DNA of 64,000 nt from Candidatus Kapaibacterium sp. (lineage in GTDB: Bacteria; Bacteroidota; Ignavibacteria; Kapaibacteriales; UBA2268): positions 62,001 through 126,000 of the forward strand of contig CALHGZ010000005.1 in the NCBI GenBank assembly GCA_938031175.1, written 5' to 3'. A model generated the notes under the pieces. It was not told the DNA's origin and did not search any database. It saw only the letters and a list, made by a program, of their open reading frames with translations. Both the position numbers and the translations under genes were made by a program. Positions 1 through 64,000 of this stretch are shown piece after piece. The stretch's first letter is position 1, and each line of letters starts with the position of its first letter.

Positions 1-410
1 TATTTTTTTTCAATGTAGATAGTATCGACTTTTGTTGCAATTGATTGTAGATTTGGATTTTTATCATCCCTTGGTATTATCATCATCAGAATTGCAGTGG
101 TTAATGCTGCTAAAAATCCAACAGAGAGATAACCGGATAATTTATTCCAAGTCAAGATTCTTTTTTGTGGAATTGGAATTGATGATGATTGATTGAGTGT
201 AAAACCGAGTGAACTAAAGATTTTGTTTTCTGATTCCTTTGAAGGCTGGAAAGCAGAAAAATCAGATTTGACAGCAGTTTTAATAGCAACCATCTGTTTT
301 AATTCTCTCCTCAATTCATCATTCGATGCAAGAGCTATGAAAAGTTGCTGTTCATTCTGTTGTTCTAATGAACCATCAAGAAAATCATGTAATAATTGAT
401 TGTAATCCAT
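1..410 (-). CDS. Probable anti-sigma factor, C-terminus cut by window edge
   Basis: This reading frame starts at the ATG complementary to 408-410 and runs off the window, so only the first 136 or so residues are visible. They show a short acidic N-terminal region (about 1-50, resembling the cytoplasmic sigma-binding part of small anti-sigma factors), a polar linker, one hydrophobic segment (about 91-112), then the start of a presumably periplasmic part. It begins 4 bases after the stop of the ECF sigma gene, with an AGG ribosome-binding element inside the sigma stop region, so the two are probably translationally coupled. Role as anti-sigma is inferred from position and layout; no zinc motif is visible. 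It could carry a large periplasmic or barrel domain like the second pair at 34973, but that part lies outside the window. Confidence 0.7.
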   Translation of the reverse strand, partial: MDYNQLLHDFLDGSLEQQNEQQLFIALASNDELRRELKQMVAIKTAVKSDFSAFQPSKESENKIFSSLGFTLNQSSSIPIPQKRILTWNKLSGYLSVGFLAALTTAILMMIIPRDDKNPNLQSIATKVDTIYIEKK

Positions 411-414
411 TTTA

Positions 415-990
415 TTACCTTTGTTTAGATTCCGTTATTTCTTTTAAATATGGAGATAAAATATTTTTAATTTTTTGTTTAGCTCTAAATACGCGTGTTT
501 TTGCATTGATCTCAGAAATATTACAGATTTCAGCAATCTCAGGATAAGATAAATCGTTGTATTCTCTCAAAATAAAAGCTTCGCGATAATCAAATTCAAT
601 TAAATTAAGAGCGAGATTAATCAATTCGAGTAATTCTTTACGTTCATAATTTTGATTCGCCTGGACATTAATTTGATAATTTTCTATCGGCAGAAATTCT
701 TTGCGATTCCTTTTTTGATTTAAGCATAAATTCCTGGCTATTTTCAACAGAAATCCAAGAATATTGTTAGAATTGTGATCAGGTTTGACATTTTTGTAAA
801 ACCTAATGAATGTTTCCTGGAAAACGTCTTCAGCATCTTGTTTATTGTTAAGCACCTTCATACAATAAGCATTAACGATAGGTGAATATCTTTTATATAT
901 TACATTAAATGCTGATTCAGCTTGTTTTTGATTTTCTCTCAAAAGCTTTACTAAATCACTATCCGGCATTGATTCGTAATTATTATCCAT
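415..990 (-). CDS. ECF-type RNA polymerase sigma factor
   Basis: A 191-residue sigma-70 family protein of the ECF class. Region 2 is seen around residues 30-70 (the DAEDVFQETFIRFY motif) and region 4 around 130-185 (FILREYNDLSYPEIAEI followed by a helix-turn-helix with a basic tail). There is no sigma 3 domain, as is usual for ECF factors. It directs RNA polymerase to a small set of promoters, normally when released from its anti-sigma partner, which is probably the gene 4 bases downstream. A divergent promoter-like pair (1021-1103) lies upstream, suggesting autoregulation together with control of the surface protein at 1182. It has the same length and similar region 4 as the sigma factor at 34408. 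Function class is secure; the stimulus is unknown. Confidence 0.93.
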   Translation of the reverse strand: MDNNYESMPDSDLVKLLRENQKQAESAFNVIYKRYSPIVNAYCMKVLNNKQDAEDVFQETFIRFYKNVKPDHNSNNILGFLLKIARNLCLNQKRNRKEFLPIENYQINVQANQNYERKELLELINLALNLIEFDYREAFILREYNDLSYPEIAEICNISEINAKTRVFRAKQKIKNILSPYLKEITESKQR

Positions 991-1020
991 TATTACAGCT
1001 TATTACTTTAATCTCAAATA

Positions 1021-1103
1021 ATATACACATTAAATGAAATTTTGATGCAAATATTCTTGAACTGAATTTTTAGTTGCAACCTTAGGAATTTTTATGTGTA
1101 TAT
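1021..1103. promoter_or_regulatory. Divergent ECF-type promoter pair (candidate)
   Basis: ATGTGTATAT occurs at 1094-1103 on the plus strand and again, inverted, at 1021-1030. On each strand the element is preceded by TTGCAAC (1074-1080, plus) or TTGCATC (complement of 1044-1050, minus) with exactly 13 bases between the two boxes. The AAC-like upstream box and spacing resemble ECF sigma promoters. One copy faces the sigma gene (start 990), the other the surface-protein gene (start 1182). The symmetry is directly seen; promoter function is inferred. Confidence 0.5.
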
Positions 1104-1181
1104 TCAATTGGAACAAAAATCAATTTTGAAATCGGTGCCAAAAAATAAAAATTAATTATTAACAAAATTTATGGTGTTATT

Positions 1182-3440
1182 ATGAAAAAATCCAAATTAA
1201 AATTAGGGTCGGTATTGCTTTTCTTAATATTGAATTTAATCCTTGATTCAACCGCCTTCTCACGGGACAAAATCGAAATTATAAGTGTTGACTATCCCAA
1301 TGACAGATTGAAAATTGAGTTTAACTATCATGGTAAAATTGAAGATATAGAAGGACTGCAATTTTATTTATCGAGCGGCATAAGCAATGACCTCAGCGAA
1401 TTTAAGCTGATTGCAGATATCAAAATTAATAACGATTCAATAATATTATTCAAAAACAACAAATCCTATGTTATCTCAATCAAGTTTCAAAATATTGATT
1501 TAGAAACGGGTGTCTATACTTTATTTATGCAAAGTTATATTGGCAGGGCTATAATAGGTACATCTAATTACTTTGTCTTCAGATCAAGCAAACAAAGTAA
1601 CAAAACTGTTAAATTTATATCTACACCTGATAAATATGCCTATGTTGGCGAGGAGTATGTTTACACAGCACGTGCTGAGTCTGAAAATAATGAACTTATA
1701 ATTTATGAACTTGTTCATAGTGATGCCAAGGTTGATTTTGACAGAAATACCGGTGTTTTTAAATGGATACCAGAAGATATTGGAAGATATAGATTTGTAA
1801 TTAGAGCATTTGTGCCAAATAAACCGAGCAATTCAGTAATCCAAGATTTCGAAATAATTGTATTTTACTGCAATGAACCTGCAACACTTAATCTTAAAGT
1901 ATATAACAATTTAGACAAACCTGTTGAAACCGCCTTCGCTCAGTTATTCTCAGTGGATAATTCCTCAAATAAATTTAGAAAAATTATTTATGACGCAATA
2001 ATTGATAATGGTGTTGCTGTTTTTGACAAAGTTGACAAAGGTACATATTACCTTCTTGTTTATGGTCGTGAATTTAGGAATGTGTATTATAAGGATGCAA
2101 CGGAAATAATAGATGCTACACCAATTGAAATTAACTGTAAAGATGTGCTAAATCTTGAAATGAAAATAAATCAATTCGATAATGACAATTTTTATTTCAT
2201 AAAAGGTCGAGTAACACGGGAAGAGTCAGGAGAACCAATACACAATGCTATGATTGAATTCATAGCAGTAGATGCTAATAGGAAACCATTCGGTAGAAAT
2301 TACTGGGCTTATACTGATGCAGATGGTTTTTATCAAATTTTAATTCCTGGCAAAATGTTAACTGTTATGAAAAATTTTATTTGCAGAGCAATTGAATTTG
2401 TAATAGATGACAAGACATCAAAAATTATTAATACAATCTATTACGATCAAAAAAAGGATATTTTAGAAGCTGATTTATTAGTTTTGCCTGGTCCAGATAC
2501 TATAGTTAATTTCCAAATACCTAAGCCTTATGACTATACCAATTCATTAGCCGGAGAAATTATTGACGAAAATAATCAGCCTCTAAAAGAAATCTGGATT
2601 GTTGCATATATGGTTGATGATTGGATTAACAATTCAAAAATTAAACACGGTTATACCATATATTCTAATACCGATGGCAAATTCCAATTTAATAATCTCT
2701 ACCCGGGGGAATATATTCTATTAGCTGTTGATTTAAGTAGAGAATACATACCAGGTTATTATAAAGAAGGGCAATTTCTTGCTAAATCCTGGGAAGAAGC
2801 TACAAGAATTGAATTGTCATCTTTTTCTAAAATCTCCGATTTAGTTCTCAAAATGCAAAAATTGCAAGAGAACATTGGAAATAGTAAATATAAAGGTAGA
2901 ATTTCCAAAAAACGTAATGGTACACTTGAGTTAAAAGAAACAACTCAATCTTTAGAGCCAATTTCCGGAGCAATGATCTATGCAATTGATAAAAATAACA
3001 AAATACGCAAGTTTGAATTCAGTGATAATCAAGGTAATTTTGTACTTGATCAATTAAGCGAAGGTTACTGGGAAATTTTATTTGACAAAATTGGTTACAC
3101 ACAAATTATAAAAAATATTGAATTATCTTCATCGGAAGTAAAAGAGGAAAATATATTACTTGAAAGCAAGACTACATCAGTCGTTACTTCGAATACTTCT
3201 TATGTATCTGTTTATCCACAACCAGCAAAAGATAAAATTAATGTATTAGTCGATGATTTAGGGCAAATTGTCAATATCAAAATAATTGATGTTTTGGGCA
3301 AGGAAATATTCAATCAACAATACCACTTTACGACGGGAAGCGAAGCAATTACAATTGCATTACCTCAAATTTCTTCAGGTGTATACATATTCTATATTGA
3401 AGGTAATCGGAAGGTTGTTTTACCATTGCTTATCAACTAA
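1182..3440 (+). CDS. Secreted T9SS-sorted protein with carboxypeptidase-regulatory-like domains
   Basis: A 752-residue exported protein. Residues 1-26 form a signal peptide (basic start, long hydrophobic core, cleavage probably after AFS). An Ig/cadherin-like beta domain follows at about 145-225, then several carboxypeptidase-regulatory-like (transthyretin-fold) domains at about 335-420, 455-530 and 605-655, recognisable by GEI/GRV...G.P...A.I patterns and DG.F/Y turns. The last 80 or so residues (VSVYPQPAKDKI..., VLGKEIFN, SSGVYIF) are a type-A T9SS sorting domain, so the protein is expected on the cell surface. The start ATG follows the 10-base promoter-like element at 1094-1103 by about 80 bases. 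A strong hairpin terminator follows. Ligand and function are unknown. Confidence 0.85.
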   Translation: MKKSKLKLGSVLLFLILNLILDSTAFSRDKIEIISVDYPNDRLKIEFNYHGKIEDIEGLQFYLSSGISNDLSEFKLIADIKINNDSIILFKNNKSYVISIKFQNIDLETGVYTLFMQSYIGRAIIGTSNYFVFRSSKQSNKTVKFISTPDKYAYVGEEYVYTARAESENNELIIYELVHSDAKVDFDRNTGVFKWIPEDIGRYRFVIRAFVPNKPSNSVIQDFEIIVFYCNEPATLNLKVYNNLDKPVETAFAQLFSVDNSSNKFRKIIYDAIIDNGVAVFDKVDKGTYYLLVYGREFRNVYYKDATEIIDATPIEINCKDVLNLEMKINQFDNDNFYFIKGRVTREESGEPIHNAMIEFIAVDANRKPFGRNYWAYTDADGFYQILIPGKMLTVMKNFICRAIEFVIDDKTSKIINTIYYDQKKDILEADLLVLPGPDTIVNFQIPKPYDYTNSLAGEIIDENNQPLKEIWIVAYMVDDWINNSKIKHGYTIYSNTDGKFQFNNLYPGEYILLAVDLSREYIPGYYKEGQFLAKSWEEATRIELSSFSKISDLVLKMQKLQENIGNSKYKGRISKKRNGTLELKETTQSLEPISGAMIYAIDKNNKIRKFEFSDNQGNFVLDQLSEGYWEILFDKIGYTQIIKNIELSSSEVKEENILLESKTTSVVTSNTSYVSVYPQPAKDKINVLVDDLGQIVNIKIIDVLGKEIFNQQYHFTTGSEAITIALPQISSGVYIFYIEGNRKVVLPLLIN

Positions 3441-3471
3441 AATACCATTAAGTTGTTATTCGATATGCAAA

Positions 3472-3500
3472 AAAGGCGGATTACGGTCCGCCTTTGTTTA
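3472..3500. terminator. Bidirectional hairpin terminator
   Basis: A perfect 9-bp stem (AAAGGCGGA at 3472-3480 and its complement at 3487-3495) with a 6-base loop ends the plus-strand surface-protein gene. On the minus strand the same stem lies in the last codons and stop of the convergent lipoprotein gene and is followed by a T run (complement of 3471 and below). It probably serves both genes. Confidence 0.8.
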
Positions 3501-3918
3501 TATATATTACTTCACCTTCATTCACTAATCCCCACGAAACCGTTTGTATAAGATTTTCATATTTGTCATACAAACGAATTGTATCACCATCATTTTTTAA
3601 TACGTTATCTTCAAGTGTAATAAGCGTCTTTTGTTCGCATCCTGCAAATTGTCCTAAAGGATTCAGGTACCATTTGTGCCCTGTGGAATTGATAATTTTC
3701 CATCCATATAAATCATTTGATGCGGTATCGAAATTTTTAATCACAAAATTTTCACCATTATCATCTGGACCAACTGGATTGGGTAATACCTGTATTATTC
3801 TGAATTTAGAGATTTTACTGCCGAAAGGTATTTCCCCACATACAGATAAATCCTCATCTAATGGATTATTGCAGGAAAAAAGTAAGAAAAATGAAATATA
3901 AAAAAATTGTCTAATCAT
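3481..3918 (-). CDS. Small lipoprotein with lamin-tail-like domain
   Basis: A 145-residue protein with a lipoprotein signal (hydrophobic segment ending LLFSC, Cys at about residue 16), so probably membrane-anchored. Residues about 40-140 read like a lamin-tail domain (LTD): a conserved Pro-Asn-Pro entry, FVIKN, LYGWKI, then NDGDTIRLYD and a final QTVSW strand. LTD domains are short beta-sandwiches found in exported bacterial proteins, often beside nucleases or T9SS proteins; none has a catalytic role by itself. The gene is convergent with the surface-protein gene before it, and its 3' end is part of the shared terminator. Domain call is moderate; biological role unknown. Confidence 0.75.
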   Translation of the reverse strand: MIRQFFYISFFLLFSCNNPLDEDLSVCGEIPFGSKISKFRIIQVLPNPVGPDDNGENFVIKNFDTASNDLYGWKIINSTGHKWYLNPLGQFAGCEQKTLITLEDNVLKNDGDTIRLYDKYENLIQTVSWGLVNEGEVIYINKGGP

Positions 3919-4095
3919 TTTAAAATATTGAATTTCAATTAGATTACAATATAGTTTCTTTTCGACAAAAATTAATAAGATTTAATACTAACATTGCGAA
4001 ATTTTTTATAAATTAACCTGTTATATAGTTAAAATCTTTAATAACAAGAAAAAAATAATGAATTTATAAATTTTTAATAAAGTTTAGGGGTTTCA

Positions 4096-7000
4096 ATGAA
4101 AAAGAAACTAGTGTTTTATATTGCTTTACTTACTCTCTGTACAACAGGGTTTATTTTAGCTCAAGTTAATAACATAAGCGATGAGAGGAAAAAACAATTA
4201 ATAAGAGATCATAATCTTTTTAATTCAGCGCAGGGACGTGAGTTTTTCATAGCAATTCCACCAAATGAAGAACCAAATTACCCGACAAATGTATTAGAAA
4301 TATATGTTACAGCAGCCAAAAAAACTTCTGTAACACTTGAATCCCAAGCAATGGGTGTTTATAAAACAAAACCAATAAATCCATTTGAAATAACAACATT
4401 CTCATCGGCTACAGGTGAACTATCATTTATGTGGGAAGTAAGAGAAAGCGAAAGAGTATTACAAAAGGGATTGAGATTGATTTCCGACCAGCCTTTATCC
4501 GTTTATGTTTTGAATGCTAAAACATACTCTTCGGAAGGATTTTTAGCTATTCCTACTTCAGCTTGGGGTAATGAATATTTACATTGCTCATATTATGACC
4601 ATAATGAAGTCAGACCTTGGGCTAGTGGTTTTATTGTCATAGGAGCTTATGATAATACCAAAATTCGTATAGAGCTGAGAGGAAGGGGCAAAGAATATGC
4701 AAAAACTTCAGGTGGAAGACGAATTGGAGAAACAATAAGAGAAACGATTTTCCCTTATGATGTTTATATGGTCAAAGGAGATGCCAAAACGCGTGGCACT
4801 TTCGATTTAACCGGATCGAGAATTGTAGCAGATAAACCAATTGGTTTAATATCTTTCCACGAACGTACACACATACCTGCATATAATATCTGGAATGGAA
4901 GAGATCATCTTGCAGAAATGATACCTCCCGTTCATGCTTGGGGGAAAAAATATATTACTATTGAATATAAAAGGGATAAAGGACAAGGTGACTTCTTCAG
5001 GGTAGTTGCATCGGAACCGAATACCAAATTTACATGTGTATATTATGATCTCCAAAATGATAGAGTTCTGGGACATTGGGGTTATACTATCCCCAAGGCA
5101 GGAGATTTTGCTGAATATCTTGAAGCACATGTCACTTCAGGAAATGACCTCAAGTCAATCAGAGGAGCTTCTATTTTCACTTCAGATAAGCCAATTCTTG
5201 TTATGCAATATTCATATTCAGCAGATTGGGATGGTGCAACTATTTTTGATCCATTTATGATTCTAGTGGTTCCAAGGGAGCAATATATACCTGCAACTGT
5301 ATTTCAAACACCTGCTAATAAAGCATTTGTTGATAATTGGTTCAATATTATTGCAGTTGGGGATACAACTGATCCTGAAAACAAGCTATTACAGTCCATT
5401 ACTCTTGATGGTAAGCAAATCCATGCTTTAGAGCCATCATTTCTTTTTAATCGAATTCCTACAACAGATTTATATTGGGCTAAGGTACGCGTTGAGCCAG
5501 GTGCACACGTTGTAAAGGGAAATACAAAGTTTGGTGGATATATTTATGGTTTCAGTCACTGGGATTCATATGGTTGGCCTGCTGCAATGGCAATTAATAA
5601 ATTAGATGAAACCGATACACTTGAGCCTCAACTGTATTTTACCGAAAATTGTGGTAATTATACTATACGAGCTACTGAACTAAGAAATGGTGCTCCGAAC
5701 GATGATCCAAGGCAGGTTGATCAAGGTATTGCAGATGTACAGCTTTTAAGTGGCAGCTATAACTATGACCTGGTTTTTACAACAAAACTTATTGCTTGGC
5801 CACCTCTTTATGAATATACATTCGAACTTAAGGTGCAAAATCTATATTTACCCGCTAAAGCTATTTTAGCGGTTACAGATCGAGCTGGAAATGTTGCTAT
5901 TGATAGTGTCTACTATGAACCAGATAATTTAGAGTTGGAACCTGCAAAATTGGTTTTCGGGGATGTAAGAGTAAGAACTGGTAAAGAAATAGAAGCAAAA
6001 TTAATTAATCGTTCAAGTTTAGAAGTCAAAATTGTCAATCTACAAATGAAAAAAAATACTGTGTTCAGAGTTGTCAAAGGTAATGAAAATATGCCGATAA
6101 TTCTTAAACCCGGGCAATCTCATAACTTAACTATCAGATATACCCCTACACGAGAAAGTAAGAACGAAAAAGACCTCGATTATGATACATTATTGGTTTT
6201 AACAAATTGTCTCGAATTTATTTTCCCTGCCGAAGGTAGAGGGGTTTTACCACGAATCTTTGTTGAGGATTGGGATGCTGGAGCTATTCCCGTTGGTAAG
6301 ACTGTCTGTAAAACACAACAAACAGGTAGAGGATTGAAGATAGAAAACCGTGGCACTATGGATTTAATCATAACTGAAATTACTGGAGTCAAAGAGCCGT
6401 TCATTCTTTCAAATCCGACAAATCCTCCGCTACCAATCAGACTAAAACCAAATGAAATTGTCTTTCTTAGAGAAATTTGCTTTACTGCTAATGATATCTC
6501 ACAACATACAATTGACGTGACTTTCCATAGCAATGCTGATCCTGAGGGGAGTGATAGTGTGAGTACCTGGATAGGTAGTGGTTTAAGACCCGGTCCCTAC
6601 ATCACTGATAAAAATTGGGAACGAAGAAGAGTGAGAACGGTAAATGATAGTGTCGTTGTCATTCGTAATGCAAGTGAAACTAAAACACCTGTTATGGTAG
6701 TTGATGTTAATTTAGAATCACCAAATCCAAATTTCAGAATCGATAAATCCCGAATTAAACCACCATTACCATTTAATTTACCAGCTGAAGATTCAAACGA
6801 ACCAATTAGGGAAATTGTAGTACCAGTAATTTATGAACCAATAGTTGAAGGATATCAAACTGTTAATATTATACCTGAATTCCAAGACCCGGGAATAGAA
6901 CCTGGTAGTGTTGTTGGTAAGCTTGAGGGCTTCGGTTTCTTACCCAAAATTGAGGTAACTGGTTATGAATTCCAGCCACCAATTTTAGTTGGAAATCAAC

Positions 7001-8373
7001 ATCCAGACATAGGTTATGTAACAATTAAATCTACAAGTGAAACTGCTGATTTATATATTCAAGAAATTAAATGGAATAATACTAGTTTGCATCCTGCTGA
7101 TTTTGATTGGGATATGACTCAAAATCCGATTTTAAAAGACTTTGTGATACCAATGGGTGAAAGCGTTAAAATACCAATAATATTCACTGCCAAAGGTGTT
7201 CTCGAAAGAAGGGCAACTGTTGACGTTATCTCTGATGCAGCACCGGGTCCAAACACTGAACCGCGTGTTACAACTAATGCAGATGTGATAGGTTATGGAT
7301 TTGAAACAGGTATTACAGTCACAAATATAGATTATGGTTCACAACTTTTGTGTGATAATCCTGTGGAAACATTCAGGGTAATTAATCTTAGTTCGACAAC
7401 ACCAGCACAGATTGAAAAATTCGAATGGGTATCTGGTGATGTATTCGCATTTGAATTATTAGATAATCCCCCGATTACACTACCAGCCAAGGGTTATCAC
7501 GACTTCCGTGTAAAATTTATTCCTGATAGACCGGGTAATTTTGCTGCACAATTAAGGATTTATAGTGACGTAAGCGACACGAACATTGTTATTATTAAAG
7601 GTTCGGCATTTACTGTTGATGTAAATTTATCATTACCAATCTTGCGAAATATGGCACCTGGAATGAAAACAGTGGCACCACCTTATAAAGATTTTCCGGT
7701 GATTGCCAGAAGTAATTATTGGGGATATGCTAATATAACCAGCTTCGTGATTGAATTGAAATATAAAAATACCTGGTTAAAATGGAACGGGACTCCAGGC
7801 AGTGAAATACGCCGAGGAGAAATTTTAGATGGAACCTGGACAGTAACAGGAGAAGAAATAAAAGATCCAATCACCGGTATTAGCACACTAATTATTCGTG
7901 GCCAGGGTACTTCGCCTATAAGAAATGATGGTAATTTAGTTTATCCAGACTTGCTTTTATTACTTGCTGATACCAATAGATTTATACCAGAGTTTGGTGA
8001 AATATCTTTTATGGAAAGAGATATTTGTGTTGTACCTAATACCAGCCCTGGAGAAATTGAATTAGCAACCTGTGTACAAGATTTACGTAATGTAGTATTT
8101 TCAAAATCTCAATTCTTCTTACAATCAATTGATCCAAATCCAGTTGGTAGCGAAGGATTTAAATTGAAATATGGAATTGCTTTCGAAGGACAAACCCGAA
8201 TTGAACTAGTCAATAGCAATGGTGAAATTGTCAAAGTTTTACAAGATGGTAATCAACAGCCAGGACATTATGAGAAATTTGTATCAACTTCAGATTTGAA
8301 TTCTGGAATTTATTTCGTTAGGATGTCATCGGGTATTTATAATGACTTTACACGAGTAATAATAGCAAAATAA
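4096..8373 (+). CDS. Giant surface protein: IgGFc-binding-like N-terminus, Hydin-type repeats, T9SS tail
   Basis: A 1425-residue protein with a signal peptide (about 1-22, cleavage near LAQ). Residues about 45-490 resemble the IgGFc-binding-protein N-terminal domain found in bacterial adhesin-like proteins (GREFFIAIPPNE, repeated references to ISFHERTHIPAY, SDKPILVMQYS). From about 600 to 1180 there is a series of beta-sandwich repeats of the ASPM/SPD-2/Hydin or choice-of-anchor-D type, each with an LNF/LVFGDV-like entry and a LPxxx..F.I.F.P pattern. The end (IDPNPVGSEGF..., SGIYFVRM, IIAK) is a T9SS sorting domain. Probably a long surface adhesin or stalk. It is followed by a strong terminator and appears to be a single-gene unit. 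Confidence 0.85.
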   Translation: MKKKLVFYIALLTLCTTGFILAQVNNISDERKKQLIRDHNLFNSAQGREFFIAIPPNEEPNYPTNVLEIYVTAAKKTSVTLESQAMGVYKTKPINPFEITTFSSATGELSFMWEVRESERVLQKGLRLISDQPLSVYVLNAKTYSSEGFLAIPTSAWGNEYLHCSYYDHNEVRPWASGFIVIGAYDNTKIRIELRGRGKEYAKTSGGRRIGETIRETIFPYDVYMVKGDAKTRGTFDLTGSRIVADKPIGLISFHERTHIPAYNIWNGRDHLAEMIPPVHAWGKKYITIEYKRDKGQGDFFRVVASEPNTKFTCVYYDLQNDRVLGHWGYTIPKAGDFAEYLEAHVTSGNDLKSIRGASIFTSDKPILVMQYSYSADWDGATIFDPFMILVVPREQYIPATVFQTPANKAFVDNWFNIIAVGDTTDPENKLLQSITLDGKQIHALEPSFLFNRIPTTDLYWAKVRVEPGAHVVKGNTKFGGYIYGFSHWDSYGWPAAMAINKLDETDTLEPQLYFTENCGNYTIRATELRNGAPNDDPRQVDQGIADVQLLSGSYNYDLVFTTKLIAWPPLYEYTFELKVQNLYLPAKAILAVTDRAGNVAIDSVYYEPDNLELEPAKLVFGDVRVRTGKEIEAKLINRSSLEVKIVNLQMKKNTVFRVVKGNENMPIILKPGQSHNLTIRYTPTRESKNEKDLDYDTLLVLTNCLEFIFPAEGRGVLPRIFVEDWDAGAIPVGKTVCKTQQTGRGLKIENRGTMDLIITEITGVKEPFILSNPTNPPLPIRLKPNEIVFLREICFTANDISQHTIDVTFHSNADPEGSDSVSTWIGSGLRPGPYITDKNWERRRVRTVNDSVVVIRNASETKTPVMVVDVNLESPNPNFRIDKSRIKPPLPFNLPAEDSNEPIREIVVPVIYEPIVEGYQTVNIIPEFQDPGIEPGSVVGKLEGFGFLPKIEVTGYEFQPPILVGNQHPDIGYVTIKSTSETADLYIQEIKWNNTSLHPADFDWDMTQNPILKDFVIPMGESVKIPIIFTAKGVLERRATVDVISDAAPGPNTEPRVTTNADVIGYGFETGITVTNIDYGSQLLCDNPVETFRVINLSSTTPAQIEKFEWVSGDVFAFELLDNPPITLPAKGYHDFRVKFIPDRPGNFAAQLRIYSDVSDTNIVIIKGSAFTVDVNLSLPILRNMAPGMKTVAPPYKDFPVIARSNYWGYANITSFVIELKYKNTWLKWNGTPGSEIRRGEILDGTWTVTGEEIKDPITGISTLIIRGQGTSPIRNDGNLVYPDLLLLLADTNRFIPEFGEISFMERDICVVPNTSPGEIELATCVQDLRNVVFSKSQFFLQSIDPNPVGSEGFKLKYGIAFEGQTRIELVNSNGEIVKVLQDGNQQPGHYEKFVSTSDLNSGIYFVRMSSGIYNDFTRVIIAK

Positions 8374-8396
8374 TTATTATACAGAATCAAAATTGC

Positions 8397-8429
8397 AAAA
8401 GGCTGTTCTTTTTTGAACAGCCTTTTTAG
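8397..8429 (+). terminator. Rho-independent terminator
   Basis: A 12-bp perfect stem (8397-8408 with 8415-8426) around a TTTTTT loop, with a T-rich 3' arm, lies about 24 bases after the stop of the giant surface-protein gene. Confidence 0.88.
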
Positions 8430-8479
8430 TTTAATTTGTATTTTAGCTACAGTTTTTGAGGCAATAAAGGTATTAAGTT

Positions 8480-9436
8480 ATGATTGGATTATGTATGATT
8501 GTTAAAGATGAATCATCTGTAATTGCACGTGCATTAGAATCAGCACTTGAGCATTGTAAACAACTAGTTGTTGTTGATACTGGTTCAAAAGATAGTACTC
8601 CACAGATCGCTTCAAGATTTGGGGCTGAAGTGCATTTTTATTACTGGAATGATGATTTTGCTGAAGTAAGGAATTATGCATTAAAATTGATGAGAACAGA
8701 ATGGATTTTAATTCTTGATGCTGATGAAGAATTAGTTCAGGATACATTTAAAAAAAACTTAGAACTATTTGCTGATAAAAGAATTGGTGGGATAAATGTT
8801 ATAATAAAAAATTTTCTTGGAGAAAATCTACAAACAGGAATAACTGAACATCGCTATACTAGAATATTCCGTAATAATCCACAAATTCGTTTTACAGGTC
8901 GTATTCACGAACAAATCCGTGAATCAATTGAAAGTCTTGGATATTTAATTGCAGAATCTGATATTATCATCAACCACTATGGATATAAACAAAATACTAA
9001 AACTAAAGCTCAACGTAATATTTCTTTGCTTGAAAGCGAATTAAAGGAAAGCCCTGATGATATCTGGTATAAATATCATTTGGCTGAGTCTTTATTCGCA
9101 GCGCGAAATCTTGAAAAAGCAAGGGAAAAATATCTTGAACTTTTTCAATCCTCTCTTTTAAATAAAGATTACTTTGAAATGACAAGAATAAGACTAGCAC
9201 AGATTTCATTAAGCAATGATGAATTAGTTAATGTTGATAAATATTTGGATTTTGTTTCAAGTAATCAAGATATCGAGGGTTTGCGACTTTTTGTAAAAGC
9301 CGCATCATTAATGAGTCAGCATAAATACCTTGAAGCATTCGATTTATATAAATGCGAATTAATCAAAAATTCAATGTATATCGATAAAGTTCAACTCGAT
9401 TTTATTTTATCAAAGGAAGGATTGTTTCGTCTTTAA
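8480..9436 (+). CDS. Family 2 glycosyltransferase with C-terminal TPR-like region
   Basis: A 318-residue cytoplasmic protein. The N-terminal half is a GT-A fold glycosyltransferase of family 2: IGLCMIVKDE at the start, VVVDTGSKDST (nucleotide-sugar binding) near 30-40, and the metal-binding DAD at residues 80-82. The opening motif is typical of the SunS/WaaE-like branch. Residues about 185-310 are helical with TPR-like spacing (YKYHLAESLFAARNLEKA). Donor and acceptor cannot be told from the sequence. It is preceded by a terminator and followed by lon after about 67 bases, so it could be transcribed alone or together with lon. Confidence 0.88.
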   Translation: MIGLCMIVKDESSVIARALESALEHCKQLVVVDTGSKDSTPQIASRFGAEVHFYYWNDDFAEVRNYALKLMRTEWILILDADEELVQDTFKKNLELFADKRIGGINVIIKNFLGENLQTGITEHRYTRIFRNNPQIRFTGRIHEQIRESIESLGYLIAESDIIINHYGYKQNTKTKAQRNISLLESELKESPDDIWYKYHLAESLFAARNLEKAREKYLELFQSSLLNKDYFEMTRIRLAQISLSNDELVNVDKYLDFVSSNQDIEGLRLFVKAASLMSQHKYLEAFDLYKCELIKNSMYIDKVQLDFILSKEGLFRL

Positions 9437-9503
9437 TATAAAATAATCATTTTAAATTAAAGTCTTATTCTATTTACTTGTTTTAAAAAGAGCTACATAT
9501 TAG

Positions 9504-11948
9504 ATGAAAAAGGATATTTTAGAAACTATGGAGGATAGCAAAAAGGTTACTATACCCAAGAAACTATCGATATTACCCTTACGTGATATAGTCATTTACC
9601 CATACATGATATTTCCGGTGTTAATTGGTCGTCATTCATCACTTCGATCAGTTTATGAGGCAGTTGAGCGTGATAAATTTATTTTTTTATCTGCCCAAAA
9701 AGACCCATCAATAGAAGAACCTACATTTGATGATATTTATCATTATGGCACTACAGCAAAAATTATTCAAATACTTAGATTACCAAATAATTTACTCAAA
9801 GTTCTTGTTGAAGGTGTATTTCAATCAAGAATTCAGAGAAAATTAAAGAATGATGAATATTTGGAAGCGTATATTCAGCAAATTGACATACAATTTGAAC
9901 CAGAAAATAAAGAGCTTCAGGCAATAATACGCAGGGTTGGTGCGCTCTTTGCTGAATATATAAAATTGAACCGTAATATACCTCCTGATATTATATCGGC
10001 ATATGAAAATATTGAAGACCCAATCCGTAAGTTATATTTTGCATCTGCTAATGTTCAAACAAAATTGGAGTATAAACAAAAAATTTTAGAAAAAACCAAG
10101 CTAATTGATCAATACTTTGAGCTTGCTAAAATGATCAGTAGTGAAATCGAAATGCTTACTCTCGAAAATGAAATAGAATCGAAAGTTCACGACCAGATAC
10201 AAAAAACTCAACGTAATTATTTTATTCAAGAACAGATCAGAACACTGCAGAAGGAATTAGGCGAAGAAGATGTAAGTCCGGAGCTTATGGTAATAAAGGA
10301 TGCTATTGACAAAGCCGATATGCCTCCTAAAGTAAAAGAAAAAGCAATGGAGGAATTCCAGCGTTTGAAAAAAACGCCCACTATGTCACCCGAATTTGCT
10401 GTAAACAGAACTTACCTTGAATTACTTACCTCGCTTCCCTGGAGCAAGAAGACAAATGATAATTTTGACATCAATCACGTTAAAGCAATCTTGGATGAAG
10501 ATCATTATGACCTTGAAAAACCGAAAGAAAGAATACTTGAATTTATTGCGGTTTTGAACTTAGTCGAAAATGTACGTCGTCAAATATTATGTTTTGTTGG
10601 TCCACCAGGAGTTGGGAAGACATCTCTTGCACGTTCTATTGCCCGAGCATTGGGAAGAGAATTTGTAAGATTTTCCCTCGGTGGTGTACGCGATGAAGCT
10701 GAAATTCGTGGACATCGCAGAACGTATATAGGAGCTATGCCAGGTAAAATTATTCAGGCAATGAAAAAAGCTGGTACAATAAATCCAGTTATATTGTTAG
10801 ATGAAATAGATAAAATGTCAATGGATTTCAGAGGTGACCCCTCTTCTGCACTGCTCGAAGTATTAGATCCAGAGCAAAATGTAGCCTTCAATGATCATTA
10901 TATTGAAGTGGATTATGATTTATCAAATGTATTATTTATAACAACAGCAAATGTAAAATACGACATACCTTTGCCATTGCTTGACAGAATGGAAATAATT
11001 GAATTGAACAGCTACCTGGAGCCAGAAAAAATAGAAATTGCAAAAAGACATATTTTACCGAAATTATATAATGAGCTTGGGGTTAAGGATTTTAATATAA
11101 CTTTCACCGATGCTGCAATCAAAAAAGTAATAAACGATTATACAAGGGAAGCAGGTGTTAGAAATTTAGAAAGAGAATTAGCTTCAGTCATTAGGAAATT
11201 GGCGATGGAAATCGTTACAGATTTTAATTATAAGAAGAATAATAAAAGAATATCTAATAATACTGAACAGAATCGGGAATTACTTATCAAAAATTCTAAA
11301 TTTTTAAAATTCATAAAGAAAAAGAAATTTATCATTGATGAAGGGAATATTGAAAAATATCTCAAAGCACCGAGATTTAAATCACAGAGGGAAAATCTTG
11401 AGGACAAAGTTGGTGTTGCATTGGGATTAGCCTGGACATCCGTTGGTGGTGAAATATTACCAATTGAAGTTACAATTATGCCTGGAGACCAGAAATTAAC
11501 TTTAACTGGTAAGCTTGGAGATGTTATGAAAGAATCTGCTATGGCTGCACTATCTTACGTACGTTCAAATTATCAAAAACTTAATATCCCTGAGGATTTT
11601 TATCAAAAAAAGGAAATACATATACATATACCCGAAGGAGCTATTGCTAAAGATGGTCCAAGTGCAGGAATTACTTTAGCAATAGCTTTAATTTCTGCAG
11701 CATCGGGGAAGCCTATTCGAGGGGATGTAGCTATGACAGGAGAAATTACTTTGCGTGGTAACATATTGCCAATAGGTGGATTAAAGGAAAAATTACTCGC
11801 TGCCAAGCGAAATAATGTGAAAACAGTCATTATCCCTAAGGATAACGAACGTGATATAGAGGATATAAGTGAAAATCTAAAATCTGGCTTAGAAATAATT
11901 CCCCTTGACCATATCGAGAAAGCTTTGGGATATGTGTTTAGAAAATAA
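9504..11948 (+). CDS. lon: ATP-dependent Lon protease
   Basis: An 814-residue LonA-type protease that unfolds and degrades damaged or regulatory proteins in the cytoplasm. The N-terminal LAN domain starts at LPLRDIVIYPYM; the AAA+ module has Walker A GPPGVGKT at 366-373 and Walker B ILLDEID near 430-437; the protease domain has the catalytic Ser (DGPSAG, S720) and Lys (GGLKEK, K763). Length is normal to slightly long: residues about 572-612, between the AAA+ lid and the protease domain, form a Lys/Asn-rich segment longer than in most relatives. No heat-shock operator was recognised upstream. It converges on the DsrE-like lipoprotein gene. Confidence 0.98.
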   Translation: MKKDILETMEDSKKVTIPKKLSILPLRDIVIYPYMIFPVLIGRHSSLRSVYEAVERDKFIFLSAQKDPSIEEPTFDDIYHYGTTAKIIQILRLPNNLLKVLVEGVFQSRIQRKLKNDEYLEAYIQQIDIQFEPENKELQAIIRRVGALFAEYIKLNRNIPPDIISAYENIEDPIRKLYFASANVQTKLEYKQKILEKTKLIDQYFELAKMISSEIEMLTLENEIESKVHDQIQKTQRNYFIQEQIRTLQKELGEEDVSPELMVIKDAIDKADMPPKVKEKAMEEFQRLKKTPTMSPEFAVNRTYLELLTSLPWSKKTNDNFDINHVKAILDEDHYDLEKPKERILEFIAVLNLVENVRRQILCFVGPPGVGKTSLARSIARALGREFVRFSLGGVRDEAEIRGHRRTYIGAMPGKIIQAMKKAGTINPVILLDEIDKMSMDFRGDPSSALLEVLDPEQNVAFNDHYIEVDYDLSNVLFITTANVKYDIPLPLLDRMEIIELNSYLEPEKIEIAKRHILPKLYNELGVKDFNITFTDAAIKKVINDYTREAGVRNLERELASVIRKLAMEIVTDFNYKKNNKRISNNTEQNRELLIKNSKFLKFIKKKKFIIDEGNIEKYLKAPRFKSQRENLEDKVGVALGLAWTSVGGEILPIEVTIMPGDQKLTLTGKLGDVMKESAMAALSYVRSNYQKLNIPEDFYQKKEIHIHIPEGAIAKDGPSAGITLAIALISAASGKPIRGDVAMTGEITLRGNILPIGGLKEKLLAAKRNNVKTVIIPKDNERDIEDISENLKSGLEIIPLDHIEKALGYVFRK

Positions 11949-11969
11949 TATTATTCTTGAATTATGAAC

Positions 11970-12440
11970 TTAGTAATCAAGCGTTAGAATTCTACCTTTA
12001 GTAAAGTTGAAAAATTTTTCTTTTTCAGCTGTTTTAATACCATCTATAAGGTCTTCTGGATTATAACCAGCTATTTTAAGACAAGTTGGACAAGCATATA
12101 CACCTACATTATTTTCAAGCAACTTTTTTAAGTATGTTTGAAATGATTCAAAATCTGCATAAGTTAGGTCTTTTGCTCCTTTTACTAATAATTTAACTGC
12201 TTCGATATCCATATAAACCAATACATCTTTGTCATTGGACATCATCAGAGCCATTTTCATTGGCATTAACACTCTGTGTGGTGAGTCGTAGCCTTCTGAA
12301 ATGTGAATAAATACACCATCTTTATTAGGTACGAGCTTGAAAACAATGTCATTTTCATTTTTTGTTTCAGTCTCTTTTGAATTTTGATTGCAAGAGATTA
12401 TAGCGAGTAGGAAAATAATCGTTAATAATAGCTTTTTCAT
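11970..12440 (-). CDS. DsrE-family-like lipoprotein
   Basis: A 156-residue protein with a lipoprotein signal ending AIISC (Cys17), then a domain resembling the DsrE/DsrF/TusD sulfur-transfer family: VFIHISEG near 43-50, a helical middle, VLVYMDIEAV near 73-82, and a Cys-pair segment VYACPTCLKIAGY with C117 and C120. DsrE proteins carry sulfur on a conserved cysteine in the cytoplasm; a lipid-anchored member outside the cytoplasm is less usual. It follows the TauE/SafE permease gene on the same strand after about 71 bases, which fits a sulfur-compound theme. Family assignment is moderately sure; sulfur transfer is inference. Confidence 0.75.
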   Translation of the reverse strand: MKKLLLTIIFLLAIISCNQNSKETETKNENDIVFKLVPNKDGVFIHISEGYDSPHRVLMPMKMALMMSNDKDVLVYMDIEAVKLLVKGAKDLTYADFESFQTYLKKLLENNVGVYACPTCLKIAGYNPEDLIDGIKTAEKEKFFNFTKGRILTLDY

Positions 12441-12511
12441 TGTTTACCTCGTAAGCATGATTGTAAAAACAAATGAAATAACTTTTGATAAAAATATAAA
12501 ATTTTTATTTG

Positions 12512-13234
12512 TCAAATAACTGCCAAAATTAAAAATAAACCAGATATAATAAGCAAAATTTCTACAATTAAGATAAATGTGTTAGGATTGAGTTTTTCTA
12601 TAATTTTTTTCCCTGTCCAACTACCTAAAATCATAGCAATACCAATGAACATACCATATAAAAGTTCTGTTAGACCGATTGTTAGAAATTTGTTATAAAC
12701 AATTGTTTTGAATAGGTGTATAGTTAGAGCTGTAAAAGCTTCACTAGCAATATAAGCAGTTGGTGCAAGATTGAGACTGAGGAAAAAAGCAGCACCCAAA
12801 GGACCCGCACTTCCAGCAAGACCAGATAGAAAACCAGTCAAAGCACCTCCGATTAGCATAGTTTTGTCGCTAAAATTATTTTTCTTCATATTTGATCGGC
12901 GGTAAACAACAAGAAGTATTAAAAACATTCCTATTAAGAATTTTATTGTATTAGCATTAATTTGTGTAAAAAAATAACTACCAATTATAGATAGAGGTAT
13001 TGCTAATGAGATAAAATAAAATATAGGTTTCCACTTCAATTCATATCTACCAAACCAAACTCGTGAGGCATTGCCGAATATCTGCCCTAAAGTTAAAATA
13101 GGAACTGCTGCTTTAATACCGACTATGCTCGTAAGAGCCGGTAGTAAAATCAAAGCTCCACCGAATCCAGCTGCACCAGAAATTGTAGCTGCTATAAAAG
13201 ATATAGTAAATAATATTATTAATTCTAATATCAA
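12512..13234 (-). CDS. TauE/SafE (TSUP) family membrane permease
   Basis: A 240-residue integral membrane protein with about seven or eight hydrophobic helices. The N-terminal ISGAAGFGGALILLPAL and the internal repeat LSGLAGSAGPLGAAFFL are the two GxxG-rich repeat signatures of the TSUP family, which moves sulfite, sulfonates, sulfoacetate or related organic anions across the inner membrane. It sits upstream of the DsrE-like lipoprotein on the same strand, so the two may be co-transcribed. The substrate cannot be derived from the sequence; sulfur compounds are suggested by family and neighbour. Length is near the lower end of the usual range but both repeats are complete. Confidence 0.9.
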   Translation of the reverse strand: MILELIILFTISFIAATISGAAGFGGALILLPALTSIVGIKAAVPILTLGQIFGNASRVWFGRYELKWKPIFYFISLAIPLSIIGSYFFTQINANTIKFLIGMFLILLVVYRRSNMKKNNFSDKTMLIGGALTGFLSGLAGSAGPLGAAFFLSLNLAPTAYIASEAFTALTIHLFKTIVYNKFLTIGLTELLYGMFIGIAMILGSWTGKKIIEKLNPNTFILIVEILLIISGLFLILAVI

Positions 13235-13313
13235 AAAAGGGTAATTCCGAATTTTTCTGATAAATCAAAAGAATTATAATTGCTTTTTATATTATATTTT
13301 GGAAAACTTTGAA

Positions 13314-14552
13314 TTATAGCATTGCTAATTCTTTCCCGATTTTAATAAATGCATAAACTGCTTTTTCAATCATTTCATCGGAATGAGCAGCTGAAAGTTG
13401 AACTCTAATTCTATCTTTACCTCTTGGTACAACAGGGAAAGAAAATGCTATTACGTAAATACCCTCTTCGAGCATTTTGTTCGCGAAATCTACAGCTAAT
13501 TGTGAGCAGTTTTCGTATTTACCAAACATAATTGGTACAATTGGATGATCGCCGGGTATTATGTCAAAACCAGCTTCTGTCATTAGTTTACGGAATTTCT
13601 TAGTATTTGCTTCAAGCTTATCGCGTAAATAGGTTGTTTCCGAGAGTAAATCAATACATTTAATAGTTGCACTCACAGTAGCCGGTGGAACTGTATTTGA
13701 AAATAAATATGGTCTAGCTTTATTTCTTAACCAATCGATAATTTCCTTATGTCCAGAGATACATCCACCGGAAGCTCCGCCAAGAGCTTTGCCGAATGTT
13801 GTAGTTATAATATCAACTCTACCCATTACATTGTGATATTCATGTGTTCCTCTGCCTGTTTTACCCATAAAACCAGTGGCATGGCTATCGTCAATCATTA
13901 CAAGGGCGTCGTATTTTTCGGCTAAATCGCAAATTTGGTCAAGCTTGGCAATATCTCCATCCATAGAGAAGCATCCATCTGTAGCTATCATTTTAAAGCG
14001 GCAATTGGCAGCTTCTTTTAGGCATCGTTCCAAACCTTTCAATGTTTTACCAGTTGCTGGGTCCAACTCTTCTGTATCGGACATGTTACCATGATTATAT
14101 ATCCATCTTTGGGCTTTGCATAGACGAATGCCATCGATTATTGAAGCATGATTTAATGAATCAGTGATTATAGCATCCTCCGGACCAAGTAGTGGTTCAA
14201 ATAAAGCTCCATTTGCATCAAAGCAGGAAGAAAAAAGAATAGTATCATCAGTTCCGAGAAATTCAGAAACTTTTCTTTCCAATTCTTTATGTATATCTTG
14301 AGTTCCGCAAATAAAACGAACAGAGGATAGACCAAAACCACGTTCATCAATCCCTTTGTGGGCTGATGCAATTAGATCGGGATGCGATGACAAGCCAAGA
14401 TAGTTATTTGCACAAAAGTTTAACACTTTTTTGCCATTAACTATGATTTCAGGTCCTTGGGGACTTTCGATTATACGCTCGTATTTGTATAACTTTTGAT
14501 TTTTGATTTGTTCTAACTCTTCTTCCAAATATTTTTTCATTTGTCCATACAT
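13314..14552 (-). CDS. kbl: Glycine C-acetyltransferase (2-amino-3-ketobutyrate CoA ligase)
   Basis: A 412-residue PLP enzyme of the alpha-oxoamine synthase family, which converts 2-amino-3-ketobutyrate and CoA to glycine and acetyl-CoA in threonine breakdown (or the reverse condensation). Visible family features are NFCANNYLGLSSHP near 45-58, the HASIIDG segment near 135-141, DDSHATGF near 221-228 and the PLP lysine in TTFGKALGG (K255). Related family members (8-amino-7-oxononanoate synthase, serine palmitoyltransferase) share the fold, but the overall match is to Kbl. No threonine dehydrogenase gene lies beside it. A second in-frame ATG four codons downstream (M5) is an alternative start. 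The upstream gap to the DUF362 gene is 102 bases. Confidence 0.93.
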   Translation of the reverse strand: MYGQMKKYLEEELEQIKNQKLYKYERIIESPQGPEIIVNGKKVLNFCANNYLGLSSHPDLIASAHKGIDERGFGLSSVRFICGTQDIHKELERKVSEFLGTDDTILFSSCFDANGALFEPLLGPEDAIITDSLNHASIIDGIRLCKAQRWIYNHGNMSDTEELDPATGKTLKGLERCLKEAANCRFKMIATDGCFSMDGDIAKLDQICDLAEKYDALVMIDDSHATGFMGKTGRGTHEYHNVMGRVDIITTTFGKALGGASGGCISGHKEIIDWLRNKARPYLFSNTVPPATVSATIKCIDLLSETTYLRDKLEANTKKFRKLMTEAGFDIIPGDHPIVPIMFGKYENCSQLAVDFANKMLEEGIYVIAFSFPVVPRGKDRIRVQLSAAHSDEMIEKAVYAFIKIGKELAML

Positions 14553-14654
14553 AGTGGTACCATAAATTGTTGATAAAAAATTTTTCGAGTGTTAAAATAA
14601 GGGAAATCAGTGAAATTTTAAAAAGTAATTTACTTTTAGTAGAAAATGGAAATT

Positions 14655-16133
14655 TTATACTTCCAGCATTCCAATCCAACCAGGATGTGGTTTATATGCA
14701 AATACTCTATTCTTGTTAAGATATTCGAAGAATTGCTCACCTTCGATTATTTGACCATTAAAATAGACCTCTATATCTTTATGTGAGCGTATATTAAAAT
14801 TCCATTTTTCATTCTCTAATATTTTGAATTGCTTGATTTTTTTGTAGTCAAAACCCATAAGTCTTGTAGCAATAATATCTACAGCAAAAGGATTTGAGCC
14901 TATAACCATTGTACCAGAGTAATTCTCGTCGGGTAGAAGTGGACCGACATTTTCTCCACCTACGATACCATCAATGATACAAAACATTTTTCTTATTTTG
15001 GTTTTGTGCAGATTTCCGTTTGCGTCTGCAAAGAAAATAATTTTTGCTAAATCTGCAGCCATTCTCCAGGCAGAGTCGTTACCATACCAATTACCGCTAT
15101 CTACCGTGATAGTAGATTCAGATACTTTTTTAAATGGCTTGATAAAAGTATTGTATCCGAAAAGAGCAACTTTATAAATAAAGTCGCCAGTTTTTGACAT
15201 TTTAGCAAGAGCTTTATCATAGAGGAAACGCTGAATTTTAATCATCAGATTATCATATTTAGGGCGATTGCTCGGCAATTGGTCACCGCCTTCATCAGGA
15301 GTTCCAACTCGATAATGGATTAAATAATTTTTATTGGTGTTAATTCCAACAAGTCCCTTTATATTTAGTGTAACACCAACTTTTTTATGCACTTTCATTT
15401 TGGGTACAAAAATTACTGTATCGGCAGATAGAATAGTTTTGGACAGACAATATTCTTGTATTTCACCTCGGTGATGTTTTATTGTTTCTTCCCTATTTAA
15501 GTCTGCACCATAGTAATTTTCAGATGGCAAACCATAGAATTCGCTATTTTTGCCCAAATTAATTATGAGGTTACCTAAGGGGTCGCCTGGTAGTTTTCGG
15601 CGGTTTTCAAAATATGCCTTTTTCCTATTATCGATTAATTCAAAATTTCTCAAATCAATACATTTGATTTCAAAATTAAACTCTTTTTTATAAAATTCTT
15701 GAATGGAATCAATTTTTAATGCGTTCATTAATTCGTTCCAATTGCAATCCATTTGTGGAGCGTCTGCAACGATTATTTCGCCATCGCCCTTTAGTGCGAT
15801 AAAAACATAATCTATGATGATTCTTATTATTGAAGGATGTGTAATGATTGAAAATAAATCTTTGCCCAGTGGGTGATAACTGAGTACAAAATTTGGATTT
15901 ATTACAATTTTTTCTCCAGGATTAATAATTTCTTTAAAAGGATTCCATTTGGGAGTATTGAAATTTTCTTTATCGAAGCCAATTTCGAAGAAAAGCTTTC
16001 TAAGTAATTCATAAGGAAAATTATATGTTTTGGATGTAGCATCGAATTGAGCCTCGGGATATCTTTTATGAGGATGGTAAGGAGGAGTACTATTATAAAA
16101 AGGCAGTGTCAAACCAAATGCTACACGTTCCAT
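14655..16133 (-). CDS. DUF362 domain protein
   Basis: A 492-residue protein of the DUF362 family. Seen features are VADAPQMDCNW near 120-130, VFVPKMKVHKKVGVTLNIKGLVG near the middle (positions about 240-262), and a C-terminal FCIIDGIVGGENVGPL segment, all typical of this family. Unlike some members it has no ferredoxin-type CxxCxxC cluster and no signal peptide, so it is probably cytoplasmic. Its ATG directly follows the TAA of the PaaK-like gene with no gap (TAAATG), so the two proteins are translationally coupled and probably act together. The family has no settled biochemical activity; the context with an adenylate-forming enzyme hints at modification of a carboxylate, which is inference. 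Confidence 0.82.
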   Translation of the reverse strand: MERVAFGLTLPFYNSTPPYHPHKRYPEAQFDATSKTYNFPYELLRKLFFEIGFDKENFNTPKWNPFKEIINPGEKIVINPNFVLSYHPLGKDLFSIITHPSIIRIIIDYVFIALKGDGEIIVADAPQMDCNWNELMNALKIDSIQEFYKKEFNFEIKCIDLRNFELIDNRKKAYFENRRKLPGDPLGNLIINLGKNSEFYGLPSENYYGADLNREETIKHHRGEIQEYCLSKTILSADTVIFVPKMKVHKKVGVTLNIKGLVGINTNKNYLIHYRVGTPDEGGDQLPSNRPKYDNLMIKIQRFLYDKALAKMSKTGDFIYKVALFGYNTFIKPFKKVSESTITVDSGNWYGNDSAWRMAADLAKIIFFADANGNLHKTKIRKMFCIIDGIVGGENVGPLLPDENYSGTMVIGSNPFAVDIIATRLMGFDYKKIKQFKILENEKWNFNIRSHKDIEVYFNGQIIEGEQFFEYLNKNRVFAYKPHPGWIGMLEV

Positions 16134-17525
16134 TTAATCTCCATATTTAAGTTTGAGTTTTTGTTCCAAAAATCTGTATTTGCCTGAGGGCATTCTGGGT
16201 ATTTTTTCTACTTCTTGCAAAAGTAATTCAATATCATTTCCCAATTTTATTTTTAAGCGTTCTTCAATGTTTTTTGTTTCAATATCAGTTAATTTTCTTT
16301 TTGGTAGGTATTTAAATATAACAATTCCTTTTTGTTCCTGGTAGAACATAAATTGTTGTAAAAGGTCGAAAATGTCATCGTGCATATTGATTGCAGTCAT
16401 TGAAATATATCTACCACTATTGGTGATTATGAATTCCTGCAATCTTCCTTCGATTTTATTTATAAGCTGAAAATTCGTATTGCATAGCTCGCATTTTTCT
16501 TCACCAAGAGTAGCTAGATCCATAGTGCGGTAACGTATAAATGGAGTAGCATAATTCCAAAATGAAGTTCCAACAAGTTCACCTGTTTGACCGATATCGA
16601 CATCACTATTATCTCTATCTAAAATTTCAATTAAACCATAGAATGGATTAATATGATATTTATCTGAGAATTTGCAGTTCATTGCTAAAATGACTTTTTC
16701 GGCGTGTCCATACCATGAAAAAATTTCTGAATTTGGAAAAACTTCTTTAAGAAGAGTTTTCTGCCAATCATAAAGATTTTCTGAACCGAGGAATAATGCT
16801 TTAAATTCTGGTTGTTTTTCTGGGGATAGCTCTTTTAGTAAATCAGCAAATATTATTATTGATGAGGGATAGGCTTGAATGTATTTAGGTTTGAATTCTT
16901 CAATTTTTTTTAAATATCTTAGAAAATTTGACTTAGTTAGAAAATATGATGAAAGTTGCAACTCATTATGGAACTTGTCATAAGTCCAAAATTTACGTTC
17001 ATTACCAACGAAAGCTCCCCTCAATACTGCTGAGAGTTCACCCCATTTCCAACCGGTTTGTTCCCATCCAAAATGGATGAATGCTAATTCAATGAAATAT
17101 TGATCATAGGTATTATAAAAACCAAAAGGAATACCTGTTGAACCGCCAGTAGTTAAATATTTCAATTTCCATTTTGGAAAAGCTCGTGAAGTGAAATCTT
17201 CTAAATTATCTCTAATTAATTCTTTTGTTGTGAAAGGTATTAATTTAATATCTTCTATTTTTCTGATCTCGTCAGGAGTAATATTTTTTTCATTAAATAA
17301 TTGATGATATCCGGGAACGGTATCATAAGCGAATCGAATGATTTTTTTTAAATTTATTAATTGCCAGTTTAAAATTTTTTTCAAATCCCAATTTCTGCCC
17401 TCATACAATAAAGTTTTAATTTGATAATACTTATGAGGTAGCCGGTACTTGGGTGGGATAAAAGCTAATATTTCACGCCCTATATTTTTTATTCTATTTA
17501 GAGCCTTGTGATATTTGATTTTCAT
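16134..17525 (-). CDS. PaaK/CapK-like adenylate-forming enzyme
   Basis: A 463-residue member of the phenylacetate-CoA ligase-like branch of the ANL superfamily, which activates a carboxylate as acyl-AMP. The phosphate-binding loop TTGGSTGIPFGF is near 125-137; SWYGHAEKV and the TGELVGTSFWNYATPFIRY region (about 305-325) are the later adenylation motifs; KIPRMPSGKYRF near the C-terminus contains the family's PxxxxGK catalytic-lysine motif. The branch (CapK) is often met in polysaccharide and natural-product loci rather than in phenylacetate catabolism. It lies between pdxJ (4-base gap) and the DUF362 gene (no gap). The acid substrate and the acceptor are unknown. Confidence 0.87.
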   Translation of the reverse strand: MKIKYHKALNRIKNIGREILAFIPPKYRLPHKYYQIKTLLYEGRNWDLKKILNWQLINLKKIIRFAYDTVPGYHQLFNEKNITPDEIRKIEDIKLIPFTTKELIRDNLEDFTSRAFPKWKLKYLTTGGSTGIPFGFYNTYDQYFIELAFIHFGWEQTGWKWGELSAVLRGAFVGNERKFWTYDKFHNELQLSSYFLTKSNFLRYLKKIEEFKPKYIQAYPSSIIIFADLLKELSPEKQPEFKALFLGSENLYDWQKTLLKEVFPNSEIFSWYGHAEKVILAMNCKFSDKYHINPFYGLIEILDRDNSDVDIGQTGELVGTSFWNYATPFIRYRTMDLATLGEEKCELCNTNFQLINKIEGRLQEFIITNSGRYISMTAINMHDDIFDLLQQFMFYQEQKGIVIFKYLPKRKLTDIETKNIEERLKIKLGNDIELLLQEVEKIPRMPSGKYRFLEQKLKLKYGD

Positions 17526-17529
17526 TAAT

Positions 17530-18255
17530 TTAAATACTCGATGAACGATTAATTAATTCAACCATTTCTTTTACAGCTCTTTCAATGCCGACGAAAACAG
17601 ACCGGGATATAATAGAATGACCTATGCTTAATTCATTGATATATTTTATAGCTGCGATTGGAGGAGTATTTAGATAATTTAATCCGTGGCCTGCGGCTAC
17701 TTTTAATCCAAGTTTTGAAGCGAATTCAGCTGCTGAATTTATTTTTTCAAGCTCAATCAATTTTGCTTGTTCTGATTTAGCATTTGCATAGTTGCCGGTA
17801 TGTAGTTCAACCATATCAGCAGAGATATCTTTAGCGATTTGGATTAATCTATTATTTGGTTCTACGAAGAAGCTAACTTCAATGCCGTTTTCATGCATTG
17901 TTTGGCATAAAAGTTCAAATTTTTCCGTATCAACAGAAAGGTCTAAACCTCCTTCTGTAGTTAATTCTTCTCTTTTTTCAGGGACAATAGTTACTAAGTC
18001 AGGCTTTGTTTTGACTGCGATTTGAATAATTTCAGGTGTTGCAGCCATTTCTAAATCGAGTTTAGTTTGAATTAATTTTTTCAAAAGACTTAAATCTCTA
18101 TCATTGATATGTCTTCTATCTTCTCTCAGATGGCACACAATTCCTGTAGCCCCAGCTAATTCGGCAATTAAAGCAGCTGTTATAGGTTCGGGTTCAATTC
18201 CACCTCTTGCTTGCCTTAGTGTAGCGACGTGGTCGATATTAACGTTTAAGTTCAT
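17530..18255 (-). CDS. pdxJ: Pyridoxine 5'-phosphate synthase
   Basis: A 241-residue TIM-barrel enzyme that condenses 3-amino-2-oxopropyl phosphate with deoxyxylulose 5-phosphate, the last ring-forming step of the DXP-dependent vitamin B6 pathway. The diagnostic N-terminus NVNIDHVATLRQARGG, the HLREDRRHINDRD loop near 43-55, TIVPEKREELTTEGG, the catalytic Glu in VELHTGNYA and the C-terminal GHGLNY and GHSIISR segments are all present. Length is normal. It leads a close-packed minus-strand group with the PaaK-like and DUF362 genes (gaps of 4 and 0 bases). The PLP enzyme Kbl lies a little further downstream. Confidence 0.97.
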   Translation of the reverse strand: MNLNVNIDHVATLRQARGGIEPEPITAALIAELAGATGIVCHLREDRRHINDRDLSLLKKLIQTKLDLEMAATPEIIQIAVKTKPDLVTIVPEKREELTTEGGLDLSVDTEKFELLCQTMHENGIEVSFFVEPNNRLIQIAKDISADMVELHTGNYANAKSEQAKLIELEKINSAAEFASKLGLKVAAGHGLNYLNTPPIAAIKYINELSIGHSIISRSVFVGIERAVKEMVELINRSSSI

Positions 18256-18285
18256 AACAATCTCATCAAAATAGTAAACATTTAA

Positions 18286-20304
18286 TCATTTTGAACTTTT
18301 ATTTTCAATTATCATAAATTCTACTCTTCTGTTTTTTCTTCGATTAGCTTCATTAGTATTTGGATATTCAGGATATTTTAAACCAAATCCAATTGTATAT
18401 AATCTGTGTGGTTCTATTCCATTGGAAATGAGATAATCCCTGACTGCTTTTGCACGATTTTCAGATAGTATTTGATTATCCTGTATTGAACCGATATCAC
18501 AGGTATGCCCACGAATTTCAATATTAATATTGGGATTTGATTTTAGAAATTGAGCTACCCTTTGCAACTCAGCAAAAGATTCTGCAAGGAGATCATATTT
18601 ACCAAATTCAAAGAATATATTGTTTAATTTTACAATTTGCCCGTGTTCAATAGGGACTAAAAACAAGTCACGTGAAATTTCTTGATATTTATTTACTTTT
18701 CTTAGATCGAGATTTTCGTTAATAGCAACATAAGCATCAGCAACAGCTAAAAAAGCGTAATTTGAGCCTGCTGGTAAAACTATTTTATAGCTACCTGTCA
18801 GTGGATTAGAACGTGCGATTCCAACTTGCTTGCCTTCTGGAAGGGTTTCATAAATAATCTTTGAAGCAACAGGTTGTTTAGTTTTGGAATTTATTACTTT
18901 ACCTTGTATAAGTGCAACTGGTTTGGGTTTGAGTGATTCAGGTAATTTGACTCTGAAAATATCTTCAGCTCCATATGAATTTAAAGTTGATACGAAATAA
19001 GCATAATCACCAGAAGCAGGTATTGTAAAATAAGCATCCCAACCAGATGTATTAATTATCGGACCAATGTTTTCGGGTTTTGTCCAGTTTGTCCAAGTGG
19101 AATCAAGTCTCCGTGTGATAAATATATCATTATTTCCATAACCGGGATATCCACTTGTGGAGTAATAAAGGGTTACACCATCAGCTGCTAAAAATGGTGA
19201 AGCTTCTTCGGCAGCAGTGTTTACAACTGGACCTAAATTTTTTGGTACAGACCAAGTGTCATCTATAGGGTCGTAAAAGCTAACATAAAGGTCGATATCA
19301 CCGTAACTGTCATCTCGTTCAATTGCCATAATCAATGTTTTAGCATCAGCCCCAAGGCAATATGCCACTTGTTTGTTGATATTATAGAATTCTCTAATGT
19401 TGAGCTTTTCGGGAAAACTCCAATTTAAACCGTCAAAGTAACTAATAGAGACTCCTTGCTTGATTTTGCTTTTAGGGTCATAAATATTCCCGAGCAACAT
19501 CAAATTGCCATCTGGTGTAATCGAAAGAATATAATTGTTAAGTTCATTGTTTATAGGTGGACCGATATTTTTTGCCATTGTAAAAATGCTATCGTTAATT
19601 ACTTCGGAAAACCATACATCTTGCTTTTTCTCTTCTCCAATGTTTTCAGGGTGATTATCTCTTGTGAAATATAGTGTTTTGCCATCGGGGGTTATAACCG
19701 GAGCCAATTCATGATAACGTGAATTTACATTTTTACCGAGATTTTGCGGTTTGTAAATAAATTCTGCTTCTTGGGCAAGCTTTATCGATGGTTTATAGGG
19801 AATATTAGAACTGCTGATACCAACAGCATCAATTTGATTCCAGCCTGGGATTTTTTCAGTGAGTAATATTAATTTAAGTGCATATACACGGTAAGGAGTA
19901 AGCGGTATGAAAACATTGAAAATTCTGCCTTTTTCAGAAATAGGTTGTAGATCGTATTTATTATAAACAAGATGTTCAAATCCCATAGAGTCATATAAAA
20001 TGATTTTAGAAATAGTACCAGGATTTAAATTTTCATTTATTATAATTTGTTGAACGTTTATTGGATTTTTAAAAGCGACTTTAATCCATTCATCTATCAA
20101 AGAGTTTTGGGTTTTTGGTGTCCATGAACAGTTACTAAAGCCAAAGTCTGGCATTACACTTGGTTCCCCGAGTATTTGGTTAGCTGAAAACTTTGATGAG
20201 GAGAGTTCGGAAGAGTACCCTAAAACTTTATATGCCCATTCGACTTCCTGCGACTGGAGAGAATTAATTGTTAAAATGATCAATAATATTAATAGCTTTT
20301 TCAT
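18286..20304 (-). CDS. OmpA-family protein with PD40/TolB-like propeller
   Basis: A 672-residue exported protein. A signal peptide covers about residues 1-19. Residues about 20-155 resemble a discoidin-like beta domain, followed by a TolB/PD40-type beta-propeller (about 185-450, repeats such as PVITPDGKTLYFTRD, ASPFLAADGVTLYYST and the later DAYFTIPASGDYAYFVST), a carboxypeptidase-regulatory-like domain (about 470-535), and a C-terminal OmpA peptidoglycan-binding domain (about 555-665; IRGHTCDIGS, LSENRAKAVRDYL, RRKNRRVEFMI). This architecture matches outer-membrane-associated proteins common in Bacteroidota, where they link the outer membrane to peptidoglycan and are near T9SS functions in some species. 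The start is 97 bases from gpsA on the same strand. Confidence 0.9.
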   Translation of the reverse strand: MKKLLILLIILTINSLQSQEVEWAYKVLGYSSELSSSKFSANQILGEPSVMPDFGFSNCSWTPKTQNSLIDEWIKVAFKNPINVQQIIINENLNPGTISKIILYDSMGFEHLVYNKYDLQPISEKGRIFNVFIPLTPYRVYALKLILLTEKIPGWNQIDAVGISSSNIPYKPSIKLAQEAEFIYKPQNLGKNVNSRYHELAPVITPDGKTLYFTRDNHPENIGEEKKQDVWFSEVINDSIFTMAKNIGPPINNELNNYILSITPDGNLMLLGNIYDPKSKIKQGVSISYFDGLNWSFPEKLNIREFYNINKQVAYCLGADAKTLIMAIERDDSYGDIDLYVSFYDPIDDTWSVPKNLGPVVNTAAEEASPFLAADGVTLYYSTSGYPGYGNNDIFITRRLDSTWTNWTKPENIGPIINTSGWDAYFTIPASGDYAYFVSTLNSYGAEDIFRVKLPESLKPKPVALIQGKVINSKTKQPVASKIIYETLPEGKQVGIARSNPLTGSYKIVLPAGSNYAFLAVADAYVAINENLDLRKVNKYQEISRDLFLVPIEHGQIVKLNNIFFEFGKYDLLAESFAELQRVAQFLKSNPNINIEIRGHTCDIGSIQDNQILSENRAKAVRDYLISNGIEPHRLYTIGFGLKYPEYPNTNEANRRKNRRVEFMIIENKSSK

Positions 20305-20401
20305 TCAATTATCAATTTGTTATAATGATAAATTAATAAATTTACTAAAAAATTGTGCCAAAATTGATGGAATAGAAATTATCAGGATAAAAGAGTAATG
20401 A

Positions 20402-21415
20402 TTACCACCACCATTCTCTTTTCGATTGTCTAGTCATTAATTCAATTATTGCTTGTGATGGTGAGATATGATTGTTGAAGATTTGATAAATTTTTTCAGT
20501 GATAGGCATTTCGACGCCATGTTTTTTGCTAAGTTCGTATGCAGATTCAGTTGTAGAAATACCTTCAGCAATCATTTTAGTTTCTTTAATTATTTCATCC
20601 AATGTCTTTCCACGACCAATAAGCTCACCAACCATTCTGTTTCTACTAAATTTACTATTGCAAGTAACTATCAAATCGCCAAGTCCAGAAAGTCCTGAAA
20701 ATGTTAATGAGTTGGCACCAATTGCTACACCGAGCCGTGTAATTTCGGCTAATCCACGTGTAATAAGAGCTGCTTTTGTGTTGTCTCCTAATTGCAAGCC
20801 ATCAATTATACCAGAAGCTATTGCAATTACATTTTTTAAAGCACCGCCAATTTCACATCCAATTACATCATCTGAGGTGTAAACTCTAAAGTAGTGGTTT
20901 GAAAAAACGGATTGGACTTGCTTTGCAAATAATGGATTTTCGGAAGCGGTAACAACTGTAGTCGGTACTTTTCTGGCTACTTCTTCTGCATGGCTTGGTC
21001 CGGTTAAAATTGCATAGTTATCTGGTTCAAGTTTCAAGGTATCATTCATTATTTCAGATACTCTATACAATGTTTTTTGTTCTATACCTTTAGCAAGATT
21101 GACAATTCTTTTATTCTTTATAGGAAATTCTATTTTTGAGCAAATTCTTCTGATGAATTGAGTTGGAATTGCAAAAATAAGTAAATCGAAATCAGCAAAT
21201 TCATTTAAATCATTGCTTGCAATTAAACTGTCTGGTAAGATTATATCGGGTAAATAAACTGAATTTGTTTTATTTTTGTTGATTTCATCTGTAATAACTT
21301 TTTCGTATGCCCAAATTTTGACGTTAAAATTATTGTTTATTAAGAGGCAGGAAATTGAAGTTCCCCATCCGCCGCCTCCAATTACTCCAATATTTTTTGG
21401 AATACCATTTAGCAT
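20402..21415 (-). CDS. gpsA: NAD(P)-dependent glycerol-3-phosphate dehydrogenase
   Basis: A 337-residue cytoplasmic enzyme that reduces dihydroxyacetone phosphate to sn-glycerol 3-phosphate for phospholipid synthesis. The dinucleotide-binding loop GGGGWGTS is at about 13-20, the NLAKGIEQKT segment contains the conserved K109, LTGPSHAEEVA is near 138-147, and the catalytic lysine lies in GGALKNVIAIASG (K194). The C-terminal helical domain has the NRMVGELIGRG-like segment. Length is normal. The gene follows plsY by 13 bases, so the two consecutive steps of glycerolipid synthesis are encoded as a pair. Confidence 0.97.
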   Translation of the reverse strand: MLNGIPKNIGVIGGGGWGTSISCLLINNNFNVKIWAYEKVITDEINKNKTNSVYLPDIILPDSLIASNDLNEFADFDLLIFAIPTQFIRRICSKIEFPIKNKRIVNLAKGIEQKTLYRVSEIMNDTLKLEPDNYAILTGPSHAEEVARKVPTTVVTASENPLFAKQVQSVFSNHYFRVYTSDDVIGCEIGGALKNVIAIASGIIDGLQLGDNTKAALITRGLAEITRLGVAIGANSLTFSGLSGLGDLIVTCNSKFSRNRMVGELIGRGKTLDEIIKETKMIAEGISTTESAYELSKKHGVEMPITEKIYQIFNNHISPSQAIIELMTRQSKREWWW

Positions 21416-21428
21416 TGACTATATTGAA

Positions 21429-22121
21429 TTATATTTTGCGACAGTTGCATTTAATCAATTGGAGTTTGGGGAAGCGATTTTCTGTACCTTTAAGAATTCT
21501 TATTATATTTTTTCTGTGCTGAAAAATAAGTAAAACAGTGATTCCAATGAAAAAGTAAACAACATAGTCATAGCCCGGAATATGAGCATGCAAAATATTG
21601 TATCTGAAGACAAGAGAGGAAGGTAAAATTATTGCACTAATAATCGAACCGAGTGATATATATCCAGAAAATATCACAGCCAATATGAAGAAAAACAGAG
21701 CAATAGCAAAATCTATTGGTGCAATACCAATGAGCATACCAGCTGTTGTATTAATTCCTTTTCCACCTCGGAAACCAATTGAAACGGGGAATATATGTCC
21801 GATTACTGCAAAAACTCCAGCTATCATTTTGACGATTGTTATATCTTGGAACCAAGTGTTAGATGGGAAAGTAATACCGCTTCCGAAAAGGTAGGGAAGT
21901 ACCAAAACAGCGACTACACCTTTTAAAATGTCTACAATTTGAACAATTATACCCCACTTCCACCCTAAAAGACGGAAAGTATTGGTGCTGCCTACATTAC
22001 CACTACCACGTTCACGTATGTCAAAGCCAAAAAATTTTTTACTGATTATCCAAGCAGTTGGGATTGAACCTAATAAATAGCTCAATAATGCTATTATTAT
22101 AAGTTTTGCTAATGGATCCAT
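21429..22121 (-). CDS. plsY: Acyl-phosphate:glycerol-3-phosphate acyltransferase
   Basis: A 230-residue inner-membrane enzyme that transfers an acyl group from acyl phosphate to glycerol 3-phosphate, giving lysophosphatidic acid. Family motifs are clear: GSIPTAWIISK near 18-28, RGSGNVGSTNTFRLLG near 38-53 and RGGKGINTTAGMLIGI near 118-133. About five hydrophobic helices are visible. Slightly longer than the average PlsY, with a basic C-terminal tail. It is the upstream partner of gpsA, which makes its acceptor substrate, so a two-gene operon is likely. Confidence 0.96.
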   Translation of the reverse strand: MDPLAKLIIIALLSYLLGSIPTAWIISKKFFGFDIRERGSGNVGSTNTFRLLGWKWGIIVQIVDILKGVVAVLVLPYLFGSGITFPSNTWFQDITIVKMIAGVFAVIGHIFPVSIGFRGGKGINTTAGMLIGIAPIDFAIALFFFILAVIFSGYISLGSIISAIILPSSLVFRYNILHAHIPGYDYVVYFFIGITVLLIFQHRKNIIRILKGTENRFPKLQLIKCNCRKI

Positions 22122-22210
22122 AATTTATTGAAAAGATTGTTAAATAACGTTAAACGATTAATAAGTAAACGAAATTATCATATTAATAGTGCTGAATATT
22201 TAAATATTAT

Positions 22211-23011
22211 TTATGATTTTTGAGAAAACTTATACAAGACTATTCCTACAGCAATAGCAACATTAAGGGAGTCATTTTTACCAGCTCCTTCAATCGTAAA
22301 TTTTTTATTAATTATCGGTTCTAATTCTTGACTAATTCCGTGAGATTCACTGCCAAAAATAATGCCGTATTTCCTTTTGGGCTTGATTTTACTAAGTTCT
22401 GATTCTGCGTGTAAAGTGGCACCATATATTTCGAATGAAGCATAATTATTTTTAATGAATGTTTTCAAATCATCAATATGAACAATTGTAGAACGGAAGA
22501 TCGATCCCATCGAAGCTCTCACAACTTTTGGATTATATTTATCGGCGCAATCTTTTCCTAAAAAGATATGATTAATTCCAAACCACTCAGCAGTTCTGAT
22601 TATAGTACCGATATTTCCGGGATTAGAGATACCATCCAACGCTAGAAATGGCTGTTCAAAGTCAATTTCCCTTTCTTGTTTATGGACTACAGCAAGTATT
22701 CCTTCAGGGGTTTTTGATGTTGACATTTGATCAAATTGTAACTTTGGGGCTGTATAAATCGGAACCGCTTTAGCAGAAAAATTCTCGCATATCTCAACTA
22801 AATCGGAAGTCGGATTTGATCTGATTACAATAAGTTCTGGATCGAAATCGCTATTGAGTAATTCGAGGCATAATTTTTCGCCTTCGGCTAAAAACATGTT
22901 GTTTTGATCTCGGAATTTTTTCTGTCGCAGTGAACGGATTAATTTGTTAAGTCTCTGTGAAATAGGTAGCGCAAAATGCATAATTTTATTGCCTGTATAT
23001 GTTTTTTGCAA
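22211..23011 (-). CDS. TrmH/SpoU-family RNA 2'-O-methyltransferase
   Basis: A 266-residue SPOUT-superfamily enzyme that methylates a ribose 2'-OH in rRNA or tRNA with S-adenosylmethionine. Motif 1 is LDGISNPGNIGTIIRTAEWFGI (about residues 128-149), motif 2 GIIFGSESHGIS and motif 3 NDSLNVAIAVGIVLYKF near the end. The N-terminal domain (about 20-105) matches the substrate-binding extension of the RlmB/TsnR-type subgroup. An internal ATG at codon 11 (22981) follows a weak AGG element and may be the true start; the longer start has no visible ribosome-binding site. The RNA target cannot be assigned. Confidence 0.9.
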   Translation of the reverse strand: MQKTYTGNKIMHFALPISQRLNKLIRSLRQKKFRDQNNMFLAEGEKLCLELLNSDFDPELIVIRSNPTSDLVEICENFSAKAVPIYTAPKLQFDQMSTSKTPEGILAVVHKQEREIDFEQPFLALDGISNPGNIGTIIRTAEWFGINHIFLGKDCADKYNPKVVRASMGSIFRSTIVHIDDLKTFIKNNYASFEIYGATLHAESELSKIKPKRKYGIIFGSESHGISQELEPIINKKFTIEGAGKNDSLNVAIAVGIVLYKFSQKS

Positions 23012-23088
23012 TTAAATTTATACAAATTTAATAGAATATCTTAAATTAGAATAAAAAACATTAAACTATATTAACAAGTTAGATTTAA

Positions 23089-26131
<3,043 letters not shown>

Positions 26132-26182
26132 ATTTATTAATGAGTGTATATATAAAAATCAAATATAGAAAATAATATTTAT

Positions 26183-27079
26183 TTAAGCTTTGGGATGGGA
26201 GTTTTTGTATATTTCTTTAATTCTCTCAATTGATATATGCGTATAAATTTGTGTGGTTGAAAGTGACGAATGACCGAGCATATCGCTAACTGATTGAATA
26301 TCAGCACCATTATCGAGTAAATGTGTTGCAAAAGTATGCCGAAGTACATGTGGACTTTTCTTGGGTGAATCAGTAATATCTTTCAAAGCTTTTTGAATAC
26401 GTCTATATGCAGATGATGGATTGAGTGGCTTACCATTGTTTCCCAGGAAAATATATTCTTTGAATTCAAACACAGGTTTATTCCTAAATGGCAAATAATT
26501 TCTTAATGCTTTAATTGCATTTGAACCGACCGGTATAATTCTTTCTTTGTTGCCTTTGCCCAATACTCTAATAGTTTGGGAATTAAAATCTATATCACTA
26601 AGTTTAAGATTAAGTGCTTCACTTATTCTGAGACCGGAACTATAGATCAATTCAATAAGGGCTATGTTTAAATAGTCTATTTTATCTGTGTTATATAGTT
26701 TTTCGAGCAATTGATTAATTTCATTCTTTTGTAGATAAGTTGGTAATTTTTTATCCAATTTTGGTGATGCAATACCACGAGTGAGGTTATTTGGAATTAT
26801 CTTCTTTTTAACACAAAATTTAAAAAATGATTTAAGTGCTGATAGTTTTTGTTTGATTGAAGATTTACTGTCTTTTCTGCTATTTAAATAGGCTGGGAAA
26901 TTGCGTATGTGATTCGGATTTAATTCTTCAATGTGATTAATCTGATACCCGCTCGAATTAAGCATATCGTAGAATTGGTCGAGGCTGTGTTTATAACTTT
27001 TGATTGTGTGAGTTGAATATCCTTTTTCTATTTCACAATATTCTATGAACTTATCGAACAATTGTTTTAATTCGGACAT
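26183..27079 (-). CDS. Xer-type tyrosine recombinase
   Basis: A site-specific recombinase of 298 residues that resolves chromosome dimers at dif. I start it at the ATG complementary to 27077-27079 because it is preceded by a purine-rich GGGGGG element and gives the standard XerC/XerD length and start; a longer frame begins 25 codons earlier without support. The SAM-like core-binding domain is about 5-90; the catalytic set is complete: R151, K175, H244, R247, H270 and nucleophile Y279 (TTQIYTH). XerC and XerD cannot be distinguished by eye. It is a chromosomal housekeeping copy, not a visible mobile element. Confidence 0.95.
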   Translation of the reverse strand: MSELKQLFDKFIEYCEIEKGYSTHTIKSYKHSLDQFYDMLNSSGYQINHIEELNPNHIRNFPAYLNSRKDSKSSIKQKLSALKSFFKFCVKKKIIPNNLTRGIASPKLDKKLPTYLQKNEINQLLEKLYNTDKIDYLNIALIELIYSSGLRISEALNLKLSDIDFNSQTIRVLGKGNKERIIPVGSNAIKALRNYLPFRNKPVFEFKEYIFLGNNGKPLNPSSAYRRIQKALKDITDSPKKSPHVLRHTFATHLLDNGADIQSVSDMLGHSSLSTTQIYTHISIERIKEIYKNSHPKA

Positions 27080-27230
27080 AAATTCCCCCCTTAAATAATA
27101 ATTATTTAAGCTCACAGTAATTATGCCAAATTTACCGAATTTTTTGGTTTTCAATTATAAATATATAAATTATAAATATAATTAATTATAATCGTCTTTT
27201 GCATAAATGTAAAAACTAAGCAGGTAGCTG

Positions 27231-30200
27231 ATGAAAAGATTCTGCATTCCCTTATTTTTGATCCTTTTCTTAAATCCAAACTTAGTTAAATCTCAGGCAC
27301 CTGATATTGGATATATAATACCAGATATTGGTGCTCCAGGGATGAATATTTATCTTGAAATAATAGCTCATAATGCTCGTGGCAATGGTGTTTTCGGAGA
27401 AGATGGTTTTTATATGAATAGAAGAGGTGACGATGTTTGGATTGAGTTAATGAATTCAGCCGACTCGAATAAATTAGTTTTCGGACCTATTATAGTTAGT
27501 TGGAATGGTAGAGTAATATCAACTCAGGTTTTTATTAATCCCTATTTACAACCAAATGCAAAGTTTTGGGATGAACTTAGTGCAGAATTTCGAATTCCTT
27601 TTCGTGTTGTAGTTAATGGACAACCAACTAATGAAGTCGAATTTTATATTGTACAGCCGCAGAATCTGGGGGATGTCAGCTCAAATGCAGAACGTGTTTT
27701 AGGGGAGAATTCTTTGGGGAAGAGGTCTAAAAGAGGTGCAATGATAGTTGACTCACTTATTCTTGCTAATTCTACATATACAGTTTCGACAAATGATACA
27801 GATCCTTGGGAATTAGGAAATCAAGGATTTTTGCCGTTTATTATACTTTCACAGGGTGTAATTCGTGGAGGACAGAATACGAAAATAAGTGTCAATGGAG
27901 ATTCCGCAGTTGGAGGTTCAGCTGGTTCTGGTGGGCCGGGCGGCGGTGGCGGTGGAGGTGGTTTTTGGGATCTATTGGTTCCAAATTCGCGAAGGGGTGA
28001 TAAAGGTGGAGATGGTTTTACCGGTGGTGGTCCTGGTGGAAATAATAATGTTTTATTTGGTACTGGTCGAGTTGAACCAATTGGAATTGGATCGGGTAGT
28101 AATGGTAATAGTTTAAACGGAACAATTGGTGGTAGAGCCGCCTCAGCATGGGAAACAGCACCGGGCGGAACAGGTCATCCTTTTGGCACTTCTGGTGAGC
28201 CATGTGGTGATGGTAATAATTGCGAATTAAGTGGTGGTTATGGTGGTGGCTCTGGTGCGAAGCAAAATTTACCAGGTGGTGCAGGTGGTTATGCTACGGA
28301 TGGTGCATCCGGTACGGGTAGTAACGGTGGTAAAGTTCATGGTAATGCAATGGTTGTTCCCATAGCTGGTGGCTCAGGTGGTTCAAGTGGAAATCCGAAT
28401 GGTCAGAATGTTTTTTCTGGTTCAGGTGGAGGTGGTGGTGGTGCTTTAATTATTTTCGCTCCATTTATCCAAAATCTTGAATTATCATCCATTGGTGGTA
28501 ATGGAAAAGATGGAACGGGAAGCAGTCACGGTGGTGCCGGATCCGGGGGGTATACTGGAATTTTTACAAAGTTAGGATTCAGTAATATTAAGATGAATGT
28601 TGCTGGAGGTTATAGCCGTGCCGGAATAGGTGGAGCAGGAAGGATTAGATATGATTCTCCTACCTTTCAGGATATTTTTCTAACTTCACCAAATCAGGCA
28701 AGTAGATATAATGGTATTACAAGTGATACAAGCCGAATCGTGCCTCGTCAATTTACTTTAAAAGGGAGCAGAGCTTCAAACCGAAATATAAGAGCTTTTA
28801 TTAAACCTGAATCTGGGGTTTGGGCTGAGCTAACTGATATTGATTACAATGATCGTGAATGGTCAATTAATCTAATACTCGATAAACCTGATACATTATT
28901 TTATTTTTTTGCAATGCAGGATGTTGCGAATCCATCCACTCAAGAATACAAGTACGAGCCGGTTTATGTTATGTCTCAATCGGCAGCAAATATATTTATT
29001 GTTGATCAGTATCCGGTCATAGCTGGAGATACGTTAAAAAGATATAAAATTCTAGATTGTCGAGGATTAGAACTTTATGACACTACAAAAATTTACAATA
29101 TAGGTACTGCCGATTTAGAGATCGATTTTTTAAATGCCTTATTCGAAATAAATAATCCAGGTTGGGAACTTATATCGCCAACTAATAGAGTTACTATATC
29201 ACCTGACTCTTCAGTTGATGTGATAATTCATTGGAAAGGTAAGCCTGCAATTAAGAGTAACAGGCTCGTCATTCCTCATAATGACACTAGAGGACGGCCG
29301 AACCCTTGGATAATAGCATATATCATTGATACGTATGAATTAGAATTCATAGCTTATGATACACTCTATAAGAAAAAATTAGGTGATTTTTATCTTGGGA
29401 ATGTTTGCCCTGAGACCGAGATCTCAAGGGTATTTGCCTTTGTGAATATTATGGATAGTGCTAGTTTTACTCTTAAGCAACCAACATTTAAACTTTATGA
29501 ATCTTTTTTTGAAGCCCAAATTTTGAACAGCAATAGAGTAGCTCCAGGTGATACAGCCTGGATATTGGTAAAATTCAAAGGGGATTATGACGGAATTAAT
29601 ACATATGTAACTTCTATGGTTATAAATTTTGAGGAATGTGATGACTATTCCGAGACTGTGAATGTTTTGGTTGATATATTACGTCCGGAGATAGAAATTT
29701 TTGGAATTAATGATTTTGGAGAAATTGTCATTGGACAAACAATTCAAAGAACTTTTACAATTAAAAATAATGGTAATGGTGCGACGATAATTAATCAATT
29801 ACCTATATTATCTCCTCCATTTAGAATAGTTAGCTCTGATCCACCGATTCCACCATCATTGATTCTCGAACCTGGAAATGAATTCGAAATTACAGTCGAA
29901 TTCGAACCAACTACACTTGGTCAGAGTGAAGCAGAACTTAAAATTATTGGTTTCGCTGGTGATAGTGCTTGTAGTGATACAGCAAGAATTCAAATATTTG
30001 GATTTGGTATAAAAACCGATATTTTCGTTAATACCGACACTTTAAATTTTGGTGTTCTTGCATGGTGTGAAACCAAAGAGGATTCCATTATTGTAGTTGC
30101 CCGGGTCAAGAATTTAAAATTACTATCAGCCACTATTGAAGGTGAAAACCAAGACAATTTTATTTTCTCACAAAAACCTGATTTACCACTTGAAATTTTA

Positions 30201-32003
30201 GCCGATGATAGTGTTAAATTTCATATAAAATTTATTCCTTCAATCGGTAGCGATGGCATAAAAACTGCTAGGTTTGCATTGATTTACGATAATTACATTA
30301 AAATTGATACTATTATTGTTTATCTCTTTGGCATAAAAGAGGGCTTAAATATCACATCTGAACCACCTGTAATAGACTTTGGATCAATTGCTGTTGGTTA
30401 TGATAATGAATTAACTTTTAAATTGACAAATAATGGTTTGTTAGACAGATGGTTAAACAGGATTGAATCAAGTATTCCAGAAATAACGGTTAATCCTACC
30501 TCTTCATATTTAACCGGCAATGGTGGAACAGAAATTTTCACAATTAGCATCAATTTAAAAGAGGAAAAGCTTTATAGTGGTGTATTAACACTTTATTTTG
30601 ATATACCTTGTCTTGATACTATGAGAATCCAAATATTTGCTGAGGGATTGAAAGCTAATGTCAGTATTACAAATCCACTTGATTTTGGATTCTTAGCTCC
30701 TTGCGAAGACAAGTTAGATAGCATTATTATCAAAAATACGGGTAAAGCAGCTCTTGTTATACATGATATTAAATTATCTGGTACAGACCAAAGTGAGTTT
30801 GTCTTGTTGCCAAATTCACTTCCTGATACTTTACAGCCTGGAGAGACATTTGTTCAATTGATATTATTCAATACCAATAAGAGTAGTTATGGTTTTAAAA
30901 CAGCTTTATGCGAAATCACAGTTGAATTAAATGGTAAAGTAGAGGTGTTCAATGTTAGTTTATTAGCAAAAGCCGGTACAAACATAGACATATCTCCAAA
31001 TCCTTTAGAATTCAAATCAGTCATTGTAGGTACAGTTGTTTCAGGACAAATAACAATTAAAAATAATGGTCCATTTAGAGTTGAAATTTTGAATATATCT
31101 GATTTTAATTTGACAAATATTTTCAAAATAACACCTATAATAAGTAACATTACATTAGAACCGAATGATGCAATTGACTTTTCTATTGAATTTTTTGCAG
31201 AGGAAGATTTAGTCTATCTTGACACTCTCACTTTTGATTTTCTTGTGAATAGTTGCAATGAGCAAATGTTTTTAATTGTCAAAGGTGAAGGTATATTTGG
31301 CGATTCAGTTTATATCTGGTTTGTGCCCGATACTTTAGTCAGTCCCTCTTTGGATGAATATTATCATCCGATTTATGCAAAGAAATTGAGCAATAATTAT
31401 AATATTGAAAAATTATCCTTTACAACTGAAATAACATTTGATGCAAGCTTATTTTATCCATTGCGTTTAACGCATGGCCAGATAATATCAAATATTTTGA
31501 TATCTAATAGAAAAAGGGTTCTAAAAATAAAGCTTGATTCCGTAAATGTATTTCAGCAACCATCGATTATTACTGAAATTGTCGGTGCAACTTTACTGGG
31601 AGAAACTGATAGAACATTATTTGAATTCAAGGAATTCGAATGGATTACACGAGGAATTAGTCATACTCAACTTGACAGTGGTATGCTTCGAATTGAAATA
31701 TGTAAAGAAGGAGGAGACAGGCTTGTAAGAATGAATGTCCCATTTAGTATGATGATCAGTCCCAATCCTACAAATAGTGCCATCGAAATAAATATTCAGG
31801 CACTCGAAGTTGGTATTTATATACTTGAAATCATTAATTCACAAGGGGTTAGAGTTGAAAAATTTGAATGGCTCAGAAATCCGAGCCATAATAGTAAGAT
31901 TAATATAAAATTAGATCTATCAAAATTATCAGATGGTTTGTATTTCCTTATGCTTAAATCTCCGACAGAAACATTAGTTGATAAAATTATCTTACTAAAA
32001 TAA
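27231..32003 (+). CDS. Giant surface protein with glycine-rich region and T9SS tail
   Basis: A 1590-residue exported protein. Signal peptide about 1-22 (cleavage near VKSQ). After a conserved N-terminal domain (about 25-215), residues about 222-470 are dominated by Gly, Ser and Asn with many GGxGG units. The rest (about 610-1440) is a string of beta-sandwich repeats of the choice-of-anchor-D/Hydin kind with recurring LNFGVLAW, FGSIAVG and LDFGFLAP entries. The C-terminus (ISPNPTNSAIEIN, SDGLYFLML, IILLK) is a T9SS sorting domain. The glycine-rich stretch is far more G-rich in DNA than its surroundings. It is probably a long surface adhesin or matrix protein; a role is not known. An OmpA-family gene follows after 26 bases. 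Confidence 0.83.
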   Translation: MKRFCIPLFLILFLNPNLVKSQAPDIGYIIPDIGAPGMNIYLEIIAHNARGNGVFGEDGFYMNRRGDDVWIELMNSADSNKLVFGPIIVSWNGRVISTQVFINPYLQPNAKFWDELSAEFRIPFRVVVNGQPTNEVEFYIVQPQNLGDVSSNAERVLGENSLGKRSKRGAMIVDSLILANSTYTVSTNDTDPWELGNQGFLPFIILSQGVIRGGQNTKISVNGDSAVGGSAGSGGPGGGGGGGGFWDLLVPNSRRGDKGGDGFTGGGPGGNNNVLFGTGRVEPIGIGSGSNGNSLNGTIGGRAASAWETAPGGTGHPFGTSGEPCGDGNNCELSGGYGGGSGAKQNLPGGAGGYATDGASGTGSNGGKVHGNAMVVPIAGGSGGSSGNPNGQNVFSGSGGGGGGALIIFAPFIQNLELSSIGGNGKDGTGSSHGGAGSGGYTGIFTKLGFSNIKMNVAGGYSRAGIGGAGRIRYDSPTFQDIFLTSPNQASRYNGITSDTSRIVPRQFTLKGSRASNRNIRAFIKPESGVWAELTDIDYNDREWSINLILDKPDTLFYFFAMQDVANPSTQEYKYEPVYVMSQSAANIFIVDQYPVIAGDTLKRYKILDCRGLELYDTTKIYNIGTADLEIDFLNALFEINNPGWELISPTNRVTISPDSSVDVIIHWKGKPAIKSNRLVIPHNDTRGRPNPWIIAYIIDTYELEFIAYDTLYKKKLGDFYLGNVCPETEISRVFAFVNIMDSASFTLKQPTFKLYESFFEAQILNSNRVAPGDTAWILVKFKGDYDGINTYVTSMVINFEECDDYSETVNVLVDILRPEIEIFGINDFGEIVIGQTIQRTFTIKNNGNGATIINQLPILSPPFRIVSSDPPIPPSLILEPGNEFEITVEFEPTTLGQSEAELKIIGFAGDSACSDTARIQIFGFGIKTDIFVNTDTLNFGVLAWCETKEDSIIVVARVKNLKLLSATIEGENQDNFIFSQKPDLPLEILADDSVKFHIKFIPSIGSDGIKTARFALIYDNYIKIDTIIVYLFGIKEGLNITSEPPVIDFGSIAVGYDNELTFKLTNNGLLDRWLNRIESSIPEITVNPTSSYLTGNGGTEIFTISINLKEEKLYSGVLTLYFDIPCLDTMRIQIFAEGLKANVSITNPLDFGFLAPCEDKLDSIIIKNTGKAALVIHDIKLSGTDQSEFVLLPNSLPDTLQPGETFVQLILFNTNKSSYGFKTALCEITVELNGKVEVFNVSLLAKAGTNIDISPNPLEFKSVIVGTVVSGQITIKNNGPFRVEILNISDFNLTNIFKITPIISNITLEPNDAIDFSIEFFAEEDLVYLDTLTFDFLVNSCNEQMFLIVKGEGIFGDSVYIWFVPDTLVSPSLDEYYHPIYAKKLSNNYNIEKLSFTTEITFDASLFYPLRLTHGQIISNILISNRKRVLKIKLDSVNVFQQPSIITEIVGATLLGETDRTLFEFKEFEWITRGISHTQLDSGMLRIEICKEGGDRLVRMNVPFSMMISPNPTNSAIEINIQALEVGIYILEIINSQGVRVEKFEWLRNPSHNSKINIKLDLSKLSDGLYFLMLKSPTETLVDKIILLK
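27890..28660 (+). repeat. Glycine-rich coding repeat region
   Basis: Within the 1590-residue protein gene, short GGT/GGA-rich units recur without an exact period. They encode GGxGG, GSGG and GTGS motifs over about 250 residues. It is a low-complexity coding repeat, locally G-rich in an otherwise AT-rich window. Confidence 0.8.
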
Positions 32004-32029
32004 TTATAAAAAATTAAAGTGAGACCTTG

Positions 32030-34153
32030 ATGAAAGATATTTTTTGCTTTTTAATACTTTTAACGAGCTTTAACATTTTGTTAGCCGATGACAAAGAGCC
32101 AATATACTACTGGGGAGCATACTTAGGGTATAACTATAATATACATTTTGCTGATTTTCAACAATTACCTGAAATACCTTCCTGTTGTCCTAAATACACA
32201 AACGGTGATGGAATTGGATTTTCTTTAGGAGCCTTATTCGAAAGACCGATAAATAGAGCAGTTAGTCTCAGCGTTAGGCTTGGTTACTCGGTATTGAATG
32301 CAATTTTGGTTGAGGATGAATACTCGATCGGCAATACTTTAGTCTTGAACAATAACAATCCTATTATAACAGATATAAGTGTAAAACATAAGTTAGATTC
32401 TAAACTCAGTCTGATCGGGATTGAACCTGCCGTTGAATTCAAGTTTTTTAGGGATTTATATATGACAGCGGGTTTCAGATTTGGTTATCTGATAAATGCA
32501 AAAGTTGATCATTCTGAAACAATTATATATCCTGATAATGTTGTATTCTTAGATGGTAGGCGAATAAGAAATGATATTTATAACCGTGAAATACCAGAAA
32601 GAAAAGATTTTCACTTTTTTGGACTTTTCGGACTAGGCTATCAATTCTCAATCGGTGAAAAAACGTTTCTAGAACCTGAATTACGATATTTTATACCATT
32701 TATCAATATTAGCAATGTAAATTGGAAACCAGCTTCTCTTCTTATGGGACTTGCCATTAAATTCCCCATATACGAAGAAAGAAAGTTACCAGTTATTGAA
32801 GATATTATCTTTGAACGTGATACAACAATTATTGCAGTATTAGGGATAAGCGAACCTAAGCTAAAATTAATGGATGAAAGCATACGATATCGAAAAGATA
32901 CAACTGATGAAGCTATATTCAGCTATAAGATAATAAAAGAGCATTACGAATTGCAAATTCCTAAGGAAGCAAAAATTTTTGCCGATTTCAATATTGTGGG
33001 CATTGCTAAAGATGGAACCAAGCAAAACAATCCGATAATAATTATTGAAGAATTAGAGACAGAAGAGAGTTTTCCATTGCTTCCTCATATTTTCTTCCCT
33101 CAAAATTCTAGTGATTTACAGAAAACTGGTATGAATTTAATCAATATTGAACAAATTCATCAATTTGATGATAAAAATCTTCCTTGGAATACAATGAAAA
33201 TTTATTCTGATTTATTAAACATAGTTGGTTATAGAATGCAAAAAAATAAAAAGGCTATTCTAACCATTACTGGCTGTAATAATAATACTGGAGTAGAAAG
33301 TAATAATCTAGAATTGTCAAAAAATCGTGCTGAAGCTGTAAAAAATTATTTAACACAAGTTTGGGCAATTGAAAGTAACCGTTTAAAAGTAGTTTCGAGA
33401 AATTTACCTGAAAAACCAGCAAATAATTCAATTGAAGATGGCATTCAGGAAAATCAACGTGTTGAGTTATCTTCTAATGATCTGAGAATATTGAGTCCGG
33501 TAATGCTCAAAGAAATAGTAAGGAAATCTAATCCACCAGTAATTCAGCTTATACCACATATTAGTTCTGAAGCTGAATTAAAGGAATGGTCTATCGAAAT
33601 CAAACAAAAGAATAAACTGATAAGACAATTCAGTTCAACCGAAAAACCATTTACGTATAGTTGGATTGTTGAAGAAGAACCAATACCAGCTCTGGAAGAA
33701 AATATTGAAACTAAACTAAGTGCTTATGATATTTTAAACAATAAAGCTGAAGCCTCTAAAGACATAAATATACAACAGTTAACAATTCGCAAAAAAAGAT
33801 TTGAGATGAAGGATGATAAGAAAGTTGAAAAATATTCATTAATACTTTTCGATTATGATAAAGCAGAAATAACACCTCTTCACAGAACTATTTTAAATGA
33901 AATAAAAGATAAAATTACCCCTACATCAACTGTTAGAATTTACGGTTTTGCTGACAGGACAGGTGAAAGTCAGTATAATAAGGATTTAGCTATGAAAAGA
34001 GCTAATGAAGTGCAGAAAATTATCAAAGTTAATGAAAAAAATCTTGATATTATACCGGTCGGTAGCGATATATTACTCTATGATAATGATTTACCTCAAG
34101 GTAGAGGATATTCACGTACTGTACAAATAGAAATAGAAACACCGATAAAATAA
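32030..34153 (+). CDS. OmpA-family outer-membrane protein with two OmpA-like domains
   Basis: A 707-residue protein, started at ATG 32030 rather than the TTG one codon upstream. It has a signal peptide (about 1-20), an N-terminal outer-membrane beta-barrel-like region (about 25-245, with aromatic-rich strands such as YWGAYLGYNYNIHF), then two OmpA-like modules: a first at about 355-475 (TITGCNNNTGVESNNLELSKNRA, which keeps the LxxxRA helix) and a second at about 600-705 (RIYGFADRTGESQYNKDLAMKRA). The second looks functional for peptidoglycan binding; the first has an altered N-terminal loop. The gene follows the glycine-rich surface-protein gene after 26 bases, suggesting joint expression and a link between surface protein and cell wall. 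Confidence 0.87.
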   Translation: MKDIFCFLILLTSFNILLADDKEPIYYWGAYLGYNYNIHFADFQQLPEIPSCCPKYTNGDGIGFSLGALFERPINRAVSLSVRLGYSVLNAILVEDEYSIGNTLVLNNNNPIITDISVKHKLDSKLSLIGIEPAVEFKFFRDLYMTAGFRFGYLINAKVDHSETIIYPDNVVFLDGRRIRNDIYNREIPERKDFHFFGLFGLGYQFSIGEKTFLEPELRYFIPFINISNVNWKPASLLMGLAIKFPIYEERKLPVIEDIIFERDTTIIAVLGISEPKLKLMDESIRYRKDTTDEAIFSYKIIKEHYELQIPKEAKIFADFNIVGIAKDGTKQNNPIIIIEELETEESFPLLPHIFFPQNSSDLQKTGMNLINIEQIHQFDDKNLPWNTMKIYSDLLNIVGYRMQKNKKAILTITGCNNNTGVESNNLELSKNRAEAVKNYLTQVWAIESNRLKVVSRNLPEKPANNSIEDGIQENQRVELSSNDLRILSPVMLKEIVRKSNPPVIQLIPHISSEAELKEWSIEIKQKNKLIRQFSSTEKPFTYSWIVEEEPIPALEENIETKLSAYDILNNKAEASKDINIQQLTIRKKRFEMKDDKKVEKYSLILFDYDKAEITPLHRTILNEIKDKITPTSTVRIYGFADRTGESQYNKDLAMKRANEVQKIIKVNEKNLDIIPVGSDILLYDNDLPQGRGYSRTVQIEIETPIK

Positions 34154-34358
34154 AGCCTCCAAAGCAACTGGATAGTTTTTATTTGTTTGATCAATAGAAA
34201 TTGCATGGGAAATTTCATTGATAAGAGAAAATTGCCTCTAATGTCTGCTTTTATATTGAAAAATTTCATAAATATAAACAAATTTCTTTCCTCATAATCT
34301 GCTTTTAAAATCATCAGAATTAGCGATTAATTTATAACAAAATTGTAACTCCCACTCA

Positions 34359-34377
34359 AAAGAAGTGTAACTTCTTT
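34359..34377. promoter_or_regulatory. Inverted repeat upstream of second ECF sigma gene
   Basis: AAAGAAGT and its complement ACTTCTTT (8-bp arms) flank a GTA spacer. A further GTGTAAC (34365-34371) and ATGTGT-CTATAT (34386-34397) recall the boxes at 1021-1103, with 14 bases between TGTAAC and ATGTGT. It lies 31 bases before the predicted sigma start, in the only gap over 250 bases. Operator or promoter role is inferred. Confidence 0.35.
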
Positions 34378-34407
34378 ATAATATGATGTGTCTATATAAT
34401 TAGTTTA

Positions 34408-34983
34408 ATGGATAATTTAATGGCTAAAAATAACATATATAATGATTCAAACGAAAGATTAGAAGAACTTTCCAAAAGATTTAAAAAAGGAGATTTAGAA
34501 GCATATAATCTATTGTTTGAGCATTATCATACGGCAATTTACAGATATTGCCTCAAGTTGTTGGGGAATAGAGAATTAGCCAAAGATGCTTTCCAGGAAA
34601 CATTTATGAAAATGTTTGAACATAGATTTGAATTCAAAAACGGCAATTTCGGAGCCTGGTTATATAAAATTTGCCGTAACGTATGTTTAAATTTAATAAG
34701 AGGACAGAAAAAGAATGAATTATTTGACGAATTCAAACATTCTGATAATACAAATGAACTGGGAGATATAGCACTAAGCGAACAGATACACAAGGCACTT
34801 TTAATGCTGCCAGTTCAACTCAGAGAAGTTCTAATTTTAAGAGAATATAATGATTTATCATATCAAGAAATAGCTGATATTATGGGAATTGAGTTGTCAC
34901 TAGTGAAAGTAAGAATTCACCGAGCAAGAAATCTATTAAGAAAGATATTAATACCTTTGCAAAAGGAAATATATGAATCTTGA
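34408..34983 (+). CDS. ECF-type RNA polymerase sigma factor
   Basis: A 191-residue ECF sigma factor. Region 2 includes LAKDAFQETFMKMFE near 57-71 and region 4 the segment LREVLILREYNDLSYQEIADIMG followed by the recognition helix LVKVRIHRARNLLRK. The LREYNDLSY-EIA core is shared with the sigma factor at 415-990, so the two are paralogous. An ATG four codons downstream (34420) is an alternative start and would leave more leader after the promoter-like element. The 3' end overlaps the anti-sigma gene by 11 bases, which ties their synthesis together. The stimulus is unknown; the partner suggests an outer-membrane signal. Confidence 0.95.
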   Translation: MDNLMAKNNIYNDSNERLEELSKRFKKGDLEAYNLLFEHYHTAIYRYCLKLLGNRELAKDAFQETFMKMFEHRFEFKNGNFGAWLYKICRNVCLNLIRGQKKNELFDEFKHSDNTNELGDIALSEQIHKALLMLPVQLREVLILREYNDLSYQEIADIMGIELSLVKVRIHRARNLLRKILIPLQKEIYES

Positions 34984-36235
34984 TTTACTCATATCTAAAT
35001 ATATAGATGGAGAGTTAACAGAAAGCGAAGATGAAATACTTCGCGAAATGATTGCAAACCAACCCTATGCTAAAGAAGTTTTCGAAAGAGCGATAAATGT
35101 TCATTTGCTCATTAAGGAAGATTCTACTCTAACCCAAACTCCACCTGAAATAAAATCAGTTATTCGAAACTATATCATTTCGAATAATCAAATTGATAGT
35201 CAAAAATCAGAATCATTGAAAATTGTCAGATTTAATAAATTTACCAAGTTGATGCCAGTATTATTATTGTTGATAACTATTGTTTTCAGAATTGATAATG
35301 CTTCAAACGATTACACCTCCCTTAATTCAGATTCCGATAATAAATATGTACAGTTAAATTCACAGAAAGTTAAAGAAAGTCCATATAATGAGAAACCTAA
35401 AAAAATTCAATCCATATATCATTCTGGTAAAAAAGAATTACAGATTGCAAAAACAGAAAATTTACCGGAAATTATGGATTTAGACACTTACGAAAAATTT
35501 TCCCCGGCCGAACCGACAAGCGAAATAAATTTATCATTAATTGATGAAAATAACTTATATACCACCTTAAATGAGGGATTATCCTCTGGTATGCAAACTA
35601 TTTTAATTAATCCGCAAATTTCCACTATTAGGAATGAAATTAATAGTATGGAACAGATGTTTTTTAGTATATCAAATTCTAAAAATTTATCAAATTACGA
35701 TATAGTTATTAATTCATTTCTTTTTTCTGAGCTTTATTCAAGTGAAAGTAACAATCAATTAAAAGTCTTGACAAACTTATCCCAAAGTATTTCATATAGC
35801 ATAAACAACAGTGAACGAATGGGAATTGAAATAGGCTTCAGGGAGTATAGTTATAAAGAGAATTTCCTTGTTAGTATACCTATTAGTGCTTTGCCTGCAA
35901 ATGTTCAGGTAGAAATAATGGATCATAGTTCGGAAAAACATTTTACATACCAGTCGGAAGTTGAACAAATTAGAAAAATATTCTGGGGAGCTGCTTTTTA
36001 TGAATTAACTATTTTCAAAACAAATAATTTAACATTTGATGCCAGATTAGGTATTGGTAGCTCAAATGACGGTGCAATAGTTTATAACAGAATTTTATCC
36101 AAATACGAATTGATAAGTGATCTATCGCTGAATTTTGGTTTTAGTAGTATGCTATTTCAAACTAATACAGCAATATTGAATAAACAATTACAGCGGGCTT
36201 TTTCATTAACTTATGGTATTCAATTTAAATTTTAG
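34973..36235 (+). CDS. Probable dual-membrane anti-sigma factor with C-terminal barrel-like domain
   Basis: A 420-residue protein overlapping the sigma gene by 11 bases. Residues about 1-70 are an anti-sigma-type cytoplasmic domain (ISKYIDGELTESEDEIL), 92-107 a single transmembrane helix, 108-240 a polar Ser/Asn-rich linker long enough to cross the periplasm, and about 243-420 roughly eight alternating strands ending in an aromatic residue (SLTYGIQFKF), as in small outer-membrane beta-barrels. This matches the layout of the dual membrane-spanning anti-sigma factors (Dma) described in Bacteroides thetaiotaomicron. The layout is read from sequence; membrane topology and sigma binding are inferred. 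No zinc-binding HxxxCxxC motif is seen. Confidence 0.8.
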   Translation: MNLDLLISKYIDGELTESEDEILREMIANQPYAKEVFERAINVHLLIKEDSTLTQTPPEIKSVIRNYIISNNQIDSQKSESLKIVRFNKFTKLMPVLLLLITIVFRIDNASNDYTSLNSDSDNKYVQLNSQKVKESPYNEKPKKIQSIYHSGKKELQIAKTENLPEIMDLDTYEKFSPAEPTSEINLSLIDENNLYTTLNEGLSSGMQTILINPQISTIRNEINSMEQMFFSISNSKNLSNYDIVINSFLFSELYSSESNNQLKVLTNLSQSISYSINNSERMGIEIGFREYSYKENFLVSIPISALPANVQVEIMDHSSEKHFTYQSEVEQIRKIFWGAAFYELTIFKTNNLTFDARLGIGSSNDGAIVYNRILSKYELISDLSLNFGFSSMLFQTNTAILNKQLQRAFSLTYGIQFKF

Positions 36236-36287
36236 AATCATACTTATGAAATGATATTTTTACATAAAATTCAAATTGATTTAACAT

Positions 36288-36316
36288 TTGGAAAAAACTT
36301 GTTATATTGTTATAAT
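36288..36316 (+). promoter_or_regulatory. Sigma-70-type promoter (candidate)
   Basis: TTGGAA (36288-36293) and a perfect TATAAT (36311-36316) are separated by 17 bases, 49 bases before the start codon of the BNR protein gene. An AGAAGGAG ribosome-binding site follows at 36352-36359. Confidence 0.5.
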
Positions 36317-36364
36317 AAATGATTTAAAATTTGAATATTCATAATATATTGAGAAGGAGTAATT

Positions 36365-38260
36365 ATGAAGCAATATTTACATTTATTTAAACTCATTACA
36401 CTTTTAACAGTTCTTTTTATCAGTACTGTTACGTCCAAAGAACTTCTCATTAATAAGCCATATTCAGAATTAATTCCGATGTTACCAGCTAAAGATATTG
36501 TTTACAAAGGTTATGAAGATAAATTTCAGGAATTAGAATATACTATATTAGATTCACTAGCAAATTTATTCTCATTTTTCAACGATAGAACAATGCCATT
36601 TTCTTATAGTATTGAAACTGGAACTCTGATAATACTAAAGCGTGGTTACTATGATAGCCCAACTTTTACAGGTGTCAATACCAAAAATAACCTATTTTTA
36701 TTATTATCAGAAGATTGGGGTAAAAGTTGGCAAAAACCGATATTGGTTTTTGACTCTAAGAAGTATCCATTGATGGGTGGTGCAAGGTATCCAAGTGTAT
36801 ATGGTTTTAGTTATGATGATGAACTGATTGTAACTTTTTTATCACCGGGAGTAGATGAAGCTGCATCCCAATGGCGCGGATTCATTTGTGGATTTTGGGC
36901 ACAATCATTTGGTGAAATTGCGATCCAGATGAGAAATGCCCCTAAAGATTTAATCGCGTATTCATTCGGTACCGATTCAAAGATCTTAGGTGGAATAACA
37001 AAGAATAATGATCCCTTTGGAATAGCTATTACACCTGTGTCTTCACCAAATGATCCTGCTGACAATAATAATCTAGTTTGTTTAAAAAGCACCCCCGCAT
37101 TAGATTCATGGCCCCCAATATTTCCACCACAATGGTCAAGTTCGAAATTTGTAGCTGTTGATGATCTAAATTTTAGAAATAATAGCATCGTTGGACTGCA
37201 CTATGGCCCTGAAGGCAAGATGTATATGACAGCACACGGACGTTTCACCGAATCAGAAAATCCCATGAAAATAACCTCTGGTTTTTCAGTCTCAACTGAT
37301 CAAGGTGAAACTTGGTCTGAATTCAATATTTTCCCGATTTCAATTTTAAATCAATATCTTGCAACTATTAATGTCCACCCCGATAGTTGTTTTTTAAACT
37401 GGGATAGTAAGTCATCTGTCGTTTTTGACGATGGCAGTGTAAGTATAATAGTTCAATTAGATGAATTCGACCGTTCAAAATATACTGCCGATAGAGCTAG
37501 ATTAATTTTGGAATTATATTACGAAAACGGAAGCTGGGGCGTACGAAAAGTTGGCGATAAGAATTTATTCATGGTATACCGTGATGTACTTGATAATGCA
37601 GGTAATGCACGAAATCAGATCGATATTGAATTGCAAGCAGCACGAACAGTTGATGGTAAAGGACTAATAGCTAAATGGATTGTTTTAAATGATATTGATT
37701 GGGAACAAGGAACTTTCCGTTCTAGTGATTTAATTATAGCAGCAAGAGCTAAAAGCTCAAATAAATGGCAGGAATTCAGAATTACTAATGGTGATCAAAT
37801 AATCCGATGTACTTGGATACCGGACTTTATTCCAAATAATTATAGTGATGTACCATTAATACGGTTAGTTTCAAAACCTGATGAAGATGATACTGCAGAT
37901 AGTTTACGAGCCAAAGTATCTCTTGCAACAATCCCACAATATCTTTTGTTGACGCACTTTACCTTAAACTATTCCGATATAAAGGAAAATGATGTTGAAA
38001 GTAATGAGGTTTATGGAATATATCCTAATCCAGCATCTGATGAATTGACAATTAACTTTTATCTTGGGGAACCATCCTCGGTCAGAATCGAAATTTACGA
38101 TTTGCTTGGTAATAAAATTATGAACTTATATGAAAGTACATTAGGAGTTGGATTTAGAGCTGTACCATTTAAGGTAAATCAGCTTTTGTCAGGAATGTAT
38201 TTATGCACTGTGAATATAAATGGCAATATGTATACAAAAAAATTCAATGTCATTAAATAA
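36365..38260 (+). CDS. T9SS-sorted exported protein with BNR/Asp-box motifs
   Basis: A 631-residue exported protein. A signal peptide covers about 1-24. Two BNR/Asp-box-like motifs (SEDWGKSWQ near 117-125 and STDQGETWSE near 313-322) suggest a beta-propeller of the sialidase-like fold, but the catalytic sialidase residues cannot be identified, so no enzyme role is claimed. The end (IYPNPASDELTI, IYDLLGNKIM, LSGMYLCTV, KKFNVIK) is a T9SS sorting domain. It has a strong ribosome-binding site and a candidate promoter of its own. It sits between the anti-sigma gene and a TonB-dependent receptor, and may be part of that envelope module. Confidence 0.83.
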   Translation: MKQYLHLFKLITLLTVLFISTVTSKELLINKPYSELIPMLPAKDIVYKGYEDKFQELEYTILDSLANLFSFFNDRTMPFSYSIETGTLIILKRGYYDSPTFTGVNTKNNLFLLLSEDWGKSWQKPILVFDSKKYPLMGGARYPSVYGFSYDDELIVTFLSPGVDEAASQWRGFICGFWAQSFGEIAIQMRNAPKDLIAYSFGTDSKILGGITKNNDPFGIAITPVSSPNDPADNNNLVCLKSTPALDSWPPIFPPQWSSSKFVAVDDLNFRNNSIVGLHYGPEGKMYMTAHGRFTESENPMKITSGFSVSTDQGETWSEFNIFPISILNQYLATINVHPDSCFLNWDSKSSVVFDDGSVSIIVQLDEFDRSKYTADRARLILELYYENGSWGVRKVGDKNLFMVYRDVLDNAGNARNQIDIELQAARTVDGKGLIAKWIVLNDIDWEQGTFRSSDLIIAARAKSSNKWQEFRITNGDQIIRCTWIPDFIPNNYSDVPLIRLVSKPDEDDTADSLRAKVSLATIPQYLLLTHFTLNYSDIKENDVESNEVYGIYPNPASDELTINFYLGEPSSVRIEIYDLLGNKIMNLYESTLGVGFRAVPFKVNQLLSGMYLCTVNINGNMYTKKFNVIK

Positions 38261-38319
38261 GATTATGTTATGTCAAACAATAAATTAATTTAACCTTTGT
38301 GGTTAAAAGGAGAACTACT

Positions 38320-41300
38320 ATGCAAAAATCAATTTTTACAATTTTATTGTTTCTCATTATAAACTGCTTTACACTCGAAGCTAGTATATACGGAGTGCTC
38401 AAGGGTAAGGTGGTTGATAATGAAGGCAATCCAGTTATAGGAGCATCAATATTAGTTGAAGGTACCAATCGTGGAACATACGTAAAGGAAAGAGATGGAA
38501 GTTTTACAATTGTAAATATTGTGGCGGGTAAATATACCATATTGGTAAGAGCCGTTGGTTTTGCTGATTACAGAGCGGAAGTATTTATATCTGCTGATCA
38601 AACTACAACGATTAATGTTAAAATGTTGCCCAAAGACATTGCATTACAAGAAATTGTTGTCCGCGATACAAGACTTGTTGACAAAACAGCTATAGGGCCA
38701 GTAAAATCAGTAAAATCGGAGGATATAACTAATATACCTGTAACAAATGTCCAAGCAGTAGTAGGCTATGAAGCTGGAGTTTTTAATGCTGCCGGAGGTT
38801 ATAACATACGTGGAAGCCGAACAACAGAAACACAAATAAAAGTTGATGGTGTTGACGTTGGTAATCAATTTACAGGTGGATTTGGTATAGGTGGCTTAGC
38901 ATATACACCAACGATCTCTCGCTTAGCTGTAGAGGAAATGCAAGTAATAGTAGGAAATTTTTCAGCTGAATATGGCAATGCTCTCGGTGGAATAGTTAAT
39001 ACTATTGCCAAAACTGGTCGAACTGATAGATATGAAGGATTCTTCTCCTGGCAAACAGATGTTGAACCTCTTTATGGTTCCCAATCCAAAGGCATACAGG
39101 TTATTAGAGAAGGAGACAGGGGCAAAGTAATTGAAGGTGGACCTGGTAAGAAAGCTCTAAGTACACAGGAAAATTTATTTGAATTCGGATTTGGTGGACC
39201 ACTTCCATTACTGGACAGAAGCACATTTTTCATATCAACAAAATACCAATTCGAAAAATACCGCGGTGCCAGTTATGAAATATATGATCCACTTGGTAAT
39301 AATTTAAGTAGAATGCCGCATAATGGGACTTGGGTAAGAAATATCACTGGTCGTATGAGATTTGGCATATCAAGTGATATAAGTTTGATTCTTGGTGGTT
39401 CTTATGGAGTAACAAGTTATGAGACATCTGCATTGGGCTGGCTTTATGCAAATGATGAAGGTATTTTCTATGATACAAGTGCAACAGGTGAAATAACAAC
39501 TCGCTATAATGGCATTCCAGAAAGAATGGCAAAACAAAACGTAGGCAATCAGTTTGTAACGAATATAATGGCTAGAATTAATCATACACTAAGCTCGAGC
39601 AGTTTTTATGAGTTTACAGTATCATTTAATACAAATAGTGATGAAATCGCCCGAAGAACAAGTTATGGTGCACCAAATTTCTTCACCGGATTTGATCTAC
39701 TTATTCCACAAGATAACTGGAGATTTACAGGTGTGAGAATCGAACCCGGTAAAGATAGAGTTGTTGATTATTATCAATCTTTATCAATGCTGCAAACAAC
39801 CAAAGACGGGTATTTACCTGATAAAGATATACTTCAACCTAATCCATTTACTGGTTATATCGAAACAGGTATTAACACAACTGGAACAAATAATGCCTGG
39901 GGGTTAGCCAATACATTTGTAACCCATGGTTCAGTAGGATTTTCATTCAGAAATGGGAATTATTGGCAATTAGATGGAGCTTATACCAACGTATTTCAAA
40001 CAAGTGAATTTTCTCATAATTTCAAAACAGGATTCGAATTACGTTTATACACCATGAGACTGCATTCTAATGGAAATCCAACAAGTGACGAGCCATTTTA
40101 TGATGTTTATTCCGATCGATGGGGTGGAAATATCTATGCTGAAAATGAAGAAGTTTATAAAAAAACAAGTCAGCCACAAACACCTACCCGATTGGGTCTA
40201 TATGTTCAGGATCAAGTTACTTATAAAGGCATAATTTTCACTCCCGGACTAAGGTTTGATTATTTCAATCCAAATTCAAAATATAGATTACCATCGCAAA
40301 CATTCATACCAATAACTGCAGATACAGGATTTGCTGATGCCCCGGCAAAAGTACAATTCAGTCCAAGAATAAATGTTTCTTACCCAATAACAGAACGTTC
40401 GCTAATAAGGATTAATTATGGAATTTACTTCAAAATGCCAGATCTGCAATACTTTTATGATGGATTTTATAAGTTTAGTTTAAGAGGTAATGAATTACTA
40501 GGAGAACCAAATTTGGATGTAGAAAGAGCAAATTCATATGATATTGCGTATAGCAATCAGTTGAGTGATGATTTTGCATTTGATGTAAATGCTTATTATA
40601 AAGATATATATAACCAGCTTGGTATCCAATATGTCGCAACAACACCAACACCATATTTCCAATATACTGTAGCTGAATATGGAAATGCTAAAGGTTTGGA
40701 ATTTTCATTAAGAAAACGTGCAACACCTCAAGATCATTTTGGATTCAGAGCTAATTACACTCTTTCTTCTGTTGTAGGTACGTCAACGGCTTCTGGTAGT
40801 AATTATAATCCACCGACAGATCCTTTCACTGGTGACCTGGTGCTACCATTAGTACCATATCCTCTTGGCTATGACAGGACTCATACCGCAACACTTATTC
40901 TCGACTTTATTTGGGGCGACAACCAAGGTCCTTCAATTGGAGGTGTAAAATTTTTACAAAATACATTTATTAATTTAACGGGTACCTTTAGTACTGGAAC
41001 CCCATATACAAGATTTGAACCAGGCGGAAAAGCAATTAGCGAAATAAATGCTGAACGAAATCCTTCACGCTGGAATATAAATGCAAAAATTACGAAACGA
41101 TTCTTAATGAAAGATATATTTGGTGAAGCAGCAGGAAGGTCAGCAATTGATTTATTTGTGGATATATTAAATTTAACGAATCGATTTGCTCCTTTATCTG
41201 TATATAATACTTCAGGCGATCCTGACGATAATAACATCAGCTTAAATCGCAGACCAGGAGATTTTGGAAGTATTCCATTTTATCGAGAAGCAAATTATGG

Positions 41301-41505
41301 CATTGCGGAAACTTATAACGTTACCCAGTATGACTCATTCGGAAATAGACTGTATAATGAATTATCAGATCACGACCGTAACGGTGTAGTTACTCAATAT
41401 GAAAAATATGAAAGCTATATGCGATATATAGAGACGCTACTTTCATTCAGAGGTCTTTACAGCTTCCCCAGACAAGTTAGGTTCGGTATATTAATTAATT
41501 TTTAA
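38320..41505 (+). CDS. TonB-dependent receptor with carboxypeptidase-regulatory-like N-terminus
   Basis: A 1061-residue outer-membrane receptor. I start it at ATG 38320, preceded by AAGGAG; the GTG seven codons earlier has no such site. Signal peptide about 1-22, then a carboxypeptidase-regulatory-like domain (about 22-112; GKVVDNEGNPVIGASILVEGTN), a plug domain with YNIRGSRTTETQIKVDG near 160-175, and a 22-strand barrel to the end, finishing RQVRFGILINF. A clear SusC name is not given because no SusD partner is adjacent. With the next two genes (1530-residue exported protein and PorV/PorQ-like barrel) it forms a probable operon; the imported or exported ligand is unknown. Confidence 0.92.
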   Translation: MQKSIFTILLFLIINCFTLEASIYGVLKGKVVDNEGNPVIGASILVEGTNRGTYVKERDGSFTIVNIVAGKYTILVRAVGFADYRAEVFISADQTTTINVKMLPKDIALQEIVVRDTRLVDKTAIGPVKSVKSEDITNIPVTNVQAVVGYEAGVFNAAGGYNIRGSRTTETQIKVDGVDVGNQFTGGFGIGGLAYTPTISRLAVEEMQVIVGNFSAEYGNALGGIVNTIAKTGRTDRYEGFFSWQTDVEPLYGSQSKGIQVIREGDRGKVIEGGPGKKALSTQENLFEFGFGGPLPLLDRSTFFISTKYQFEKYRGASYEIYDPLGNNLSRMPHNGTWVRNITGRMRFGISSDISLILGGSYGVTSYETSALGWLYANDEGIFYDTSATGEITTRYNGIPERMAKQNVGNQFVTNIMARINHTLSSSSFYEFTVSFNTNSDEIARRTSYGAPNFFTGFDLLIPQDNWRFTGVRIEPGKDRVVDYYQSLSMLQTTKDGYLPDKDILQPNPFTGYIETGINTTGTNNAWGLANTFVTHGSVGFSFRNGNYWQLDGAYTNVFQTSEFSHNFKTGFELRLYTMRLHSNGNPTSDEPFYDVYSDRWGGNIYAENEEVYKKTSQPQTPTRLGLYVQDQVTYKGIIFTPGLRFDYFNPNSKYRLPSQTFIPITADTGFADAPAKVQFSPRINVSYPITERSLIRINYGIYFKMPDLQYFYDGFYKFSLRGNELLGEPNLDVERANSYDIAYSNQLSDDFAFDVNAYYKDIYNQLGIQYVATTPTPYFQYTVAEYGNAKGLEFSLRKRATPQDHFGFRANYTLSSVVGTSTASGSNYNPPTDPFTGDLVLPLVPYPLGYDRTHTATLILDFIWGDNQGPSIGGVKFLQNTFINLTGTFSTGTPYTRFEPGGKAISEINAERNPSRWNINAKITKRFLMKDIFGEAAGRSAIDLFVDILNLTNRFAPLSVYNTSGDPDDNNISLNRRPGDFGSIPFYREANYGIAETYNVTQYDSFGNRLYNELSDHDRNGVVTQYEKYESYMRYIETLLSFRGLYSFPRQVRFGILINF

Positions 41506-41536
41506 TCTAAAGGACAACAATTATTGTGAGGTTAAT

Positions 41537-44500
41537 ATGATAAATTCAATGCAAAGAACTATAATTTATTCCTTATTTCTATTGCTAATTTTTTCTGTAA
41601 ATCTATTATATGGAAGAATTAAAGAACCAAGTGGCAAAGATGAAGGATCTGATGAAATATTAAGAAAGCCAACTAAGGTTTATGATTTGCAGAAAAATAC
41701 AGTTAGTAACATTGAATTCTATACAACAAACTATGGAATATTTGGTTTGAATGTAGAACGTAGCGAAGGTGGAGGTTACTGGCCTCGTGGCAGTCAAAAT
41801 CAATATATATTTGGTGGTGGTTTTTGGTTTGGTGCAATTAAAAATCGCCCTGATACAAATATCGAAAAGAAATACGTTGTGTTATCCTATAATCCCAATA
41901 GCGGACGTTCCTGGTTTGTACCTGGTAGGATTGAAGATGGCTGGAATCTTGTAGATGATGATGTCTATAAATACCGTACTTACTTCTCAACTGATATGAT
42001 TGTTTCCGATGGTACTCCTATTGACAAAGCGGACGGACCCAATTGGCCAATATGGGATACAAGCGATGATCCAAAAGATACTTTGAAAAAAAACAGATAT
42101 TTCGGATATTATGTCCAAGACGTAAATGATAGAAACTTAACTAAATATCCAAAAGGACCGGCATTTATCTCTGGCGAAGATATATTTGCTACTTATAAAG
42201 ATACTGACTTAAATGCAATTGAAGGAGGACGCAGTCGCCGGGCTGCAGAGGGATATCCACTTCAATTACAGGTTGAACAAATGATTTATTCCTGGGGATT
42301 TGGCGATTACAAAGATTTTATCTTCATTAAATATGATATCATAAATTACTCCAATGATACTTTGAAAAATTGCTGGCTTGCTACCGTGATGGATATCGAT
42401 ATAGCAAGAAGGGGTAATTTGCAACTTGGGGCACGCAATGACCGTGTAAGATTTTATGAAGAAGATCCATCTTTGAATCTTGCTTTCCAATGGACAAACC
42501 CAGACCAGGGCGAAGCCGGTCGTGGCTTCGGGTATCTTGGTTTTGTTTTTCTTGAAAGTCCAGCTGTTTATAAATTTTATGATACAGTGATAGTAACTGA
42601 CAATCAAGGTAATCCTATAGATACAATATATCAAGAAGTAATCAAGCCTGAAACTAATTTCCTAAGAAAAGATAGTAGCTTCTATTCACATAGCTCGCAA
42701 CTCGGACTTGTAACATTCAGGAACTGGCCAATTGAAATTGATCCACAGGGTGATGAGGAGCGTTATGACTTTATGGCATTGGGTCAAAGAGAAGGAGATA
42801 CAGGTCCAGGTGATAAAAGATTTTTAATGGCTACTGGTCCATTCAATATGCGGCCAAAAGACACTGCCAGAACAGTTGTCGGCGTTATACTTGCTAATAC
42901 AGCCTTGGGTGGTGATGCAACCGGTACGAGCGAGGATGTTGCATTATTGATTGCCAGAACAAATTTTGCACAAAAGGTATATGATAATAATTTCCAAGCA
43001 CCAGCACCGCCCATCAGAGCAATTATTGTTAATCCTGACGATAGAAATAGAAAGCCTGCATTGCAACCATTCAAGCCATTGAATAATGCAATAATGATTG
43101 CTTGGGATTCGACATCAGAAATTTCTACTGATATTAATGAACGCGGACTTGACTTTATGGGTTACAAACTTTATCGTGCAAGACGTTCAAACCTGGATAC
43201 TTTTAATATTGATAACATAACTCCGGGCTCTAATTATACAAAAGGTGCAGGACCTTTCGGCTGGAGACAACTGGCTCAATGGCAAATCCCCGTACCATTT
43301 GAAAAATCCGTTTATACAGCTGGATATAGAGATAATGAGGTAAAAGATTTGTTTATTGATTCATTGAAGATTGTGGGCTTAGTGCCTGATCCGAGTAATT
43401 GGATAACTGGATTGGATGAATTTGCAATAAAAGTTATGGCTGTTGGGCGAGGTGTTGTTATTCTACCTGATTCACTAGCACAGAATTATAATTTCAATAC
43501 TACACCAAATCCAAGATTAAAAGATGCTGTTGTTTCACCCGTAATTATGTTGATTGATACTGGATTGATAGCTGAACCATGGGGTAAGTATTATGCTGAA
43601 TTAGCAAAAGATCTTGAATTTCCTATCAAAACCTATCCAAATCCACCAAAGCATTATTTATTTGATAGCGTCCTAATAGGAACAATATATTTAAACCGTG
43701 CCAATCTCGATTACAATCCTTTATTCTATCAACGAAAAACCGTAAGGGTTGTTAAAGATTATGTTAACCAGCTTCCTACAAATGGAATTTTTGCAAGAGA
43801 TGTTGTCAATCCTAATGATTCCACAAAGTTCATTAAAGTTATTGATTCGGTTTATAAAATAGATAGTTATCGCTCAATAACAGTAAATAATGCCACTTCA
43901 TATTATATGGATGTATTATATCCGAGACATCGTGACAGCATTTTAACTGATAGAGCACACATTGCTGAATGTCTCGATTCGCTATATATGTTCATCAAGA
44001 AAGGTTACATAGCAAAATATGATTTGCCTGATTTTTCTGGTTCTGATAGAGCTAAAAATGATGTTATTTTACCCTATTTCAAACGAGTTGCAAATAACAG
44101 AACATACCTTGATATAGGTGATGTAGATATGGATGCCGTTGTCAAATACGATCCTGACCCCAAGAAGACAGAAAAAATTATCAATAATGTTGACTACTAT
44201 TATATGCTTTTATCCTATGATGAAGGGGACTTTTTACAACCCACAGGTTCTAAGGTAAATGATGCATCGGAAGGAACTACAAATTTTGCTAAAACTTATG
44301 CATTAGCATCTCCGGTGCAAAAAGAACCAACATTCGAAATCACTTACATTGACACCAATTTAATTGGTGGTTTGTATAATTTCAGATTATTTGGTATCAA
44401 TAACGACAGAGTCCGTGAGCTTTTTGCCGGTCATGAATTTGAATTGGAATTCAAACCTTCATGGAATTTATCCCGTTTGACAATCAATTTCGATTCGACC

Positions 44501-46129
44501 CAATACAGAAAAGAAATGAATATAAGTTTATACCGCAGACTAGTTACCCTCAAAGATATAACAAGCAATGAAGATTTATTTGCCGCTTATACCTATTTTG
44601 AAGTAGAGCCCTGCAATATTTATTACCGCGGTGGATTTACCGAGAATGCTGCTTCTTATGTATTGTACGATATACCACTATTTGACCCAGTTAAAAAAGA
44701 GTATATTACTTTTGGAACACCTTATGATAAAGGTAAAGCACAACGTACCGGAACAATCACTACAGGTAATTTTACAACACCCGGATTCTGTTATAGTTAT
44801 GGCTTTGACCGAAAAGCTTATGGTACATTAGGATTCAGCTTTGATTATTCAATGCTTCAATTTGGAGGACGTTACAGACCGGATTCAACAAGTGGCAAGA
44901 TTAAAGGTGATGCTGTAACGCCTGTCACATTTATTGATGATCCAAGCGAAGTGCCATTTAATGTTTACACAACTATGATAGTAGATACTCAAAGAATACG
45001 CCAAAGCTATAATAGTTTTAATTTCTTACCGATATACGGTAGCTTCAACAATGGTCCAGCTCATTACCTTGTTGAATTTGAATATGGTGGTACTGAAACA
45101 ATGGAACTGAAATGGGGACAAAATTATGAATTTAAGAATACATTTAATGTTCCGTATTTGATACCTAAAGTAAGAAATATTATTAGCTACAAACGTCCAA
45201 AAGAAGATAATCCGTTTGATTCTATTGAGGTAAGTTATCCTGGACCCGTCGAGCATTTGGAACTACCGTTAATGAAAGATGGCGAAGCACTTTATCCAAA
45301 TCCAAAAGCCTTAAAGAAAGAAAGCAATAAATTCATAAATAAGTTTAATTTAGCTGCCCACGGTTACATAAATTCAAGGAAAAATAACCGAGTTGCCTGG
45401 ATAAGAAGACAAGCAGCAAAACCCGCCTCGATGACAGAAGATGATATACGATTCCCATCAATTGGAACTCAGGGAAGATATTATCTTTCGACGCTCTCAG
45501 TTGATGGTAAAGATACACTTGATTTTACGCATGTTCTCTGGGCTTCAGGAGTTCAATTTGTATTTGATTATGCTAATAAGGCTCGCCGCAAAGGTATAAA
45601 TGCCGAATGGGGAATCGGTGGATTTGCTGTGCCTGAAAGTGAATATGATTATGGTCCAGATTTCAAGCCTGGTGACCAGGTTTTGTTGAAAACATTTGGT
45701 GGTACTCTTGGACTACCTTTGCCAGGTGCAAAAGTACGCTTTAAGATACCAGAAACTAAAGTTACTGAACAAGAAATAACCAACGAAATGATGGATAAGA
45801 TTACAGTCGTACCCAATCCTTATTATATAACTCACCAAGGACAAAAATCTCCTTATGATACGAGAAAGATATTCTTTACAAGATTACCTAAACGCTGTAC
45901 AATATCTATTTATACTCTTACAGGTGACTTAATACGTGAGATCGAGCATAACGAGTTCACATCTCCAGCTCCAGATAAAGTTGGTGTCGATGTTTGGGAC
46001 CTGTTGTCCTCAAATAATCAGCGAGTGCAAAGCCAGATGATGATTGCCATTATTCGCACCCCGAATGGTGCTGAAACAGTTAAAAAGTTCACTGTAGTAG
46101 TTGGTAGTGCTCGATTAATTCAAGATTAA
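41537..46129 (+). CDS. 1530-residue exported protein of unknown function
   Basis: A large protein with a signal peptide (about 1-26, ending LLYG) and no recognised enzymatic motif. Large parts are beta-rich with repeated aromatic and Asp-rich segments, e.g. YWPRGSQNQYIFGGGFWFGA near 78-97. Near the end, VVPNPYYITHQGQ, FTRLPKRCTISIYTLTGDLIREI and VWDLLSS are the FlgD/T9SS-like terminal fold often seen in Ignavibacteria-type surface proteins, though the usual SGVY segment is missing. The gene lies 31 bases after the TonB receptor and 28 bases before the PorV/PorQ-like gene, so the three are probably co-expressed; they may form one surface complex (inference). Confidence 0.7.
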   Translation: MINSMQRTIIYSLFLLLIFSVNLLYGRIKEPSGKDEGSDEILRKPTKVYDLQKNTVSNIEFYTTNYGIFGLNVERSEGGGYWPRGSQNQYIFGGGFWFGAIKNRPDTNIEKKYVVLSYNPNSGRSWFVPGRIEDGWNLVDDDVYKYRTYFSTDMIVSDGTPIDKADGPNWPIWDTSDDPKDTLKKNRYFGYYVQDVNDRNLTKYPKGPAFISGEDIFATYKDTDLNAIEGGRSRRAAEGYPLQLQVEQMIYSWGFGDYKDFIFIKYDIINYSNDTLKNCWLATVMDIDIARRGNLQLGARNDRVRFYEEDPSLNLAFQWTNPDQGEAGRGFGYLGFVFLESPAVYKFYDTVIVTDNQGNPIDTIYQEVIKPETNFLRKDSSFYSHSSQLGLVTFRNWPIEIDPQGDEERYDFMALGQREGDTGPGDKRFLMATGPFNMRPKDTARTVVGVILANTALGGDATGTSEDVALLIARTNFAQKVYDNNFQAPAPPIRAIIVNPDDRNRKPALQPFKPLNNAIMIAWDSTSEISTDINERGLDFMGYKLYRARRSNLDTFNIDNITPGSNYTKGAGPFGWRQLAQWQIPVPFEKSVYTAGYRDNEVKDLFIDSLKIVGLVPDPSNWITGLDEFAIKVMAVGRGVVILPDSLAQNYNFNTTPNPRLKDAVVSPVIMLIDTGLIAEPWGKYYAELAKDLEFPIKTYPNPPKHYLFDSVLIGTIYLNRANLDYNPLFYQRKTVRVVKDYVNQLPTNGIFARDVVNPNDSTKFIKVIDSVYKIDSYRSITVNNATSYYMDVLYPRHRDSILTDRAHIAECLDSLYMFIKKGYIAKYDLPDFSGSDRAKNDVILPYFKRVANNRTYLDIGDVDMDAVVKYDPDPKKTEKIINNVDYYYMLLSYDEGDFLQPTGSKVNDASEGTTNFAKTYALASPVQKEPTFEITYIDTNLIGGLYNFRLFGINNDRVRELFAGHEFELEFKPSWNLSRLTINFDSTQYRKEMNISLYRRLVTLKDITSNEDLFAAYTYFEVEPCNIYYRGGFTENAASYVLYDIPLFDPVKKEYITFGTPYDKGKAQRTGTITTGNFTTPGFCYSYGFDRKAYGTLGFSFDYSMLQFGGRYRPDSTSGKIKGDAVTPVTFIDDPSEVPFNVYTTMIVDTQRIRQSYNSFNFLPIYGSFNNGPAHYLVEFEYGGTETMELKWGQNYEFKNTFNVPYLIPKVRNIISYKRPKEDNPFDSIEVSYPGPVEHLELPLMKDGEALYPNPKALKKESNKFINKFNLAAHGYINSRKNNRVAWIRRQAAKPASMTEDDIRFPSIGTQGRYYLSTLSVDGKDTLDFTHVLWASGVQFVFDYANKARRKGINAEWGIGGFAVPESEYDYGPDFKPGDQVLLKTFGGTLGLPLPGAKVRFKIPETKVTEQEITNEMMDKITVVPNPYYITHQGQKSPYDTRKIFFTRLPKRCTISIYTLTGDLIREIEHNEFTSPAPDKVGVDVWDLLSSNNQRVQSQMMIAIIRTPNGAETVKKFTVVVGSARLIQD

Positions 46130-46157
46130 TTAAAGAAATTATTTTATGGAGAGATAT

Positions 46158-47195
46158 ATGAAGAAAACATTTATTCTGCTAATATCAGTATTATCGCTAA
46201 TTGTCTATAATGCTTACTCAGTTGACGATATAACAAAAGCGGTAACTAAAGGTGAATTCAAAAAAGTAGGTGCTGCTGGCGGTCAGTTCTTAAAAATAGG
46301 TATTGGAGCCCGTGCAGAAGGTATGGCTGGAGCCTATGGTTCTTTGGCAAATGATTTAACTGCAATTCATTGGAATCCTGCAGGCATAGCCGATTTACAA
46401 AATATGTCGGGATATTTTTCCTATACACAATGGGTTGCAGGATTGAGTCATAATTTTGCAGCGATTTCATTACCTGTTGGAGAAAATTTCACTGCTGCAG
46501 CTGGTCTTATTTCGTTTGTGAGCGATAAAATACCTGTAACAACTTTAGATTTTCCTGATGGTACTGGGAATACATATCGTTATAGCGATGTAGCCGTGTC
46601 ATTTACATTCAGTGGATATCTTACTTCACAATTCTCATTCGGTATAACAGCAAAGTATATTTCAAGTACCTTTGCTTCATTATATAGTGATGGAATTGCT
46701 TTTGATGTCGGAACAATGTATGATACAGGTATACAGGGAATTAAACTTGGATTTTCAATGCATAATCTCGGTACAGAGCAGGAATACCGAGGGGTAGATT
46801 TAAAATCAACTAAAAAATACATTGAAGAACTTTTTGCAGCACCTCAGGATATACAATACTTAGCAAGTCCTTTTGCTTTACCACTTGTTTTCCGGGCTGG
46901 TATTACTAGTAATGTTATTGATATACAGGATCATAAATTAATTGCTGCATTAGATTTTATTACAACTTCTGATGTAGCTGAGCAATTTGCAATTGGTGCT
47001 GAATACACTTGGATGAATTTTGCGTCAGTCAGGGCTGGTTATAGATTTGGTTCTGATATGTTCGGATTTTCAGCTGGGGTCGGTTTAAAATATTTGACCA
47101 GCGGTTTCAGCGGGCAAATTGATTATTCAATCAACCCAACTTTCGAACTTGGGCTTGTTAATAGAATTTCAATTGCTTTGAATTTAGGTGATTGA
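46158..47195 (+). CDS. PorV/PorQ-family outer-membrane protein
   Basis: A 345-residue outer-membrane barrel. The start is placed at ATG 46158 because GGAGAG lies just upstream and a normal signal peptide results; an ATG four codons earlier is possible. The diagnostic N-terminal segment FLKIGIGARAEGMAGAYGSLANDLTAIHWNPAG (positions about 44-76) is the PorV/PorQ (UPF0164) signature; members shuttle or anchor T9SS cargo, or act as FadL-like barrels. It ends with a strand-like aromatic tail. It closes the TonB receptor module and is followed by a strong hairpin terminator. Whether it is the general PorV of this organism or a dedicated paralogue is unknown. Confidence 0.88.
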   Translation: MKKTFILLISVLSLIVYNAYSVDDITKAVTKGEFKKVGAAGGQFLKIGIGARAEGMAGAYGSLANDLTAIHWNPAGIADLQNMSGYFSYTQWVAGLSHNFAAISLPVGENFTAAAGLISFVSDKIPVTTLDFPDGTGNTYRYSDVAVSFTFSGYLTSQFSFGITAKYISSTFASLYSDGIAFDVGTMYDTGIQGIKLGFSMHNLGTEQEYRGVDLKSTKKYIEELFAAPQDIQYLASPFALPLVFRAGITSNVIDIQDHKLIAALDFITTSDVAEQFAIGAEYTWMNFASVRAGYRFGSDMFGFSAGVGLKYLTSGFSGQIDYSINPTFELGLVNRISIALNLGD

Positions 47196-47226
47196 TTTGT
47201 TATTGTGAAGATTTTTGTTTAATTTA

Positions 47227-47258
47227 TTGCCGTTGACTTAAAAATCAACGGCAATTTT
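47227..47258 (+). terminator. Rho-independent terminator
   Basis: A perfect 10-bp stem (TTGCCGTTGA at 47227-47236 with its complement at 47245-47254) and T-rich tail, 31 bases after the PorV/PorQ-like gene. It separates the receptor module from the GWxTD gene. Confidence 0.88.
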
Positions 47259-47277
47259 AATCTTATCTAAATACAAT

Positions 47278-48693
47278 ATGAAGATTGCTTTTACCATATT
47301 GTTATTCTTATTGATTTATCAATCTTCGATCATCGGTGGCATTGACGTTTCAATTGATGGAGCTGTATTCAGATATGACGATGACCAGCTATTGTGGGAA
47401 TTCTATTATTCTTATAAAGATAGCGATGTCAGTTATATCAAATCAGGTAACAAATACGAAAGTAAATTAAAATTTGAAATAACATTTTATTCACTTAAAC
47501 CTGATAAATTTACAGAAAGTTGGACTGTAATCAATCAGATTGATAACTTACCCGAAAGTGGACCAACGCAAACATTTATCGGTCAAAGAAATTTTATATT
47601 AAATCCAGGTATTTATGAAATCGAATTTAGAGTCATTGACTTAAATGATACAAGTAAAACATACAATACATCTTTTAGTTTACTAGCAAAGCAAATTCCA
47701 AAAAATTCGATATCATTGAGTGATATTCAGCTTGCTAGAGTGATCGAATCTGAGAGCCGTAAATCAGCAGATTGGATGGAAATTTTCAACAAAAATTCGT
47801 TATATGTTGTACCAAATCCGACTTTAGAATATTACGACCATTCACCGAATGTAAAATCTTATGTCGAAGTTTATAACGCTAAATCGCTTGCTCCACAAGG
47901 TTATAATATATACTACAGTGTCTATAATTCACAAAGAAAGAACATTTTCACTAGTCCGGGTACTAGTATACCAATAAGCGATGGCATGGTAGAGGTTGTC
48001 GAACTTCCAATAGAACTGTTACCAACCGGAAAATATTTTTTAGAAATTAAAATTTCATACCCAATGGATAACCCTGTTGACAGTGTTTTGGCAGTCAAGC
48101 CCTTTTATTTCATCAATTTACAAAAACCACCGGAAGCAATAACAACATTTATCGAAAGTGAAACTTACGAAAATAGTGAATTTGCAACTATGAATAATGA
48201 AGAAGTTAAACGTGAATACGAAATGATTCGTTACATAGCAAATCCCGAAGAAACTGAAAGATATGAAAAATTAACCGAACTCGAAGCAAAACGCCGATTT
48301 CTCTATGCTTTTTGGAAAATCAGAGACCCTAATCCGGAAACACCTGTAAATGAAAAATTAATTGATTACCGTAATGCAATTGATTACGCAAACAAACACT
48401 TTTCTTACGGTAAATTCAAAGATGGTTGGAGAACTGATAGGGGTAGAGTGTTGTTGACATACGGATTTCCAACTTATGTGAACAGAAATCAGGTTAATGA
48501 AATGGAGAAAGCTTATGAAATATGGATCTATGACAATCTTCAGGGTGGAATAAATTTTTATTTTGTAGATATTTTGGGGACAAATAATTTTATCCTTGTG
48601 CATTCAACAGCTTATGGTGAAATATTCAATAAAAATTGGTATAATGAATATGTACCTATTGGTTTTAAACAAAATCCATCTAATCCCCGCTGA
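47278..48693 (+). CDS. GWxTD-domain exported protein
   Basis: A 471-residue protein with a signal peptide (about 1-20). The C-terminal half carries the GWxTD domain: RRFLYAFWKIRDPNPETP (about 339-356) and the name-giving GWRTDRGRVLLTYGFP near 382-397, where the tail reads IWIYDNLQGGINFYFVD. The family is found in Bacteroidota, Acidobacteria and relatives; its function is not established, though members are often near lipid or surface genes. It precedes an LpxL-type acyltransferase gene by only 2 bases, so both are probably translated from one message and may act on the same envelope pathway. Confidence 0.87.
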   Translation: MKIAFTILLFLLIYQSSIIGGIDVSIDGAVFRYDDDQLLWEFYYSYKDSDVSYIKSGNKYESKLKFEITFYSLKPDKFTESWTVINQIDNLPESGPTQTFIGQRNFILNPGIYEIEFRVIDLNDTSKTYNTSFSLLAKQIPKNSISLSDIQLARVIESESRKSADWMEIFNKNSLYVVPNPTLEYYDHSPNVKSYVEVYNAKSLAPQGYNIYYSVYNSQRKNIFTSPGTSIPISDGMVEVVELPIELLPTGKYFLEIKISYPMDNPVDSVLAVKPFYFINLQKPPEAITTFIESETYENSEFATMNNEEVKREYEMIRYIANPEETERYEKLTELEAKRRFLYAFWKIRDPNPETPVNEKLIDYRNAIDYANKHFSYGKFKDGWRTDRGRVLLTYGFPTYVNRNQVNEMEKAYEIWIYDNLQGGINFYFVDILGTNNFILVHSTAYGEIFNKNWYNEYVPIGFKQNPSNPR

Positions 48694-48695
48694 AT

Positions 48696-49604
48696 ATGCT
48701 CGAAAGGTTATTCTATAGTTTTACTACCTTTATACTTTTAGTAATTGGATTGATCTCAAAATCCTTGAATTTACGGCAAAGAGGTTCATTAGGCATTTTG
48801 GTTGGCGATATCTTGCGAATAATTAGTCCATCTCGACAAAAAATAACATTTGAAAATATTTCAAATGCTTTTCCCGATAAATCTAAAGAATGGGTAAAGA
48901 AAATTGTCATAGACTCTTATCGCAATTTGGGAATAACTCTTGTAGAATTATTGGTTTTGGAGAAAATATATAAAGATGGCATAACTAAATATATTCAATA
49001 TGAGAATATAGAATTAATTGATGAATTATACAGCAGAGGGAATGGCTTGATTTTGCTGTCGGGGCATTTTGGAAATTGGGAATTGCTAGCTTTTTCTGCT
49101 GGATTATTATCAAAAGCTGAAATTACCATAATTGTTAAACCACAAAAAAATTATATTGCAGACAGATATTTAAATAAACTCCGAGTAATGGGAGGAAATT
49201 CAATAATTTCAATGTATAATTCAGCAAGAAATATTATAAAAATATTAAGAGATGGCAAAGCATTAGCTTTACTTGCTGACCAATCTGCTACTGAAGATAA
49301 AGACATTTATGTTGATTTTTTTGGTAAACCAGCAGCAACCTATGAGACCCCCGCTGCCTTAGCACTTAAATTTAAATCTCCTATAATTATGGGCTTTGCT
49401 GTCAGACAAAAGGATTTTACATATCGGGTTAAGCTCGAAGAGTTGAAATTTGATGATTTAAATGATGATCCGAATGGAAGAATAGAATTGACAAGAAGAC
49501 ACGTAGCTAAACTTGAACAAGCTATTAGAGATAACCCCGGTTTGTGGACCTGGCAACATCGTAGGTGGAAACATACTTTACCCCAAAATAATGAAAAAAA
49601 TTAA
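48696..49604 (+). CDS. Lipid A late acyltransferase (LpxL/HtrB-type)
   Basis: A 302-residue inner-membrane-associated acyltransferase. An N-terminal hydrophobic helix is followed by the catalytic H-x4-E motif SGHFGNWELL (H124 and E129), and later LADQSATEDKDIYVDFFGKPA, which are hallmarks of the LpxL/LpxM family that adds a secondary acyl chain to lipid A. The acyl chain length cannot be told. It lies 2 bases after the GWxTD gene and its last 14 bases overlap the glycosyltransferase gene, so these three form a tight operon for outer-membrane glycolipid assembly. Confidence 0.93.
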   Translation: MLERLFYSFTTFILLVIGLISKSLNLRQRGSLGILVGDILRIISPSRQKITFENISNAFPDKSKEWVKKIVIDSYRNLGITLVELLVLEKIYKDGITKYIQYENIELIDELYSRGNGLILLSGHFGNWELLAFSAGLLSKAEITIIVKPQKNYIADRYLNKLRVMGGNSIISMYNSARNIIKILRDGKALALLADQSATEDKDIYVDFFGKPAATYETPAALALKFKSPIIMGFAVRQKDFTYRVKLEELKFDDLNDDPNGRIELTRRHVAKLEQAIRDNPGLWTWQHRRWKHTLPQNNEKN

Positions 49605-50694
49605 ACTTGCGGACTTGAATAAAATCCTTGTAATTCAAACAGCTTTTCTCGGCGATACTGCCTTGACAATCCCATTATTCAAAGAAATAAAAAATATAAA
49701 TTCTAATATAAAAATCTCATTGATTACTTCTCCAAGAGGATATGGTGCTGTAAAAGATTCAATATATATAGATGAAATTATAGTATTTGATAAATATCAT
49801 GAAAATAAAGGAATTAATGGGATTAAAAAAATAGTCAAATTAATTAATCAATATAAACCTGATGCTATTGTTTCACCTCATCGTTCATTGAGAACATCTC
49901 TGATTGTCGCTTTAAGTAAAGTTAAATTTAAAATTGGCTATTCAAATTCTGCACTTAATTTTGTATATAATTACAAAGTACACTATTTTCAAAATTTACA
50001 CGAAATTGATAGAATCCTTTATTTGCTTAGTGTGTTCGAAGGATACGATTTTAGAGCTGCGTATGTGCCTTTAGCATCTGAATTCAAATTTATTAATTCT
50101 GATCTAATATTTATTGAAAGATTTATAAATCAACATAAATTAACTGAGCAGAAACAATTAATTTTAATAGCTCCTGGGTCAGTCTGGAAAACTAAAATGT
50201 ATCCACCAGATAATTATATTGAATTGATAAAAAAGTTTGAGCTTCCATCTTTCAGATGTATAATAATTGGTTCAAAAGATGAGTATCAATTATGCGAGCA
50301 AATCGCAAGTGCCACAAATAGTATAAACGCAGCCGGGCAATTAAACTTACCACAGCTTTTAATTTTGATGAGCAAAAGCTCACTTGTGATAACAAATGAT
50401 AGTGCTCCTACTCATTTAGCCGGTCTTGTTAATTGTCCTGTGCTGACTATTTATGGACCGACAGACCCAATTTTTGGATTTTATCCAAGGAATAATAATG
50501 GATATTACGTTAAACTCGAGGGGTTGAAATGCCAGCCCTGCCGAATACACGGCAGTAATAAATGCCCTATCGGAACTCATAAATGTATGAAAGAACTTAG
50601 TCCCGAAATAATTTTACAGAAGGTAAAATTTATACTTAAAAATCATACAAAATTTGAAAAGGAAAACGAAATTAACCCTCAGACAAACGAATAA
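49591..50694 (+). CDS. Family 9 glycosyltransferase (heptosyltransferase-like)
   Basis: A 367-residue ADP-heptose:LPS heptosyltransferase-like protein. I start at ATG 49591, which overlaps the end of the acyltransferase gene by 14 bases; a TTG 26 codons upstream gives a non-homologous extension. Family signs are ILVIQTAFLGDTALTIPLF near 13-31, APGSVWKTKMYPPDNYIEL in the middle and SSLVITNDSAPTHLAGLVNCPVLTIYGPTDP (positions about 265-295) in the C-terminal nucleotide-binding domain. It probably adds a heptose or related sugar to the LPS core. The 3' end overlaps the convergent EVE-domain gene by 23 bases. Confidence 0.92.
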   Translation: MKKIKLADLNKILVIQTAFLGDTALTIPLFKEIKNINSNIKISLITSPRGYGAVKDSIYIDEIIVFDKYHENKGINGIKKIVKLINQYKPDAIVSPHRSLRTSLIVALSKVKFKIGYSNSALNFVYNYKVHYFQNLHEIDRILYLLSVFEGYDFRAAYVPLASEFKFINSDLIFIERFINQHKLTEQKQLILIAPGSVWKTKMYPPDNYIELIKKFELPSFRCIIIGSKDEYQLCEQIASATNSINAAGQLNLPQLLILMSKSSLVITNDSAPTHLAGLVNCPVLTIYGPTDPIFGFYPRNNNGYYVKLEGLKCQPCRIHGSNKCPIGTHKCMKELSPEIILQKVKFILKNHTKFEKENEINPQTNE

Positions 50695-51079
50695 TTTCTT
50701 GAAATTCATCTTTTAATAATGGCATAACAGACAAACGACTCTGCTTAAAAAGCAACATATTTTTCAATGTCGCATTATCCTTCATTTCTTTGATCGTAAC
50801 GTGTTTTGGTAATTTTTTTGGTTCTCCGACTTCAACAGCAAGCCAATTAGGTTCATCGGAAGTAGGGTCTGGAAATGATTCCTTCAAAAGTGTAACAGTT
50901 CCTACGACAGCCTTTTCTTTACCGCTATGATAAAACAAGAGTTTATCACCTTTTTTCATTTGCGCAAGATAGTTGCGGGCTTGGTAATTTCGTACCCCAT
51001 CCCAAATAGTGCTTTTTTCCATTAACATTTGCTCAAATGAATACGTATCAGGATCACTTTTAATAAGCCAAAAATTCAT
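50672..51079 (-). CDS. EVE-domain protein
   Basis: A 135-residue protein made almost entirely of an EVE (PUA-like) domain: NFWLIKSDPDTYSFEQM at the start, TIWDGVRNYQARNYL near 24-38 and KGDKLLFYHSGKEKAVVGTV near 43-62. EVE domains bind modified bases in DNA or RNA and stand-alone members are widespread in proteobacteria and Bacteroidota. A role in sensing modified nucleotides is family knowledge, not seen here. It is convergent with, and overlaps by 23 bases, the family 9 glycosyltransferase gene. The upstream gene on this strand is a small lipoprotein, 6 bases away, so they may share a transcript. Confidence 0.92.
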   Translation of the reverse strand: MNFWLIKSDPDTYSFEQMLMEKSTIWDGVRNYQARNYLAQMKKGDKLLFYHSGKEKAVVGTVTLLKESFPDPTSDEPNWLAVEVGEPKKLPKHVTIKEMKDNATLKNMLLFKQSRLSVMPLLKDEFQEIIRLSEG

Positions 51080-51085
51080 AGTTAC

Positions 51086-51613
51086 TTATTTTAATGATTC
51101 GTACATGATTCTTTCAATTTTTACGATATTATTTGGATTATGTTTTAATTCATTAGAAATACTATCGGTGATGAGAGCAATCGGTTGAAGAAGTTTTGTC
51201 AAATATATTGTCGGAATAGAATTTACATTAAGGTAAATAGATTCGGCGAAAGGAGATTTTGGGGAACTCATTGAGTATACAATCATACAACTATCGCTAA
51301 TTCCTGCTTTGTGAAGTACTTTCACTAAGTATGGGAAATATTCCTGAGATAAATCACAAGCACAAGATGGTTTAACAAAAAAATAAACTCTGTGATATTC
51401 TTCATTGAAAAGAATTTTTATTGAATCAACATATTTTTGGTCTGGTTGGTAACGTTGGTACTCAAAATCGAACCATAAATAACCCGAATGCATTCTGACT
51501 TGTGATATTGTCAGTCTTTGAGCATCATAAATTGTAGTTGTTGATTCATTGCAGGAATAAAGCAAAGAGATAGAGAACCATATTAAAATAATATTCTTCA
51601 TTTTTATTTTCAT
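51086..51613 (-). CDS. Small lipoprotein of unknown function
   Basis: A 175-residue protein with a lipoprotein signal (hydrophobic helix ending LLYSC, Cys21). The rest has no recognised domain; it contains PSCACDLSQEYFPYLV near 89-104 with a Cys-x-Cys pair and several beta/alpha segments, which could be a thioredoxin-like or divalent-metal-binding fold, but this is a guess. A second in-frame ATG four codons downstream (51601) is an equally good start. It is divergent from the di-heme peroxidase operon, from which it is separated by 121 bases, and upstream of the EVE gene on its own strand. Confidence 0.65.
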   Translation of the reverse strand: MKIKMKNIILIWFSISLLYSCNESTTTIYDAQRLTISQVRMHSGYLWFDFEYQRYQPDQKYVDSIKILFNEEYHRVYFFVKPSCACDLSQEYFPYLVKVLHKAGISDSCMIVYSMSSPKSPFAESIYLNVNSIPTIYLTKLLQPIALITDSISNELKHNPNNIVKIERIMYESLK

Positions 51614-51734
51614 AGCATTAAAATCAAGTTTATTATTAGTACAAATTTAAATAATTAATAGTTCTGTTTTATCTGAAATTTTCAATAATTTTGTTTGTTA
51701 TATTAACAGGATATTTTTCTAATAGTTACATTTT

Positions 51735-52766
51735 ATGATTAAATACATTTTAACAATCATAGCTATTATCGGAATATTTTCTTGTCAAAATACAAGTCAT
51801 CCTGTTTCAGATGAAGACAATGGAGTTGTGCTACCTCTTGGATTTCCGCCACTACCAATAAATCTAGATAATCCTTTGACAAAGGTTTCAATTGAATTAG
51901 GCCGTAAATTATTTTATGATACAATACTTTCAAATGGGGGGATATCCTGTGCTAGTTGTCATAAACAAAGGTTCGCTTTTAGCGATGGTGGCAACCATGT
52001 AAGTTTTGGATTTCAAGGACGTTCAACAACTAGAAATGCTTTATCTATTGTAAATGTTGCATATTATGAGAATTACAATTGGGATGGTAAATTCCACGGT
52101 AGTAATGCGATTGAAGAAATTGTCAAAACAGTTGTGCATTTACCTTTTGAATTTAATTGCGATTCGAATACAGTAAACGAAAGATTGAGAAAACATCCAG
52201 AATATCCTAAATTGATAAAAAATGCTTATGGCGAATCAGCCGAACCTAATTTAAAATATGCTGCTAAAGCTATCGCTAATTTTGTCCGTTCTATTATATC
52301 AGGTAATTCGAGATATGATAAATTTGTAAAAGGTGATACCGCCGCTCTTAATGAAAGCGAGAAGAGAGGGTTAAGACTATTTTTTAGTGATCGGACAAAA
52401 TGCTCAGAATGTCATTCGGGACATTTATTTACAGATAACAAATTTCATAGTACCGGTATAACAACCCATTATTTTGATAGGGGGAGGTTTCTTGTTACAG
52501 ATGAAAATGAAGACAGAGGGAAATTCCGTACACCAACCCTACGAAATATAGCTTTGACAGCTCCTTACATGCATAATGGGGAAATACTTACACTTGAAGA
52601 AATTATGCAACATTACAACAATGGGGGTAAAATTTTCATCAATAAAGATAAAAGAATGAAACCTCTCGGATTATCTCAGGAGGAGATTAAAGATTTAATA
52701 AATTTTTTACACGCATTAACTGATGAAGATTTAATAAAAAATCCAAAGTATAGCAAGCCATTATAA
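51735..52766 (+). CDS. Di-heme cytochrome c peroxidase/MauG-type lipoprotein
   Basis: A 343-residue periplasm-facing lipoprotein (signal ends GIFSC, Cys17). Two haem-binding motifs are present: CASCH (C72, C75, H76) and CSECH (C223, C226, H227), with the family's RTPTLRN and TAPYMHNG segments near 270-290. Such enzymes reduce H2O2 to water or, in the MauG branch, oxidise protein substrates through a bis-haem pair. It is the first gene of a tight four-gene group with a second peroxidase (26-base gap) and two Rieske proteins. A TGTTATAT element lies 32 bases upstream. It is intact, unlike its neighbour paralogue, and so probably the catalytically normal member. Confidence 0.92.
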   Translation: MIKYILTIIAIIGIFSCQNTSHPVSDEDNGVVLPLGFPPLPINLDNPLTKVSIELGRKLFYDTILSNGGISCASCHKQRFAFSDGGNHVSFGFQGRSTTRNALSIVNVAYYENYNWDGKFHGSNAIEEIVKTVVHLPFEFNCDSNTVNERLRKHPEYPKLIKNAYGESAEPNLKYAAKAIANFVRSIISGNSRYDKFVKGDTAALNESEKRGLRLFFSDRTKCSECHSGHLFTDNKFHSTGITTHYFDRGRFLVTDENEDRGKFRTPTLRNIALTAPYMHNGEILTLEEIMQHYNNGGKIFINKDKRMKPLGLSQEEIKDLINFLHALTDEDLIKNPKYSKPL

Positions 52767-52792
52767 ATGTTTTAATATAAGTATAAAATAAA

Positions 52793-53833
52793 ATGAAAAA
52801 CTCTTTTTTGCTCGTACTTATCTTGTTAATGATATTTATAATATCTTGTAGTGAGACGAATTCTCCACACAAAACTGAAGAGCCTTTTCTTGTTATACCG
52901 GAGCATTTCCCTGAATTACCAATCCCGGCTGACAATCCAATAACGAGAGAAAAAGTTGAATTAGGGCGAATGCTATTTTACGAAAAGTTATTATCTAACG
53001 ATAAGACAATACCATCCTGTTCTCATTGTATGAAACAGGAGCATGCTTTTAGCGATAATACACCAGTTAGCCTTGGTAACAAGAATTTGCCAGAAAGCAG
53101 GAACACTATGAGTTTAGCAAATGTTGCCTATCGTGAAAAATTGTTTTGGGATGGTCGTGGCAAAGCAATCGAAGCACCTGCATATAGAAGCATGTTTTTA
53201 CCTAGAATACTTGGAGCTGATACAAATGAGATTGTCAAAAGACTTGAGTCACATCCTACATATCCACTATTATTCAAGAAGGCATTCGGAACCAACGCTA
53301 AACCGAGTGCATACTTAATTTCAAAAGCAATTGCCTGCTTTGTTAGAACGCTGATTTCTGGGAATTCGCGTTACGATAAATATCTTCGTGGGGATAGTAA
53401 TGCGCTGAACATATCTGAAAAAAGAGGGATGCAATTATTTTTCAGCGAGCGTACAAATTGCTCAAAATGTCATTCAGGATTATTTTTTACAGATTTGGAC
53501 TTTCATAATACAGGTATTACAACCCACTATTTCGACAGGGGTCGGTATTTAATAACAGGAGAAAATAAAGATAGAGGCAAATTCATCACACCTACTTTAC
53601 GAAACATTGAAGTTACGGCACCTTATATGCATGATGGCTCTTTTCCAACATTGGAAAAAGTGATTGAACATTATAATCAGGGTGGGAAGCCATTTATTAA
53701 TAAAGATACCTTAATTAAACCCTTGGGACTAACATCGGAGGAGATTAAGGATCTAATAGCTTTTTTAAAATCATTAACGGATTGGGAATTTATACATAAT
53801 AAAAAATTTTCCAATCCTCTATCAAATAATTAA
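52793..53833 (+). CDS. Di-heme peroxidase paralogue with CxxCM first haem motif
   Basis: A 346-residue lipoprotein (lipobox IISC, Cys19), similar throughout to the preceding gene and likely a tandem duplicate. The second haem site is normal: CSKCH (C223, C226, H227). The first reads CSHCM (C76, C79, M80), so the axial His of CxxCH is replaced by Met; the codon is an unambiguous ATG. A nearby H84 (and H78 inside the motif) could be alternative ligands. The FWDGR and RILGAD segments and TPTLRN/APYMHDGS remain. In this family the N-terminal haem is the peroxidatic one, so the change may alter ligation and activity. Gap to the Rieske gene is 44 bases. Confidence 0.9.
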   Translation: MKNSFLLVLILLMIFIISCSETNSPHKTEEPFLVIPEHFPELPIPADNPITREKVELGRMLFYEKLLSNDKTIPSCSHCMKQEHAFSDNTPVSLGNKNLPESRNTMSLANVAYREKLFWDGRGKAIEAPAYRSMFLPRILGADTNEIVKRLESHPTYPLLFKKAFGTNAKPSAYLISKAIACFVRTLISGNSRYDKYLRGDSNALNISEKRGMQLFFSERTNCSKCHSGLFFTDLDFHNTGITTHYFDRGRYLITGENKDRGKFITPTLRNIEVTAPYMHDGSFPTLEKVIEHYNQGGKPFINKDTLIKPLGLTSEEIKDLIAFLKSLTDWEFIHNKKFSNPLSNN

Positions 53834-53877
53834 TGAATATAAGTGTTATATTTATATATAAGTGTTGTTAAAATATA

Positions 53878-54651
53878 ATGAACTCTGATAGAAGAAAATT
53901 TCTTGCTCAAATGTTTACAGTAGCTGTTCTTACTGCAAACTGTCCCCATCAACTTTTAGGTAAGATAACTCCCGTATTGTTTAAAAATAATGATCTTATT
54001 CTTGGCAGATATTACGTGAGTCTTAATGATTATCCAATTTTGCGTCAGATGTGGGGGTCTGTTCGCATCCAAATTCCTCCAACAATGACTTATGGACCAT
54101 TTGCTCCGATAATTGTTACTCGTATTGATGAATGGGAATATGGAATCGAGTATTCATGTATATATACTTTATGCCCTCATGAAGGTCAATTAGTATATGA
54201 TTTTGAACCTGAATTTCGACAATTTAAATGCTCAGGTCACGGAACTATTTTCGATGCTGATGGTACTTATATGGCCGGTCCAGCTGCACAAGATTTAACA
54301 ACCTACAAAGTTTATCGAGAGGGTGAAGATTTACTTTATATGGATATACCTGCTGTTAAAACTGATGTGATTGATTCACAAAATCATTTAGTTTATATTA
54401 ATTCTGCTAATCCAAATCCTTGTTACGACAAAGTTTCTTTTGAATATGGTATCGAAATTGATTCGTTTATTACTTTTAAGGTTGCCGATATTAAAGGTAA
54501 TGAACATAAATTAATATCAAATGAATTTAGACCTGCTGGGCATTACAAAATAGAATTTGATGTTAGTTTTTTGCAATCAGGTATTTATTTTTTAATCCTC
54601 GAATCAAGCAAAATTGCACCTGTTATCAGAAAATTTGCTATAGCGAAGTGA
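53878..54651 (+). CDS. Rieske 2Fe-2S protein with Tat signal and T9SS sorting domain
   Basis: A 257-residue protein. The N-terminus SDRRKFLA is a twin-arginine signal with a short hydrophobic stretch. The Rieske cluster site is CPH (C99, H101) and CSGH (C118, H121); the disulfide cysteines of high-potential bc1-type Rieske proteins are absent. From about residue 175 the C-terminus (ANPNPCYDKVSFEYG, VADIKGNEHKL, LQSGIYFLILE, RKFAIAK) is a T9SS type-A sorting domain. Together this predicts a folded iron-sulfur protein exported by Tat and then carried to the surface by T9SS. It is third in the peroxidase/Rieske operon, 44 bases after the peroxidase gene and 6 before the next. Confidence 0.87.
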   Translation: MNSDRRKFLAQMFTVAVLTANCPHQLLGKITPVLFKNNDLILGRYYVSLNDYPILRQMWGSVRIQIPPTMTYGPFAPIIVTRIDEWEYGIEYSCIYTLCPHEGQLVYDFEPEFRQFKCSGHGTIFDADGTYMAGPAAQDLTTYKVYREGEDLLYMDIPAVKTDVIDSQNHLVYINSANPNPCYDKVSFEYGIEIDSFITFKVADIKGNEHKLISNEFRPAGHYKIEFDVSFLQSGIYFLILESSKIAPVIRKFAIAK

Positions 54652-54657
54652 GCTTTT

Positions 54658-55137
54658 ATGGATAAAATTAATAGAAGAGATTTCATTAGATCAAATTTCC
54701 AGATATTTGGCATTTCAGCTATTGCAAGTTCAATACCTTTGCTCTTTTCCTGCGAAATGCATACCGAGTTAGTTCAACCTACTTTAGGAATAAGAATTGA
54801 TATTGATTTGAATCAAGAAGAAGAAATTTCAAAGTTAAAAATTGGTTGGGGAATATTAAAGAGATACCCCAAAGTTAATAATGGAATTCCAATAATCATA
54901 GTCAGGATTGGTGCTGAACACTATACCTGTTTTTCTTCATTATGCACACACGATAGTTGTTTCGGTAAAAATTTGTTTGTTCAACCACGCCGATCCATAA
55001 TAGCATGTGAATGTCACGGAAGTGAATTCGATGCAGCTAATCATGGTAAAGTCCTAAAAGGGCCTGCTGAGAAACCTTTGAAAGAGTTTCCTGTTGAATT
55101 TGATCCTGAAACAAAAATACTATCAATATTTTTTTAG
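54658..55137 (+). CDS. Rieske 2Fe-2S lipoprotein with Tat signal
   Basis: A 159-residue protein, 6 bases after the T9SS-tailed Rieske gene. The twin-arginine motif NRRDFIRS is followed by a hydrophobic segment ending LLFSC (Cys32), so it is probably exported folded by Tat and lipid-anchored. The Rieske site has CTHDSC (C96, H98, C101) and CECHGS (C117, C119, H120), which includes the two extra cysteines that form the disulfide of high-potential bc1/b6f-type Rieske proteins. It resembles small standalone Rieske proteins rather than a cytochrome bc subunit; no bc genes are adjacent. It probably passes electrons with the two di-heme peroxidases and the surface Rieske protein (inference). Confidence 0.88.
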   Translation: MDKINRRDFIRSNFQIFGISAIASSIPLLFSCEMHTELVQPTLGIRIDIDLNQEEEISKLKIGWGILKRYPKVNNGIPIIIVRIGAEHYTCFSSLCTHDSCFGKNLFVQPRRSIIACECHGSEFDAANHGKVLKGPAEKPLKEFPVEFDPETKILSIFF

Positions 55138-55138
55138 T

Positions 55139-57442
55139 TTATTCAAATATAACTTTTAATGTGCTGATATAATTACCTTCAATCATTTGGCAAAGATAAA
55201 CACCGGAACTTATGTCGGGTAAATTAAGAAGAAATTCAATGTTTTGATTTGTATTATTGATAGATTGCTCGCTTATTACTCTACCTAAAATATCAACAAT
55301 TCTAAAATGCAAAGGAAGTAATTTATCTGGTTCGTTCCTGGAATATTTTATAATATATTCATTTGAATTTGAATGCCAGACAAATAGTAAATTTTCTGAA
55401 TCATTTTTATATTCTATTACGGGACTTGGTTCTTCGAGGACAAATAATCCAGCTTCGGATGCCATATATAATTTTTCCTTACCTGGGATTCCCCAATATC
55501 GTAGTGACCACATGTTTGCTGTAGCACCAAAACCGTATAATTTGATTGTCCATGTGTTGCCTATGTCGGTTGTGTGATATGCCATTTTGAAGTCACCTAT
55601 GAGAATTCCGGTGGTGCTGTTACAAAAAGTGATATCGTTAAGGTCATATTTCAATGGTTTATATATTTGATCGAAACTTTTTCCACCGTCTGTAGTTTTC
55701 AAAAGTAAGCCATTATTTCCACAGATAAAGCCAGTATTTTCGTCTATAAAATATAATGAATTGAGCGCGATATTTATATTTGTATTAATTATTTGCCATT
55801 GATTACCCCCGTTGGTAGTTTTCATAAATGTTCCCATATCGCCAGAAATGAAACCAATATTTTCGTTTATGAAAAATACTTTTTTCAAATCTGCTGTTGT
55901 AGGCGATGAAATGGCGAGCCAAGTATCACCCAAATCTGTCGATTTTATTATTGTTCCAGCATCTCCAACAGCGATTACAGTGTTGGGATCTATTATTTTT
56001 ACTGAACGGAGGTTTTGATAAGTGCCTGATTGAATTGGAGTCCAATCTGTACCTTCATTAATTGATACGATAATTGTACCATTAGCTCCAACAGCGATTC
56101 CTTTTGCTGAATCAAGGAATGTCATGTTGTAAATAGTATTAGTGGTATTACTATTGCAATTTCTCCAAATCATACCGGAATTTGTTGTCTTTTTGATAAA
56201 TCCATTAGATCCAGCTATGAATCCAGTTGAAAGTGAGTAAAAATGAGCTGTATATATATCATCATAAATTTCATAAGAGAAATTACGCCAAATATTTCCA
56301 CTATCAACACTTCTCCATAATACACCATCTTTACCACCTATAAATCCAAGTTTCGGGCTGAAGAAGTGAGCAAAATATATGTCGCTATCGGAACGGTAAT
56401 TTTTATTCCACCACTCAATATTTTCATCATAAGAATACCATGTTTTGCCACCATCTTGTGAACGTCGGACAATACCAGCTCCGGGAACTCGTTCATTTTC
56501 GAGAACATAAAAGTCCTCTGTATAGCCACCTATAAAGACTTCATCATCGCCATTATACTCCCTAACTGCAACAGCCCACATACTTGTATCTTTAAAAGCT
56601 TGTAAAAACCATGTATAACCGCCATCAGTGGTTTTGTATAGACCGCCATTTGGTAAATTATTAAAGAATAGATAAGTAATTACAGCATATCCTGTTAATG
56701 GATCTCTTGGACTAAATACCATTCGAGTTATTTCGCAATCTGTTTGCTCTAATTGAGGCTCTACTAAATATTGGATAAACTTCCAGGTAAATCCACTGTC
56801 GTGAGACATAAATACTTCGCCGCCTGTACCATTGGCAAAAAGAATATTTGTCGAATCTTCTCGCATACCCATCGAACCAATTGTCAAAGGTATAAGTGTA
56901 TCTTTGGGGTTACCATTTTCATCCAGAATTTTGATCCATTTCATTACAGTTGATATAGAATCCCAGGAAGCACCTCTGTTAGTGCTTCTGAATATATCGC
57001 CAGTCATAAAATCGCCGAGATACATAATGTCTGGATTATGTGGGTCATACATCATAGCTTTTCCATTGAGTGCAACTGGTCGAGTGCGAGTTAAAACTGA
57101 ATTCCAAGTTTCACCCATATCAGTAGAACGCTGTATTTCACCAAAAAGAAGACCACCAACAATTATTACATTTGTATCAATCGGGTGTACAATTACATTA
57201 TTAAGAATAGCAGCCCCTCCACGATAGATAATTTCGAAGGTATCCCATGTTCTACCAGCATCCCAGGAGCGATATATTACCCTACCAATTCCGCCAGCGT
57301 AAAGCGTATTATAATTTTGAGGGTTTGCAGCTATATCGAATGCGTCTGCATCAATTAATCTTTTCCACTTATACGGTTGCCCTATCATTATTCCTGTTAT
57401 TATTATGGCCATTAAACAAACAAGGATGTAAATTTTTTTCAT
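55139..57442 (-). CDS. BNR-repeat (Ycf48-like) surface protein with T9SS tail
   Basis: A 767-residue exported protein with a signal peptide (about 1-22). About thirteen BNR/Asp-box-like units (e.g. RSTDMGETW, KTTDGGYTW, KSTDLGDTW, KTTNGGNQW) are spread over residues 60-640 and indicate two or more beta-propellers of the sialidase/photosystem-II-assembly (Ycf48-like) type. Such propellers bind sugars or proteins; catalytic residues of sialidases are not seen. The C-terminus (VDILGRVISEQ, ISSGVYLCQMIEG) is a T9SS sorting domain without the usual PNP entry. It is convergent with the Rieske operon and stops 1 base past it. Function as surface binding protein is inferred. Confidence 0.85.
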   Translation of the reverse strand: MKKIYILVCLMAIIITGIMIGQPYKWKRLIDADAFDIAANPQNYNTLYAGGIGRVIYRSWDAGRTWDTFEIIYRGGAAILNNVIVHPIDTNVIIVGGLLFGEIQRSTDMGETWNSVLTRTRPVALNGKAMMYDPHNPDIMYLGDFMTGDIFRSTNRGASWDSISTVMKWIKILDENGNPKDTLIPLTIGSMGMREDSTNILFANGTGGEVFMSHDSGFTWKFIQYLVEPQLEQTDCEITRMVFSPRDPLTGYAVITYLFFNNLPNGGLYKTTDGGYTWFLQAFKDTSMWAVAVREYNGDDEVFIGGYTEDFYVLENERVPGAGIVRRSQDGGKTWYSYDENIEWWNKNYRSDSDIYFAHFFSPKLGFIGGKDGVLWRSVDSGNIWRNFSYEIYDDIYTAHFYSLSTGFIAGSNGFIKKTTNSGMIWRNCNSNTTNTIYNMTFLDSAKGIAVGANGTIIVSINEGTDWTPIQSGTYQNLRSVKIIDPNTVIAVGDAGTIIKSTDLGDTWLAISSPTTADLKKVFFINENIGFISGDMGTFMKTTNGGNQWQIINTNINIALNSLYFIDENTGFICGNNGLLLKTTDGGKSFDQIYKPLKYDLNDITFCNSTTGILIGDFKMAYHTTDIGNTWTIKLYGFGATANMWSLRYWGIPGKEKLYMASEAGLFVLEEPSPVIEYKNDSENLLFVWHSNSNEYIIKYSRNEPDKLLPLHFRIVDILGRVISEQSINNTNQNIEFLLNLPDISSGVYLCQMIEGNYISTLKVIFE

Positions 57443-57536
57443 ATTTTCCCTTTTTATTAAGCAAACTAGAATTTACTTCATTTTATAAACAAAAAAACAA
57501 TTGTAAAATTACAGTTTTTTCTTGAATGAGTAATTT

Positions 57537-58778
57537 TTAGGGCAGTATAAATTCATCTTCACTTTCAAATTCATCTAAATCATTAATTTTATTCTCTAAG
57601 CTTAAAGTTTGTTCACGCTGCAATAAGTTTACAATATTTTTAAATTTTATTAAATTATCAAAGTTAACATTTTTGTCAGTTGTGATTATTTTTTTCTGCA
57701 ATTTAATGGTTCTTTTAAAAGGAGGTTCGACTTTTGGAATTAAAGGTTCGCCTTTTTTCAAATTCTCAAAAATCATTTTCTCGACTAAGGTTTGATATTT
57801 TTCTAATGTGGATTCTAATATTTGCTGGATTTTTATAATTAGTTCTAAAGGTTCAATAACAGTAACTGCACCATTCCAGCTTAATATCCAGGCAATAAAA
57901 TCAGGAACGATAGGTACTTTCATTTTGAGTATGAGATTATTATTCTCATCAATTATTTCTTTTTGGGTTGGATGCCATTTTCTATTTACAAAATATTTTT
58001 TGTAATTTTTGTCAATTTTAAGTTTAACATTCTTGGGATTACCAGAATAGACACCGAATCTTTGTTTTAAAAATTCTTTAAAGTTGAATTCAGGTAATTT
58101 GTAATATTTTGAGCATTCTTCAATATTTTCTATTCCATGCAATGCTAAAGCAACAGTGTTTTCATATTTTGGAATATAAGTCGCAATGTATAGATAGCCT
58201 TGATAAGCAAATATCTTATAGAAAAATGCATCATAAGTCTTAACTGTGTTATGACGTAGATTTCTGTATGTTACAGTTGCCCACTTTTTTTGTGTTATAA
58301 AATTAATCAAGCGTCTCAATTGGTAATCGAAATAAGTATAGTCATATTGTCCATTATTTTGATCCCAATAAATAATTTCTGGGGAATATACTTCACCGGG
58401 AGCGATTTCTTCAATTTTTTTGGAAAGCTTTTTTATATCGTCCTCAATCATTGTACCGGTAAATGTTTTGAGATGTGCTTTAAGTATGTGGAAAGATAGC
58501 AATTCGCATGAATTGATATATGTAACATTTTTTAATAAATTCTGCTTGAGAGGAATTCTCCAAATTTTTTGTCCGCTGCTATAGTATGTTTCGATTTGTG
58601 GGACAATTTCCCTCAATAAATTCATATCTCTTTGTATAGTTCTGAGAGAAACGGGTTCTAATCTCTCCATAATGATTGATTGTAATTCTCGTGTAGTGAA
58701 CTCACCACCTTTGAGTAATTCTAAAAAAATTAACAAAGACCTTTTAGCTTGAGCTGCAGTTTGTTGATAATTAGACAT
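57537..58778 (-). CDS. WYL-domain transcriptional regulator
   Basis: A 413-residue regulator. Residues about 10-85 are a winged helix-turn-helix (LKGGEFTTRELQSIIMERL, SLRTIQRDMNLL); about 160-240 is a WYL-type SH3-like ligand domain (ATVTYRNLRHNTVKTYDAFF, KIFAYQGYLYIATYI), followed by the WCX-like C-terminal region. WYL regulators bind nucleic-acid or small-molecule ligands and often control phage-defence or DNA-damage loci, but also metabolic genes. It is divergent from the ARPP-1 gene, with 87 bases between, containing a perfect 16-bp palindrome at 58823-58838 that is the obvious candidate operator. The C-terminal tail (about 340-413) is low-complexity and Lys/Asn/Glu-rich. Confidence 0.88.
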   Translation of the reverse strand: MSNYQQTAAQAKRSLLIFLELLKGGEFTTRELQSIIMERLEPVSLRTIQRDMNLLREIVPQIETYYSSGQKIWRIPLKQNLLKNVTYINSCELLSFHILKAHLKTFTGTMIEDDIKKLSKKIEEIAPGEVYSPEIIYWDQNNGQYDYTYFDYQLRRLINFITQKKWATVTYRNLRHNTVKTYDAFFYKIFAYQGYLYIATYIPKYENTVALALHGIENIEECSKYYKLPEFNFKEFLKQRFGVYSGNPKNVKLKIDKNYKKYFVNRKWHPTQKEIIDENNNLILKMKVPIVPDFIAWILSWNGAVTVIEPLELIIKIQQILESTLEKYQTLVEKMIFENLKKGEPLIPKVEPPFKRTIKLQKKIITTDKNVNFDNLIKFKNIVNLLQREQTLSLENKINDLDEFESEDEFILP

Positions 58779-58822
58779 AATTTTTTATTTTTTGAAATGA
58801 CATATTAGGTCGCACCATATTA

Positions 58823-58838
58823 TATATTTGCAAATATA
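58823..58838. promoter_or_regulatory. 16-bp palindrome in divergent promoter region (candidate operator)
   Basis: TATATTTGCAAATATA is a perfect palindrome centred between 58830 and 58831, in the 87-base gap between the WYL regulator and the ARPP-1 gene. Each half also matches the Bacteroidota -7 element TAnnTTTG, so it may serve as operator, as overlapping promoters, or both. Confidence 0.5.
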
Positions 58839-58865
58839 AGAAACTTTTTTCTATGAGGTATCAAT

Positions 58866-59777
58866 ATGATAAAACAAATTCAAAACTTATCGGAATTCAT
58901 CATTTATGATCATCCAGTGCTATGGAATGAATTGGCGATAATGCCCTTTAAGTTGAAAAAGGAATTTTTCAAAAACTATATCGGTATATCTGATGCAGTA
59001 AAAAAGGAAAATTTCCTTTGCAAGGAACTTGATGAGTTAGCGAGAGTTTCGCAGATTAAGTGCATAAATAAAACTAGATCTAACGTGCTGATTATTGAAG
59101 GTGAGCACATAATTGGAGGTAATCAAAATAGAGTAGTTAATTTTACTACACTTATAAGAAAAAATTCAACAGTTGTTTTACCAGTTACTTGTGTTGAGGA
59201 AGGGCGTTGGAGTATTTTGAATAAAAAATTTAAGGATTCACGGAATTTTGCTTTATTTGATTTGCGTAAGAGATTGAGAAAATCTGTCAATAAATCCTAT
59301 CGGACAAAAAGAAACTATGAATCTGAACAATCTTCAATATGGGATACTGTACATAAGAATATTGTCTGTCGAAAAGTTGTCTCAATGACAGGTGCAATGG
59401 AGGATATTTATTCAACGATACTCCCAAAATTAACAATTGATTTTAGCAAATTCAAGTTAAAAAAAGATGTGCAAGGTTTAATTCTATTCAATAAGGCTCA
59501 AGTTGTTAATGTTGAGTTTATGTCAAATTCAAATGTATTTTCTAATTTTTACGAAAAGTATATACGTTCACTTATTATTAGCTCTGATAAATCTAATCTT
59601 AATGTTGAAGCTGATTATGAACAATTGGCTAATAATTTTTTTGAGAAATTAAGCAAAATTGAGTTACAGCCGGTTGAACCAATTGGAATTGGTCAAAACT
59701 ATGTTGGGAGTGTTGATGATATGAATATATCTTTATTAACTTATGAGAATGATTTAGTTTATCTATCAATATTGTAA
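58866..59777 (+). CDS. ARPP-1 (DUF6569-like) domain protein
   Basis: A 303-residue protein. Its N-terminal two thirds match the ARPP-1 family: PVLWNELAIMPF near 19-30, VLIIEGEHIIGGNQNRVVNFTTLI (positions about 76-99), PVTCVEEGRWS near 107-117 and the later QGLILFNKAQVVNVEFM. The family name comes from association with ADP-ribosylglycohydrolase and rhodanese/phosphatase proteins, but activity is unknown. No signal peptide is seen, so it is cytoplasmic. Its start has a GAGG ribosome-binding site, and the divergent WYL regulator is likely to control it through the palindrome between them. No other gene of a recognised defence system is beside it. Confidence 0.85.
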   Translation: MIKQIQNLSEFIIYDHPVLWNELAIMPFKLKKEFFKNYIGISDAVKKENFLCKELDELARVSQIKCINKTRSNVLIIEGEHIIGGNQNRVVNFTTLIRKNSTVVLPVTCVEEGRWSILNKKFKDSRNFALFDLRKRLRKSVNKSYRTKRNYESEQSSIWDTVHKNIVCRKVVSMTGAMEDIYSTILPKLTIDFSKFKLKKDVQGLILFNKAQVVNVEFMSNSNVFSNFYEKYIRSLIISSDKSNLNVEADYEQLANNFFEKLSKIELQPVEPIGIGQNYVGSVDDMNISLLTYENDLVYLSIL

Positions 59778-59820
59778 TAATTGTAAATTATTAAAATATT
59801 GTAAGAAGAGAATAGAGCAA

Positions 59821-60882
59821 TTAATTTTCTTTTTTATCTACTTGATGAATATGAATATCCCGTTGTGGGAATGGAATAGTTATATTCAATTCAGCAAATT
59901 TTTTATAGATTAATTTATTTAGCTGATGAATTGTCAATCCTCTTAAAGCTGGTTCTTTTGCCCAACAGAGAAGTTCGAAATCAAGGCTCGATTCGCCAAA
60001 TTGCCGAAATCTAACTCGTGGGGATGGTTCTTCAACAATGTTTTCATTTGCGATAGCCAGTTCAATTAAAGTTTTTTCAACTAAATCTATATCGCTTCCA
60101 TAAGCAACACCTATTGGTATCCTTACTCTGAATTGTGGAATAGGCGCACTTTCATTTATAATTTGTGAATTAGCTATAATGGAATTGGGGATTGAGATCA
60201 AAACGTCATCGCGTGTTTTGATTCTTGTGGAACGTACTCCGATTTCGACTACTTCGCCACGTTGACCTTTATCGAGTTCGATATAATCGCCGATTTTAAA
60301 CGGTTTGTCTAAAAATACACTGATGCCACCAAGAAAGTTAGCAATTGTATCTTTGGCTGCTAAAGCTATTATTATACTAGCTATGCCAGCTGATGCTATT
60401 ATAGGTGCAATGTCAATTTTCCAGATGGATAAAATGATCAAAATTGATATAGCTATAATCGTTATTTTTGTGATCATTTCAATAAGTGGTAAAATATCTT
60501 TTTTTAGTCCTGCTATATCAAATATCCTGATTATTGCTTTTGCTATAAAAAGGTTGGTCAGTTTGATAGATGAAACCATCCAAACAAGAGATATTATTGT
60601 ATAAAAAATATTAGATGTAATTATTTTAGCATTTGGTTCTGTAATTATATTAATTAATGAATAAAGAGTCCCCGATAATATAATAGTTATAAAAATTGGT
60701 TTATGAATGATCTTTATTATTTTATCATCGAAATCAGTTTTTGTTTTCTTGGTAATTTTGGTAACAACTTTTCTGATCAGGAAGTCGATTATAATTGCAA
60801 TTATGATAAATGTTAGAATTACAATTAATGCGTTAATGATGGGTGAACTTGTTATTTTAAGTGATGCAATTATTTCATTCAT
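59821..60882 (-). CDS. MscS-family mechanosensitive channel
   Basis: A 353-residue inner-membrane protein. Four or five hydrophobic helices occupy about residues 15-180; the pore helix region ASAGIASIIIALAAKDTIANFLGGISVFLDKPF near 162-194 is the MscS signature, and the beta domain FKIGDYIELDKGQRGEVVEIGVRSTRIKTRDD follows (positions about 195-226). The C-terminal cytoplasmic alpha/beta domain is complete. Such channels open under membrane tension during hypo-osmotic shock. Its start overlaps the end of cmk by 8 bases, so it is probably in the cmk operon. Confidence 0.95.
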   Translation of the reverse strand: MNEIIASLKITSSPIINALIVILTFIIIAIIIDFLIRKVVTKITKKTKTDFDDKIIKIIHKPIFITIILSGTLYSLINIITEPNAKIITSNIFYTIISLVWMVSSIKLTNLFIAKAIIRIFDIAGLKKDILPLIEMITKITIIAISILIILSIWKIDIAPIIASAGIASIIIALAAKDTIANFLGGISVFLDKPFKIGDYIELDKGQRGEVVEIGVRSTRIKTRDDVLISIPNSIIANSQIINESAPIPQFRVRIPIGVAYGSDIDLVEKTLIELAIANENIVEEPSPRVRFRQFGESSLDFELLCWAKEPALRGLTIHQLNKLIYKKFAELNITIPFPQRDIHIHQVDKKEN

Positions 60883-61558
60883 TATTTATCTCCAATATTT
60901 TTTTTTGAGCTAATGAAATAATTAAATTTGTTTGTTCCTGGATAGTCAAATTTGTAGTATCAATTTCAATGGCGTCATCAGCCTTTTTTAATGGACTGAT
61001 TTCTCGTGTACTGTCATAAATATCGCGCTCAATAATTTGTTTTTTGATTTGGTCGTAGGTTAAATTGACGCCTTTTTGTAGGAGTTCGAGTTGTCGTCTT
61101 TTAGCTCTTGTTTCAATGGAGGCTATAAGAAAAATTTTCAATTGAGCATTAGGAAAGACAACTGTTCCAATGTCTCGACCATCCATAACTACGCCACCAT
61201 TTTTTCCCATCATTTGTTGTTGGCTGACCATTTTGTTTCTAACGCAATGAATTGCACTAACCGGGCTTACAAGATTTGTTACTTCATTAGTTCTAATTGC
61301 TTCAGTGACATCTTCACCATTGAGTAATGTTATTTGTCCCTGAGGTGTATAGTTTAGGGATATCGTTATTTTCTCTATTAATTTACAAATGTTTTTCTCA
61401 TTGAATTCCAAGCCACTTTTTAAAAAAGCCAATGTTATCGCTCGATACATTGCTCCTGTATCTATATAAATGTACCCTAATTTTTGGGCAACAAGTCGAG
61501 CAGTAGTACTTTTACCGGAACCAGCAGGACCATCTATAGCTATTATTATATCTTTCAT
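60875..61558 (-). CDS. cmk: Cytidylate kinase
   Basis: A 227-residue nucleotide kinase that phosphorylates CMP and dCMP to their diphosphates. The P-loop GPAGSGKST is at 10-18, followed by IDTGAMYRAIT (32-42), VVMDGRDIGTVVFP (about 128-141) and RAKRRQLEL near 152-160. Length is normal. Its start overlaps the end of the HAD-hydrolase gene by 4 bases (ATGA type) and its end overlaps the MscS gene by 8, so these three genes are one translationally coupled unit. Confidence 0.97.
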   Translation of the reverse strand: MKDIIIAIDGPAGSGKSTTARLVAQKLGYIYIDTGAMYRAITLAFLKSGLEFNEKNICKLIEKITISLNYTPQGQITLLNGEDVTEAIRTNEVTNLVSPVSAIHCVRNKMVSQQQMMGKNGGVVMDGRDIGTVVFPNAQLKIFLIASIETRAKRRQLELLQKGVNLTYDQIKKQIIERDIYDSTREISPLKKADDAIEIDTTNLTIQEQTNLIISLAQKKILEINNE

Positions 61559-62280
61559 TGCAATTTATTATGTTTATATTTACAAAATGTTGATATTTGT
61601 TCGATGACGTAGTCAAAGTTTTCGAAGTCGTGGAAGATTAAGTCTGGATTTAATTTTAAGAGGTAACTATAACTGAAACGACCTGTAGCAACAGCAATTG
61701 AATTGCTGTTATTAACTTTGGCGCATTCTATATCTTTTGGTGAATCTCCTATTATGAATGTTGTTGAATTGGTAAAATTTGAACTTCTCCAATATTCGTT
61801 TGCCCTTGCTATAGCAACTGGCGGAAGTTTATTTCTGTCAGAATTTTCACATCCGAATGCTCCGATAGGGAAATACTGTGATAATTGAAAAATACTTAGC
61901 TTTAAATATGCGTTGTTTTTGAAATTTCCTGTTAATAATCCTAATTTAAATTCTGGGTTGTTACTGAGCTTATTGATTAGCTCAGAAACTCCGGGTAATA
62001 ACTGAAAATTTTCGTTTTTTGCATATTTCTCAAATTTTAGCAGAATTTTATCCCAAAATTGATCGATATTATGGTATATTATATCTCGATTCAAGTTATA
62101 ATTATCTGTTATTTCATTGAGAATTTGCAAATCGGTTTTACCTGAAAAATCAGGAAGTGTTTTCGGATCAATTTCAATTTTAAATACATTATTCAAAATA
62201 TCAGAGAAAATCTCTTTCGAAATTCCTTCTTTGAATTTGAGAATTGTACCGTCAATATCAAAAAGCAATAAATATGGCAT
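61555..62280 (-). CDS. HAD-superfamily hydrolase (phosphoglycolate-phosphatase-like)
   Basis: A 241-residue cytoplasmic phosphatase. Motif I DIDGTI holds the nucleophile Asp8 and acid/base Asp10, motif II is LLTGNFKNN near 117-125, and motif IV is FIIGDSPKDIECAK near 175-188. A helical C1 cap lies between about 15 and 85. The family includes phosphoglycolate phosphatase Gph and beta-phosphoglucomutases, but the substrate cannot be told. It precedes cmk with a 4-base overlap and follows ssb on the same strand after about 15 bases. Confidence 0.93.
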   Translation of the reverse strand: MPYLLLFDIDGTILKFKEGISKEIFSDILNNVFKIEIDPKTLPDFSGKTDLQILNEITDNYNLNRDIIYHNIDQFWDKILLKFEKYAKNENFQLLPGVSELINKLSNNPEFKLGLLTGNFKNNAYLKLSIFQLSQYFPIGAFGCENSDRNKLPPVAIARANEYWRSSNFTNSTTFIIGDSPKDIECAKVNNSNSIAVATGRFSYSYLLKLNPDLIFHDFENFDYVIEQISTFCKYKHNKLQ

Positions 62281-62295
62281 AATTAATGTGTTAAA

Positions 62296-62703
62296 TTAGA
62301 AGGGTAAGTCATCATCTGTTTCAATTTCGGCATCGTATTTAACTTGTTCTTCAGCTATTTCGTTTTGAATTCTTTCATAGTCAATTGGTATCATTTTTAC
62401 TGCTCTGATTTCAGTAATATATCTTTTTTCCCCGTCTTTTTCATAATCACGATATTGAATTCTTCCTTCAATGTATACACGTTTTCCCTTGGTAAGAGTT
62501 TTGCTGGCTCTTTCAGCTAAACTACCCCAGAGAACGATTCGATGCCATTCCGTTTTTTCCTGCCATTGTTCATTTCTGTCTTTGTATCTTTCGTTTGTAG
62601 CAACATTTAATGTGCAAACAGAATCGCCCATTGGGGTTGACCTAAGTTCAGGGTCTTGGCCTAATCTACCTACAATAATTGCTAAATTAACAGAATTTGC
62701 CAT
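62296..62703 (-). CDS. ssb: Single-stranded DNA-binding protein
   Basis: A 135-residue SSB. The OB fold occupies about 1-110 (NSVNLAIIVGRLGQDPELR, WHRIVLWGSLAERASKTLTKGKRVYIEGRIQYRDYE, positions about 3-87). The acidic C-terminal tip ends DDLPF, which recruits replication and repair proteins. The linker between fold and tip is short (about 20 residues), giving a compact SSB. It lies upstream of the HAD/cmk/MscS unit and downstream of the DUF1207-like gene. Confidence 0.96.
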   Translation of the reverse strand: MANSVNLAIIVGRLGQDPELRSTPMGDSVCTLNVATNERYKDRNEQWQEKTEWHRIVLWGSLAERASKTLTKGKRVYIEGRIQYRDYEKDGEKRYITEIRAVKMIPIDYERIQNEIAEEQVKYDAEIETDDDLPF

Positions 62704-62763
62704 AATTTTACCTCTTGATGATTTTTTATCATGAAATATAATAAATTTTATTCAAATTGATTA

Positions 62764-63543
62764 TTAGTAATAGATTATTTGAAATCCGACAGCATAATAA
62801 TTATCGTAATTTTTGTAAAAAGAGCCGTGGATTGTGGCTCCATTGAAATAGTATAGTGATGCAGAAATTTTTATTTTATCGAGTGTTTTATACGCAATTC
62901 CAATTTGATATGCTGATTGGCTCCTGGTTTTAAAAATCTTATTATCCCAACCAGCTTGTATGCACAAATTATCAGAAATTTCAATTTCTCTGTCGATCCC
63001 CAATTGGAGAATTGATTTTTCTATATCTATAGGAATTGTTGAAAAAATAAAATTTATACCGCCATAAATACGATAATAAGTTAAGTCGAGAGCAATGGCA
63101 AAATCAATAAATTCACGACTATATACTATAGGTAAGTCGAAAAAGATACCATTTTCAGACCAGCCATCAACAAGATGTGAGGATATGTGGGATAAACGTA
63201 ATCGAGAATAAAAGGGATAAGAAAATATAGTATTTTTTATATTGAAATTTATTCCAAAGAAATAATCGCTTGTTTCTACGGGAAATTTAAAGTTGCCTTC
63301 AGAACGAAGTCGGGTAAATGTAAAAAAATCAGCTCCCATGGTTATAGTTCTGTTTGTGTCATCGATGAGTTTCAATAAATCATAAGAGACCCCAATATCG
63401 AGTCTCAACTTTTTATCGTTAAATTGATACATTGTTCCAATCCTTGGCTCCCAAGGATTGGCTATAAAGGGTTTAAAAAGTAAAGGCTGATTAGCAATGA
63501 GGAATTGCGCTGAAGTAATTAGTAATAATAGGAATTTATACAT
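62764..63543 (-). CDS. DUF1207-like outer-membrane protein
   Basis: A 259-residue exported protein with a signal peptide (about 1-17). It reads as a beta-barrel with repeated aromatic strand ends and finishes YAVGFQIIYY. LLFKPFIANPWEPRIGTMYQF near 21-41 and RLRLSHISSHLVDG near 117-130 resemble the DUF1207 family of unknown function, which is found in Bacteroidota and related phyla. It lies between the sugar-transferase gene and ssb on the same strand. The family match is by eye and moderate; a role in surface-polysaccharide export is only suggested by its neighbour. Confidence 0.7.
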   Translation of the reverse strand: MYKFLLLLITSAQFLIANQPLLFKPFIANPWEPRIGTMYQFNDKKLRLDIGVSYDLLKLIDDTNRTITMGADFFTFTRLRSEGNFKFPVETSDYFFGINFNIKNTIFSYPFYSRLRLSHISSHLVDGWSENGIFFDLPIVYSREFIDFAIALDLTYYRIYGGINFIFSTIPIDIEKSILQLGIDREIEISDNLCIQAGWDNKIFKTRSQSAYQIGIAYKTLDKIKISASLYYFNGATIHGSFYKNYDNYYAVGFQIIYY

Positions 63544-63572
63544 TTTACTGATTAATGATTAAAATAAAAGTA

Positions 63573-64000
63573 TTATCCACCATTTCCCTTTAGTACAACA
63601 ATAATAGTACGTGCTAAAATATAAAAATCTAAGAACATAGACCAATTGCGGATATAGTAAATGTCGGTAATTTTTCTTTCTTCGAAGCTGGTTTGATTTC
63701 TTTCCGTTACTTGCCATAAACCACTGACCCCGGGCTTTACTTTGAATATGATGTCTTCATGATTTTGAAATTTTTCAAGTTCAATAGTCATATAAGCTCG
63801 TGGACCGATTAGACTCATATCGCCTTTGAGCACATTAAAGAATTGTGGCAGTTCATCGAGACTGTATTTACGGAGAAATTTTCCTATTCTGGTTAATCTA
63901 GGATCGTTTTTTAATTTATGATAAATTTTATATTCGTGATATAGATCTGGATTTTCTTTTAATATCTGGTAAAATTGGCGTTCTGCATCAACTTTCATAG
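63573..64000 (-). CDS. Polyprenyl-phosphate sugar-phosphate transferase, N-terminus outside window
   Basis: The C-terminal 141 or more residues of a bacterial sugar transferase (WcaJ/PglC-type). [33 protein letters not shown] (positions about 36-68 of the visible part) and [16 protein letters not shown] near 85-100 are the family's signature. These enzymes transfer a sugar phosphate to undecaprenyl phosphate and start capsule, exopolysaccharide or O-antigen synthesis. The visible ATG at 63998 is probably internal; upstream coding continues past the edge of the window, so the protein is incomplete here. The neighbours suggest a polysaccharide locus beyond the window. Confidence 0.93.

Follow-up and report, generated by a model that had tools for sequence, protein, structure and literature searches.

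A predicted dual-membrane anti-sigma factor family of Kapabacteria, linked in relatives to genes for type IX cargo and TonB

Introduction

How might the state of the outer membrane be reported to the transcription machinery by a single polypeptide? The question is raised by a pair of overlapping genes in a genome of Candidatus Kapaibacterium, a genus placed by the NCBI taxonomy in the class Eximiradiia of the Bacteroidota, which encode an ECF sigma factor and an anti-sigma factor that ends like an outer-membrane protein. In Escherichia coli, the anti-sigma factor RseA, which acts on sigma-E together with DegS, carries an inner-membrane helix and is linked to the state of the outer-membrane proteins. 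The family described here would resemble RseA in joining an inner-membrane-helix anti-sigma factor to outer-membrane protein state, but it differs in that the outer-membrane-protein-like C-terminus belongs to the anti-sigma chain itself. An anti-sigma factor lodged in both membranes could allow the outer surface to signal straight to the genes.

Dual membrane-spanning anti-sigma factors (Dma) are known from Bacteroides. In the published account of Dma2 (PMC13088901), the protein is described as consisting of an N-terminal anti-sigma domain, a transmembrane helix, a disordered tether, and a barrel, as being encoded adjacent to an ECF21 sigma factor, and as occurring only in Bacteroidota. Here we present a computational analysis of the locus, which lies in a 64,000-nucleotide stretch of DNA referred to as the window, and of its relatives. 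The best reading of the data is a dual-membrane anti-sigma family of Kapabacteria that lies outside the described Dma/ECF21 group, is autoregulated and, in relatives of the window genome, has links to the genes of type IX cargo and of TonB.

Results

The sigma/anti-sigma locus

Listed in Table 1 are the features of the locus and of its surroundings. The gene pair at 34408-36235, first noticed in the initial annotation, is real, and the overlap proposed there is borne out by the coordinates of the open reading frames, which share 11 bases (34973-34983). Overlaps of 11 or 14 bases are also found in most relatives.

Table 1. Features of the window discussed in the text.
Feature	Position	Strand	Details and basis
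Paralogous ECF sigma factor (L039/L111)	415..990	-	
Barrel-type anti-sigma factor of the L039/L111 sigma factor	1-410 and beyond window start	-	modeled
OmpA-family protein, N-terminal barrel	32027..34153	+	Pfam OmpA 1.2e-23
Predicted ECF-type promoter of the sigma/anti-sigma operon, TGTAAC-N17-TGTCT	34366..34393	+	exact match
ECF sigma factor gene	34408..34983	+	191 aa; Pfam Sigma70_r2 3.5e-16, Sigma70_r4_2 4.8e-17; sigma tree
In-frame alternative ATG of the ECF sigma factor gene	34420	+	
Anti-sigma factor gene, dual-membrane layout	34973..36235	+	420 aa; ORF, hydropathy, AlphaFold2
N-terminal anti-sigma domain, residues 1-72, four helices	34973..35188	+	AlphaFold2
Transmembrane helix, residues 91-107	35243..35293	+	hydropathy peak; AlphaFold2 helix 94-106
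Disordered tether, residues 108-243	35294..35701	+	low pLDDT; low identity
Predicted eight-stranded outer-membrane-type barrel, residues 244-420, C-terminal YGIQFKF	35702..36232	+	AlphaFold2 strands; VIA-align
BNR-type protein with type IX secretion tail	36365..38260	+	PF18962 8.2e-13
TonB-dependent receptor with CarboxypepD-like domain	38299..41505	+	Pfam

Predicted structure of the anti-sigma factor

The model of the anti-sigma factor was calculated with AlphaFold2 from an alignment of 31 sequences (A1), comprising the window protein, 29 proteins from other genomes, and one paralogue from the same genome. The N-terminal domain is predicted to contain four helices (residues 3-12, 17-29, 31-53, and 58-70), with block pLDDT values of 84-95 for residues 1-50, falling to 64-69 for residues 51-70. 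The single hydrophobic peak of the chain, at residues 91-107, coincides with a modeled helix (94-106) of modest confidence (blocks of pLDDT 55-65), and the model supports the sigma-binding-type domain and the one transmembrane helix of the initial annotation. A linker of about 130 residues had likewise been anticipated, and 135 residues were counted between positions 107 and 243; the block pLDDT across residues 111-240 is 34-42. For the C-terminal region, "about eight" amphipathic strands with an aromatic end had been expected, and the model contains exactly eight, lying within residues 244-419 ahead of the C-terminal sequence YGIQFKF. The structure prediction that had been put forward as a check of this region thus returned a barrel. 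Its block pLDDT is mostly 80-97, with values of 77, 59, and 75 over residues 301-330, and the overall pTM of the model is 0.46.

The top Foldseek match of the barrel is to a model of OmpA (E 3.9e-6). With VIA-align, matches to small outer-membrane proteins range from Z 17.2 to 15, with NspA, OprF, and OmpA at 16-17. The leading four are tied within a Z of 1: a Legionella T4SS-associated porin (Z 17.2, rmsd 3.7, 157 aligned residues), NspA (Z 16.9, rmsd 2.7, 142 aligned), OprF (Z 16.5, rmsd 2.3, 120 aligned), and a designed barrel (Z 16.3, rmsd 1.7, 115 aligned). All but one of the fold matches listed are restricted to the barrel. Rows for PsbO and avidin in the same lists were read as generic barrel matches. 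On the basis of the eight strands and of these matches, the barrel of the initial annotation is supported as a prediction; the chain combines, as modeled, an eight-stranded barrel with a C-terminal residue of the outer-membrane protein type. No Pfam family covers the anti-sigma factor, the matches at E <= 0.01 being to five families with one A1 member each among the 31 sequences, and a profile of the protein found no match among PDB sequences at E <= 1. Taken as a whole, the modeling supports a four-part layout of sigma-binding-type domain, transmembrane helix, disordered tether, and outer-membrane-type barrel.

Conservation of the layout

Matches to the anti-sigma factor at E <= 0.01 were found in 82 of the 149 genomes searched, the window genome included, so that the layout is more than a chance arrangement. 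Median pairwise identities within A1 are 43% for residues 1-72, 12% for the linker, and 27% for the barrel, and the linker, variable in sequence, is 130-224 residues long and never shorter than 130. The N-terminal side of the helix is more positively charged than its C-terminal side in 30 of the 31 sequences. This pattern of length, identity, and charge is typical of a chain with a cytoplasmic N-terminus in which a tether has to keep a minimum length between an inner-membrane helix and a barrel. At the threshold used, a second hydrophobic segment is absent from all 31 members. Every one of them ends with F, L, Y, or M (F in 21) and contains a YG pair within its last ten residues.

The modest pLDDT of the transmembrane helix bears on a different reading, in which the helix is removed like a signal peptide, or the chain undergoes constitutive cleavage, such that barrel and anti-sigma domain become two separate proteins and no span of both membranes exists. 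An AxA sequence near the helix end, found in five of the 31 sequences, makes signal-peptide-like cleavage conceivable for some members. It is lacking in the other 26, however, the approximately 90 residues that precede the helix are unlike a signal peptide, and the tether is kept at a length of at least 130 residues. We consider such separation highly improbable, and infer that the anti-sigma factor reaches through the two membranes simultaneously.

A profile of 24 sequences, with the paralogues of the window genome among them, matches 200 of 395 genomes of the phylum. Among the matches listed, those that extend from end to end all come from the same order as the window genome, and those outside the order mostly cover the N-terminal domain, often in open reading frames of approximately 160-300 residues. 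The 29 named relatives come nearly all from metagenome-assembled genomes labeled Kapabacteria, Ignavibacteria, or Bacteroidetes, with a few under other labels. Outside the order, four longer anti-sigma-like proteins of approximately 400-750 residues (L112, L113, L114, and L115, from G131, G140, G125, and G144, respectively) adjoin ECF sigma genes and belong to other families of the class; their ends are either outer-membrane-protein-like or of another kind, and they are possible outgroups.

Comparison with the Dma proteins

The initial annotation regarded the protein as a distant relative of the Dma anti-sigma factors. The layout is indeed the same: both are four-part proteins with one domain order, and Dma1 and Dma2 share with the window family a partner gene for an ECF sigma factor and are likewise present several to a genome. 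DUF4943, which was used to locate Dma2-type loci, was found in three of 296 genomes, and a sigma/anti-sigma pair lies beside it in two of these (G356 and G349), no such adjacent pair being present at the third locus (G236). Relatives of the Dma2-type protein were found in 100 of 148 genomes. A second Dma-type set adjoins NigD-like genes and is probably Dma1. In the Dma2 orthologue L108, the helix lies at 49-70, after approximately 45 residues, whereas the window protein has its helix at 91-107 and, accordingly, a longer N-terminal domain. The families further differ in that the motif-linked genes in relatives of the window genome encode type IX cargo and TonB/ExbD proteins, those reported for Dma being nigD1 or PULs, and in that the window family occurs in Kapabacteria.

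For HMM comparison, a deep Dma-type profile of 42 sequences was assembled, 24 of which were added by HMM match alone. The HHalign probability for the N-terminal domain against this profile is 1.5; with the helix included it rises to 66, the aligned part then being largely helix. An HMM of the N-terminal domain did not match any of the 42 Dma-type sequences at E <= 1. The barrels align with a probability of 75 over 134 columns with their C-termini in register, or 51 with an ortholog-only alignment. With a shallow Dma2 profile the probability was 2.7; in light of the deeper comparisons, we do not claim that the barrels are unrelated. In control alignments against the barrel of the OmpA-type protein encoded upstream, the Dma barrel scored 95 and the window-family barrel 0.3, which indicates that scores of such magnitude arise between different barrel proteins.

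The Dma profile (A4) matches 63 of the 395 phylum genomes and none in the order of the window genome, and, among the matches listed, neither family is recovered at full length with the profile of the other. A tree of 33 sigma factors was calculated with 11 sequences from the window genome, 10 from orthologous loci, four others, and eight of the Das1/Das2 type, which stood in for ECF21 and of which the Das1 assignment was made here. The window family and its paralogues group at 93/81, just under the starred level and with one member of the class outgroup inside, and the Das1/Das2 sequences group apart at 100/100 on a stem of 2.0.

Could the window protein nonetheless be a true, very distant Dma, descended from one ancestral dual-membrane anti-sigma factor of the Bacteroidota, with a diverged N-terminal domain and sigma factor and, like Dma1 and Dma2, acting on vesiculation? 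The shared domain order, with a helix in L108 and an OMP_b-brl Pfam match in the Bacteroidia Dma2 orthologues, the in-register barrel alignment, and the placement of both families in Bacteroidota under the current NCBI definition all speak for such descent. Against it stand the N-terminal comparison, the absence of A4 matches in the order of the window genome, the separate sigma clades with Das1/Das2 on a long stem, and the score of the Dma barrel with the OmpA-type barrel of a different protein. On this balance we judge common descent unlikely. Of the original suggestion, then, the Dma-like layout stands, and kinship found no support in the N-terminal domain or the sigma factors; only the barrels leave room for a remote relationship. 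The window anti-sigma factor may well work like a Dma, with an N-terminal domain and a sigma factor that, by sequence, fall outside the Dma and Das1/Das2 groups.

Paralogues in the same genome

PF08281 was found at 16 places in the window genome which, when sorted by eye, comprise eleven ECF sigma-like genes and five other regulators. Eight of the eleven, that of the window included, are followed by a gene for a protein of 380-423 residues with one helix near residues 90-120 and an outer-membrane-protein-like end. The seven further pairs lie on contigs C2, C1, C4, C5, and C10 of the genome (G000; L033, L035, and L038-L042), a within-genome expansion. Two of the eight barrel-type anti-sigma factors were modeled, namely the window protein and the paralogue at the window start. 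The latter is predicted to consist of four helices, a transmembrane helix at 88-111, a disordered stretch, and a barrel over residues 223-379 with ten strand segments, two of them short. Its best eight fold matches, with Z values of 16.4-14.5, are to small outer-membrane barrels and a designed one.

When built without the paralogues, an N-terminal profile matched L041, L042, L040, and L039 (E <= 3e-6), matched L033 and L035 weakly, and did not match L038. A barrel profile built in the same manner matched L038 (3.8e-5) and L040 (1.1e-3) and none of the remaining paralogues. Given these weak or absent matches, barrels in the other six paralogues are presumed from their layout only.

A conserved promoter motif

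Upstream regions of the sigma gene were compared at 27 of 30 loci (the window and 29 others), L015, L021, and L022 being omitted because the sigma start is cut off or unclear. In 20 of the 27, including the window, the motif TGTAAC-N17-TGTC begins 39-75 bp upstream of the annotated sigma start. It is absent upstream of the sigma gene in L006, L009, L013, L020, L028, L029, and L007, the last of which is partly masked; at the same spacing, L006, L009, and L013 have TGTTTC and L020 has TGTAAT. This conserved promoter ahead of the sigma gene is new here. The sigma/anti-sigma operon is predicted from it to be autoregulated, and it is by way of this predicted autoregulation that the sigma factor is tentatively paired with TGTAAC-N17-TGTC.

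A strict pattern, TTGTAACTT-N15-TGTCTT, has 47 exact sites in 26 of 54 family genomes, as compared to two for the reversed control. Spacers of 10-13 gave five sites in total across the 54 genomes. A spacer one base shorter (N14) is enriched, with 25 sites, the reversed controls for the five shorter spacers together giving 16. This enrichment suggests that a paralogous sigma factor may share the promoter code and perhaps reads the N14 version.

No strict-motif site is present in the window genome. The looser motif has two exact sites there, one at the sigma operon and the other inside a long open frame of the opposite strand with no open reading frame after it. At up to one mismatch, 44 sites were counted against 59 for the reversed control and hence no excess; of 18 of these 44 sites that were examined, only one, the exbD2 site, preceded a gene. 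It has one mismatch and lies between exbD1 and exbD2 of the genome's own exbB-exbD-exbD-tonB set (L152, G000:C1 near 145436). Since the one-mismatch search amounts to noise, the proposed regulon described below rests on the relatives.

Genes linked to the motif in relatives

Eleven of the 47 strict sites precede sigma genes of the window family, three of these having been assigned by position at known loci, and one (in G009) lies near a contig end, where no open reading frame was found. Each of the other 35 is followed within 300 bp by an open reading frame of at least 50 codons. The downstream genes of 29 of these were scanned against Pfam (L212, L215, L216, L230, L239, and L240 were omitted), and PF18962, the type IX tail, was found in 22, two of the matches being weak (E 0.004 and 0.0075). 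The remainder encode a transglycosylase (L218), a CarboxypepD protein (L206), an ExbD (L219), and TonB proteins (L232 and L238), with no Pfam match for the genes at L208 and L210. When grouped by eye, 17 of 23 ortholog groups bear PF18962 (p = 4e-10, under an assumed 15% baseline that is a guess). For comparison, PF18962 has 108 places in the whole window genome. Type IX tails are common in these genomes, 12 of 15 having at least 150, with 201-353 candidates. SprA_N is present in all 15 genomes tested. The motif stands ahead of type IX tail genes in relatives, and was not seen there in the window genome with either the strict or the looser search.

By genome, the exact strict sites ahead of such genes are those of G008 (ExbD) and of G035 and G050 (TonB), and a strict site in G044 is likewise linked, by sequence likeness, to a gene of the TonB/ExbD type. 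Counterparts of the window genome's own exbB-exbD-exbD-tonB genes bear exact strict sites in relatives. From these sequence associations it seems that, in the relatives, the sigma switch controls proteins sent to the cell surface.

Neighboring genes and cell-surface signaling

The initial annotation described the downstream genes as all encoding envelope proteins. This holds for the first two (Table 1); for the third, at 41537-46129, Pfam returned nothing at E <= 0.001. Neighbors were surveyed at 28 of the 29 named loci (L067 was omitted), in several genomes shared with the motif survey. The immediate downstream gene carries a type IX tail, as judged with an HMM built here, at 14 loci and a truncated look-alike at three, and resembles a TonB-dependent receptor, by eye, at 11. 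In the window, both a tail gene and a receptor gene are present in series. An OmpA-family-like gene, recognized by length and C-terminus, lies upstream at nine of the 28 loci and in the window, where it is probably a separate transcript. The gene at 27231-32003, further upstream, encodes a 1590-residue protein that carries a type IX tail and contains HYDIN/ASH-type Ig domains as well as a stretch rich in glycine.

The proximity of sigma, anti-sigma, and TonB-dependent receptor genes in the window recalls FecIR systems, and TonB-dependent transducers that bind anti-sigma factors have been reported (PMC11637429). A receptor as the actual sensor, with the barrel doing nothing more than docking the anti-sigma factor beside it, would agree with such binding, with the 11 of 28 loci at which a receptor-like gene comes next (it is second in the window), and with the promoter borne by TonB/ExbD genes in relatives. 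The next gene has a type IX tail instead at half of the loci, however, and the Pfam list of the window receptor contains no STN-type signaling domain. FecR is not matched by the window anti-sigma factor, nor is it among the five families that match members of the 31-sequence alignment, an absence from Pfam alone. The window locus differs from FecIR systems in that the anti-sigma factor itself bears a predicted outer-membrane barrel. Signaling of the FecI/FecR type appears quite unlikely to us.

Discussion

We consider it probable, if well short of certain, that the locus encodes a dual-membrane anti-sigma factor that releases its ECF sigma factor upon a change in the state of the barrel, in an autoregulated circuit that extends in relatives to type IX cargo and TonB/ExbD genes. 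The N-terminal helical domain would hold the sigma factor in the cytoplasm, the single helix would cross the inner membrane, the disordered tether of 130 or more residues would traverse the periplasm, and the eight-stranded barrel would sit in the outer membrane. Should the barrel fail to insert or change its state, the anti-sigma factor would let go of the sigma factor, most likely through being cleaved, as the biology of RseA and DegS suggests. Once freed, the sigma factor would act at the TGTAAC-N17-TGTC promoter to transcribe its own operon and also, in relatives, the genes for type IX cargo and the TonB/ExbD system. By analogy to DegS and RseA of E. coli, the outer-membrane-protein-like end of an uninserted barrel might double as the distress signal, in which case RseA and its ligand would in effect be fused in one chain.

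A bolder proposal, possible but on the whole doubtful, is that dual-membrane anti-sigma factors arose at least twice in Bacteroidota and became the main type of ECF partner in Kapabacteria (eight of the eleven here), with the barrel directly gating transcription of type IX cargo and TonB/ExbD genes and its uninserted end serving as the signal. If the origins are independent, the tethering of a transcription switch to the outer membrane evolved more than once.

ECF sigma factors have been tied to type IX secretion elsewhere in the phylum. SigP of Porphyromonas gingivalis is reported to be autoregulated and activated by PorX within the SigP-PorXY system (PMC7712824), and a second such connection is formed in Flavobacterium psychrophilum by its SM6 ECF promoters (PMC9723704). 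Both cases are reported for genes of the secretion machinery, whereas the motif of the window family precedes cargo genes, for which an outer-membrane-anchored regulator is proposed here, and its sigma factor is partnered by a barrel-bearing anti-sigma factor. In the literature searched, no paper was found that joins Kapaibacteri* with type IX secretion.

The promoter code, the predicted gene set in relatives, and the natural variants of tether and barrel make the question of what is sensed a testable one. Among the variants, the linkers of L022 and L021 consist in part of short tandem repeats, of the PQSV type in L022 and the NNSAM type in L021, as if the length of the tether evolved by repeat number.
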